Origin: Pomacea canaliculata
Lineage: Eukaryota; Mollusca; Gastropoda; Architaenioglossa; Ampullariidae
DNA: 64,000 bases
Direction: 5' to 3'
Assembly: GCF_003073045.1 (NCBI RefSeq)
Contig: NC_037593.1
Coordinates: 13,958,735-14,022,734 of the forward strand
A program made the position numbers and the translations under genes. Shown in pieces: positions 1 through 64,000 of the stretch (positions are counted from its first letter, which is position 1; each line of letters opens with the position of its first letter). Under the pieces are notes generated by a model. The model was not told where the DNA came from. It did not search any database and was given only the letters and a program-made list of their open reading frames with translations.

Positions 1-1240
1 GACCGTGACAAACCCAGGCAATTCAAATCAACGTTTTACCGATCTTCCATTAAAATGGATCTTTTATTAAAAGATTACCCTTCATCCTTTTTCTTCACAT
101 AGTCTTCGAGTAAAAGCTTGTGAATAAGGAGCATGTTCATTTTATCCCAGTGCGTTCAGATACTTACAGAGCCGCATATATTTCTATACATTGCGCTGTT
201 AATGTTTAAAAAAAAGTTTATGGATGCCTTTGAATGAATGTAATGTTGCACCTGTACCCGGTTTTTATTTATCTTCCGATATACAATGATAGTACTTTAT
301 CTTTTACCTCCATAATTTTAAAAATGTCTTAAGATTACAGGTGAAGAAGCTTTCTCAATCCCTCTTACTGACACTTGTTTGATCACAACAATCGTTGTCC
401 AGTGAGATTGTGTACCCGCTGAGTATCCTTATAACACGTTCAAGGTCGCCTTTTGTGTGGGTGGTATCGACCAGTAGATAATAGATAATAGATAATAACC
501 TCTTCAGACCTGCTTCCTGGGGCCCGATGCATAGCTGGTCCTTAGGCGCTGTCTATCCGAGTAACGTGTTACCAGTGTCAGCAAGCTGACTAGGTTTATC
601 TTTCATGATATGTTTATCGATTATCTATTAAATCCGCACAAATATGAGTGATATTCAAGCAGCTTGGCAAAGGTTTTACGTCGTTTTCATATAAACAATT
701 TTTTCGAGCTGGGCCAAATGTCCATATTTAGCCACAGTCCTATTGCCTAGAGTCGTGTTGTGAAGCCAGATCCCAGGTGAATAACGAAGAACTCATTGCT
801 AGGTCATTAGATATCAGTTTTATTTCGCTTTTGTTCATCCAGTCACTCCCAGGTGGATATTCTGAGTGAATAAAGGCTAGCGAGTGTAGAAGGTAAGTTT
901 TATACAAGAAATTTACAGTTTGTATCAGAGTTGAGATAGGAGTCAGAATTATTTTAAGCATATTTTAAACAACCAGACCAGATTCCAGTTCACTGCAAGT
1001 AATAAGCAATCAAAAGTATTGAATACACTATTGCTTATGAAGGACAAAAAATATAAAGCAGTAGATTGTAGTTTTGTATATTTACACGCCTAAAAAGGCA
1101 ACTGTCTTTACATTTGATTTGACCCAAGCTATTTGCTTTCTATTTTTATCCAAATTTTCTTTATGTCAAGCTCCTTAAAATTAAACATGTATTTTATAAC
1201 GAGAAAAAGGTTATCATTATTCTCATTCTCACATCCCTGT
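1..1240. other. Non-coding stretch, no gene seen
   Basis: AT-rich sequence with no convincing exon or conserved protein similarity. A short AGATAAT-type simple repeat lies near 476-497. The rest is probably intergenic or 5' flank of the PLAC8-like gene that starts at 1478. Confidence 0.5.
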
Positions 1241-1250
1241 AAAATTTTAG

Positions 1251-1425
1251 CAGGGCTTCTGCTTACGCAAAAAATTGCGTACAGTACGCATTAAAAGTTC
1301 GGAGGACCCCTTCAATTTTCGTCAATGGAGTCCCCTTCAAATCTGGGCGAAGAACAGGGATCCCTTAAAATTCTGAAGAAGGGGTCCCTGGGACCCCAAA
1401 GAATTTAGCCTTAGCAGAAGCCCTG
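1251..1425. mobile_element. MITE-like element with 13-bp terminal inverted repeats
   Basis: The left end CAGGGCTTCTGCT (1251-1263) is the exact reverse complement of the right end AGCAGAAGCCCTG (1413-1425). The 149-bp interior has no coding potential and carries an inner palindrome-like GGTCCCTGGGACCCC stretch near 1383-1397. This is the form of a small non-autonomous DNA transposon. A similar TTTAG-type sequence flanks both ends, but I cannot fix a clean target-site duplication, so the superfamily is unassigned. It lies about 50 bp upstream of the PLAC8-like gene's first coding exon and so may contribute to its promoter or 5' UTR. Confidence 0.7.
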
Positions 1426-1477
1426 ATTTAGAATAAAAAATTATCTCACTTGCTTCACTCTTTGAAATGAAGTCAGA

Positions 1478-2678
1478 ATGGATGAAAAACCAGCGGTGGA
1501 CGAGGCAGGGAATCATTCACTACAAGACTACAACCAGCCACCCCAGTACGCACAGCCACCCCAGTATGCCCAGCCACCCAATGCTCCAGTGCAGGGTATG
1601 TGGGGACCAGCACCTGTGATGACGCAGCCGATGACTTCCATGAACACCAACAATCATCAACAACCAACCTGCCCCTATCATCCAACTACCCCGAGTTTGG
1701 AGCTCAGGCGTCTGCGACATGTGTAACGACATGGGCATTTGTAAGTTACTCCACCCACCCCCTTCTCTACCCGACTGATGGCATCTATGACAGTGACTGT
1801 GACATCGTAATTACAGTTGTTAGTTTTAGCATTATAATGATCCTCGTGGAAACGACCCTCACGTACACATCAAGAAGATGACAGCTTTGGAAGTTGACTA
1901 ATCCGTGTGTGTAACATTCACAGTCACACTCTCCACCAAAAGAAGACCTGACACTTAGGTTCACTTTACACTGTGCTGTTTGCTACATAATAATTTAAGT
2001 ATTTATTTGTATACAGGCTGCATGGTTACGTTTTGCGGGATGTGTTCCGGGTGTCAGCTGGCCATGGACATGGGAGAGAGCTGCTGTCTGCCTCTGTGTG
2101 TACCCGGTTGGCTTATCACCCTTAGAACGAAGATGCGAACACAATATAACATTCAGGTGGGTACCATTAGGAAGTAGCAAACCTCCAAAGCTAAAAGTCA
2201 CTTTGGATTGTGGGATGTATTAACACTGAACTGATAAACAAGTTTGGATTAGTATATAGTGGCGGAGGAAGATGTTTGGCTTCGGGGGGAGAGGTGGGCG
2301 GGCAAACGCCATGCTGACGGCGAACGACGTGGTTTACTTTCTTTTTTCTTAGCTTACCCTTCCTCCATCTCCTTGTCCCCCTGGTTCAGACGCATATTGA
2401 CCAAAAATTCAAAATCTCGAAGGTTTATCCCAAACTACTGAATTCCATTGACCTTCACACACAACTTTGTGAAATGTTATCAAACGTTTGACATCCACCC
2501 TGATTTAAAAACGGTCTTTAGAAATATGTGTGAGCAAGTAACCCACGTGTTTAACTCCATTCAGGGAAGTGTGTGCGACGACTGCAACGCCATTTGCTTC
2601 TGCGGCCCTTGCGTCATGTGTCAAATGATGCGAGAGCTGAAGCTCATGAAGACCACCACAACAGTCGTCGTGCGATGA
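1478..2678 (+). CDS. PLAC8/cornifelin family cysteine-rich protein, copy 1 (3 coding exons, one frame break)
   Basis: Coding exons are 1478-1740, 2017-2156 and 2565-2678. All introns are GT-AG (donors at 1741 and 2157; acceptor AGs at 2015-2016 and 2563-2564). The N-terminus is proline/glutamine/tyrosine-rich, with PPQYAQ written twice. The PLAC8 domain then begins at W-SSGVCDMCNDMGICC and continues with CSGCQLAMDMGESCC, LCVPGWLITLRTKMRTQYNI and CDDCNAICFCGPCVMCQMMREL, all hallmarks of the family. PLAC8 proteins are small cysteine-rich proteins of plasma membrane or cytosol linked to metal homeostasis, cell size and epithelial functions; the role here is unknown. Oddity: the N-terminal half and the domain are in different frames, with one surplus base around 1637-1645. 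With that base discounted the exons sum to 516 nt (171 residues). A possible 3' splice site sits just before the ATG, so a 5' UTR exon is likely. Confidence 0.85.
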
Positions 2679-2792
2679 ACTCTCCCGACGACACTGCGAC
2701 CCACGCCAATCGCTTCGCGGAGCCACCGACGAAGCACACCGAGACCAGAGACAACTTCTTTTTTAACAAAACTATGGAAATTACTATTATTA

Positions 2793-2798
2793 AATAAA
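2793..2798 (+). terminator. AATAAA polyadenylation signal of PLAC8-like copy 1
   Basis: A canonical AATAAA hexamer lies about 115 bp downstream of the stop codon at 2676-2678, a usual distance for a short 3' UTR. Confidence 0.6.
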
Positions 2799-3215
2799 GT
2801 CAGCTGCAACTGGTTACATCCTTTTTGTCCTGCATTTTTTTTGAAAATTACGTTTCCATGCTTCAAACAACATTCACATGCTGACATAACATTTGTATAA
2901 ACAATAAAAAGGAGGAAGTGATGACTAAAACACATATCTCACATAAAATTTATAATACAGAGGAAGAAAAGGTGACTAACCTGGATGTCACCTGAAAGTC
3001 TTGTACAGGAATATTCGTGATTGAGGAGAGACTACTCCGGTAATCAAGTTACTACAGCACGTACGGCGCATTTTCTCCCTTGTAATTTTTTGTGCTTCTT
3101 GTGATAAAATGCTTATAACAATGGCAGGATTAGAGAAAAAGTCAAAGTGTAACAACAAAGTGACTGATGTTATAATATCTATCTGTTCAAATTAAAATGA
3201 TCCTTATCATCAATA

Positions 3216-3332
3216 AAGTCAGGGTTGGCTGTCCTGGGTTCAGCACTCGTCTCGGGCAAGCTGTTCTTTCAAGTGGCATCTGTTTACAGGGTTGACTGCC
3301 TTGCAGTAGTATAGACTTAGTTGCTGGATCGG
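3216..3332 (+). mobile_element. Diverged tRNA-derived SINE fragment
   Basis: Reads AGGGTTGGCTGTCCTGGGTT, then CTCGGGCA-, -GCATCTGTTTACAGGG- and -TTAGTTGCTGG-, in the same order as the reverse complement of the fuller copy at 57837-58012. The 5' tRNA-like promoter part is missing. GACAG-rich low-complexity sequence follows immediately (3330-3375). Confidence 0.65.
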
Positions 3333-4254
3333 ACAGGACAGAACAGGACAGACAAGCACAATGCAGGACAGACATCCATGCTTCTTGTCCTTGCCTGTGT
3401 CGCGCGCCCAGATGTCTGGCACGGACTGATCGTCTTGTCATGGTCTGCGCATGTGCATAGCTATGTATGACACATTATCTCTCTGTCTATCATCTGCACA
3501 AAAGAGCCACCTGTGGACGACAATTTACGTGCGTATGACGACCAGGGTTCGCTGGCAATAAAAAGAGTAGACATGGACTAAGTGTTCACGGTACGAGACG
3601 CAAACATGTTTGAAAGTACACAAGTCTGCACAACAAAGCAAGCTGTGACAAAGCTCTTTTCGAATTCTATTAGCTCAGTATCAGGACGCGGGACGTGACA
3701 GGACAAAAGAAGTCGATACAAGGGAAGGCGGGCACAGACACACCTGTACTAGTTGCGCAACACACCTGAAATACACTTGGACACGAAAATCAGTTTTATA
3801 GAGAGTTGCTTAACACAAAGCACAAAGAAGTTTCAGAACGTTTTAACTAAAACCGTTTTAAATAAGACAAAGTTTCTGAAATCGCCCAAGTTAGCGGCAC
3901 ATGCGAGTGTAAAAGATGGCAGCTTCAATGGAAATTCATCCAAGGGATAATTTTTATACACAGCAGGAGCAAAATTACCAACTGGATTGTTGGCTGACTT
4001 TCCACGATGTAGCCTTAATTGCTGGCTAGGAGTAAATAATTTATTCCCCACTTCTTCCATTAGTCCCTTCTTTCTCCTATCCCGTCCCTCATTTTAATTG
4101 CTAAAATCCCCTTTCTTTCTGTTCATGGGCATCCACTTGGAAATGTCTAACAACCATTGGCCGTCATTTAATGTAGGTCTGTGGTAACAATCAAGCACGT
4201 GTCCGGACGATTATGATTCTTAATGAGTACACCCCAGCAGTCACAAGCTACCAC

Positions 4255-4965
4255 ATAAGCACGAATGTACTGTACACTCACTCCTCGTCAAGCATGGACA
4301 TGATGGTTCCTGGGTGCCAAGCTGTCTACACACTTATTGTCAAGCCCCTATTCTAAACTGAAGTGGGTCATGTGATCGACATAAAACCAAAGTCTCACGT
4401 CGGCGCCATCTGGTCACACGCGGTAGTAAAGCTAAGGGACATTGAATTTTATGGCTGAATGCATGTTTGATTGATCAACGGGCTTCTCGCATGAGCAGGT
4501 ATGAGTCATTGCAGACGTGGTATGTCCCTCGTGCCAACATCTATAGTACACTGGATCACGTGACCCGAATCAGTAGTTCATCAGACGTATAAGGTCCGTG
4601 CTAATATAATTGCTTGCCTCCATTCCCTGCTGCTGTTCACAGCCGGTGAAGAGACAGGAGGACAGCGTTCAGCGTAGTCTCCAGGGGAGGGATCCGTTTA
4701 TGGGGGGTCGTGATTGCTAATTTTACAATGCAGTTTGCACGCACTCTCAGAACAAGTCTACCTGTCCCTTGAGGTGTCCAGCAATGTTTGTCCGATCTTA
4801 GAGGTAATAGCGACGAGATGGTGACGACGATGATGATGATGATGAGGGGGTGGAGGAGAAGAAGGAGTAGGATACAAATGTACAGATTTCTAAAAGTTCA
4901 CTTCCTTTTTGTCGACTGTTTAGAGGCCCGAAATGTGATCATTAATGGTTTTTACACCTTTGTGA
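4255..4965 (+). repeat. Dispersed repeat R, copy R1 (most diverged)
   Basis: Shares with R2 (5587-6525), in the same order, blocks around a GGACATGA-GGTTC sequence, the AAGCTGT-TACACACTTA segment, the CTGGATCACGTGA / ACTGGATCACATGA segment, the TCCGGTGAAGAGA-like block, GAGGTGTCC-CAATGTTT, and a trinucleotide GAC/GAT run (4801-4850). No coding potential is apparent. The family is unknown; it may be a derelict transposon or a local segmental repeat. Confidence 0.6.
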
Positions 4966-5586
4966 GGTCGGTGTCAAACCTAACTTGCTTTAAATATTTT
5001 AGGTCCGCAGTGGGAGGAATTCTTGGCTTTGTAAGGTTATGTGGTGCTGGGGGGAGTGAGAGAAGGAGGAATAGCAACCCACTTTCGAGATCGCACTGAA
5101 TGCCTGTGTGTGTCTCCACCTGCGGAGTACCCGTCCATGCGACAAGGACAATAATAGCCTTTCAGACCAGCTGTCTTCAGACAAGACGGCCCACGATTAC
5201 GACGACGACTGAGTGAAATGAAAACCGTTAAATGACAAGTTATGACACTGAACTGTGAACACAACCAAGCAGAGGCATTGAGACAGACTCCAGATGGCGC
5301 GTGTGAACAGACTGGCAGTGCGTGCATGTATCTACTGTACCTACGAATGTAAACATGTTTATGCGCTTGAAGATTGTTTAATCATCTGGGTGTGTGCACT
5401 GAGTTTACACGTACTTCAAGAAGGCAAAGAAACCGGACAAAGAAACCGGACAAAGAAAACTGGGACACAGCCTACTCTCTGTGTTCCTAACCGTAGGCAT
5501 TTCGGTATCCATGAACATTCATGTGCGTGCAGTGCGACAGACTAAACATGTTGTGCAAATGTATGTGTGTGTGATTTTGCCAGCAA

Positions 5587-6375
5587 CAAGTCGACGATTC
5601 TGTCTGGCTTCTGTCTACATTGACCTCAACACCGACATTGCTCTCCTCCTCTACGATAATGCTTCATCGTTCTATTCTCACATCCTTCCTTCCTCCCCTC
5701 TTCCTCCTTGCCCCTTACTCATTTTATTTCCGAGTGTCCGCCTGTCTGTGCATGTGAATATCCTAGAAGTGTCTGTAACAACTAAACACTTGTTCTGACC
5801 GCCATTTCATAATGGTTACAAGTCACAGGCCATCACAATGGCACAACGGCGCACGCATGCACTGTACACACTCACTCACTTGCTCGCAGGCAAGCACGGA
5901 CATGAAGGTTCTTGGATGCCAAGCTGTGTACACGCTTACTAACATTCCCTCTTCTAAAGTCTGAAGCAGGTCTTGTGGTTGGCACTGAAATTCTAAAAGA
6001 CTTCGAACACGTTTTATTTTTCAACAGATTTCTCCTAGAAAAAAATTAAGTTAATTGAAAACTATGTTACAGACGTGACATGTCCCTCGTGTCAGCACCC
6101 ACTGGATCACATGACTACATCAGCAGGTCATCAAGTATAAGGTCGGTGTTCATGCATCCTGTAACCAAGAGGGCGTGCGTCTGTTCCATGCGGATGCTCG
6201 CCTGCCACAGCCTGCTCACATCCGGTGAAGAGATAAGAGGACAACGCTCAGAGTGCAGCCTCAAGTGGACATGACCGTTATTGGGGGGTCATCGTCGCTG
6301 AATTTGCAGTGTAGATAGTCAAAGTGTCCTTTGAGGTGTCCTACAATATTTACCCTATTTTAGCGACTATAGCGA

Positions 6376-6407
<32 letters not shown>

Positions 6408-6525
6408 TGATGAGGATGTTGAGGAAGTAGAAAAATATGTAGTTCACTCCCTTTCTCATGGGTGTTTAGGAGACCCAAACATGGAAAGTGGTCGTTGAAT
6501 GGTTCTCTACACCGTTATGAGGTTT
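5587..6525 (+). repeat. Dispersed repeat R, copy R2 (longest copy)
   Basis: From 5587 (CAAGTCGACGATTCTGTCTG) to about 6282 it matches R3 at 25252-25965 closely. The part beyond, with a GAC microsatellite at 6379-6408, is shared only with R1. It has pyrimidine-rich stretches and a short open segment at 6080-6274 that is also open in R3, but no recognisable protein domain. Class unassigned. Confidence 0.65.
6379..6408. repeat. (GAC)n microsatellite
   Basis: About nine consecutive GAC units followed by GAT units, inside repeat R2. Confidence 0.9.
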
Positions 6526-6549
6526 TAAAAACTAATTGTCAGAATCGGG

Positions 6550-9500
6550 GAGAGAAAAAAAAAGAAAACAAAAAAGAAGAAGAATGGAGCAAGGTTTCAA
6601 GAATCTTCGCCCCCCTTGAATGAGTGAAACGTTTTTTCCCCTCACCCTCTCGGTCAGATAAAATACTTGTCAGACGAAGCCACCAGTCGCTGTGAACTTT
6701 AAAATGTGATGAGATCGAAGTAGAAAATTATTGCTAAAATATTATCATTAAAAACACTAATATATTAAATAACAGAATCACATTTAGCAATAATTGTATC
6801 TAAATTAACTTAATAAAGGGGAAATGGTGATTAAGGCGCCAAGTATTTCTGATCACAGGCCACCCACGCATGTCCCCTGACCTCTCCCCCACCTCCTTTG
6901 GAAAATCCCAAAAGGGAGGGAGATTAATTTCAAAGTTGAGTACTGAAGAAGTGGTAGCTATTTTTAACAAATTGTTCCCTTTGTCCTGTACTTAATGCGT
7001 CCATAGACGTATACAAACAAACACCGCACTTCTGATATTTTTTTTAATTCACAAATCTGGGTTAGTCGTTGAACGGGTCATGTTTACTCCGCTGGGTGGG
7101 AACAGGATCAAGTTTTTTTCCCTGTTGAGTGAGGAAGAAAAGTGACCCCTGAAAACAGAGACCAGTTTAACCACAATTCACTGAACGAGGGCAATACTTT
7201 CAGCAGTGAATGGGTTAAAAATAAAATCGCTACTCCCAGTGAGCACTGCGCGCAATAATACGACTGCTAGAATCAGAGAACGGCACTCAGGGGCAAGATC
7301 ATTGCGCTCCACTGACGACCCAAACAGTCAACATTTCCCTGCTGGTAAGTTGGTTATATATTATTATGTTTGTACCTTTCTAAAGCGTTAAGTATGATGA
7401 ATGTGTTTCTTGTACATTTGACTGTCATGGGGATGTCTGGCTCTTTGTGGTCCTCAGTGATTCTCTTTCTATTGTGTAGAGGGCGGCCCATGATTACGAT
7501 GGCGTATTTGATGGCCTTGTGCAATGAATCGGGTGGTGCGTACAAACGGGCGATGTTCTGCGTGAACATAATTTTCATGATTCATGAAGCGTATAAAAGA
7601 AATAATGTTCTGCATCAGCTTAACACGTATAATAAAAAAAATGGCTTTCACCGTCTCATCACGAACTTGTATTACTGGACTGCTGGCAGACGACTTTTTT
7701 CAGTTAACTACTAACACGAGGTATCCTACTACAAAGCTTCCGGTTTAGTCACATTCTTTGTTTAGGGTCGCAGAGACTAACAGCGGAGAACTTCACAATC
7801 TTGGCAGACACAGCAATCCACCTATACACATCCGTGGTCTCGTGTCTCATAAGTCAAACACAGTCAAGACGAACACAGTGATTCATCCTCAAAATATCAA
7901 GGGCCTTTAGTAACGGTCCCAAAGAGGAGTAGTCCCAAAGTCGCCATTCTACTATTCAGTGTGTTTTGTGTGGGATGGAAACTGGTACAGGGTACTATGT
8001 AGGTCAGTAAGCCTGTTATGCAGACCGCCTGTTCACCCCCACACACGCACAGCCCCTGTAGCCACACCCCAGTCCTGTGCGGCTGTTACCACGCATTCTC
8101 CATCCACCTTCCTGGGACAACAAGACCTGAAGGTAGGCTTCGTCTTTTCGTGCAAAACACATGCTGGTTCCACTACTATCTTTTCTTTTGACAACATTTT
8201 AAAAAATATATATTTCCAATTTTTCTTGTTTCGAATGCTGTAAATACTTGAGGTGATGCACTTTCGATGCTCTTTTCTCATTGAATTGTATTGATCATAC
8301 ATGCCAGGTGGTAAATGCAGACCTTAAATCAATACATATTTGCAAAAATTATATATTCTCATTTGCATTCAGTGCGTGATTAATAAACAAGAACTACAGA
8401 ACAGGATTAATTTATCCAACACAAACAAACAAACAAACAAACAAACAAACAAAAACTAAACTAAAAGATCAGATATACGTAAGGACACGTGCACTCACAA
8501 GGCAACCATCTGTGCTTCCAAAGGCAGCTGTCTCCTTAGCGTTGTCCTCAACTTCTTTTAACCATCTAGTTGTCATGAAAATGTGGATCTCAGTATAAGT
8601 GTGTAGGGGTGGTTTCCGTCATATGTAGGTAAAGATGGTTCATGACATTTGTGTCTAGATGTGGTGTCATGATCTGTGTTAGGTTACCTGAACGCTTGAA
8701 AATTCTCGCATATTTCACAAATAGTCTTTGGAATTCAAGAACAATATTATGTTTAGAAAAGGGGCACGACCGTTGTTAGTTTTTTTTTTTTAAGTGTAGA
8801 TGCCTCATGGCCTACATATCTTCCATGAAGGTGGTAAAAAGTGACTTCTTCTATGTAGCTTTGCTGAAGACAAAAAAAAAAGTTCGTTTTTGTACCTCGC
8901 CATGTCGAAGGTCCGATATGAGATTCTAACACGCGACCTTTTTTGTCAGGCCGAGCAGAGAGCTTTTTAAATGTTGGTTGTGGACAAACTGGATGACCAC
9001 ACCCACTTCAACACGACATGCGTGATAATGGCGAAGCAAACATAAAGCACTTGACACAGACTCGATGTTACGTCTGCTGTGAAATATTCCAGAGCTCTTG
9101 CACTTATCCAGTAGTTGATAACTCCATTATTTTTTCTTCACATTTTTTTTTACTCCCAGTAATGCGAACCGCCCACAGGTCTGTAATGTGAAGGTTTGAG
9201 AGAAGTAATCCGAGGTATGGGTGTAGCTCTTTGAGCCACCCGGACTTAGTTTATTGTTATACATTTGTGTTCCCTGTGCCAGAATCTTAACTATACCACA
9301 GAAAGTTTACCGAGGTCTCTTCATATTGTTCCTTGCTTTTACTTTGTACTTATAATGATACAGTTTTAAAGACAACTTTGAGAAACATCTGATAATAGGA
9401 ATAAGACTGAGGCCATGTTGATATGGAAGGTCGATATTTATTATCAAATTATCGAAAACATTATTCCTACTGTTATTGTGAGGCTGAAATTTGATTGCTT

Positions 9501-10230
9501 ATTTAGTTATTGCTCTTCTTTTCTATTTTGTTTTTCCCTTTGTGTATTTTTTCTCTCTTTAATTTGTGTTTGTTTTTGTTTTATTCCGTATTGGTTTGTG
9601 GGTTTCTTAAGCGCAATAGTAATGTTTCATTATTCTTTTCTTGTTTATCAAAGATTTCTCTAAATCGTCCATCACGCAAAAGTGATAGGTCATTGTGGGG
9701 TTTGCAAGTCAATGATGTGTGTAAATATGGTGTCATCAAACTGTCACTGACAAAAATATATTGGAGCCACGTGGTCATGTACTAGACTTCTAATAATAAT
9801 CATACCTGTGCTGTATTCTCTGCGTCGCATGCCTTCTTCTACTAATGGGTTATTTTAAGACCGACTTATTACAAATAGGATCAGACATCAAGGGGTTGTC
9901 TTACATAACCTTGTTATGTACTTTTGAAAAAAGGACACACGATTTTCCCAAACACACATATACACGCCTGCGCACACACTCGCCATCTAACCAAACAAAA
10001 ATCCGTCTATAAACCCCGTTCTATTATTATTTCCTTGAACCTGTCAATCCTCAGTCATCCTGTTTCTCACATTATGTTGCACTTTTGTTTGCTTTTTACT
10101 GAGCGTTTTCTTTTTTGGATAAATGAACAGCACGTGGAAAGAAAAGTAATATGTATGCGTCACATATTTTTGTTACAGTAAGCCACACAGCTTTCAGGTT
10201 CTTCGCCAAAGCTTGGATTCATCGAGGTGG
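6550..10230. other. Non-coding stretch between the PLAC8-like genes
   Basis: No exon is supported. Small open frames (for example 7370-7714 and 9415-9785) show no domain, splice context or conservation signal. A (CAAA)n microsatellite lies at 8420-8455 and short A or T runs are frequent. Confidence 0.5.
8420..8455. repeat. (CAAA)n microsatellite
   Basis: About eight uninterrupted CAAA units. Confidence 0.9.
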
Positions 10231-10238
10231 TAAAGAAA

Positions 10239-11966
10239 ATGTCCTATTATCCGAACAACCCCGCTTATGCTGCAGACCCAAAAGATATTCAGCTTCAGGT
10301 ACAGGAAAGAAAAAAAAAATGATGAAGATTCTCGATCCAAATGGGCTTCATACTGTAGCCTTTGTCGAACTCTTCTGTATAATAACTTTGATGGACTCCT
10401 GATAAAAGTCTGCGACTGAAAAGCCTTTTAAAATTAGCTCCGGGTTTTGAGGAAAAACTTCACTTAACGAAAGTTCAAGGTAGTGATTTTCTCTGTAAAC
10501 ATCCATTTAAGTTTTTGTTTTCTATAAATTATGAAACAACACCTGAAGAAGAGTTAATGAAAATGATCTACGAAAATCGGAAATCGGCAAAAACTACAAC
10601 AGACACCACGAAGTCGGATGGTTTCGTCATCAAAATAAATAGGTTAATACTGGTTTCTGAGTAATAAATCTGTTAGACCTTTGATTTTCTTAGGCTTTCT
10701 ATTGTCCATTGTTCATTGACTGCTTGTTCGAATTCTGAATCTTGGAAGATTAAAAAAAAAAAAAAAAAAGTGACGCGCTAGCAAATTAATTTTCAACAGT
10801 TTGCTTACTTGTCCCTCACAAGCTTAATCTGCTGTCTGTCTGTCTGAAAGACCGACTACAGATACGGAGGGTCACACCCAGTTGTGGCGCAGCCAGCGTC
10901 GTCCACTAGTAACACTACAGTCATCATCAACCAGACGGCAGCGTATCAACCGCCGCGGATGTGGTCCACCGATATGTGTGGCTGCTGCGAAGACATAGGA
11001 ATCTGTGAGCATCTCGTCATCAGGCTATGTTGCTTTAGTTTTGTACATAAACAGCTTTGATTGTCGCTCGTGAAGCTCGGGAATGGCTAAGCGCAAAATG
11101 AACAGAGGTGTCGTAATCGAGTCACTGCCCTCGGGTTGATTACACTTTCGAGTCTCCAACGTACGTCCCTATTGACTAGCTCAATGCAGTCTAGAGTAAT
11201 AAAGAGATTAATTATTGAATCGTGAGATTTTTTTACAACAAATTACAGAAGATTCAAACACTTCAAATATTTTAAATATGGCTAGCAACACTTGTATGAT
11301 GTTTTAGGCTGCTGCGTCGTCTTCTGCGAGGTCTGCGCGTCCATTCAGCTGTCACGTGACATGGGAGAGCACTGCTGTGTACCTTGCTGCGTCCCTGGCT
11401 GGCTTATCGTTCTTAGAACAAAGCTTCGAATGCAGCAGAACATTCAGGTCAGAGTCGTGCACAGACAGGTCGCTAAGTCAGCTATGAATCTTTATTATCT
11501 TCTCTTGTGCTTCCTCTATCTCTCACAGTGTTAAAGTGATGCAATGTTTATTTATTTATATATAGGTTCCTTCCTCGAACTTCCGAGGTTTATTTCCTGA
11601 TATTTAAACTATCTGTAGAATCCCAGATCGTCTCTTCATAAAAAGGCCACTGAGCCCCAAACATTCACATCTCAGCTTGCTACTGTACTTTCTGAAAAAC
11701 CAACGCACTGTGTGTGTATCGTAAGGTGCATGGTGTTTCTTTTTCTTTTTTTTTTTTTAATAGAGACCTCCCATCAAACTCCAGTTTGTTAGTGCTGTAA
11801 AGAAATGCTACATTTGTATGTATATTTATTTTCCACTTTTTTTTTTCCTTGCCTATAGGGTACAGTCATGGATGACTGCTGCAGAACCGTTTTCTGCGGC
11901 TACTGTGTTCTATGTCAGATGATGCGAGAAGTAAAACAACTAAAGAATTCGGGCATCAAACTGTAG
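10239..11966 (+). CDS. PLAC8/cornifelin family cysteine-rich protein, copy 2 (4 coding exons, intact)
   Basis: Coding exons are 10239-10298, 10851-11004, 11308-11447 and 11859-11966. They sum to 462 nt (153 residues) with phases that match at every junction. The N-terminus MSYYPNNPAYAADPKD is tyrosine/proline-rich. The domain starts at W-STDMCGCCEDIGICC and continues with CASIQLSRDMGEHCC, CCVPGWLIVLRTKLRMQQNI and MDDCCRTVFCGYCVLCQMMRE. The third exon has the same length (140 nt) and phase as exon 2 of the copy at 1478-2678, so the two are tandem paralogues. The first coding exon has no clear counterpart in copy 1. The exon 2 acceptor is the AAAG before 10851; the alternative CTACAG at 10856-10861 would put the exon out of frame. 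Membrane-associated or cytosolic cysteine-rich protein, function unknown here. Confidence 0.88.
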
Positions 11967-12144
11967 AAAAGGCATCTGACAAAAACCTTACTGGCTGTAC
12001 GACCATCACCAAGAACGATAACTGACAACTAAAATGGACAGCTAGAGTTATAGTTGTCGCTGTAATTATTCCAGCATATTCGAGTCTATATCTCGCAGCA
12101 GTTTTATGTCTTTTTTCTCTTTGATCGCACAGACGTTGCTCTCT

Positions 12145-12150
12145 AATAAA
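12145..12150 (+). terminator. AATAAA polyadenylation signal of PLAC8-like copy 2
   Basis: Canonical hexamer about 180 bp downstream of the stop codon at 11964-11966. Confidence 0.5.
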
Positions 12151-12513
12151 AGAAAAATGGCGATGGTCCTTAAAGGTCCAGATTCAATATGGACTAACGG
12201 TCGGCGTCCATTACAAAAATCGCATACAGCGTCTGTCGTCTGCTTATCCCAGTCCACACGGGACACGATATGCAGAAAAGCAGGCCATTTAACAACTCTG
12301 TCAAACAAAAAGTCCACTAGCACATGTTGACACTTCTAGCATTTGTATTTAAAAACAAATTAGCTTGCAGTCTTAAAAACTCCAAAAACAGATAGAACGT
12401 AAGGCACAAGAAATAACCTCGTCATATTTCCATCCACCACAAATCTTTTCAACTGCACAGGTTCCACAGCCTTCAACTTCTGAAATGACACAACTGCCCT
12501 GTGTTCTTATCTG

Positions 12514-12965
12514 CTAAACACAATAATTTTCGATCGCCTCGGAGATCGTCTTCGGCAATGTGGTATGTCGGAGTACATGGCCGAACCACAATTTCTGTTT
12601 TTGACAGCAGCACGGGGACCTACCAGACATGCAGGTGAATAGTGCACGAAGTCTTTCGTCATTTGCTACCTGTAGAAGGTCCGGAGGAGTCTGTTCAAGC
12701 GTTTTATTTCGAAAGCTTGGATCCGTCGCTTTGATGCTGTGAGCAAGATCCAAGTCTGACAGCTGTACCGCATGACTGACACCACGAGAGACATGGAGCC
12801 TCTCGATTGCTTCTGCTGTCCCAATATTTAAACTCGCCATGACTGCTGTGATCCTGAAACTTACATCCTCCACACAGCCACCGTCTTTCGAAAGGTTCGT
12901 GCCCAAGTACATAAAGGACCTCTTCCAATTGTTCCTCGTTGCCTACTGCTAACTTACCCACTCCC
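12514..12965 (-). mobile_element. LINE reverse-transcriptase C-terminal remnant
   Basis: On the minus strand, one open stretch of 132 codons carries YLGTNLSKDGGCVEDVSFRI and later WFGHVLRHTTLPKT. These match the YLGS-ISKDGS and (W/Y)(F/Y)GHV-R tail motifs of non-LTR retrotransposon ORF2 proteins. The section just upstream, reading VGNEEQLEEVLYVLG, continues the match in another frame, so the copy is frame-broken. The middle is heavily degraded. No endonuclease or catalytic YADD region remains. An old dead fragment; clade not determined (RTE- or Jockey-like tails look similar). Confidence 0.6.
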
Positions 12966-13404
12966 CACTCGATCCCTCCCTAGCTTACTGTGCTCGTACC
13001 TGTGACCCACCACCATGAACATAAAATGCAGCTCTGCTCATTAAAACACACAAGGCTTGAAAATATAAACCTACAAATAAAGTTTCAAAAACTTTTATTA
13101 CCATGAATATTTCTTACAGCCTTTGCATCATTGTATCACTTAAGGCTATGGTTAATGACTTAAGCATAAAATATTTGCAAATACATTAATTATTTAAAAT
13201 GCTAAATATGTATTAAGTACATTTTATGATTATGTACCTTTTAAGATATTTGTGTTCTTTAAAAACATTATATTTTTGCTCAAATCTCAACATTTTTGTC
13301 CTTTTCTTTTTGATTTGCATGATCACTTTAATACGAAAACAACATTTGCATTAGGATGTCTATGCATGTTTGGAGAAAGTACTTGACTTAACTTTGATCT
13401 GGTG

Positions 13405-13708
13405 AACAAAGATCCTTTCATAGGACAGGGAAAAAAAATACAGGCAAACTAAGATCAGTTAGTGCCAGGCGTGCATGCATGAACACATTTATCCGTAATA
13501 TAATTAGGCTTTTACTGATGTATCACATTTCAACATGAGCATCCACCCATATCTCTGAACAAAGATCCTTTGATAGGACAGGGAAAAAAAACCAGGCAAA
13601 CTAAGATCAGTTAGTGCCAGGCGTGCATGCATGGACACATTTATCCGTAATATTAGGCTATCACCAATGTATCAAATTTCAACATGAGCATCCACCCATA
13701 TCTCTGAC
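13405..13708. repeat. Two-copy tandem duplication, about 153-bp unit
   Basis: Copy one (13405-13557) and copy two (13558-13708) both run from AACAAAGATCCTTT through the GTGCCAGGCGTGCATGCATG block to CCACCCATATCTCTGA, with a few substitutions and small indels. No coding potential. Confidence 0.9.
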
Positions 13709-14031
13709 ATCTTGAGATATTTACCACCCATGCATTTTGTTTCAAGTGATGTAGCCATGTACATATGCATGAGGAAGATATGGATGAGGAAGTGAGGAGG
13801 AAAAAACATAAAACCACAGTGGTGAAATTGAAGATAAAAAGATCAAAGAGAAGGAAAATCAGTGAAGTCAAAAGTTCAACATCCAGACTATCTGTGAGGT
13901 TCAGTAAGCATAGCCATCAGCTACGTGATGCTAGTTTCATATTATTGCACACATTTAGCTTTACATAAATTTGCTTTTTTCTTAAATATTCATATGCATG
14001 TAAGCATGTGTACAAGTGTATAACTAAAATC

Positions 14032-15615
14032 CTAAAAATGTCCTTTTGCCCATTCCCATACTATGTCTGCCATTTCCTTCCCAGCATCTAACACAAAAGC
14101 ATGACTAAAATCCATCTGGCAAAGGCGAATGTCAGCATCAGGAAATTTCTCTTGCAAAGCAAAGCAGTATTCTTTTGGACACCACTGTCAACTGATCCAA
14201 AATAGAAGCTCATTTTATCAATATGCTGCTTCAACAGATCCACCTGAAGCTGATCCACCACAAAATAGTTCTTGCTTTGCCATATAAGTGGCATGATCAA
14301 CACACACAGGGTTAAAAAGACTCATTGAAGCTGTTATAGAACATTCTGGCGTGTTGAAAAGATCTTAGATGGTACTGAATCAACCTCCGCTGAATTTGGG
14401 GGCTTAAGAAAGACAGCAATTTCACTGCAGTGAGAATTCCCCAGCGAAAGTAGTTCAAGAGAGGTTTAAAGACTCTCCCATTTGGGGATTGCTGCATTTT
14501 TTCTATGGTAGGGAATAGCATAAAACATCGAAGTACTTGGTCCTTGGGAATGTGAGAGAGCAAGTTCAAAATCATGTAGCAGCCAATAGAGTGACCAATC
14601 AGGACTAGTCTTGTGTCTTTAGGAATGATGTTCATTATGAACTTGACTTTGTGCCATATCTGCCCACTTAATGAGTAAGCTGGATCTGGTTCTGTACCTT
14701 TCAAAAGAAATTAGGAAAAGAAAAGTGACAGCTTAATTACAAAGTGAAAGAAAAGAGAACAAATTTTTGTTTCTTTTCCATGCTATTTATTCTTGAAACA
14801 GTTATGTTAATGTAATACTAACTACAAAATATGCACACACGCACACACACACATTTATAAACATGAGGTGGAAAGAGGAAAAGAAACAGCAAGTCACTAT
14901 CTGTCAACTATTCATTCTGCTCATACCTTTAAAAATGTCAGTCCAGCTAAGAGATGATGTCTTTGGACCTGCCACATGTCCTGCTTGTCCCACACACCAC
15001 ACAGGAATGTTTTTCTTGTTTTTTTCCCAGAGTGAGAGCATGAATTGCATATAGTATTCAGGTATGCCAGGATTACCTGAAACATTTGTTTTTAGCACCA
15101 ACAATATATTCAAATAAAGCCTACAGTAGTGGTGTCTAAGGAAATGGATAGATACTCAAATGAAACATGAAAATACATGTACACAAAGATGCATGGAAAC
15201 AGACATTAAGCAGGCTTAAAAATAATAAGCTCCAGTGAAAAGGGCTTTTCTTGGTAGTGGATTGCCTTGGTTTAGACAAAAGGATAATAAGGTCTCAAGG
15301 AAGACAAAACACATGGGATACTGCTCAAAAGTGTGTTCGCTGAGTTGTGTTATCTCTTAGTCTTTAATTTTGTGACATACAAATCAGAAGACATGGAATG
15401 CCCTATACATTATTCCAAAAGAAACATACAGTAGTTACATTTGAATAATGCATGCACATTAATTGTCTTACCAGGAATTATAAGAATAATGATCTTGGGG
15501 TAGTCTCTTTTCCCTCATTCTCACTGGAAAAGTGACCAACTTTCAGAAGATGTGTCTCCACACCATCAATATTGATAAATTCAGACACCAATTCATCCAC
15601 ATTATGGGTCTCCAT
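14032..15615 (-). CDS. LDAH: Lipid droplet-associated hydrolase, LDAH (3 coding exons, frame-broken)
   Basis: Coding exons are 15472-15615, 14927-15076 and 14032-14697, all with GT-AG introns. The product is an alpha/beta hydrolase of lipid droplets related to human LDAH, proposed to act on lipid or cholesteryl esters. Visible motifs are IIPGNPG (oxyanion region) across exons 1-2, the nucleophile elbow GHSIG at 14582-14596, LLSHIPKDQV and FPTIEKMQQSPNGR as in vertebrate LDAH, an acid-residue region GSVD followed by WCPKEY, and a late SHAF carrying the likely catalytic histidine. Four one-base breaks are apparent: one base short near 15504-15515 (beside a G/A run), one extra in the T run at 14314-14318, one extra in the T run at 14262-14265, and one short near 14183-14190. 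Allowing for these, the length is 960 nt (319 residues), close to the family's ~325. Conserved residues are intact, so assembly indels are more likely than a pseudogene. The ATG sits just after a possible 3' splice site, suggesting an upstream non-coding exon. Confidence 0.88.
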
Positions 15616-15639
15616 TCTGTAATGCTGTTAAAAATATAG

Positions 15640-17010
15640 AAGTTTATGCAAAACTATTTTACATTTAGGCCTTGTGTTTATACTTAACGCTTCTCCACAC
15701 ACACCACATGCATACACACATAATCTTATTTGACTGCCACTCTATTTCAATGACAACAATATTTTGCTAAGCATCCTTTTTACCAAGTCAATGTACAAGG
15801 GAAATATCTTTGTGGACTAGAAAGACTATTAATAATTATGGCCACATAAAAAAGTTATTTTCATTTGACATATTGTCTAAAGCCTGAGCTTCTCAGATAG
15901 TCAGTGGTCTCCTCTGAATCTGCTACCAGCGTATGCTGAAAGGAAATTGGTTTGGGTCACATCTTGCACCTAGTTTGGATGTGTTCTACAGTCTGTTTAC
16001 TCAGAGTGAGACTAATAATCAACATGCTATCAGCCATTTTCTAAATGTGTGGCACGAAAGGTGAAGGAGTCTCTAATCTGGAGCACAAATGAATACCTGT
16101 TTTTCAAAACGTTATGCTATGAATGGTATTGTAGGTTGCTTAAAAGCAGCTCTAAAGTTGCTCAACTTTGATAGGGTATGGAAGCAAATGATTAATGGGA
16201 ACTATCTTGATGTTACTTATTTGGTTTCCACAACCTATTTGCATTTATTATACACAAATGTCTTTAGGTTAAACTGAAAACGTATGGCATTATTATAAGA
16301 AAGGATACAGAAGGTACAAGCAAATACAAAGATATCTTTATCAGGTGACAATCAGATCAATGGTATCTCTCTGGGTTGCATACTGGACATAACTTTGCTA
16401 TTTTTTAAATTAATGACCTATACCGTCAGTAGTACTTACAAAATATTTACAGGCAGAACTTAAATATATAACCTGCAGCTAAATCATAACATTCTATAGA
16501 TATCATGAAATTATACCCTGTGGTCACAGACCTGGCAATCTTTTTTATTTTTTACCCGTATAATGTCGTGGCTAGCATACCAGACGACACCTTGCTCGAA
16601 AGCTGTGCTGATACGATAATAGAAACTTCTCTTTGATCTGCTGGAAGTGCAGCGGGCTTCTGTTTTCATTGAGACGTCCACTCACAAAACACGCGATCAG
16701 AGGTGATCAATCGCGTGCACGCCTATGCACACATATTCACAAGCACTTTCTTATAGAGTAACAGTAGTATTCATTTGTCGATCCTATTAAATAGAGGAAG
16801 GCGAGCTTTGGGTACGAGCCATTGTTTACAGGTTAGGGCGGTGTGGGGCGTGGAGTTGATTTTCCCAATCATATCTGTCCTTTGATCTCTTGTCATTTTT
16901 TTGTTTGGAGTTATCTTTCTTGTTCTTAGCAGCAAGAGTGGCAACCCCTTGTATGACCAAGTTGTCTTACATTCTTAAAGTTAATTCATCAATTGACTGG
17001 TAGCGGCTAA
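15640..17010. other. LDAH 5' flank, no further gene
   Basis: No coding exon is seen. The stretch probably contains the LDAH first non-coding exon and promoter, perhaps around 16550-16720 where composition is less AT-rich, but nothing decides the start site. Confidence 0.35.
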
Positions 17011-18111
17011 CGAGGAGTTAAGCTAGGTTAGTCGGTACTGTCATTATGGTGAGCAAATAGACATAATGGCTGCGTACATATAATAGAATGGTCATGCACA
17101 CTAGAAACTCAGATGGAAAAAGTATTCACGAAACTTTGTTCCACTACTAAACGCAAATGTTACTTTTCTCAAAGAGTTGCTGCAAATTGAAACTCATTGA
17201 CGACTAACTTTAAAAATGCACCAAATTTGAATAGCTTCAAGAACTTGAACTTAATAAATAACAGTCCAAAATTTGTATAACTAGTTTACAGTTTTCTCTA
17301 GCTGTGTGTGTTGGTGTTAATGGTTATAAGGAGCATTGATGCCTTGAAGGATGTGTGTGTTGTAATGTAAATACCTGCAGGGGTGGGAAAGGTTATCCGA
17401 ACCCTGACCTATAGCATGGAAAATTAGGAGTACTCTAGCAATCAGTAAGCAAAAACAATCTATGAAGTATGAAGTATCGAATGAAAATGATTGTTGGCAG
17501 ATGTATGCTGCTTATTTAACTCATGTTAAAATGTAATTAAATATCAAAACTTAACAATTCTATCAATAATATCAACAATTATTTAAAATCTTTTCAGTGC
17601 ACACAGATCTGCACACGAATAAGGTCCATAAGCTAATAACATTTTTCACATGCACATAACCACTTTTAAGCATACTAATCTAAAATGGCAGTAAATATTT
17701 GTATGCACACTCACACAAACAACCATGCATATACACGAGAACAAATAAGTGTATGTGAAAACAGAATCAATTTAATGTATTTTTTTCAAAAAACAAGAAT
17801 AAATTTACATTTCATGTTGTAGCCAGCAAAATAGCTGAAGTGTTCAGGGACTGCAAATTGTATACAACAGTATTAAATGTCTTGAATTACTTCATAATTT
17901 TATTTACATTCAAAATATTGATGGAATTTTAATCAAACCATGTGAGACTGTTTCAAGTATACAGTTGATGAGTGCTCAGATTCATTATTCTGTATAATTT
18001 AGAATTGCCAAACATAAAGATATTTAAATATATATACTGCCACAAACTGATTTAAAAAAATTGAATTAAGGGTTAGTGCTACTTTCAGAAAAAAACAAAT
18101 AAGAAACATGT

Positions 18112-18126
18112 GTGTGTGTGTGTGTG
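18112..18126. repeat. (TG)n microsatellite
   Basis: Seven TG units; shortened in the matching part of unit B near 27257-27267. Confidence 0.8.
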
Positions 18127-18390
18127 CATGCACCAGCATGTTTGTGTGAGATTCCTTTATGCATATTCCTGCTTTTTAAAAAAAATAATTAGGTCTTTAA
18201 TAAATAACAGAATCACAGAAATTTTACAATATGATGGGTGCTCCCTGACAAAGCAAATGACAAACACCTGAAAGTTTCGTCATGACACAGCCAACAAAAT
18301 CTTTTAATCACCAGCTACTGTTGTGATGCCTAGAGGCTTCGTATCTATTAACAAGCTGTTTGATTTGTTCAACAGAATAAAGAATATACT

Positions 18391-21300
18391 TCAAAAGGAA
18401 GACAGATCATCCAAGGCATTCGTAAAACTGATGAGACCAGACAAAGTTTCAATGTGTAGTTTCTTCTCTAATGTGTTGTAGAAGAACTCAGGTGCCTGCA
18501 AAAGAAATATAGGACATATTGCCAGGTAAATCTAAAGAATATTAATATCCATGTGTACACATGAAGTTATAGATTTAGTATTGAGTTTACATTTAATTGG
18601 TACTTTTTTTCTGCATGCACAATGATCAGAAATGAAGCCACCATTACATTAATCCCCACATCCATAGCTATTCGTAATATAGTTCGAAAGAGACTAAAAG
18701 CGAGAGGAGGAAGATGGGATTAATTAGAGAATAAAGAAGGATGAGTATTGGAGATTTGGAGCAAGATAGATATAAACTAATGATTAAATGAATGAAAATC
18801 TTAGTGGCAAGCCAGCAGATAATTTATCAATTTGGAAGACGAAGTTGTTTTATTCCATTAAAATACTTTAATATACAATGGATAACTACATATTTAAGAT
18901 TAAGTTTAGTACTTGACGTAAATCTTAATTCTCATCAAAAGAATGGTTTCAAGTTTTGTTGATGAGCCATGATGATTCTATAAATATTATGTCAAAAATT
19001 AATGTATAACAAGATAAATAGCAAGATTGTCATATTAATATGACAATGAGCTGTAAAAACTGAGCTAACCTCTTGTCGAAGACTGTGTAGGAAAACAATT
19101 TCTTTTCCTGTTAAAACCTCCAGTTCTGTTCTGTAAGTGAAGCAAAATGTTTTAATGCTCATTATAAGACTAATATGGTTATATTGCTTTGTTTTTTTTA
19201 TATAAAAACTCACAACTATGTGTAAACACTTAATAAAACAAGGTAGGAAATTATTTATTAAAAAAATGTGGAGGTGGATCATGTTCAATTTAGACACCAG
19301 AATATTAGTGGTCATTACAAATAAATCTGTTGAGTATAGTACTCGATCAAGATCATAACTCAGCAGTGCACCTTTACTCTAATAATCTATTTTTTTGTAA
19401 TACCCGAGCCATCAATTAAAATGCTAGTCACAGATTAAGGAATTCTTGCATATACTTTAACATTTACCCATTCAAATCATGTCGTTTTAGCCAAGCTTGC
19501 ACATCATTTCTATTCCAGGAATTGATTTTATTGATTATACTTGAATACAGGTTCTTTGCTGGCTTTGACAGTGACCTGTGTAGCAACAGTGGAGATGAAC
19601 TTTCCTTCTAGAAGAAATAAAAGATATGCAAATCTGTAAGTAAAGTTCTATATGTATAAGAATTGGAGGAGTTTTTTTTTTAAATGAAAGAGGAAATGTA
19701 GGAATGAAGAAGATGAGAAGAGTTACAAAATGAAGCAATAAAGAGGGTAACTGATTGTATACTTTTATACTAATTTGTAATGTCTCATAAAAAATGTTTC
19801 AACATTTTCACACCCTTTGTGTCTTATAAAAGGAGTTTTCATTTTGAAATACACTTTTTTTGACAATTAAACTGCATTCAGTACTGATGTCTGCATGAGC
19901 CACTGGATTTATTCCATTTAGGAGGATGCCATGAATTATACAATAAATGTGTTGAGTTCCTCTGGTCAAAATGAAACTGACCCATTCATTTAAAACGTTG
20001 TTTACACATCATGTAACTATGAAATGACTCCACTAGCTGACAGACAATAAACCATTTACATTATGTTAACTGTTCAAATGTCAAGTCAATGATTTAACCA
20101 CATTCTACTACAACCACGTACTCACCAAATCAGCAGACATTTCAGGTGATACTTGCTTAAACGATTCAGGCTTTTCTGTAACATTTCCTACATGCTTGTG
20201 AACAGCTTTAATAAGTTGTTCTAAGCGAGATTCAAATGAATATTTTCCACTGAAGTCATAAAACAGTTTGGTGCCCAAGATCATGCCAAGCCAGCCATCT
20301 GGGTTATAGCATCTTTCCATTATGAGGGGAATGATAGGCCTATGTTTTTGGAATGCATATTCTGCTTCTGAAATGGGACAAAAACAGGATATTTTGTAAA
20401 GATCTTTAGTAGAATTCTGACATTAATTTGGCTGCTAAAATGTAAAAATCAAAAGTGGGTGATACTGTAGAAATATAGAGGGGTGATCATGATTAGATTA
20501 TGCAGATAAACTTGAAAACACTGTGAGTTCTGTCCTGAAAAATATCCTGAGTTATATAAAATTATGTCTGAGAAAGAGTGAATGAAAATCAGGATAGAGA
20601 ACTGGACCCACCAGCTCGACAGTTGGGACTATCTTTATATTTCTGTGACATGCAGCAGACAATGACAAATGCCTTCTCCACTGCCTCTGCCATAGCCTGA
20701 AGAGTGGATCCACCCATGTCATCAATATCCATCCAGACTTTAATCCCCTGATAAGATAAACAGATTTTTACAGAATGGAGGTCTTGTTGGTTACTTAGAT
20801 GGTGAATTTACACTATGGGGTTAAGTACAGATAACAAACCAAAGGAAAAGCAGAAAAAAAACCATCATACAGGATCTGAACCCAAGACTTTTCAATCCTT
20901 ACAATACTAGTGACAAGCAGTAATTTTAACGCTGCACTACACAAGCACTCCTAAACAATTAAAATGACAAGAGGTGCCATTCTTTAGCTCATTCAATATG
21001 GATAAATCCACGCAAGTAAGCTGTAGCTATTAATATCATGTATGTCCAGGTGGAAAGCGTATGGAAGAGTTAAAAGTTTGTTTTTTACTCCTTGTGTGTA
21101 TTTTTTTTCTCTCTTTTTCACTATGCATCCATACACTCTCTGTTTTTGTCTCTCTTAAACCATTCGGATGATTCAATATTCAATAATGAATCTGGTCACC
21201 ATGGCAAACCACACTCACATGTGATCGAAGATTGATCGCGAATTTTTTTAACAGTTTCTTGGTCTGCCCACTGGTATGAAATCATCACATGACTTTGAGG

Positions 21301-24300
21301 ATCAAGTGTGTTGCCGACAGGTGCCACATCTAAGCGTGCCAAATCACTGTCAGTTCTTGAGGCTTTCTGAGTGAACTTCTTGCCTGGTCAGTAAATATTT
21401 AGACACCACAACATTCAAAAAACATCATGTTTTCAAAGGAAAAAGTCACATACTGTGGTAACGTTAGTAATCGTAATGTGAGTGATGCTCTTCTGAAGAA
21501 CTGGTGCAATGCACTGGTGATCTCAAGTTTGATCTCATATACGTCAGAGAAGATTTAATGAAGTAAATATTTATCGGATTTAATATCATTACTTGCATAG
21601 ATTTTTGCTTTTTCAAGTGTCACAACAAACGTTGAATCCAATATTAACCAGCATAAATAACAAAGTGTGTTACACACATATTTTGTACTACATATCTTGT
21701 CATTTATGTAATATTATAACAGAACTATTATGTAAAACATTTTACTCTTGCTATACCAAATCGTATTTTTCACCTGTTCTTGTTTGTCTCTATACTTGTC
21801 TGTCTCTTATCCATTCTTCTTATCCTCTGTCTCTCTCTCTAACACACACACACTAATGCATACACACAGAAATACGATTACACTTCCACCACATACTTAG
21901 TATATACATGCAAACATATACATGTAAACAAATATTAACTCGTCCCATAAATAATATAAATACTATTTATTTACATAGTGCTTTACCCCACCATCAAAGG
22001 CATGCTGAAAACACTGTACAAAAAGAAAATACAGCTGGTCTTAAAAGTAAAGAATTGATTGTGCATACACACACATGTGTAAAAATAGATGTAAACATAC
22101 AAATGTAGAGTTACTGTATATATGATTGCATGAAATATCTCAGATTGTCTCACCAATGCAAGCATGTTTTTCATCTTTTACCAGCTCATGACGAACTTGC
22201 CACAGAATTCCTCGACAAGCTTTCTGACAGGTCTTGGAATTAGTGCCCTCCTTATAAAGGGTGACTACTTCATCAACAAGGTCCTTTTCTTTCATTATCT
22301 CAGAGATGTTCTCCTTGTCAAAACTTAGGACCCATATTGCCTCATAGCTGACTTGAAAATAAGAGACACAACTGAATTAGATAGTAAAGATAATCATCAA
22401 AAGCACTAAATATAAATTATTTTTCTAGTATTTTTCTCCTATCTTTTAGCTTTCTTACTTTAATTCATTCACTCCTTCATTCTTAATGTCATTTAATTTA
22501 CTCCTTTGTTCCTGTATACATTTATACACTTATCAAATACTTCTTTAATGCTTGATGCTTTTAAAATATAATAATGGGATATGAAAAATATTACTTCCTA
22601 AAGTAAACTTGTACATTTCAGCAATAATTTGCTTTTTAAAATTGATCTGTTGGATATGGTTTTATTCACTGAAATTTCCCTGCTAAACATCCCAGGCCCA
22701 CATCTTAATTTTGAGTGCATGTCTTTTGTATCTGCTTCATATTTCTTCAAAGTATTGAGGGCTCTCATCCCCTTCATCTGTGTCTTAAAAAAGCTCCAAT
22801 TTGCTGACAATGCATGTAATTTCAAATCATACACTTACTTTCTTGTTCATTTTGATAAACTGATTTGAGGCCTTGAGTCAGCAAAGGAAGTGCACCCTCT
22901 TTCACTAGAAGCCTCTTATTGGCATCATTTCTTGCCAGCTGTCTTATAGCTGAGAGAAACAACAATTACTTCTTGTAGAAACAAAGTATTGTTGGAATTA
23001 TTTACATTTCCAGGGGAGAGAAATACAGCCTCATCCCCACCAATCTCAACTAAAAGGAACATAATGAAGATAATAAATGTTTTTGAAAATATTTCTACTC
23101 CAGCCCTCAAACACTCTCCAAAAATACAATTGTACTCATGAACCTGCATCCATGCACACCCACATTTTGTAACACTGTGCATAAAACTCTTATAATCTTT
23201 TATCACAGCTAATGATGTAGGATTAAAAATATTTCAAAATGATGAAGCTTAAATTACTTTTAACAATCTCAGACACGCTCCATCCATCATGCCTTCGAAT
23301 ATTGCTGACCAAAGCATTTTTCAGCCTCTCAAGAAGGAACTGCACAAGATCTGGTGAAGTGGCAAGTTGATCTGCCTCAGCCTCTGTGGCAATGTCCGCA
23401 ATAGCAGAAACAGCAGAAAGCCTAGGCACACACACAGAAAACCCTGGTTATTCCCATAAATATGAACCATACATAAAAGGACTGCAGGCAGTCTGCTGAC
23501 TGCCGAGACAAAACTGTACCTACTCACACAAGTATAGTGGGCTGTCTACAGAGTGCTTAATATGGTACAGAAGTTTTAGTCTTTCTGAGCTCATATTAAT
23601 TTTTATGCACCAATATTAAACATATGTTAGATATGTACTGCAACATTACTTTAATTTTTAAACACTTTAAGCGGAAAACTGTTTTCACTTGAATCTGTCT
23701 GAAGTGGAGTTGAGATACGGCAGGAGTACTTTTGAAGCATGCAACTTTTGCAATTTGGACACATTTTCTGGATACATGGCCATGTTGTGGATTGATCCCA
23801 GTGACCACGGAAGAAGACTCTGAATTTCTACTTTCTGTACAGAATAAAAGGGATATTTGTCACAAATACACTTTAATGTTAAGACTTATCGTTCTCTTTT
23901 TTTGTAGGACACTCCCCTCCACCAAATTGAAAAAAGGTAAAACTGGCAAACTTGATAAAAATGTTAAATGATTATAAGTTAAATACAGCATATTTACTTT
24001 TTCATTAAACAGGAACCCTGACAACTGTTTTCCAATGTTTGTTATTCATCAACATGTTATATACTTACTATCAAAGTACCCTCCACATGAGGCTGGTACC
24101 ATTCCTTTAGCTTCTGTAACAAAACTGACACAAACTGTTCCTGATCTCGAGCCACAAAAGAAACCTCTGGACAACAATCCATGAAGTTGAACACCGTCAA
24201 AAAGGCATTCTTCAATGGATTCCACCACTCAGGAATAATGGTACTATCTTCAGCAGCATATCTTCTCCACTGAAGCCCCTCTGCAACTACATCGCAGAGC

Positions 24301-25251
24301 ACCTGCACTGACCCCGAGTCTGCTAGGAGCTGACCAGCTGTGCGTCTACTAGCTGTTGTGACACTGACATTAGGATTCTTAAGCTGAAAATACGACTGCT
24401 TTATGCTTAAAAGTTGTTTTCGAAATTCTTCAGCGTAATGTCCTTCATCATCAAATTTTATGATGGAAGATGTTTTATTGTAATTTTCAAGAAAACTTAG
24501 ATCCATATGAGCTTCTTGATCATGGCCTGTGGTATATTTCTGCTCTTTCACGTCTTTAGTTTCATCATTTTCTGCTTGTTTGTTCATGATAATAGATGCT
24601 GGTTTATTCCTTAAGTCTGCAACAAAATTAAAAAAGTAAAACAGTAACAATCAGCCTAGCATTAAGGAGATCGAGGGATTCAAAGAAAAAAAAAATTTAG
24701 ACAAAAACATTTTCTAAAATGACAAATTCTTTTTAATGAATAAAGTTATTTTCTAAATTAGCAGCATAAATCATAACCACTAGAACAAACAATATAAGCT
24801 TTTTGTAAGTGTAACTATTCAGCACTGCTTGTATTGTAGCTCTTTATTTTATTTTAATGGAATTTGTTTCTTTATATTTTATTCTTTCTTTTCTCCATAT
24901 TTGTACTGAAAATGTTAAGTATTGCTTAAAATGTAGCTCTTTATTGTATGTTAATGGCATTTGTTTTTGAAAATTTTATTCTTTCTTCTCTCCAGATATG
25001 TAAAAGGAAATTAGACAAAATGATTTGAAATTTTACATTACAGGTAATGAAGAAAAAAAGCCAGCAAAAGCAAAAAATACAGATGTAGACCATTACCAGT
25101 TTTCAGATATTGCAGATATCATGTCAGTACCGAACTGTCCAACTGTGTTAGCTACATATTTTTCTGGTCTGACAGCAGCAGAAATAGCTGGAGCTACTGA
25201 AGTCACACTCACAGAAGTTGCAGCAGTCTCACTGCTTTGGGATCCCTTTTC
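18391..25251 (-). CDS. ARM-TIR-SAM protein, copy A: 5'-truncated paralogue, probably non-functional
   Basis: Exons equivalent to 2 (partial) through 13 of copy B: 25097-25251, 24069-24616, 23689-23834, 23258-23421, 22839-22949, 22154-22351, 21219-21383, 20612-20747, 20126-20367, 19468-19604, 19070-19130, 18391-18495. All exon lengths and splice sites match copy B. The TIR core is kept: HVMISYQWADQ, VWMDIDDMGGSTLQAMAEAVE, SPNCRAEAEYA and GWLGMILGTKLFYDF. Exon 1, most of exon 2 and the promoter are absent: homology stops at 25251, where repeat R3 begins. There is one surplus base at the end of exon 2 (an A run just before the donor) and one in exon 8 near 21230. A transcript could only start in R3 or internally (for example the Met of MNKQAEND in exon 3). 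Best reading: a duplicated copy without its 5' end. Possible expression remains open because the downstream exons look selected or young. Confidence 0.75.
20825..20950 (-). mobile_element. Ancient SINE fragment inside unit A
   Basis: The segment CTGAACCCAAGACTTTTCAA, then -TAGTGACAAGCAGTAATTTTAAC-, parallels the CTGAACCCAGGACAGCCAAC and GGTGACAAGCGCTAACCG parts of the SINE at 57837-58012. The same fragment sits at the matching place in unit B, so it is older than the duplication. It lies in the intron between the two TIR exons. Confidence 0.5.
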
Positions 25252-25965
25252 CAAGTCGACGATTCTGTCTGGCTTCCGTCTATACATTGACCTCAACATT
25301 GACAATGCACTCCTCCTCACTATGATAGTGCTTCATCGTTCTATTCTTACCTCCTTCCTTTCTTCCTTCCTCCCCTCTTCCTGCTTGCCCGGTTGCCCCT
25401 TACTAATTTTATTTCCGAGCGTCCGCCTCTCTATCCTAGGAAGTGTCTGTAACAACTAAACACTTGTTCTGACCGCCATTTCATAATGGTTACAAGTCAC
25501 AATTAAGCCATCAAAATGGCACAACGGCGCACGCATGCACTGTACACACTCACTCACAAACATGGACATGGAGGTTCTAGGGTGCCAAGCTGTGTACACA
25601 CTTACTAACAAGTCCCTGTTCTAAAGTCTGAAGCAGGTCATGTGGTTGGCACTAAAACTCTAAAAGACGTCGAACACGTTTTATTTTTCAACAGATTTGT
25701 CGTAGAAAAAAGTACGTTAATTGAAAACTATTCTTGGTCTTTACAGATTTGACATATATGTCCCCCGTGTCAGCACCCGCTGGATCACATGACTACATCA
25801 GCAGGTCATCAAGCATGAGGTCGGTGTTCATGCATCCTGTAACCAAGAGGCGTGTGTCTGTGCGTTCCATGCAGATGCTCACCTGCCACAACCTGTTCAC
25901 ATCCGGTGAAGAGATAGGAGGACAACGATCAGAGTGCAGCCTAAAGTGGACATGACCGTTATTGG
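25252..25965 (+). repeat. Dispersed repeat R, copy R3, at the duplication junction
   Basis: Starts inside what was coding exon 2 of copy A and ends about 8 bp before unit B begins. It matches R2 (5587-6282) in order and orientation: AAGTCGACGATTCTGTCTGG at the left, TAAACACTTGTTCTGACCGC in the middle and GTGGACATGACCGTTATTGG at the right. It therefore fills the junction between the two duplicated units exactly. Confidence 0.85.
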
Positions 25966-26306
25966 GTGACGATCAGGAGTTAAGCTATATAGGTTGTCAG
26001 TACTGTCATTTTGGTGAGCAAATAGACATAACGGCTGCCTACATATAATAGAATGGTCATGGACACTAGAATTAAGCTTGGAAAAGTATTCGCCAAACTT
26101 CGTTCCACTACTACGCAAATGTTTTTTTTTCTCAAATAGTTGCTCCAAATAGAAACTCAGCCGACTAAGTTTTTAAAATGCACCAAATTTGAATAGTTTC
26201 AAGAACTTTATAAATAACAGTCCAAAATTTGTAGAACTAGTTTACAGTTTTCTCTAGCCTGTATGTGTTGGTGTTAATGGTTATAAGGTGCATTGATGCC
26301 TTGAAG

Positions 26307-26465
26307 CAGACCTGGGCAAATGCCGGTGACCGGCCCGCCCGCCGGTATATATTTTATACTATATATACAGTATTGGGTAAAACTGAGTTAACTATATTAG
26401 TCCGGCCCTCTAAAACCTACCCATTTCTCATGCGGCCCCTTGGGAAAATTAATTGCCCACCCCTG
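26307..26465. mobile_element. hAT-type MITE in unit B only
   Basis: The ends CAGACCTGGGCAA and TTGCCCACCCCTG are imperfect inverted repeats of the CAGGGGTGGGCAA type common in hAT elements. CTTGAAG flanks both sides (26300-26306 and 26466-26472). The empty site in unit A reads GCCTTGAAGGATG near 17341-17353, with a single CTTGAAG. No coding capacity. Confidence 0.85.
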
Positions 26466-27347
26466 CTTGAAGAATGTGTGCTCACACACCTATAAGTATG
26501 TGTGTGTTGTAATGTAAACCACCTGCAGGGGTGGGAAAGGGTTATCCGAACCCTGATCTGCAGCATGAAAAATTAGGAGTACACTAGCAATAATTAAGTA
26601 AGCAAAAACAATCTATGAAGTATGTAGTATCGAATGCAAATGATTTTGTTGGCAGATGTATGCTGCTTATATACCTCATTTTAAAATGTAATCAAATATC
26701 AAAACTTAACAATTGTATCAATAATATCAACAATTATTTAAATCTTTTCAGTGCACACAGATCTGCACACGAATAAGGTCCATAAGCTAATAACATTTTT
26801 CACATGCACATACCCACTTTTAAGCATACTAATCTAAAATGGCAGTAAAGATTTGTATGCACACTCACACAAACATCCATATACATGAGAACAAATAAGT
26901 GTATGTGAAAACAGAATCAATTTAGTGTAACTTTTTCAAAAAACAAGCATAAATTTACATTTCATGTTGTAGCCAGCAAAATAGCTGAAGTGTTCAGAAA
27001 CTAAAAAATGTATACAACAGTATTATGCATCTTGAATTACTTAATAATTTCATTTACATTCAAAATATTGATGGGATTTTAATCAAAGCATGTGAGACTG
27101 TTCAAGTATAGTGTTGATGAGTGCTCAGATTCATTATTCTGTATAATTTAGAAACACCAAACATAAAGATATTTAAATATATATACTGCCACAAACTGAT
27201 TTAAAAAAATTGAATTAAGTGTTCGAGGTACTTTCTGAAAAAAAAACAAATAGGAATGTGTGTGTGTGCATGCACCAGCATATGTCTGTGTGAGATTCAT
27301 TTATGCATGCTTGCATATTCCTGCTTTTTAAAAAAATTTTAGGTCTT

Positions 27348-28430
27348 AAGAACATGTTCTTTGTATTTTAAAACAGTACAAGTCAAACATGTGTACAGGC
27401 AAATCACAATTTTACACAAAGGGTGTGTTCTAGAAAAACCTGTATGGATTTAACAAATTGTGTAATGCAAAAAGGCTTACATCATTATTATGTACAGTGG
27501 CCTCCTAACTGATAGCCATGATTTACCCTTTGATCTATTCCTTGTGTTTGAAATCACATAATTATGGGAAACAGCAACACAGTTAATATAAATAAATATT
27601 GTTCATATTCCCTTTTGTGGTGAATATATAACCGCTTGCAAATGCAGCCATCTATAATGAGGATCTCTGCAACATGCATGACTCAGTGCTATAAATGCCC
27701 AGATCAGCCCTGATTTCTATGAGAATGGGTTTATCCAGCATCACATGAAATATTTATTAATTAAATGCTGAAAGCATGAATATCAAATCAAAAGATCAGA
27801 ATGCATGTCATATGTGACCTGATAGTAATGTCTATGAAACAAAGCTAGCAAAGCTTGAAAATATCCAACATAAATGACTAATCGAACGGTTCTCAACTTG
27901 TGGGCGTGCCCCCCTAGGGGGGCGCGACGTGCTTACAAGGGGGGCACGAAGGTGGTCATTTTTTAAAAGTTTCTTATACCAGTATTAGTGAAATTAGCTT
28001 ACATTAGCTTATTAAGGGGGGCGCGCGGATGTTCCTTTGTTCGTCAGGGGGACGTCACAAGTGAAAGGTTGAGAACCGCTGGACTAATCAAAAAGATTAT
28101 AGTTCAACAGTGATCTTTATCATATAATTATGGATGTGTATCAGTGATACAAGACTATAATATATAGTGTAATCACATGATCAAAGATCAGTCACTGTTC
28201 AATCACATTACAGTATATGCAATCACGAGTAGATGGGTAAAGAGTTAGGCGTTTGCTGCATGTTGGTAGACATGCAGGTGCATTTACAAGCACACACACA
28301 CAAAACGTGTAAATGTAAATGCAATTACATTCCACTGAAATGTGTGTCCACTTGTCTTTACACTAACTGAATTGTTTACCCCTCATTTAATGAGCATTTA
28401 ACTTTTAGCAACAAGGATCATGTCTTCAAC
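27348..28430. other. 1.08-kb segment present in unit B, absent from unit A
   Basis: Left of it both units read TTAGGTCTT; right of it both read TTTAATAAATAACAGAATCA. In unit A these join directly (18191-18200) with a shared CTT. The segment is AT-rich, non-coding and contains a complete hAT MITE. Either it was lost from A by a micro-homology deletion or it was gained in B. It lies beyond the 3' end of the ARM-TIR-SAM gene. Confidence 0.8.
27884..28081. mobile_element. hAT-type MITE, 198 bp, with 8-bp target-site duplication
   Basis: The terminal inverted repeats are GAACGGTTCTCAAC (left) and GTTGAGAACCGCTG (right), the CAGCGGTTCTCAAC type found across animal hAT elements. An exact 8-bp duplication GACTAATC lies at 27876-27883 and 28082-28089, the length expected for hAT. 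The interior has a CCCCCCTAGGGGGG palindrome and no ORF. Confidence 0.93.
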
Positions 28431-28627
28431 TTTAATAAATAACAGAATCACAGAAATTTTACAATATGATGGGTGCTTCCTGAGAAAGCAAATGACCAAC
28501 ACCTGAAAGTTTCATCATGACACAGCCAACAAAATCTTTTAATCACAAGCTACTGTTGTGATGCCTATAGAGGCTTCGTATCTATTAACAAGCCGTTTGA
28601 TTTGTTCAACAGAATAATGAATATACT

Positions 28628-31600
28628 TCAAAAGGAAGACAGATCATCCAAGGCATTAGTAAAACTGATAAGACCAGACAAAGTTTCAATGTGTAGTTTC
28701 TTCTCTAATGTGTTGTAGAAGAACTCAGGTGCCTGCAAAAGAAATATAGGACATATTGCCAGGTAAATTTGATAAATATTTATATCAATGTGTACACGTG
28801 AAGTTATAGATTAAGTACTGAGTTTACATTTAATTGGTACTTTTTTTCTGCATGCACAATGCACAGAAGCCATATATTAATCCATACGTCCATAGCTATT
28901 CATAATATAAGTTCGAAAGAGACTAAAAGAATGGAGGAAGATGAGATTAATTAGAGAATAAAGGATGAGTATTGGAGATTTGGAGCAAGACATACATAAA
29001 CTAATGATTAAATGAATGAAAATCTTAGTGGCAAGCCAGCAGATACATTTATCAATTTGGAAGACGCAGTTGTTTTATTCCATTAAAATACTTTAATATA
29101 CAATGGATAACTATAGATTTAAGATAGCTACATATTTAAGATTAAGTTTACTACTTGACATAAATCTTAATTCTCATCAAAAGAATGGTTTCAAGTTTTG
29201 TGGATGAGCCATATGATGATTCTATGAATACTATGTCAAAAATTAATGCATAGGAAGATAAATAGCAAGAATATGACAATGAGCTGTAAAAACTGAGCTA
29301 ACCTCTTGTCGAAGGTTGTGTAGGAAAACAATTTCTTTTCCTGTTAAAAACTCCAGTTCTGTGCTGTAAGTGAAGAAAAATCTTTTAATGCTCATTATAA
29401 GACTAATTTGAAAATATTGGGGTTTTTTTAAAATAAAAACTCACAACTATGTGTAACACTTAATAAAACAAGGTAGGAAATTATTATTAAAAAAAAAAAT
29501 GTGAAGTTGGGTCATGTTCAACTTAGACAGCTGAATATTAGTGGTAATTACAAATAAATCTGTTGAGTATAGTACTCAAGATCAGAACTCAGCAGTGCAC
29601 CTTTACTCTAATTAACTATTTTTGGTAATACTTGAGCCATCAATTAAAATGCTAGTCACAGATTAAGGAATTCTTGCATATACTTTTACATTTACCCATT
29701 CAGGTCATGTCGTTTTAACCAAGCTTGCACATCATTTCTGTTCCAGGAATTGATTTTATTTATTATATTTGAATACAGGTCCTTCGCTGGCTTTGACAGT
29801 GACCTGTGTAGCGACAGTGGAGATGAACTTTCCTTCAAGAAGAAATAAAAGATATGCAAATCTGTAAGTAAAGTTCTATATGTATAAGAATTGGAGGAGT
29901 TGTTTTGAACGAAAGAGGAAATGAAGGAATGAAGAAGATGAGAAGAGTTACAAAATGAAGCAATAAAGAGGGTACTTGATTTGATACTTTTATACTAATT
30001 TGTAATGTCTCATAAAAAATGTTTTAACATTTTCACACTCTTTGTGCCTTATAAAAGAGTTTTCATTTTGAAATACACTTTTTTTGACATTTAAACTGCA
30101 TTCAGTACTGATGTCTGCATGAGACACTGTATTTATCCATTTGAGAAGGATGCCATGAATTATACAATAAATGTGTCGAGTTCCTCTGGTCAAAATGAAA
30201 CTGACCCATTCATTTAAAATGTTGTCAACACATCATGTAACTATTAAATGACTCCACTAGCTGACATACAATAAACCATTTACATTACGTTAACTGTTCA
30301 AATGTCAAGGCAATGATTTAACCATATTCTACTACAACCACATACTCACCAAATCAGCAGACATTTCAGGTGATAGTTGCTTAAACGATTCAGGCTCTTC
30401 TGTAACATTTCCTACATGCTTTTGAACAGCTTTAATAAGTTGTTCTAAGCGAGATTCAAATGAATATTTTCCACTGAAGTCATAAAACAGTTTGGCGCCC
30501 AAGATCATGCCAAGCCAGCCATCTGGCTTATAGCTTCTTTCCATTATGAGGGGAATGATACGCTTATGTTTTTGGAATGCATATTCTGCTTCTGAAATGG
30601 GACAAAAGCAGGATATTTTGTAAAGATCTTTAGATTTCTGACATTAATCTGCCTGCTGAAATATAAAAATCAAAAGTGGGTGATACTGTAAAAATATAGA
30701 GTGCTGATCATGATTAGATTATGCAGATAAACTTGAAAACACTGTGAGTTCTGTCCTGAAAAATATCATGAGTTATATAAAATCGTGTCTGAGAAAAAGT
30801 GAATAAAAGTCAGGATTAAGAACTGGACCCACCAGCTCGACAGTTGGGACTATCTTTATATTTCTGTGACATGCAGCAGACAATGACAAATGCCTTCTCC
30901 ACTGCCTCTGCCATAGCCTGAAGAGTGGATCCACCCATGTCATCAATATCCATCCAGACTTTAATCCCCTGATAAGATAAACAGATTTTTACAGAATGGA
31001 GTCTTGTTGGTTACTGAATTAGATGGTGAATTTATACTATGGGGTTAAGTACAGATAACAAACCAAAGGAAAAGCAGAAAAAAACCATTACACATGATCT
31101 GAACCCAAAACTTTTCAATCCTTACAGTACTAGTGACAAGCAGTAATTTTAACACTACACTACACAAGCACTCCTAAACAAAATGACAAGAGGTGCCATT
31201 CTTTAGCTCATTCAATATGGATAAATCCATGCAAGTAAGCTGTAGCTATGAATATCATGTATCTCCAGGTGGAAAGCGTATGGAAGAGTTAAAAGTTTGT
31301 TTTTTACTCCTCATGTGTATTTTTTTCTCTGTTTTTCACTATGCATCCATACACTCTCTGTTTTTGTCTCTCTTAAACCATTTGGATGATTCAATATTCA
31401 ATAATGAATCTGGTCACCATGGCAAACCACACTCACATGTGATCGAAGATGATCGCGTATTTGTTTAACAGTTTCTTGGTCTGCCCACTGGTATGAAATC
31501 ATCACATGACTTTGAGGATCAAGTGTGTTGCCGACAGGTGTCATATCCAAGTGTTGCCAAATCACTGTCAGTTGTTGATGCTTTCTGCATGAACTCCTTG

Positions 31601-34600
31601 CCTGGTCAGTAAATATTTAGACACCACAACATTTACAAAACATCATGTTTTCAAAGGAAAAAGTCACATACTGTGGTAACGTTAGTAATCGTAATGTGAG
31701 TAATGCTCCTCTGAAGAACTGGTGCAATGCACTGGTGATCTCAAGTTTGATCTCATATACGTCAGAGAAGATTTAATGAAGTAAATATTTATCCAATTTA
31801 ATTTCATTTACTTGCATAGATTTTTGCTTTTTGAATGTGTCACAACAAACGTTGAATCCAATATTAACCAACATCTATAACAAAGTGTGTTACACACATA
31901 TGTTGTACTATATCTTGTCATTTATATAATATTATAACAGAACTATTATGTAAAATATTTTACTCTTGCTATACCAAATAGTATTTTTCACCTGTTCTTG
32001 TTTGTCTCTATACTTGTCTGTCTCTTATCCATTCTTATCCTCTGTATCTCTCTCTAACACACACACACTAATGCATACACACAGAAATAAGATTACACTT
32101 CCACCACATACATATTATATACAAGCAAACATATACATGAGCACTTGTAAACAAATATTCACTTCTCCCATAAATAATATAAATACTATTTATTTACATA
32201 GTGCTTTACCCCACCATCAAAGGCATGCTCAAAGCACTGTACAAAACAAAATCACAGCTGGTCTTAAAAGTAAAGAATTGATTGTGCATACACACACATG
32301 TGTAAAAATAGATGTAAAATACAAATGTAGAGTTACTGTATATATGACTGCATGAAATATCTCAGATTGTCTCACCAATGCAAGCATGGTTTTCATCTTT
32401 TACCAGCTCATGACGAACTTGCCACAGAATTCCTCGACAAGCTTTCTGACAGGTCTTGGAATTAGCGCCTTCCTTATAAAGGGTGACTACTTCATCAACA
32501 AGGTCCTTTTCTTTCATTATCTCAGAGATGTTCTCCTTGTCAAAACTCAGGACCCATATTGCCTCATAGCTGACTTGAAAATAAGAGACACAACTGAATT
32601 AGATAGTTAAGATAATCATCAAAAGCACTAAATATAAATTATTTTTCTAGTATTTTCTCACGTCTTATAGCTTTCTTACTTTAATTCATTCACTCTTTCA
32701 CTCTTAATGTCATTTAATTTACTCCTTTGATCATGTATATATTTATACACTTATCAAATGCTTCTTTAATGCTTGATGCTTTTAAAACATAATAATTGGA
32801 CATGAAAAATATTACTTCTTAAAGTAAACTTGTACATTTCAGCAATAATTTGCTTTTTAAAATTGATCTGTTGGATATGTTCACATTCACTGAAATTTCC
32901 CTGCCAAACATCCCAGGCCCACATCTTAATTTTAAATGCATGTCTTTTGTATCTGCTTCATATTTCTTCAAATTATTGAGGGCTCTCATCCCTCTTCATC
33001 TGTGTCTTATAAAGCTCCAATTTGCTGACTATGCATGTAATTTCAAATCATGCACTTACTTTCTTGTTCATTTTGATAAGCTGATTTGAGGCCTTGAGTC
33101 AGCAAAGGAAGTGCACCCTCTTTCACTAGAAGCCTCTTGTTGGCATCATTTCTTGCCAGCTGTCTTATAGCTGAGAGAAACAAAAAATTACTTCTTCTAG
33201 AAACAAAGTATTGTTGGAATTATTTACATTTCCAGGGGAGATAAGTAGAGCCCCATCCCCACCAATCTCAACTAAAGGGACATAATGAAGATAATAAATG
33301 TTTTTGAAAATATTTCTACTCCAGCCCTCAAACCATCTCTCTCCAAAAATACAATTGTACTCATGTACCTGCATCCATGCACACCCACATTTTTGTAACA
33401 CAGTACATAAAACTCTTATAATCTTTTAGCACAACAAATGATGCAGGCTTAAAAATATTTCAAAATGAAAAAGCTTAAATTACTTTTAACAATCTCAGAC
33501 ACGCTCCATCCATCATGCCTTCGAATATTGCTGACAAAAGCATTTTTCAGCCTCTTAAGAAGGAACTGTACAAGGTCTGGTGAAGTGGCAAGCTGATCTG
33601 CCTCAGCCTCTGTGGCAATGTCCGCAATAGCAGCAACAGCAGAAAGCCTAGACATACACATACACAAAACTCTGGTTATTCCCATAAACATGAACCATAC
33701 ATAAACTGGACTGCAGGCCGTCTGCTGACTGCCGAGACAAACCCATACCTACTCACACAGTATAGTGGGCTGTCTACAGAATGCTTAATGTGGTACAGCA
33801 GTCTTAGCCTTTCTGAGCTCATATTACTTTTTATGCACCAATATTAAACATATGTTAGATATGTACTACAACATTATTTTAATTTTTAAACATTTTAAGC
33901 TGAAAACTGTTTTCACTTGAATCTGTCTGAAGTGGAGTTGAGATACGGCAGGAGTACTTCTGAAGCATGCAACTTTTGCAATTTGGACACATTTTCTGGA
34001 TACATGGCCATGTTGTGGATTGATCCCAGTGACCACGGAAGAAGACTCTGAATTTCTACTTTCTGTACAAAATAAAAGGGATATTTGTCACAAATACAAT
34101 TTAATGTTTTTTGTAGGCCACTCCCCTCCACCAACTTGGAAAATGGCAAAACTGGCAAACTTGATAAAAAAGTTAAATGATTATAAGTTAAATACAGCAT
34201 AGTTACTTTTTCATCAAACAGTAACACTGACATCTGTTTTCCAATGTTTGTTATTTATCAACATGTTATATATACTTACTATCAAAGTACCCTCCACATG
34301 GGGCTGGTACCATTCCTTTAGCTTCTGTAACAAAACTGACACAAACTGTTCCTGATCTCGAGCCACAAAAGAAACCTCTGGACAACAATCCATGAAGTTG
34401 AACACAGTCGTAAAGGCATTATTCAATGGATTCCACCACTCAGAAATAATGGTACTATCTTCAGCAGCATATCTTCTCCACTGAAGCCCCTCTCCAACTA
34501 CATCACACAGCACCTGCACTGACCCCGAGTCTGCTAGAAGCTGGCCAGCTCTGCGTCTTCTAGCTGTTGTGATACTGACATCAGGATTCTTAAGCTGAAA

Positions 34601-36152
34601 ATACGACTGCCTTATGCTTAAAAGTTGATTTCTAAATTCTTGAGTGTAATGTCCTTCATCATCAAATTTTATGATGGAAGATGTTTTATTGTAATTTTCA
34701 AGAAAACTTAGATCCATATGAGCTTCTTGATCATGGCCTGTGGTATATTTCTGCTCTTTCACGTCTTTCGTTTCTGCATTTTCTGCTTGTTTGTTCATGA
34801 TAATAGATGCTGGTTTATTCCCTAAATCTGCAACAAAATTAAAAAAGTAAAACAGTAACAATCAGCCTAGCATTAAGGAGATCGAGGGATTCAGAGAAAA
34901 AAAAAATTGACAAATGAAACATTTTCTAAAATGACAAATTCTCTTTAATAAATAATGTTATTTTCTAAATTAGCAACATAAATCATAACTACTAAAACAA
35001 ACAATATAAGCTTTTTGTAAGTGTAACTATTAAGCACTGCTTATATTGTAGCTCTTTATTTTATTTTAATGGAATTTGTTTCTGTAAATTTTATTCTTTC
35101 TTTTCTCCAAATTTGTAGCTGAAACTGTTAAGTATTGCTTAAACAGTAGCTCTTTATTGTATGTTAATGGCATTTGTTTTTGAATATTTTATTCTTTCTT
35201 CCCTCCAGATATGTAAAGGAAATTAGACAAAATGATTTATAATTTTGCCTAACAGGTAATGAATAAAAAAGCCCAGCAAAAGCAAAAAGTACAGATGTAG
35301 ACCATTACCAGTTTCAGATATTGCAGATATCATGTCAGTACCAAACTGTTCCACTGTGTTAGCTACATAATTTTCTGGTCTGGCAGCAGCAGAAATAACT
35401 GGAGATACTGAAGCCACACTCACAGAAGTTGCAGCAGTCTCACTGCTTTGGGATTCCTTTTCTCTTTTGGACATTAAGCTTCCATCGTGAGTCTGAAGGG
35501 AACTTCCTTCCAACCTCTGTATTTTAGGAAGAGCTATGTCTGACCCATTACCACTAAAAGTTTTAGGGTAAAAACCATTGTTAATTTGAGTAGTCATTTG
35601 ATGATTGTTAGACAACTTTCCATTTTCATTATTCAAAGTCAGTTTGCAGTTATGCTCTGTTAGTTTCTAAAGGAGAGAAAAAAAACACATCATTACTCTT
35701 ATAAGCATTTCAATTATTGGTTTAAGTTCAAATTCTTATTCTTAATATTTCAACACATTTAGTTAGATACTATTTTTATAATGTAGACATATAAAACATC
35801 AATTTTGTATGCATGAGAAAGGAGTGATGTAGGAATATAGAACATCAATTTCGTATCCATGAGAAAGGAATAAAAGATGTCACAAACTACCATAGCTTAT
35901 TCTTAAACTATTTGTAACATGCATCTACATGCTGATGAGTTAACTGATTGATGAGTTAAATGAGTTTAGCTGTCTTGTATTTTTCAGGTAAACATTTTCT
36001 CTGAATACCTGGCTGAATAAAACTGGGGGCAGTGAGACATGTTGGCAGTTCTGGTTTTGTCCCAGTGGTTGTTGAACAGCTGGTCCCCCACTGTGTTTCT
36101 TTGCTCGAAGACTTTGTAGCCCTGACCACGTTTTGTGCACATTGGCTGCCAT
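28628..36152 (-). CDS. ARM-TIR-SAM protein, copy B (13 coding exons): SARM1-like, domain order permuted
   Basis: Coding exons: 36009-36152, 35309-35666, 34280-34827, 33917-34062, 33484-33647, 33060-33170, 32376-32573, 31437-31601, 30833-30968, 30350-30591, 29696-29832, 29303-29363, 28628-28732. All are GT-AG with matching phases. They sum to 2514 nt (837 residues) once one surplus base in exon 8 (about 31550) is discounted. Residues 1-165 are low-complexity. About 170-555 is alpha-helical and armadillo/HEAT-like (for example TIRQLARNDANKRLLVKEGA, EAIWVLSFDKENISEIM). About 588-715 is a TIR domain (HVMISYQWADQ, GIKVWMDIDDMGGSTLQAM, GWLGMILGAKLFYDF). About 755-837 is a SAM-like helical module (SWNRNDVQAWLKRHDLNG onward). 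Glu657, in CRAEAEYA, lies 11 residues before IIPLI, the spacing of catalytic Glu642 before IVPII in human SARM1, so NAD+ cleavage is plausible. Likely cytosolic innate-immune or cell-death factor. The ATG follows a CTTTCAG acceptor, so a 5' UTR exon lies upstream. Confidence 0.87.
31045..31172 (-). mobile_element. Ancient SINE fragment inside unit B
   Basis: Orthologous to the fragment at 20825-20950, in the intron between the two TIR-encoding exons 8 and 9, with the same CTGAACCCA- and TAGTGACAAGCAGTAATTTT blocks. Confidence 0.5.
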
Positions 36153-36318
36153 CAAACCTGAAAGAGTACAAACAAACCATAAAAATGTCTGAATGATAAA
36201 ATATGCATACACATCAATTTAAATGCAGAAAAGATGGTGGCTATACATTTTCTAATGTAATACGTTTATTGGTGTAGGCAGTACAGTCGAGTGCCACGTG
36301 CGCAGAAAATTACCTACC

Positions 36319-36360
36319 AGAGGTCATTTGTGCCAGCAGCAATCATCATCCTGAATAAAA
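36319..36360 (-). other. Possible 5' UTR exon of ARM-TIR-SAM copy B
   Basis: On the minus strand a GATGATGATTGCTGCTGGCA stretch runs into CTCTG followed by GTAGGTAAT, a good donor site, about 130 bp before the acceptor that precedes exon 1. This is a guess from splice-site shape only. Confidence 0.25.
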
Positions 36361-39300
36361 GGCACAAGGACTTGTAGGCCTCTCATATGATCCTATTTTT
36401 GGAGAAATTATATCATCTAGTTCAGGAAACTTTCTTCGCAGGGAAGCTACGATCAAATGTTCATGGTTTACTTTCATCGCCACTCATATGTTAGAAAGAT
36501 CGACAGTGCCTCATTGATCCAGAGATGGCAAACGTTGAGGAATTGTATGAAGTTCATGCATATGTGTGAGAGGGTATAGGTGTGTGTGCATGTTCAATGT
36601 TGTTATGTCGGTGTGTATATGTTTTATATATATATATATACTGTTATTTTCACATGTATACATTATTTTGAGAGCAAAAGAAAACTTTCTGTCCTGAATT
36701 ATGCCTGTACAGACAATATTGATTGATTGATACCGTACATTGTCAAAAACAACTATATATGTGCATTTTTCATGAGTGGTAAACTTAGTGCTTGGGAAAA
36801 AACAAAATAAATGCCAATCGATCCTACAATATTCATCAATATAAAATATCAAAATTAAGATATAATTTAACAGCGTGAGTTTAAAATGTACGCAAACAAA
36901 ATAAAAACAGAAGCATTAGGTTTTGAATATAAGTTATTGGGAAAGGTTTGTTTTTTACTTTTTTAAATGTAGAAGTCGTGATCTTTATTTAAATTAGATT
37001 TGAGATATAAAAATTATATGCACCTTTACCAAAAACCAAATATGACCAATAATTTGTAACATGCACGCACGCACGCATGCACACACACGTGTACACGGTC
37101 TACTCCGACCTCAACAAGAAAACAAGGACGGCGCCCTTTTTGTAACCATCTGACGTCTTTACGCACTATATTCATCAACAAGAACGTCATGCACAATAGT
37201 CATATTATTACTTAATCTACGTTTAACTGTTTGAAGTCTTTAAAATGTAACTCTATTTTCACAATAAAGTGCAAGAAATATTAAATGTAACATACGCAGG
37301 AGTTGTTTACATGGTACGGTGCATGGAAACGAGACGTTCAAGGGAAACTACTATTAAATAAGAAGGGAGATAAGTCAGTAAACATTTCAACATTTTATTC
37401 CTAAACAAACTTTCTGTTTTAATTTTCATTGTCAGATAGTTAAATCAGAACATTATAGTGTTTATTTAATGTCATTAGGGAGCGATAGTCTTGAAAAAAG
37501 TCTTCCATCTATCCATAATAACACATTCATGGTTTATGAAAAGTTGATGCTCGCAAGGGCATTCACTCCACTCGAAGCTTCGTCATGATCCCCCTTTACT
37601 GTCGTAGTAGTGTCTGCACATTTTTAGAAATGTTGAAATCGTACAAATAATTCATACTAGAACATCATAATGAAAAACAAGCTCTTTGATACTGTAAAGT
37701 AAATGGTAGTTATTTGTTATTAGTTACTCCATTATTCCTGCCTTATAAGGAGTTGATAATTTTTAATTAATTAAAGTTCCTCGCTGTTTAACTTGAAAAT
37801 TTTCGACCAGACACGTACGTACAGTACTAAGCTAGATGTGGCTATAGTTAGATCGACTGCTTTTGCTACTTTATTTACTTGTTTAATTAACTAATTATTT
37901 TATATTTTGCATAGTTATTGGGTTTTTTTTCCTTATGAGATGATTTATAATTTTCCAGTATCGGGTCGCATGCTATTCTTTGAAGCTGTTTTCAATGAAA
38001 GATTAACGAGGCCGCGGTGACTCACCGGATCGCAATCACGAAATCATACCTCACAAATGAAAACCACCATCACTGGAACTGGTAAAACTTTCTAATTTAT
38101 CGAAGACAGCGTTCTGCAAGAAATCGATTACTCTCTGCGAAATTGGTTTTCTCTCGAGTCGTTTTCATATGCGCGCATTTCTCTCCCAGCCTCTCCCTCA
38201 TCAGGCGCAAGCATTGTACATTATTCCCCATCACTATTTAGGGCACTAAATAGATGCTTTCGCATTCGTCAGCTTGTTTGTCGTGGTCTCGTGGACGTTG
38301 CGAGCTGTGTTGTACCAAAATTCACAATTATATTTAACATCGAAGACCGATTTGTCACCGTAGAAGCACGTACAACTGAACAGAGCTCCTGCAGGCCTAT
38401 CATCACCCTTATTGTCTTGATCTGTATAATATGACCGATGATGCATTGCTTATGTCTTAGATGTTGTCGTCAAAGCCGTGAGTGAGAAGAACCGCAGGAG
38501 TACCCAGGCTTTCTGCATGCTCGCTGGCTGGTGATAAGTGCGTAAGGAGACGTACGTATCTTTATCTTGTTGAAGCCTTCTGGCTGTTTGCGTTCTTATA
38601 TACGTATATGTATACATACGCAACATCAACACGTTGACTGCTTCATTTGCATCTGTCATTTTGCATTGTTGCATGTTTCACCGACCCTTCTACCAATTTG
38701 TACCATAAACAATGTAAATAAATAAACAGTAGAAATAACGTAAAACAGAAACGGTACATAAACTAGAAAAGAAATAAAATTGATTAAAAAAAAGTGCAAG
38801 GAAAGGTTTACAGAAAGAAAGAAAAAAGAAACTTTACCTTTTATGCGTCATTTTCTTTGCTAGGCATTTTTTATAGTCTCTTTTAAAAAAAAAGATTTTT
38901 CAGGGAAATCGGGTAGAGGTAGAGGTTGACACGACACCGCTATTCGCTGATGTTTTTGAACGGAACGCTGAAGTGGTGTAGGAAAAATCCTCTGGCCATT
39001 TTTGATGATGACCGTGGTTATCAGGATGGCAGGTGCAGAGAAGAACTCGAGGTGTTGACAAAGAAGAGGCTATGATGAAATAAAACGACAATGAATTGTT
39101 TCAGAGGATTGGATTTCACCAAATCAGAAAAGAGCATTACCCCAGATTCAGACAAATGATTTATTAGGCCGAGAGTTTTACAGTTATAAGAAAAATATAA
39201 CACCCAATGTTCCAAAATGAAGTTATCCTGTTACGAACACAGGCACGAATTTCCTGCAGCTCGGGGCTAGGTTGTTTTATTCACATGAGCATCAGCTAGT

Positions 39301-42300
39301 CACGTGAGGTACAGGTAATGGGGTGTGTGAGAGAAGGAAAGAAAGGAATGGGAATGGAAACAGAAGAAAACAGATTGCGTGTCAGCTTTAAGAATTCGCA
39401 TCAAGCTTTCCACAAAAAGAACATGTTTATTGGCATATAAGTAGCAAACTCAAATTACAATAACGTTCTTGCAAGCTGTTCGCAAAGATTTATTTTGATG
39501 TCAAGCAGCTGTCTTCAAACAGCTCACAGTCTGGAAGTTTTCTCCTCGCTGACGTGTTTATTTTTGGCCGGGTAGTTATACTCGGGAAGGTTAATTAATT
39601 TCTCTTTTTTTGCGTGTGTGGTGGAGGGAAAGTGAGGGAAGGGAATGAATCAGACGGAGATCCGTGAAGACCCAATGTTGGGCCCACAACAGCCGAGCTG
39701 CATGCGTCGTTTCGAAATGGCTGCAGCAGAGGGTTGGCGGCACGCTGCGGTCCGTCCAGCCTCAACATGGAAGCTGGTTAGCAAGTCAAACAGACCAGTC
39801 AGGTCGAGGAAAGTCGGGATGCAAGGGTGATATCCGATAGCATCGTGAAAAGATCAGGCGTGTTCTGACAAATTGCACCATAAAAATATGGGCCTTCGTC
39901 ATCCCTGGGCCAACAAAACTGCCGCCGGGACGAGGGACCGCCCCACAGGGGGACTGGGGACAAAGCAGGGAGGGGGACTGGAGGCGTTTTGAGAAAAGAG
40001 GGTGATGGGGGAGGTGATCATACCCCGCTACATCACTGGACTAGTCATTCAGCGGGTCTTCTCTTGGATGGAGGCCTTTCCATCTCCTCTTCCCCATTCA
40101 AACGCTGATCGATACGTTTACTCGGATGCGTGTTCGGTACGTGTTCGGTGTCAATGGCTGCTGCTAGCTAAGACTAGAAATCCCGACAGTTCTGAAAATT
40201 CTATGCTTATTGGATCCGTATCTCTGCTGGAAACCTTTAGATCGCGACATGGTGGTTATGTCATTGATTCTGTGTGTGTGTGCGCGCGTGCGTACGTGCG
40301 GTGTTGATTTTGAAAACTCTTTCTATATTTCCTCCATCATTAATACATTTTCTGATGTTTTTGTTGTTTTGTTTGAAGTTGTGTGATCTCCCTTTTATGT
40401 CATTCGAAATCCAATATCATAATCTCACCTATTTTTATTGTAAGTTATATAATACAAAAAAATTAATGAACAAGATTCTCGATTTCAACTCCCCTTTTAT
40501 CTGGCATTTCCTTCCTTTGACTGGATGCAATTGTCACTTATTTATTTATATTTCATGCATGTGTGCCAACCATGTTTGTACGAGTCGTGTTTGTACCCCA
40601 GCAACAAGCTGTCATCCATCTTCAGTCCACAAACGTTTTGACAAACGTGCTGTTCGTTCTAATTCTGTCTTCCATTTCTTCTGTCTGGTTCTTCCACTTC
40701 TCTGCTCAAACACCGCTACTGAAGTGGACCCAGCAGCATTCAACGATGGAGCATCGTGGCTAGCCGAGACCCAATCAATCAATTTTAGAGTATGAGTCAT
40801 CCACTGCGGCAGATTAGCCGGGTCAGGAAAGGTCGAGACACATCATTCCGCACGTTGCTGCAAGTGCGGGATGCGAGCTTCTTTGCAGTCATCAGACCTG
40901 TAGGATCTTGACATCAAACTCCTCAGCTTTTCACAACAGCCAGAACGAAAACAAATTTATTTACGCCTGTATGCCTATTCCCATATTTGTTGTTTATTAA
41001 ATACCAGAATTTATGAATTGGTTTAGCATTATATTTTCTGTTTTAGTTTTGTTTTAGCTTTATGGAAAAATATGACATGAATACATTTTTTAATTTGTAA
41101 TGCTCGCATACATGAATCTCAAGAAGCACACGACAAACCAGTCTCTTCGGACAAATATTTATTCAAGATCAACATCATAAATAAACTTACTAAAATTAGA
41201 ATTAAAATCTACAGCTGTGAACATCTAGCGCACATGAAAAAGCACCTCAGGGCTGGGGTACAGGGTGTCCAGTGGGAAAAAAAACAACAACCAACCAACC
41301 AATAAAGGATACATCTATATATCCGAACCAAATTATACACATCGCTTAATCAGGCCTGAGCAAAAAACATGGAACATCGCATCGCTTTGTTCTGGAGACA
41401 AATTGAATCGGTCATCTACGTACAGAATATACAATCAACTCTAGATGACAGGGACTATAATCAACTTATACATCCGGCAGTAACCATGGAAACATGGCAA
41501 GCTACGGCTCGCAGGGAAAGACAACTGTTTGGAAACGAAAATGTACATTCTTTGCGTAGACTAGCTTGTGGCAAGGAAAACAATCAATCAATCAAAATAA
41601 ACAACTTGAATACAGAATGGTCAACGATGCAACGATCCTTTCTGGGACTAACGAGGCCAGAAATATTTAAGCAGCAAGTAAAGTGTACACCAAATTGTAA
41701 TTCTCACAGCCGTGAAGCAGAGTCGGGAAGGACACGAAACCTGTTCTTTCTGTGCATTGATAGATCACGAGAGTTAAAAACAAAAAAGTCAACAGAGGTG
41801 CATCCCTTAATTATAAATTATGAATTAAAAAAACAAGTGTCAACAAAGCAATATTCCTTCATTGATAAATCACAGGATTAATAGCAAATGAAATTTCTAA
41901 ATATTAACATCTTTGGAAGAAATTTCATCTAAAAGCGATAATCTAGAGAATTCGTTTTTATTCCATGAATATCACAAGTCCTGGGTTTCAAATAAAAATT
42001 GTCTTAGTTACCCTGTATTGTTTCCAGAATGTTTTCAATTATCTCTGTTTAGTTTCTAATTGAACATAATACCATCAGCTCTACAAAAAATATAAAATAA
42101 AGAAGTTTCTTTTTTTCTTTCTTGAAATTCCAAAGTCTGCAAAAATCTTAGCTCTTTTATGTTTCATGACATTGCTGACAAACAGTTTGTTTTATATAAT
42201 TTTTAACCCTTCTTGTTGCTTTGTCATAGTGCTGTGTTTGGTGTAATGAACCGTCTGAACATTAATTACAAATATTTACTATTGACAAATGTGCTTTTAC

Positions 42301-44998
42301 TAGGTAAAATTTTATCTGAAACTAAAATCAAAAGTAAATTTCTAATTTTGACACACATTGAAAAGTTTCGTTACGGAAGAGTATGCGGACAAGAAAAGAG
42401 TTGTTACAATACTCTTTAGGTCATTATGCCATGGCTTTAAGAACAATATATACATAACACAAACTCATCAATATTTTCAAAAGGCTTATCGAGCAATAAA
42501 TATACATATCAACAATAATTCGTATACGTCAAAAAAAAAAAAAACGTTAAGACTTGCTGACACAGAAGGAGGGAAAGAGACTGAATGGAACAGTCCTACA
42601 CACAAATGGAATAGTTGCTTATGGATTACTGAATGGAGCGATAGAGATTAGTAACAAAGCATTTTAATACGTTTTTTTTTCTACTTATTTTCAATGAAGG
42701 AGGTAAGAAGTACTAGTAGGCTATGTTTCTAACCGACATTTCACCTGCTCAGAGAATCTCTTCTAAGATTTATACCCCAAATCGTGAGCTGGTAAAGCTG
42801 AGGTTGGGCTTTACAGTAAAAGGTGGGATCCCTTGATACTTGACAATGGTAGTGGTTTAGTAGCACCACTAGGCAGTCTAAGAAATATGCATTCACGCAC
42901 GCACGCGCACAAACACACAAACGCGCGCGCATATAAGCAATGCATGTTTTCACATTAATACAACATACAGAAAGGAACTAGGAAAAAGCGTTATGTTCGT
43001 ACATATAGATCATATGCCATAAAAGCACATAAAAGCCCATTTGGCACACGGGGAATCTGAGGGTGAGGAGAGCACGGTTGTCGGTCTGTTGCACATACAG
43101 CTAACATCGAAATTTGTCAGTGCTCTACGAGCTAGAGCCTGCTATTGAAACAAATTCATCATCATAAAAATTATCATCAACAAAATAACAAACAAAAAAG
43201 AACTATATTAAAACATGTAAATACGGTGCAGTGAGACTTTACAGCCATTGGGACTAAACATTAGCTTCTCCATTGCATTGCATGCACATCTAGACTCTAC
43301 AACTCTCCCTCTCCTCACATATATATATATACACTTAAGTTGCAAGGCATAGAAGCCATTTTTTCATCGTCAATGCTGGAATAATTCATACAGTTTTTTG
43401 TTTCATAGTGTTTCATTATTATCATCCATCATAGGCATAGAGCGTAGAAAGCCATCCACAAAACCTGCCGCAATCTGCTCCAGGCATCCATCTCTTCAGT
43501 TTGAAACGCAGCTTCTGCTTGTCAACTGTTACAACTACCGACAAAACACTGACAAGAGATTTAAAAACCATTTCTCTGATTTATGTTCCAATCATGGTAT
43601 GAATCTCAACCGGCATTTTTTTTTCTCACCGCAAGACTTTTATCAAAAGCAGGCACCAGAAGGGAAATGTGTAGGAGAGGGTGAGTGTGGAGGGGAAGGA
43701 TGTGATGTAGATGACAGGTATGCAGCTGAAAATGCTTCTTCACGTGCTTAAAATACCATTCCTACTTTCTGACCAAAAAATAATCTCTTGATGCCAGCAA
43801 GTCAGTCAGGTTTTGTTAAAAGACTTTGACGACGATGCGGCGCGTGCGCACGCACACAAACACACGTGTGGAAGAACCACTGCTTAGCAACGCACGCTGG
43901 CTGAACGATTCTGATGCTCGTGCGTTTTCGAAGAAACGTGGCGTTGACAGCATTGCGAGCGCGTGGCGTTTCCTCTTCGCCTAAATGCCACGCGTTCGTG
44001 CAGCGACCTCATGGTTTCCATGGTAACACGCGGGCGTCAATTACGCCTTGATTATGCTCGTAAGCAACAGCCTTTGGAAGGTTTACATCAAAAGGAAAAC
44101 AAGTTTTGATACATTGCACACGCGGGATGGGTGAAGAAGGGGTCGGGGAGAAATCCCGTCACGTGGCTTAGCACTCAGGGTGTCACGTGACCTCCATCAT
44201 TAAAGGTCGGTTCACAGGCACAGTTAAGGTCAGTTCACACGGGTCGTCAGAAGCACACGAAAGCATCGTGCATCCTTCTATGGTAATTGTTCTAGTTCAG
44301 AATAGTCCACAGCACAGAGTGGCAGTTAGCATGACAATTACTAAGCAAATGTCGATATTTTTTTGAAGATGCTAAAGACAAGGGGTGGATTGAAGGATGG
44401 TGAACTGTATGGGTGGGTGTGTCAAAGATTGGCTACGATGGTATTCCGTTAATAAATCAGTTCAACACTCAAGAAGAATGAGTTCAAGTAAAAAAGAAAA
44501 AAATGTTCCATACGGAAAACGGGAGAGAAAGGACAAAAAAGGGCACGAGGCAGTCTGAGAGTGGATGGGGATTCTGGAGGGTGGGCGGTAATGACAACAT
44601 GCACATTTGCAGACCACCTCAGGAAATGTTGCTTCTACATTTACTTCTTTTATAGCTTCCAGCGAAGCCCACTCTGGCCTCTGGTAAAGGGAAACAAGTA
44701 ATCATAGCACTTTAAATAAAATGTAATTTACTGACTTAGATAACTTTAAAATGTTGGTGGAATAATCCTTGAACTCAATCAGACTGGCGTTGCTGGAAAA
44801 ATTTTGAAACCGACTGATTTTATTTTTGTTTTAAAAAAGCGTATCGGTAAATTTCATTAGTGAAAATTTCAAGATGTTTTATCAGATATGTAGGATAGGA
44901 AACAAATTAGAGACTCACGGAAGTTTGCGAGTTCCTCTGATGATCTGCAATTTTATCATAAGTCCAACAGCAGGCAATAAAACCTGCCAAATGTGCAC

Positions 44999-44999
<1 letters not shown>

Positions 45000-45029
<30 letters not shown>

Positions 45030-45052
45030 GAATAAGAATAAAATAATAACAA
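45000..45052. repeat. (AAT)n microsatellite, first array
   Basis: About ten AAT units, then an AAGAAT-type degenerate tail. Confidence 0.9.
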
Positions 45053-45539
45053 TAATTGAAATACATTACTCTGATTCATCGTCAAGCTCTTTTTTTTTCT
45101 ATCGATAACTTCATTGCATTAAGAAAAAAACTTTAGTGAAGTACATTCTGGGATTTTTTTTTAAAAATCCTCAAGTCAGAGATGCTAGTGGATTAGACCA
45201 TTTTCATGTCCATGAAGAACAAGTACAAATAGAATTCAATCATCGAACATCAAAAGACTCAATTTCTCTCTCTTCCTTTGTCGAAGTCTTTCAAACACAC
45301 ACGCACTGAAGCATACACACTCATTCTCTCTCTCGCTTGATATATATGAAAAGCAACAGACAAAACCGTTAAAGGTTAAAGCTGAAGTACAAAAGGGCAA
45401 TCTGAAAGGCAATGATGTTCCAACGACACTGAAAGATTACTTGTCAAAAAGTCAAAAGGCCGAAACAGCGGTTCAGTTACCAGAAATTTCAATCAGGGTG
45501 TTTTCTGAAAAGTGCAGCTGTTGTTTCGACAGACAGTTC

Positions 45540-45540
<1 letters not shown>

Positions 45541-45603
<63 letters not shown>
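45541..45603. repeat. (AAT)n microsatellite, second array
   Basis: Twenty uninterrupted AAT units, about 500 bp from a similar shorter array. Confidence 0.95.
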
Positions 45604-45605
<2 letters not shown>

Positions 45606-46762
45606 TCGAGATCATGTTACTACGGTTAGGTCAGTCAACAAGTTAGCAAGAGAAGTTGGCTAGAAGTACCTGGGGAGTCTCTCAAAACATCACGTGACCA
45701 GGTCACAAGCCACAGAAACATTTAGCACGGGGTGGAGTAAACATGTGTACAACCAGTACAACTACCTTAAGACAATCACAGACACTATGCTGCATCATCT
45801 GAAGCATGCTGCATGGAGGAGAATCTTCTGTTTTTAGTGAATTGATTAAAAACTTGTAAGGATTTTCTCAGGGTGGAAGTGTGCAACAGGATATTAGTCG
45901 AAAAAGAGAAAGTTACCAAGACGACAAGAGCGGTTCACACTTAACACACTGAACATTTTCTCAGAGGACTTGATGTAAGTCCTTTCGTCAATAAAATATC
46001 TATCTTAAAAAGTTGATTTACAAAGCAATAAATTAAAACCAAAACAGAAAACTTCTCGCAGACTTTTCATCTGGCGGAAAAAAGAAAACAATGAAATCGA
46101 GCCATGTAGATAGCGATGTCCACTGTTAACCCTTTCTTTCCTTTCAACCTCGAATTAGGTATTAATCCGAGAAATAGGGTCGACACTGAATGGTACCTTA
46201 AGAAAATTTGCTACTTCAGTGTTGATTTGAGAAAGTCGAAGAATAATAACAGACTTGATTGCACTTTGTCAGCGTCGAAAACTTCTTTATCGCTGCGAGA
46301 GAAAAAAAAAATTAGGAAATCGGGGCTGTTCGATGTTTTTACTGCATGTCATGAACTTGTGAACTTGCGATACTGCAGCGACTACAATTTTGAACTCATG
46401 GAACAGCGTAAAAACATCGACAAGCCCTGAGGTCTCATTTAACCCAGAAAATTAAAAAAAAACAAAAACAATTGTGATTTTTTTTTTAAATCAGGCATTT
46501 ACCTTAGCACTGCGCATCGCTTTTCGGATTATTTAACTTATACCTACTCAGTAAGGCATAATATGCTGCAAATGAACTTTTTGAGGGTTGACTTTTAAGG
46601 TCACGAAAAGTTTTGAGACAGTTTGTGCTTTTTCTTTCTTCAAAAATAGTCGCAGAGCAGTCTTAGACATAAGCATTATTTTGTGACTGTCATGAGGCGA
46701 CAGAATCGAAAAATATTCTGACAGCAGCAGGTAGCCCTTTACTGTAAAAATTTACTTGCGGT

Positions 46763-49656
46763 TCACCGGGTCACAGGGTCTAATGGCACGTGCTGAGCCC
46801 CGGATTTTTGCATGTTCAGTACGGCTGAGTAGCTGGCTTGCAGGCGAGCGCTCTGGGACTCCAGTCTCATGCGGAGGTCTTGCAGCGTCTCCAGAAGGAT
46901 CTGCTTCCGGTGAATGTCCAGGAGACGCTGAAGCCTCAGCTTCTGCTGTTGTCGCAGCATCTCCTCCTCTCGGGCTTCCCGGATCTTACGTTGGACCAGC
47001 AGCTTTCCCTGCCGCAGGAAGAAGACCTTGTCCTCCAGGCTGCTGGTGACCTCGCGAAGACTGCGACCCGTCGCCAGGCTAAGGTCAAGGCTGTGTTCCG
47101 AAAGTTCCGAGCTCTCACCCTTCGACTGGAGAACGCAGCGTGGGAGGGAGTTCCCGGCGGGTGAGGTCGAGGCCAGGGGGGTTGTCCTGATGTGGTGCCG
47201 GAAGAACGTCGCTGACGGACGAACGAGGACAAGGGCGCTGCGCGTGCGCGAGTCCCTGTTCCGGCTGGAGAAGACGTCCGGTCCTTCCGACGACCTGCGA
47301 AACTTCAACTGCTCGCTGAAGTCACGAGACCCTGTCTCTTCGAAAGGTGACGACCGTCGTTTGAAAGACGGGTCGAAACCGTGGCTCATGACGTCAGGAA
47401 AGCGTGTGACGTCATACGGGTAGGGCACGATGCTGTCAGAGACCACGAGGTTTTCCAGGCGACAAGGCCGTCGACGGTCTCGAGGCCGCTGGTTGGAAAA
47501 CGCGCTACAGAGGCCGTCGCTGCAGGAGCAGTAACCGGTGTTTTCCACCGCAGTTTTCTCCCTTTCTTGAAGGAAAACGGACCAAACTCTGTTAGAAAAT
47601 CATTTGTACTTTGAGTCCACAAGTAGACTATCTCTAAAGGTTTCTGGGGAAGAGATTGGAGTGGAGGCTTAGCTCGATGCCCTGCAAGCCAGCCATGGAA
47701 AGGTCGAAAGCCTCTGTGGAAACAGGAGTGTCCCGATCTCGAGAGACCGGCGGTTCGTCGGGTTCTTTGATGTCGGAGGCGACGTCGTCGTCTTCGATTT
47801 CATTGTGACACTCACGGCTGAGGCTGGAGTACCCAGTGTCCGTGGAATCCTGCATGCAGTCCGGCATGAGCCAGAACTTGTTGTCCATGTCATGGGCTTC
47901 AGCAGCAATAGTAGCGGCATCGTCTTCATCCTCAATAATTCTGTCTCCCTCTGTAGCGCCGTCGCTGGCATTGGTTAGCCACTCCAATTCAGAGTTAGTT
48001 AAGACATTGATTTCGTCATTCTCTGGGTCATCCTCTTCTTCTTCATCGTCATCGTCTTCGAAGTCGGTCTGTACAGCCACGTCTGCTGTGCGCGCAGTGC
48101 CGCCTAGAAGGTCGCGGAGCCCACGTGTCACGCTGCGTGCCGGTCTTTCTACTCCGCACACGCCGCTAGTGTTGGGGTCTGAACTTTCCATCACCACCCT
48201 ATCGTGCATCGACTGGCCGCCCTTGCAAGAGTAACTGGGCTCCATAGAAAAATCTTTATCAGGAACAGGACGATCTTTCATTTGTGGGCGACAACTACCG
48301 TCGATGTGAGTGGCGAGGGCTACCTCCCTCGTGTCCTCGTATTCGTAGCTGATGTTGTGCGCAAGCTGCTCAATGTTGCTGGTCAGGGCGCAGATGCTGA
48401 CGGAGGGTGACAAAGCGTTGTCTTCCTGGGAATCTGAATCCCAGGCCTTGGAATTTCTGTTTCCTACCGCTGGTGAGAGCGGCGTCTCGAACTCGCACCC
48501 GTAAGAGTTTCTTCGAATGATTGCGCCGTATTCTCCTGGGAGCTGCTGGGACCTGCGAATCACTTTAGTCTGCTGCAGCCCGCTCGGAGTGGATGTGGAG
48601 TGAATGGTGTTGAGATTGTTATACGAAGAAGAATCCAGATCCCATTGTCTGTTCCATCTTTTTGAATCAGACTTTCTGCTAAAGCCAGTGTTGTTGTCGT
48701 TTCTGCTGTTGTCCTTCACGTCATAGTGGATGTGATCCTGAAAGTGAAGCACCTCCCCAATGCCGCTGTCTAAAGTGGAATAATACTGCTCACATTCCGC
48801 GGAGGAGTAAGTCGGTAGCGAAGCGACAAACGCGGCGGCCCTGACCTCAGAATGATGCGGTCGATGTCGTCTCCGACGACTCTGCTGAGGAGCGCTTCGG
48901 GGTACGTGCTCGCTAGGTGACGTCAGAGGCGACACGTTATCAGAGGTGAAGGAGAGGGGGAGGAGGACGATGAGCGGGAGGAGGAGCAGGGGAAAGAAAG
49001 GCTGCGTACACTGTAGGGGCTGGGGCGAGGCGAGGGGAGCCACGGGTTGGTTCGAATCCGCGAACGGCTCCGTGGTGCCTTCTGTCCGCTGGAAGTCAGC
49101 CCCGCCGGCGTGAGATCTTCCAGACACCCGTGACCAGACGAGTATCCACACGTGCTGTCAAGGTCACAGTCATGCTCACACCACTCACGGAGAGGCCGGG
49201 GGGAGGACAGATCGCCACATTCGTCGAAAGTCGCTTCCTCCAAGGGAAGGCAAGCGAACTGTTGAGGAGGTCGCTGCTGTAGTCAGGGCTCCCCAGTCCC
49301 AGGGCGGAGGACGAAGACGCAGAGTCGTCTAACCTTTGCTGCTCCTGTCCGTTCTCTTGATCGTGGAAACCTGAATTTTGTTCCCTGTGTCTCCGAGAAG
49401 GAACCTTTGTTGAGCTTTCCTTTCCTAGAAGTCTGTCCCAGAAACTAAAGCGGGATTCTGCCACGGGGAACCAGTTACCGTTTCCGTCCGGTTCTATTGC
49501 CGTCGGCGAGGACAGCTGCTTCTTCGACGACGAGGACGCCGAGGAGGCCACGTTGTTGGTCTTAGGCGTTGATGTGGAACCGGGAACCTGCTGGCTCTTT
49601 TTCTTCTTTCCTCGCACTCGCGGGAGGGAGTTAGCGACAAGTTCACGCAGCTTCAT
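46763..49656 (-). CDS. Large disordered protein with acidic tracts and C-terminal coiled coil, not recognised; frame-broken
   Basis: GC-rich, essentially intronless coding sequence on the minus strand. It begins MKLRELVANSLPRVRGKKKK at 49656. A frame of 186 codons leads to about 49250, a second continues to about 49090 (EEATFDECGDLSSPRPLREW, STCGYSSGHGCLEDL), and a third runs 505 codons to a stop at 47634. The third includes YYSTLDSGIGEVLHF, a D/E run, VAVQTDF and DSTDTGYSSLSREC. Downstream, 46763-47548 is open for 261 codons and ends in a charged coiled coil (EDKVFFLRQGKLLVQRKIRE, LLETLQDLRMRLESQSARLQ). The repeated GYSS/TGYSS motifs on both sides of the breaks argue for one protein with one-base breaks near 49255 and between 49100 and 48930. 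Joining the last segment needs further frame changes or a tiny intron near 47550-47640. Looks like a scaffold or cytoskeletal adaptor; no family assigned. Alternative: two adjacent genes. Confidence 0.6.
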
Positions 49657-49700
49657 GGCGTTGGCACGTTTTCTATTGGCTAATAAGCGTCACGTGAGGA
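49657..49700 (-). promoter_or_regulatory. Proximal promoter or 5' UTR with CCAAT box and CACGTG E-box
   Basis: Reading the minus strand toward the ATG at 49656, a TCACGTGA-type E-box (49690-49697) is followed by GCCAAT (inverted ATTGGC, 49675-49680). Both elements are typical of TATA-less animal promoters. The closeness to the ATG means either a very short 5' UTR or that the motifs are transcribed. Confidence 0.4.
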
Positions 49701-49759
49701 GAGCGGCCATCGGTGACCTTTCACGCGAGTCCCTCGATCTGGAAAAACACACCAATTAG

Positions 49760-52700
49760 AAACAATTTAGTTCACGCCGACAGCACTTAGCACATTTTCT
49801 ACAATTAAGGGGTTGATCATATCTTTTTAGCACGCACAGGACGCACACATGCATGCATACTCTTACAAAGTGCACACGCACACAATGCACACCCACACAG
49901 ACATGTGCAGTCTCTCTCCCTCCCAACTGTTCTCTCTCATTAGAGTTCATTCTGGGCTTATCGTACTAATTGCATCAGAAAGCAGACCATCCACGACGAA
50001 TAATTACACAGTTACTGCTCGCAACCTGTTCATCCGACGAACTGCTTCTTTGCATGGATGCGTGTCTGCGTGCGTCAGTCAGTCAAAAACTAAATTGAAC
50101 CGCCAGTACACAAGTTTGTTCAAGTGCAGTTTCCAGACTGTGTGCGTGCACGCATTATCTGCATCTGCTTGTCTGCGTCTGCGCGGATGAGCGAACCCGT
50201 AACCTACACCCGGGACGAGCGAAATGGGCCTAAACGAGTGCAATCACGGCGAATTATTCCCCTTGACTTCAAAGCAACTACCGAGGTCTGCACATGGGCA
50301 GGACGACAAGTTGGAAAAAAATCGAGAAAAAAATAAGAAATCAAATTTTGCGATCCCGTTGGGAGCATGTCTCGCGCACTAACACAGCCATCACTTGCCA
50401 GGCGCGTGTCGAAGCGAATGTGATGCTGCACCGATAGCGATTCCTTCCTCCTACCAGTCCCACCACAAAAGAGAAGGAATAAAAAGTTCTGTGCTCACAA
50501 CTCAATAACTATAGTTACAGCTCAGTAAAACAATGTCGGGAAGGAGGACATAAGAAAACTTTGCGAAAGAAAGTCAGAAGGAATGAAAACGTTGAGGAAA
50601 GGAAACTGAGGATGAAGACAGGTTAGAGGGGAAGAGACAGAATAAAAGACTGAAGAAAAAAGAAAGAGGCAGAAGGATATAAATAGGCAAAGAATCAAAA
50701 CAGATGAAAGTTATGAACTAATGATTGAACGAATAAGCAAACGTGTTTGAAAAAAAACTACAAATAAGTGATATATATATATAAGAAAATACTAAGCAAG
50801 TTTCAATTTAAGAAACACTGTTATTTTAAATGTTTGTGCCTTAAGCTATTGCCATACCCATACAGCTTCTACCCCATACCCCTCCTCTTTCACCACCCAA
50901 TAAAGCGTGACAGAAGGGGGATAACTAACTCAAGGGGGCTATAATCTCCCCCGAAATACCTCCCTCGGCGATGTTCTTCACGCTTCGCAATTCATCACTT
51001 TCCAATATCCCGTTGCACAGCTCCGAGTGCATCCATAAAGAAGCTGGTTTCTAAATCATCGTGCCTTGGACGACTATAAGAAAACACTGGTTCCACGATC
51101 GTAGGATTTAATGACTTCTGTTTACAGGGAATTTCGATAAAAAATAAAAATGCCTAAGAGTTTTTAAGTATTTGCTCAGAAATGCTTAAAGAAGCAGACT
51201 GTTGGAGATACCAGGGGCAGGGCACACATTCTGGTACTCCAGCAGTCAACTCAGCTGTGAATATTTTACTATCGTTGCTTTTATGAACAGTGATGGACGA
51301 ACCTGGGGTAGGAAGAGAGTAGAAGCATGTCTAAAACAAAGCCAGAGACATTCTGTATATTTGATAAACAAATCGTTTTGAAAGCAATGACACCATACCT
51401 TCAGATTAGTAGCAGAAGGAATGCGACCACAAGAAGATGGATGCAAAATGAGATTTTAACTTATAATATCGAAAGTACTTGTTGAGAATATACAGGGTCG
51501 CCTAGAATACAATCGACGACTGCATGAAACACAATTCTAGAAAAAAAAATCAGATGAAAAGGAGACAACAATTACACCATTATGCTGAGGACGAGAGCTG
51601 TTTCGGAGGCGAATGATGTGTGAACTTAGTGTTTAGACAGGAAATGCCACACCAGGGAGTTGCCAAGTTAACATGAAAAAACGTGAAGGCGGAGGGTCGT
51701 TGCAGAGGATCGGAATCACACGTGCCGGGCATGGAAGGAGGGAGAGGAGAATATTGTTTCGGCACGTGGCCAGGCACATACAGGCCCACAGTCTGTCCTC
51801 GCCAGCCAAGTCCATGTTGCCAGCCCGTACCGGATGTATGTTCGAAAGTCAAAAGCGATGAAAAGTAGTCTTCATCTCTCACCAATCCCAAACTCTTTCG
51901 GTCACACACACACCCAAGCTTTCCAACCAATCACTGAAAACCTAGCTCGATGACTCGTATTAAATTTGCATAAATAGCTGACATCACCTTTCGTAGATTG
52001 TTTCTCAATATGTAATGAGAAATATTTCTTCTTTTCGATTTTCTCCTGATCACATCGTGAATAAAAACTGTTCATTTTGTGTCTCTCGTCCGCAGACTTC
52101 TCTCTGTATTACCCCACCCCTACCGTGAGCCAAATAATAAAGTTGAACTCAGTTCCATTTTTCAGGGAGGGCAGCAGCATCCGTGCAGTCGACAAAGGTC
52201 ACTACGTCACGCACACAGCTGTCACGTGACGCCAGACGGCAACGCGCTGACTCCGTCGCCCGAGATTAGAGTGGCGATGGTTTAGTTTGCTCTCGGACCC
52301 ATTCCATGCACGTATAGCAAAGGTCAAAGGTCGATTTAAGTCACAGTGGGTAGAAGCGGGAGAGAGGGAAGGTTGTGCTATAAAAACTGTCGACATAAAA
52401 AGGTTTTGTGTGTGAAGTAGGTTCCACGATTTTGACTTTGTCTCGCTGTGACATACTCCAAGTCACAAAATTAATAGTAAGGTCCAAACAAGAAGACGAC
52501 GTTGGTCAAATATGTTTACTATGACAACACAACCCATCCGGCTACAGGTGTGTATATTTAGTCCCCAGTCCGGCTAGTACACAACCAATAAAGTACACTC
52601 ATCCATTGGTATTCGTGGGACTTTCAAAAAAATGCTAACAGTTTGTTAAAAGCTCTAAATTCCCCTTAGGAAACCCTAGCTGACTAACTCAGTGTCTGCA

Positions 52701-55700
52701 ATATTTAAAAATAAAATAAAAATAAAAATAAAATACACTGTGTACCTTGTATGCAAAGTACTTTTAACTTTAAACACTACTTTTAAAACTCCAGCATCAA
52801 CAATAACACACAGGCTGGCTAGTATCAAGATATAATGAGCCGCGAACCCATAGTTATCAGAGCAAAGTCCGCATTTTATTTATTTTTTTTTAGAACGTAA
52901 AAAATAATTACAATCCCAATTAATTATTAACGGAAAACCCGGCAATAATCAAAACCGCGGAAGAAGAAAATGATGGACTAAGGACGGAGTGTACTCAAGA
53001 TGGACGCATTGTAACCGGTGTATTTATAGTGCAATTGAAATAAGAAGAGCCTGGGATTTATTCCATGTGCATGTATGTTCAAGTAATTTAAAACGCACAC
53101 ATAACCTAAAAAAGGTCTTCAATCTCCATTCGATTTCATCTTTTATCAGGAACCGCAGAAAACATGTCCTGATTAGCTTTGGGATGGGAGATGAAGGAGG
53201 TAGGGTGGGGTGTAGGTGGTGGTGGAATAAGCTTTGCATGTTGCACAACATCCCCGGAGGATGCTGCCATTAAGGCGAGGAACCGTTCCGAAAACGAAGC
53301 TTGTTAGAGCGCCTGTGTTGTGTAGTCTGTGACACGCCGCCATCTTTTTCTGTTGCCAGGTAACAGTGTCAGACGGTGCAGGCTGCACGAGGGGCGGTGC
53401 GAGCCTCACCACCTCACCACCAGGCCTGCACTCAGGCAGCCAGCCTCATAAACACCAGCTTCCGTGTCGCCACGGTGAACCCCACCCTCCAAAATTGTTC
53501 GTTATGTTCCTCCTTTGACTGTGTACTTGCAAAAGGTGGATCAAAGCCGGCACCGAGAGAGAGAGAGACAGTGCAAACACGACACAACTCTGCAAACATC
53601 GTGCCAACGGCGTGACACCTTCCTCGTGACACTGGAAAGAGTAGCAGAAAACGATTTGTATATCTGCAGGTGTGCTTTTCTTTCCAAGAAAATGTTAAAA
53701 CTTGCGAAATGGTGAAAGTAAACTGAGTCTAATGGAGGTATTAACGGACTCTGGCAGTTTTGGCACGAGTACCTTTCGTCAGCATGCAGTCATGGCATGT
53801 GTCACGACAGCTTTGGCACCTGTCCGACACCTGACTCGACATCCGGTACACGTGTGTAATACCTGTAACATGTGCCTGGCAGTTGCGAAGGTCTTCGGCA
53901 TTTGTCCAAGTTCTATAGCACCAGGTAACCCGATGTCCAAAGCAAAAGACAGAGAAAATCTGGATTCTGACATTTTACAGAAAATGGCGTGTATCTTGTT
54001 TTCTATGTCATCTACCGTGAATGGGGTGGCCAGTGAAACGAGACTCCTGGAAATACTCTACCCTTTGTTGTAAGCAGTAGTTCTGACAATTAGAAAAGGA
54101 CTTCTTGGTAACTTAACAAACTCTCTAATGTGTGCTCTGTCATTTATTAAAGCATCTTTATATGTACACACATATATACTGTAGGTTTCTGAGAGACTCA
54201 AGGGAAAAAGAAAATGGAAAAAAAAACCTTGCGAAAGAAACGAAAGAAAAAGCTGTACTCAATATTGGCCTATGAGTCATGTCCCAACCTTTGCAATGGA
54301 CAGTACTGCTAGCAAATGTCACGTGACTTAAAGGTTGGCTAAGGATTAACACTCACACTTTACGTGCATGGAGGTCAGACATCTTGTCTGATGTACACAA
54401 GGAGTTGGTGAGTGTCAGAAAGTGAGTACGCGAGAGCGCGTGTGTGTATACATGTATTAGCATATATGTTGGGGAGGGAGACGGAGAGAAGTTTTGAGAG
54501 CAGATCTTTGCTGAAAAAAAAAAATCCAAAATATTTTTATAAAAGCATGCAAACGCACTAAAATGGACACAGAGAAACTGAGAATGAAAGAAAAACTCGG
54601 CAATGTTTGTGAAGGGTAATCCATTTATGGTCATGGGTGCAGTTTACGCTCGTTGACCGAGAGGTGATAGGACTCTAAAAGAGGACTCGACATAAAACGG
54701 CTATGTCCTCCAAAACTGGCGATAACACGCGATGTTAGCTCCTCTTCCGCTGGGCAGCTTTCAATTTCTCACTTACCAAATTTGGAGAAGTTTTGGAGAA
54801 GCGCGCATGCGCACGCTCACACTCTCCCTTCCTCCACTCACTCCAACAATCCTCACCACTCCATGAAACCAGGGCAACGCGGAAATCTCATGATACTCGT
54901 TGACGATGTTTTTACTTGCTTCTTCTGAAGCTCCGACCAATGCCCGCCCCTCGAGCTTTCTTTCTCTCACACACACATTCTCTCTCTCCCCCTTCCATCA
55001 TTCAACTATCCCTGTCCCTCCCAGATCCCCATCCCTCAAGTAAAACTGGCAAAACTGAATTCTGAACGAGAAAAAAAAATCGTTGACGGTTATTCCCATC
55101 ACTTGCTGCTTCTGAAACCCCCCTCTGTCTCGACCCACCCTGCCGCTTCCTCCTCTGGAGATCAATCATAAATAATGTCGGCCTCCCTCCTTGTCAACGC
55201 CCGAGAAACGCGTTCATGGGGAGGTAACTCTTAATCCAAATATTTTTATACCTCCACAGCGATGGACGTTTTCACGCCTCAGAAGAGCGAGCGGTCTTGA
55301 CAGAGAGCCGACTTCATTTCAATGAATTAAAACACGAAATGTAAGTGATGGTTAGAATGCAAAGTACTTTGTGATTCTAATCTTCAACGAGTATAAGGTG
55401 AGGAACCTACGCCAACCGCTTTTGTAATGTCCATTTTAAAATATGCTGATTTAAAAATACAGTTATCTTCCCCACAGAGGGAGAGAACGAAAAAAAAATA
55501 CAACGAAAGACTTATTCCAAATTTCTATAAATACAGTTCCAAACAGGACCTCAAATGAAACGCAGGTGGAGTGCTCATCAGGTGTAAAAGAAAGGATTCA
55601 CCGGTGAGCAGAATTTAGTCACCACTCCTTCAGACCCACTCTCTCCACACCACCATCTCCTTCCTATCTTAGAAAAAAAAATTCCTCCAACTACTGTGCC

Positions 55701-57250
55701 AGATGTTGGCAAAATCTTGCCCCTAGTGTCTGGGTGGGCGTTTGAGGCCAGGGGGCATAACTGCGGGTCTAGATGTGCAATGGGAGGTAAGTGTAATTTC
55801 CATAATGTTCAGGACACGTGCATCAGCAGTAAAAGACCGCCTCCCGTGAAGGAGCTGATTGCCAGGACCTGTGGGAGCCGCGCCACACTTCGACGCTTCC
55901 GTGTCTTGCCGGAGCTTCCCTGTCACGTGACAGCTTCCCTGAGTACTCAGCAGGTGCACGCTGCTCACAATCGATGTCGTCTGCTCTTCAGGTACAACAG
56001 ACAACCGTCACGTACACACTTACTGGGTTCAAGTCAAAAGGTCGCCTCCTGACCTGTTTCTTCGGTTAGTGGAGTGAGACGCTTTTTCTCAGGATAAGCA
56101 TTTTTTTTTTTTTTTTTTTTTGGCGAGGGTGGTGCCCGCCTCCTCCATCTCTTCTCTCTTCCTTACTTTCCACAACCTTTTGAGTCAGGTAAGTGTTCTC
56201 GTGGGTCGATTTGGGGGTATCTATCCGATGCCCACACGGGTATCGAACAGGCATACAACAATCAGTTAGTGATACTACAGACAAAATACAAGCTATCTGG
56301 TTCGAAGGATCCGTGTTACCGCATGATTGGAAAATTGGATTAAAAAAAATAAGAGAATCTTTGAGACATCCCGATCTGCATATTTCCATTACAAAATGTA
56401 ATTTCTACTATGAAGAGCAACTATCATTTCGTTGTGTCGTTCTGATTATATTTTAATAAAGAGAAGCAGTGAGACCTCTTCATAACCTCTTAACTCTCAT
56501 TTTACAGTTAGTTTATGCCAGTATAAAATTATTACAAGTTACCTTGTCGTGCATTAGGTCAACAAACCGTGACGGCACTGTGCAGCTTATCTGCCCACCT
56601 GTATCACTACTTACCTGCACGCCTGTATCACTTTTATCTGCACACCTGTTTTACTATTCATAATTATGCACATCTGCATCACTAAGCAGGCAGACATTAA
56701 ACACAGCATAACTCGCGTCACCCGACTTACCTGCACACCTGTATCATTGTTACCATGAGCGGCAATCGTTTCAGCCTTGCGGAAGTGGTCAACACTGTTT
56801 ACTACTCTCGTCATTCACTTCGGATCTTTCAGACGAGACCACAAAGACACGTGTTCCTTTTCGTCTAACTCTCCAAGCCCCTCCCCACCTCTTATTCCCC
56901 CATAACCCCCCATGCACACCTTTAACCCTTAAGACACTTAGTAACGCCGGACTGGAAGCGCGGGGAGACCTCAAACAGAAAGCTTGCCTTATAATCAGAT
57001 TCCTCGAGCAAACATCTCTACAGCCCTTCAGTAATCTCCCGGCTTTTGGCGACCGTCTGATTCTGAGCCCCATCTGACGGTGGTCTTAAACTTGCTGACA
57101 CAGCGAGGGCTGACCGCGCGCGGGGCGTTCCTTTCTCTCCCAGATGCCCCGAGAGTTCGCCGCTCCGAAAGGTCAGATGGTAGCTAGAGACTCTCAGTTA
57201 GTCGACCCTCAGCACCACCTACACTCTAACTCGTGCTGTCAGCGGCACAG
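49760..57250. other. Upstream region without a supported gene
   Basis: No coding exon is recognised. Contents are CA/TG-rich tracts, purine-rich low complexity (50560-50700), a TAAAA-type simple run near 52707-52735, a 21-base T run at 56101-56121, and GTCACGTGAC palindromes at 52221, 54318 and 55922. A GC-richer patch at 53270-53420 contains an inverted AAGATGGCGGC (YY1-type) motif at about 53337-53347 and could be a distant first exon or promoter for a minus-strand gene. That is motif evidence only. Confidence 0.4.
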
Positions 57251-57470
57251 CGCCACGTGTGGCGGGTCCCTTAGTAACCATGCAATGTGAGGACCCTTGT
57301 GTTGGGGTCGCTTAGTTACCACACAATGTACGCCGTGTGTAGGGGCCTTTAGTTACTATACAAATTGTACCGTGTGTCAGGTCCCTTAGTTACCACACTG
57401 CCCGCCGTTTCTCGGGTTCATTAATTGTTTAATAAGTATGTGCCGTGTGTAGGGACCCTTAGTTATCATT
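57251..57470. repeat. Imperfect minisatellite, about 36-40-bp unit, six copies
   Basis: Units share the core GTGTGTAGGGACCCTTAGTT followed by ACCACACAATGTA. Copies begin near 57251, 57291, 57331, 57370, 57403 and 57440, with the first, fifth and sixth most diverged. No coding potential. Confidence 0.8.
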
Positions 57471-57836
57471 CTTTCTGGACTTGAACTTTTTCAATCTACG
57501 ATGTCCAAGAAAACAAGCAGATGATTCATGTCATCTGTCGACGAGATACAGTTGCGTCCTATAAACGACAAAGATGGACTGAGCGACAGACATATCTGTA
57601 TATCTGTCTATCCAACTAAGATACAGAGGACATGGGAATTAAAGTATTTTGTGTACGACTAAAGGTAGTGACATGTCACAGGCACGGCACTCTATCACCG
57701 TCCTTGAATACCGTGAAGAGTGATTGACAGTAGAAGCGGACAGAGAAGAAAGAATGGACTGGACATACCATGAAGACATGGTACGTCTATTTACTTATTT
57801 GCCCTGGCGACCGGTACCCGTGTGTGTGTGGGTGGG

Positions 57837-58012
57837 GATTGGTGTTTTATGCCGAGCCAGCAACTAAGGTTGTGTCACGGCAAGGGCAGCTAGCCCTGTA
57901 AACAGATGCGACATAAAGAGAAAGTACAGCGTGCCCGAGACCTGAACCCAGGACAGCCAACCCTCACTATTGGTGACAAGCGCTAACCGTTGCGTCACCG
58001 AGCCGCCCGACC
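57837..58012 (-). mobile_element. tRNA-derived SINE, most complete copy
   Basis: Read on the minus strand, it starts GGTCGGGCGGCTCGGTGACG, with a box A-like TGACGCAACGG and a box B-like GGTTCAGGTC about 40 bp later. A body containing GCATCTGTTTACAGGGCTAG and TTAGTTGCTGGCTCGGCAT follows. This is the layout of a tRNA-headed SINE with a non-tRNA body. It is not a functional tRNA: no cloverleaf can be folded around an anticodon arm. Three more diverged traces lie at 3216-3332, 20825-20950 and 31045-31172. Confidence 0.75.
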
Positions 58013-58019
58013 AGTTCGG

Positions 58020-61000
58020 GTGGATCAACAAAAACGTACCTCAGGTGGTATCAAAGGATGAATGGTGATGACAATGCACCTCGTGTTGGACTATTATCCC
58101 GCAAAACTTTTGCTGTAGCGTCACGTGTCTGTCTACCCGTTTCACCATCTACCCGGTATCCGATTCAAGAGATGTCAAGCTGTCAGTTGTGCCTCTTGCA
58201 AAGAACCTGTTCATACCTTAATGATGTATCACGTGGTAACACCTCCTTCCCCACTCACACAAACACACACATATACACACAAAGGGAGGAGAACCGCGTG
58301 CAACACGAAGTACAAACACGCGGCCACGAGACGTGCGAGCGAGAAATGTTGAGCTCAGCAACCCTCTCAGCCTCCTGGGCGCTTTCCAGGTCAGGGACAG
58401 CAGGGATGTGTGTGTGTCACGGTCATCACACCAGGTCTTGGCACAATGAACAGGTAATGAACAAACCCCCGCACTGCGCTCGACATAATTCACCAAACAG
58501 TTTCACACCACCTACCCCCTTCTCCATCCATCACCTTCCTGCCCCACTCTCAAACACCACAATCCCCTACTCCGATACCCTGAATAACCACCCGTTCCTA
58601 GCACAGCCATAGTGATCATCCACTCTACCTGGTGTAACCGTTGAAATCATTACAATCAAGCAGGACGAACTTCATGCCACCCGAGGTTAACGCTTGAGGA
58701 GGTAGGAGTGGGTGATCACATAAGAAGATTTTAGCGAGTTCGCACTCCTGTCCAGGGTTACTGGCAGTTCAGTCGAGGTAAGTAATGCCATCCAACAGGA
58801 AATCTTGAAGTGGCTCGGTTCTCAAGGCTTAAGTCTAGCACGAAGCTATTCGTCTAATGAAAGTATAGTTGCTTCGTTCTCGAGGGAGGAATAAGAGCAG
58901 GAATTATTTATGGCGTGTGTGAAGGAGTGAGAGAAAGGCGATGGGTGGAGGCGATGTACTTACTGTAAAATCTTTTCTTGACAAAGGAGAAGCAGGTTTA
59001 GTTGCAGCCTCTTCCATACTCCATGACACTCCAGTGAACAGGTATGTCACACAAACACAGTGACATTAGCAGTCTCTTGAAAAAGGTGGTTCAGGACACC
59101 TTCACGAGATAGAAACAAGTCCGTGTAGTGATAGTAAGCTGGTCCCTCTCTCGAGCCAATCCTCCCAACTTATTTTCAAGACCGATGTTTGACTTTTTAA
59201 TTTACTTTTTCTTTTTAGCAATGGGGCCTCGTCCACGTTTGAGGAATCAAGTCAACGCCCCGCCCCCACAGCTGACCAGACCTCCGTGCTTGGCAAACAA
59301 GTGGATGCTGCCTCGGTTTGCGAGGAAAGGATCCAAACTTTAGGTCTTGAACCTGCGTTCACACGTCCAGTAGAACAGCCTCGAAGCCACGTCCTCCTCA
59401 CGGAGGGTCAAAGTCTTCAACCAACTGCTTCAACGATCGCAAAAAACTCACAAACTTTGATTCTCCTACCCTTCACAAACGCCACCGACAAACTTGCTTG
59501 TAGGTCTTTCGTCAACCGTTCTCGGTTATGGTTTTAAAAATAAAAATCCAAACAGGCTGAACAGTGACGAGTGAGCGCTGGTTGCCCACACATCCACCCA
59601 CAAAGCCGTCCGTCGGTTGGGCTGAGCACAGTTCAAGCGACATGCAGGCCTGTTGCGCACGGCTCCTACGTCGTCACGTTGTAGCTGGCCGGCCTTGCCA
59701 GGAGTTGTGTGTAGTGGCGGTGATGGTGATGGTGGTGGTGGTGGGGTGAGGGAGGATGCAGTAGCTGGCTTGCTGCTGCGGCAGGCGTTGACAGACCATG
59801 CGCGGCGCGTCACCACGCTGCTGTTAGCTGGGAGGGTAGAGGGAGGGTTTGCAGCGCCGAGGGTCGATATCACGCGCGCACCTGCCTCGAGCACGCGCAC
59901 ACCTGTACGACCACGCGGCTCCCCTCGCGTGCAGTTGCGGAAGTGGAGAGGACTTGTAGTCGTTGTCGACAAAGGACGACCACCGGTGAGTTCAAACATG
60001 CGCGGTCAGGGGCGGATAACTAGCAAGTTGTCACATGCTTTTTTGTTTGTTTGTCCTCTCTGTGTCCCCCTCTCCGTCTTTGTTGTCTCCCCTCCCCCTT
60101 GATAGTCCTCTGACCCTATTAGCCAGATTATTACTAACTTTTACAACTATATTTATTTTAATTATTTTCATTCCTAATGTTAAGAGAGATTTCTTTCCCT
60201 CACTCCTCTGCCTCCATCCTCCCGTTAGACCGACCACCCACATCCTGTCCGTGACATTCTAGTGGTCAGTATATTTTTCTTACTGTAGTTGCACTGACCA
60301 ACTTGTCACAGGTGAACCCAGTCAACTGAACCCACCTGAGGCGCCAAACTTCTCGGGAAGGTGGGAGGGGCGAGAGCAAACACTTACATCTGCAGGCCGG
60401 GTGACGGATACATAGAATGTTTGTCAGGTTCGCAGGTCAAGGGCAGAACTTGAGACGATGAATAGACGAGGGAGCTTGCGAGTACGCACTCACGGACGTA
60501 TGAGCCAACACGTGCGCCGACACGACAAGCAAGAATAACAACTTAATCATGATTAGGTAATAAAAACCAAACAAATACTGATTACAAAATATAATTTTTT
60601 TTGAGAGATGAATCAGCCTGCGCCTGAAGCTAGTGCACTGTGATCAGGCTTGATTAAAATTTTTGAGAAGAGATCAGTCTTTTCTTTTTCTTTTTCTTTT
60701 TTTCCTCCCTGCTTCGCGATCTTGGTGCAGCAATGGTCCAGGTCGAGCCTCTTACACAAAGCAATCACAAACTATCAAAACAAGAAAATGGAAGAAAGGA
60801 GATATGACTGTGAATGTAAACTACTAAAAAAAATAATGAAATAAAAAGTTTTAAGACAACGATAATGTTGACATTTATTCACAGAAAAAAGTGTTTTTAA
60901 AAACTAGCTAACAACACAATGCAAGTACTGAAAGTTGCTTTTCTTCAGAGTGGATAAAAGACTTTTCAGAAGTCTCTTCTTCTCACCTTTCTACTTCTCA

Positions 61001-62020
61001 AGTCTTGGCAAGGAAGAGAGAAGAAAGTTATTTCGTCCTCAAAGTGAAATACCAGCATCACAGACCTACACGGTATTTCACAGGTAAGCCCAGAATAGAA
61101 AAGTGCGCACAGAATTTACACCTTTCTCGAGACAAGAAGCTAAAAATACATCAACGATTTTTTTTTAAACATTGAATACAGGGATAGAATAGAAGGTCAG
61201 GATAAACTAAGAGAGGAAATCTCATTTCGGGGTAGCGTACGCACCGTCCTTCTCTAGAAAGACAAGAACATCTGACAAGGAATTAAAATAAACCGCAAAT
61301 CTGGATGCCATTCACCTGGCGGGGCTGCGTACCTGGAGGTGCTGGGAGTGGAAGGGTGGGAGGATGGAGTTGGATGGAGGGAGCAGAGAACCTGCTGTAC
61401 CCGAGATGCTGAGAAATCCACGAGACTACAGGTAGCCAAACAGGAATTACACAGCAATGATACCAAAATAATAATAAAACAATCATTCTCAGATGTACCG
61501 TTGGTCACAGTTCTCCACCTTGATTTATATTAATAGGGGTGAAAGCAGACAAAACAAGAAAGGGGTTAGCTTCCATTCATCTACCATTGATCTCCCCCTT
61601 CCCTGAACAGGAAGAACTCGATGGTGAACTTCCTCCATTCATTCTTTGACTTTTCCACACCTTCAGTGCCAAATGGTGCAGGGGGGGAGAGGGGGAACCT
61701 CCCAGTCCAGACAACCTCCTTGCCCTTCTCCGTTCTCGCTATCTCCCATCTCCAGGTATCTGCCTGTAAAGCTTTTGTCGGTTACCGTGAGAGCTTTGTT
61801 TGATCTTCCAGCGCACCTGTGCTTCTACCTGGTCGAGGGATAATCTGGAGTGGTCTAGAGCAGCAGGTTCCTTCTGCTTCCTACGCCTTCATCGTCTGCA
61901 GACAGAGCTCTTGACGGAACGGCTCGGGTTGAAGAGCCTGGCTGAAGTGACAGACTGTTTAGAAACAGTCCAATCAGCAGACAGTGCCACTTAGTTTGAA
62001 AATGGTTTTCGTTTTGCTTC
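58020..62020. other. No supported gene; GC-rich patch at 59.55-60.0 kb
   Basis: Open frames at 58058-58612, 59526-59999 and 59653-60102 overlap on opposite strands in GC-rich or low-complexity DNA and have no recognisable domain, so I do not call them. The patch at 59550-60000 is CpG-rich and contains a GGTGATGGTGATGGTGGTGG run; it may be a promoter or unmethylated island. Confidence 0.35.
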
Positions 62021-62023
62021 GGT

Positions 62024-62024
<1 letters not shown>

Positions 62025-62083
<59 letters not shown>
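62025..62083. repeat. (ATC)n microsatellite
   Basis: About nineteen uninterrupted TCA/ATC units. On the minus strand it reads as a run of methionine codons, which is an artefact. Confidence 0.95.
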
Positions 62084-62086
<3 letters not shown>

Positions 62087-62589
62087 GTTTTCGTATCTGT
62101 GGTGTGTGTGTCCACAATTGACAACAGTTCCAGGCACCGACATCATCATGTCAGCCACACACGCACGTGCACACAGCTCTGATCAAAGACCTCGGCCATC
62201 TTTTCAACCGTCTTCTACGACTAATAGTTGCGACAGCCGACATGCGCCCTGCCAGGCAAAATGGTTTCACGGCGAGACTGCTTCCGGTCAATCACCCTGA
62301 GACCCGACCTGTCCTGACCTTTACCTCCAGACGACTTAAAACAAGTCATGGGTTGACAACCGCACACCATCACAGGTACAGGCAGCAGCTCGCAATACCT
62401 TCACAACCGCCGACCCTCCAGCATCACATCTCCCTCCCTTCCCTAAGGCCTTGCCCCTTTGCATCCTTCATTCCGTCCTTGCAGCTCTCGCAACAATAAA
62501 CTGTTTACTGGTGCTGCTCCAGGAGTTCTGTTATCTGAGGGATGGCAGGGTGCCAATGACCGCGGCACCGACAGCAGCATAACAACTTC

Positions 62590-62725
62590 ATGAAATGACT
62601 TATTCTAAGATGGCGGGCACCGTGTGTGACGTCACGGTATGCTCCCTGCGATAGGCTGCTTGCTCGCTTTCTTTGAAATTATTTTCCTGCTGTGAGTTCT
62701 GTGTGAGAGTAATCATGCCGGGTGG
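62590..62725 (+). promoter_or_regulatory. Promoter-like cluster: YY1-type AAGATGGCGG plus CRE TGACGTCA
   Basis: TCTAAGATGGCGGGCACC (62606-62623) has the AAGATGGCGG motif that often sits just downstream of the start site in TATA-less animal genes. It is followed within 10 bp by a palindromic CRE, GTGACGTCAC (62626-62635). An ATG in ATGCCGGGTGGAGGTAGG follows near 62715, but no long frame opens from it. Suggestive only. Confidence 0.3.
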
Positions 62726-62729
62726 AGGT

Positions 62730-64000
62730 AGGAGATTCCGCGTCCTGTGATTATATCTTTGGTGGGTGGAGGATGGGGATGGGGAAGCAATACTGATGCA
62801 GCAAACAGCAAACTTATCTCTTCACTCGTAGGTCTTCATCACCATCCATCCATAATGCCGGGTGTTGCTTGTATTTCTTGCATGGCTGCTGTCGGTTCGT
62901 ACACTGAGCTCGTGTTTACATGGGGCAATGTGCTCTACAAATTGCATTATTTTTATTATTCGTTCCTCACCCATCCACGATGCTTTCACGAGATGTTCGT
63001 GATTTAGAGCGGGTGTTACACCTCAACCAACTATAAATACAACGAAATTCGTTCAAAATGGTCAACACATTGAAAACACTGTGTTTGTATACATATATAC
63101 GGGTGGGTGGGTAGTGTGCGCGTGGGCTTAGCTCTGCGTGTAGCATGTTGGGATACAAAGACAAGTAAACAAACACAGAGCAGTCACAGAGTGATCTAAT
63201 CCACTGTCTTTGGATGTTTGCAAGAATATGTGTGGGGTGTGTGTACAGAAGATAAATACAGAGAATAAAGGGGTAGATTGAAAGGAGAGAGCGGGAAGGG
63301 AAGACAACCAGACGTTTCCCTTGTAGTTTTGTACCGGAGTAAAGGTCAGCACACATCCAGCGAAAACATTTAACAACCTAACTCTTCATGTGCCAGGCTT
63401 CGCTCTCTGATCGTCTGCTGCCGACAGTACAAGAGTTGACAACAGCGACGAGAGAAAACCTCTTTCTTTCGGCGATCCACCGAGTAGCGGGACTTGCGGA
63501 GTTTGTAGGGCTACGTGACGTAGTGAGGTTAAGAAGTCAATCGTCTAACCGTACAATAAATGTCACAGGACAACAGAGAAAAGAAGACCGTTAAGGTCGA
63601 CGTCGACAATCCGAATGCTCTTAAGAACGAATAAAAGGACAGAAAACTCGCCGACATCGAGACTTGCATTTCCTTGAAATAGTGAAGGTGTGTAGAGAGA
63701 GATGTATTTAAAGTAGGGCGTATGTGTGTGAGAGAAGAGAGACAGAGACAGACAGAGACAGAGAGAGACAGACAGACAGATAGACAGATGAAATGTGTGA
63801 GAGAGACAGACAAACAGACAGATGAAATGTGGAAGCAAACGCTATCAAATGCTAGCTAATGAGTTTAAACTGAACAACAAAGTAGCTGTCGGACAGAATT
63901 ATTACCTTCATGTCGACGGACACAATGTGCTAACTGAAACATCCCACTGAACATAAATTTATGTCAGACAAAGTCTCGTCCTATCGTCCATCTTTCTCAC
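62730..64000. other. Window end without a supported gene
   Basis: No recognisable exon. A GACA/GAGA-type simple repeat lies at 63735-63830. Small frames here are low-complexity. Confidence 0.4.
63735..63830. repeat. (GACA)n/(GAGA)n low-complexity tract
   Basis: Interrupted GACAGACA and GAGAGACA runs, with an internal repeat of GATGAAATGTG around 63787 and 63821. Confidence 0.85.

Follow-up and report, generated by a model that had tools for sequence, protein, structure and literature searches.

An ARM-TIR-SAM domain order in a gene family of the snail Pomacea canaliculata, compared with SARM1

SARM1 (TIR-1), an NAD+ hydrolase with the order ARM-SAM-SAM-TIR, unites ARM, SAM and TIR domains in one protein, and its repression depends on how the three are arranged. 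In molluscs, ARM-TIR proteins have been reported from Crassostrea gigas (PMC4346834) and from Aplysia (PMC9334734; 10 in the text and 11 in the table), and the sections describing them do not mention a C-terminal SAM. Also reported are, for Loripes, a class named ecTIR-DC family 6, with ARM, Death and two TIRs (PMC6836662), and a TIR-SAM hybrid gene with a reported cDNA in amphioxus, for which the accessible account does not mention an ARM (PMC2575513).

The locus considered here lies in a window of 64,000 nucleotides (the whole stretch of DNA that was analysed; Pomacea canaliculata, contig NC_037593.1, positions 13,958,735 to 14,022,734). The window gene and four paralogs hold the same three domain types as SARM1, but in the order ARM-TIR-SAM and with one C-terminal SAM. 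Armadillo repeats and a TIR in one gene are what defines the mollusc ARM-TIR proteins, and both are found in the window gene. ARM and TIR also occur together in ecTIR-DC family 6 which, as far as its description goes, differs by its Death domain and two TIRs, the window protein having one TIR and no Death match in Pfam; the amphioxus gene, with TIR and SAM, is likened by description only. ARM-TIR is already known in molluscs; the C-terminal SAM, with the ARM-TIR-SAM order, may be new. This order was not named in the portions of the literature covered by our searches; an earlier description in the ecTIR-DC survey (Gerdol 2017) is possible. In the known mollusc ARM-TIR proteins, a C-terminal SAM could have been missed, since four of the five family SAMs fall below Pfam cut-offs.

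The window gene is on the minus strand (36152..28628) and has 13 coding exons, numbered 2 to 14, joined to one open frame of 828 codons by 12 introns, every one of them GT...AG. The ARM region is encoded by exons 4-8, the TIR by exons 9-11 and the SAM-like module by exons 12-14 (Table 1). The first-pass annotation had likewise joined 13 exons in phase; its count of 837 codons is corrected, the nine additional codons resulting from an exon 8 taken to ATTG|GTGAGA (32376) with one base dropped. Spliced alignment of the predicted protein with its own DNA returned identical exons, as a self-consistency check only. Exon 4 folded alone gave an all-helical model of low confidence (mean pLDDT 55). Exons 10 and 11 share one split codon, which encodes the glutamate that aligns with the catalytic glutamate of SARM1.

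Table 1. Positions of the exons of the window gene and of neighbouring features in the window
Feature	Position	Strand	Basis
Exon 2, first coding, from ATG (MAANVHK...)	36009..36152	-	Splice sites and frame; no Pfam match
Exon 3, coding, without domain match	35309..35666	-	Splice sites and frame; Pfam scan
Exon 4, probably N-terminal helical part of ARM region	34280..34827	-	Low-confidence all-helical model
Exon 5, ARM region	33917..34062	-	Gene model and ARM profile
Exon 6, ARM region	33484..33647	-	Gene model and ARM profile
Exon 7, ARM repeat	33060..33170	-	Gene model and ARM profile
Exon 8, ARM, weaker donor CTG|GTAAAA keeping the frame open	32404..32573	-	Splice scoring, translation
Exon 9, ARM-TIR linker and TIR start (HVMISYQWADQETVKQIRDHLRSH)	31437..31601	-	Gene model, Pfam
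Exon 10, TIR core to ...SPNCRA and base 1 of the glutamate codon	30833..30968	-	Gene model, Pfam, alignment
Exon 11, remaining glutamate codon and TIR end (EAEYAF...DFSGKY...)	30350..30591	-	Gene model, alignment
Exon 12, linker and first SAM helix (NSWNRNDVQAWLKRHDLN)	29696..29832	-	Gene model, SAM profiles
Exon 13, middle of SAM-like module	29303..29363	-	Gene model
Exon 14, SAM-like module end, family motif APEFF, stop	28628..28732	-	Gene model, family comparison
Tandem copy B, exons 4-14 present	18371..25251	-	Comparison with window gene
Probable repeat element, beginning where copy B breaks off	25252..25966	.	84.6% identical to 5587-6285

The ARM-TIR-SAM domain order is real: the order first read in the window gene recurs at four further loci (P1-P4), situated on two other contigs. 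Introns are shared as well, with a phase-1 intron splitting the glutamate codon (NCRx|E) in all five family models, a phase-2 intron at the same column within the SAM in four of the five, and a phase-0 intron ahead of an APEFF-like motif, also in four. For P1-P4, the models are not reliable in their N-terminal exons, and that of P3 includes a spurious one-base exon. An ARM-TIR gene might have been mistakenly joined to a separate, neighbouring SAM gene; we reject this as highly improbable, because in the window gene, as in all four further loci, the TIR is followed by SAM-like exons with common intron phases. Given this recurrence and a dN/dS of 0.39 between the window gene and its tandem copy B (over exons 4-8 and 10-14; the SAM exons alone give 0.15), the arrangement goes beyond chance. 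We hold it somewhat better than evenly probable that the locus holds one member of a snail ARM-TIR-SAM family, accompanied by its broken tandem copy, and that this family is distinct from SARM1 and would work by the mechanism proposed below.

Concerning the individual domains, the armadillo-like repeats seen by the first-pass annotation were clearly recovered by the ARM profile, with matches to Vac8 (3.3e-26) and also to beta-catenin; in the underlying alignment, the P2 and P3 rows were shortened by hand, a small number of residues next to one exon border being left out as presumed intron read-through. The TIR was equally clear (TIR_2 2.5e-27, Pfam). The SAM at the C-terminus has diverged, yet it has support. 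In all five C-termini the highest-ranking Pfam match is SAM_3, and only the C-terminus of P2 passes a curated SAM cut-off (SAM_2, 20.8 vs 20.5 bits); the window copy stays below cut-off (SAM_3 E 0.07-0.1), and a whole-protein Pfam scan of the window gene gave no SAM match. The signal comes mainly from the first half of the domain. Searched against the PDB, the family SAM profile matched 53 distinct sequences at E up to 10, of which 51 belong to 13 proteins that carry a SAM or Pointed domain, ETV6 constructs for the most part, and the remaining two to corticoid receptors; the best single-domain match was neurabin-1 (3.4e-4). Compared with 10 ordinary SAMs of the same genome, the profile gave a P of 4.6e-4 (0.33-0.84 for three controls) at a probability of only 33%. 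By profiles, then, a module of SAM type follows from about residue 750 onwards, where the first-pass annotation had proposed one, and its own counter-case, the lack of a SAM fold after about residue 755, did not arise in the profile searches.

The relation to SARM1 was addressed within the same genome, in which two SARM1-type genes lie on contig C4, with SAM before TIR in the SAM and TIR parts that were read. A pair of SAM matches on C3 (7.03 Mb), considered as a further SARM1 candidate, was discarded, a crude search of the forward strand for motifs having given no TIR. A TIR tree of 23 rows and 159 columns, limited to this genome and rooted at the midpoint, combined 16 rows hand-picked from 95 genome TIR matches with the five family members and the two SARM1s; a fragment (L048) and one row holding a stop (C13:1.407M) were dropped. 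The family forms its own group (92/87), as does the SARM1 pair (100/99), and it joins the paired TIRs of contig C13 (96/93) ahead of SARM1, the three together standing apart from 14 other TIRs (98/97). The C13 cluster, which holds the nearest TIRs in the tree, is possibly of the ecTIR-DC family 6 type. A family-type SAM was not found beside the TIR pair at C13:1.4M, except for an 11-residue match (E 0.62), nor in a 4.5 kb stretch examined at C13:4.13M.

A SARM1 gene with shuffled domains would account for the three shared domain types and for the place of the family TIR in the tree, on the same side as SARM1; nevertheless, we give this origin next to no credence, and reject it. Two SARM1-type genes coexist with the family, whose TIRs group outside them and join the C13 paired TIRs first. 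At E up to 0.01, a human SARM1 TIR query matched the genome four times, each time at one of the two SARM1-type loci, and SARM1 was absent among the ARM profile matches listed (60 of 149). The genome matches of the human query contain stops, as they extend beyond exon ends. A separate ARM-TIR family, rather than a rearranged SARM1, follows from the coexistence of both gene types and the position of the TIR, in agreement with the independent assembly suggested at first pass. The label SARM1-like, if meant by descent, is not borne out: the signatures of the SARM1 TIR, described as a W and an H preceding the glutamate, E(R/K)LEAG in the BB loop and H(D/E)YQ in the EE loop (PMC7075850), were not found in the family, which has NCRxE and DDMGGST in their place and no EE motif.

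At the catalytic position, a glutamate with its NCRxE motif is invariant in all five family members and aligns with the glutamate of the WVHKE motif in the two snail SARM1s. The best solved relative of the family TIR profile is Cat1 (CRISPR-associated TIR 1; 1.4e-7), an NADase and a prokaryotic defence protein, whose partner domains differ from those of the family. With PADLOC and NCBIfam, bacterial defence proteins of the TIR/SEFIR kind were matched in part (bSEFIR 2.3e-12 as the best, retron TIR 1.5e-4). As for a recent bacterial or viral origin, no relative was confirmed: pattern scans for the family's conserved motifs, for which alone they speak, gave 543 matches in prokaryote genomes and 34 in viral contigs, none passing tblastn.

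We infer that the family may have NADase activity and an immune function. The activity is no safe assumption, because the SARM1 TIR motifs are absent and because a glutamate at this position is also common among TIR groups for which no activity is reported (PMC7075850). Both points would suit a TIR that, as in MyD88, serves as an adaptor, scaffolding without enzymatic action, with partners and clustering provided by ARM and SAM; the Aplysia and oyster accounts also place ARM-TIR genes among the adaptors. We consider such a scaffold somewhat short of an even chance. Against it speak the invariance of the glutamate and NCRxE, the position of the family with SARM1 and the paired TIRs, and Cat1 as best solved relative.

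In the mechanism proposed for the family, the protein would be cytosolic, with an N-terminal ARM solenoid that restrains the TIR and senses a ligand or partner, and a C-terminal SAM that gathers several copies; released TIRs would pair, and then either cleave NAD+, for signalling or cell death, or serve as a TIR scaffold. The logic would be like that of SARM1, but with the clustering module attached at the far side of the TIR, and we propose that, with the SAM beyond the TIR, repression would act via direct ARM-TIR contacts and not across an intervening SAM ring. More speculatively, and in our view less probably than not, molluscs would possess a further class of TIR NADases under ARM/SAM control, the second of its kind and of independent construction. 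Its oligomerising SAM would follow the TIR, as in an inverted SARM1, and the class would have been duplicated in snails and would serve inducible immune cell death, not axon death. The same parts in another order, beside SARM1-type genes, let one ask which repression and assembly contacts are essential. Animal TIR clades described as uncharacterised in a 2026 preprint may also gain concrete members through the family.

The locus had been presented as a single gene and is instead a tandem pair. Copy B, 93% identical to the window gene, is truncated and broken: it lacks all of exon 2 together with the leading 204 of 358 nt in exon 3, differs in length by single bases within exons 3 and 9, and is open with neither exon 8 donor. 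Between the two copies, TIR exons 10-11 display 8 nonsynonymous and 0 synonymous differences, which counts against the case for more than chance made above.

In the window gene, the surplus base of the first-pass annotation is present, and it need not be dropped if exon 8 ends 28 nt earlier, at CTG|GTAAAA (32404), which gives the 828 codons. The frame is open only via this weaker donor (1.8 vs 4.0 for ATTG|GTGAGA in a simple scoring scheme); with the stronger one and the sequence as it stands, a stop occurs in exon 9, before the TIR. The window gene is either rescued by the weaker donor, or affected by a one-base mis-assembly, or disrupted. To the last reading, in which the architecture is real for the family and P1-P4 are its working members, we assign an appreciable weight, though one clearly below even. 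The stop brought by the stronger donor, the broken state of copy B and the substitutions in exons 10-11 all point that way. So do the paralog models, in which the ARM-TIR linker has at least one phase-1 intron in four of four and two such introns in three of four, the phase being that expected for the stronger donor and the columns being different (automatic models, hence weak evidence). On the other side, the 828-codon frame is open with every splice site kept, dN/dS between the copies is 0.39 overall, and all three exonic length differences between them are single A bases, which could be assembly errors.

The window, at C4:13958735-14022734 of a 440-Mb assembly of 24 contigs, carries a gene whose 13 coding exons and 12 GT...AG introns give 828 codons, with predicted ARM, TIR and SAM-like parts in that order. 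The order, already proposed in the first-pass annotation, recurs in all four further loci modelled in the snail genome (P1 to P4). In all five models, the codon of a conserved glutamate (NCRx|E) is split by a phase-1 intron; a phase-2 intron within the SAM occupies an identical column in four of them (P4 is offset by four columns), and a phase-0 intron precedes the APEFF-like motif in the same four, P4 being without it. Identity of P1 to P4 to the window copy is 49-60% for the TIR, 26-28% for the ARM and 30-41% for the SAM, and values this low indicate that the architecture is not recent. As a query, the window TIR gave 24 genome matches, including weaker relatives at C10:7.47 Mb and C13:1.4 and 4.1 Mb. 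Genome-wide, there are at least 95 TIR_2 matches, many of them clustered.

Features of the window and of related loci in the snail genome
Feature	Position	Strand	Remarks
Window gene	36152-28628	-	ARM-TIR-SAM
P1	C2:20.25 Mb
P2	C13:23.41 Mb
P3	C13:5.62 Mb
P4	C2:10.29 Mb
SARM1-type gene	C4:8531825-8535182	-	SAM exons upstream of TIR
SARM1-type gene	C4:10441539-10445148	+	SAM exons upstream of TIR
TIR exon pairs	C13:4094387-4147003; C13:1405661-1407594		spacing about 1.3-1.7 kb
Tandem duplication	18195-25251 vs. 28430-35462		93% identical
Further duplicated pieces	17013-18197 and 25975-27347		87-90% identical
Repeat at broken 5' end of copy B	25252-25966, also 5587-6285		84.6% identical
Lipid-droplet associated hydrolase gene, exon	14315-14710	-	Pfam LIDHydrolase 2.4e-29
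Long open stretches (278, 507, 197 aa)	46766-49689	-

Concerning the domains, residues 580-700 of the window protein match TIR_2 (2.5e-27), and an ARM profile of the five family members matches Vac8 (3.3e-26) and also beta-catenin, with Pfam Arm matched in three of the five. As judged from sequence, the C-terminus is SAM-like. A Pfam scan of the whole window protein gave no SAM match; the C-terminus alone gave a weak SAM_3 match (E 0.07-0.1), SAM_3 was the top match in all five family members, and P2 passed the SAM_2 cut-off among the five C-termini scanned. At E up to 10, the five-member SAM profile matched 53 distinct PDB sequences: 51 represent 13 proteins with SAM or Pointed domains, mostly as ETV6 constructs, and two are corticoid receptors. 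The lowest E-values are inflated by fusions carrying several ETV6 copies, and the best single-domain match is neurabin-1 (3.4e-4). Compared with ten ordinary SAMs of the snail genome, the family profile reached P 4.6e-4, where three controls reached 0.33-0.84, but the probability was no higher than 33%. The signal lies mostly in the first half of the domain, the second half bearing a family motif, (A/V)P(E/Q)FF. The family SAM_3 matches and profile searches thus back the SAM-like module initially placed behind the TIR.

The protein had also been called SARM1-like, which is not supported as regards descent. In a midpoint-rooted tree of 23 TIR rows, all from the snail genome (chosen by hand, with two dropped), the window copy and P1 to P4 are grouped (92/87) and adjoined by the C13 paired-TIR cluster (96/93); the SARM1 pair (100/99) falls outside, and 14 other TIRs are more distant (98/97). 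SARM1-specific motifs, as named in the accessible text of PMC7075850, are absent from the family TIRs. A human SARM1 TIR segment gave four matches at two loci, all on C4, with SAM exons upstream of the TIR at both; judged by its SAM and TIR parts, the SARM1 order therefore occurs twice in this genome. SARM1 is typically single per genome (PMC7075850, in part), and three are listed for Aplysia (PMC9334734, in part). The separate TIR group in this tree, the missing motifs and the two SARM1-type genes make it very unlikely that the window gene is a rearranged SARM1. All five members have an invariant glutamate at the position that aligns with the catalytic one of SARM1; since TIR groups for which no activity has been reported often have this residue as well (PMC7075850, accessible text), it permits NADase activity without demonstrating it.

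The sequences show which parts the protein has and in what order, and that both this arrangement and the glutamate are conserved. Functionally, the ARM could act as repressor and sensor, the SAM as clustering module and the TIR in NAD+ cleavage or as scaffold, the sequence fitting either. In SARM1, the SAMs lie between ARM and TIR and build an octameric ring, and the enzyme is repressed through ARM-TIR contact (PMC8635717, accessible text). In the snail family the SAM comes after the TIR, so that in any ring the TIRs would be held at their C-terminal side and the ARM would adjoin the TIR directly.

In the accessible parts of the papers cited, oyster (PMC4346834) and Aplysia (10 in the text, 11 in the table; PMC9334734) are listed with an 'ARM-TIR' class, amphioxus is reported to have a TIR-SAM hybrid (PMC2575513), and a 2026 preprint presents uncharacterised animal TIR clades, mollusc ones included (PMC13142454). 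Our literature search, in which the Gerdol 2017 survey, central to the field, is known by citation only, found no description of the ARM-TIR-SAM order. ARM-Death-TIR-TIR proteins, which form ecTIR-DC family 6, have been described from a clam (PMC6836662), and vertebrates apparently have no ecTIR-DC proteins (PMC6321704), both as far as the accessible text goes. The paired TIR exons on C13 possibly belong to this family 6; in the tree, two TIRs from the 4.13-Mb pair are the nearest neighbours of the ARM-TIR-SAM family.

As for the window gene model, an acceptor-like sequence immediately before the first ATG suggests an additional 5' exon. The exons join to one open frame when exon 8 ends at the weaker of two donors, and the 837 codons of the first-pass annotation are nine more than the 828 obtained in this way: exon 8 had been extended by 28 nt to the donor ATTG|GTGAGA and one base dropped, which is unneeded with CTG|GTAAAA. 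In a simple scoring scheme, the latter donor scores 1.8 vs. 4.0 for the former, which on the unaltered sequence leads to a stop upstream of the TIR. In all four paralogue models the ARM-TIR linker is interrupted by one or more phase-1 introns, which match the stronger donor in phase; these introns lie at four differing positions, and three models have two of them, so they speak only weakly for that donor. The weaker donor may rescue the window copy, its assembly may be wrong by a single base, or the copy may be disrupted; its TIR and SAM exons are open from HVMISYQ onward.

The broken tandem duplicate (copy B, within 18195-25251) lacks exon 2 together with the initial 204 of the 358 nt of exon 3; the repeat that takes over at this broken end is probably a mobile element. 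Its exons 3 and 9 show single-base length differences from the window copy, and its frame is closed with either exon 8 donor. Between the copies, exons 4-8 and 10-14 give a dS of 0.064 and a dN of 0.025 (ratio 0.39; ARM 0.40, SAM 0.15), and divergence is 5.6% in non-coding sequence vs. 3.7% in exons, which argues that the frame, SAM exons included, was under constraint during some of the period after the duplication. TIR exons 10-11 hold eight nonsynonymous and no synonymous differences, suggesting relaxed or altered constraint on the TIR in one copy.

Elsewhere in the window, the three long open stretches have no Pfam match at E 0.01; the end of the first presumably resembles SCHIP1.
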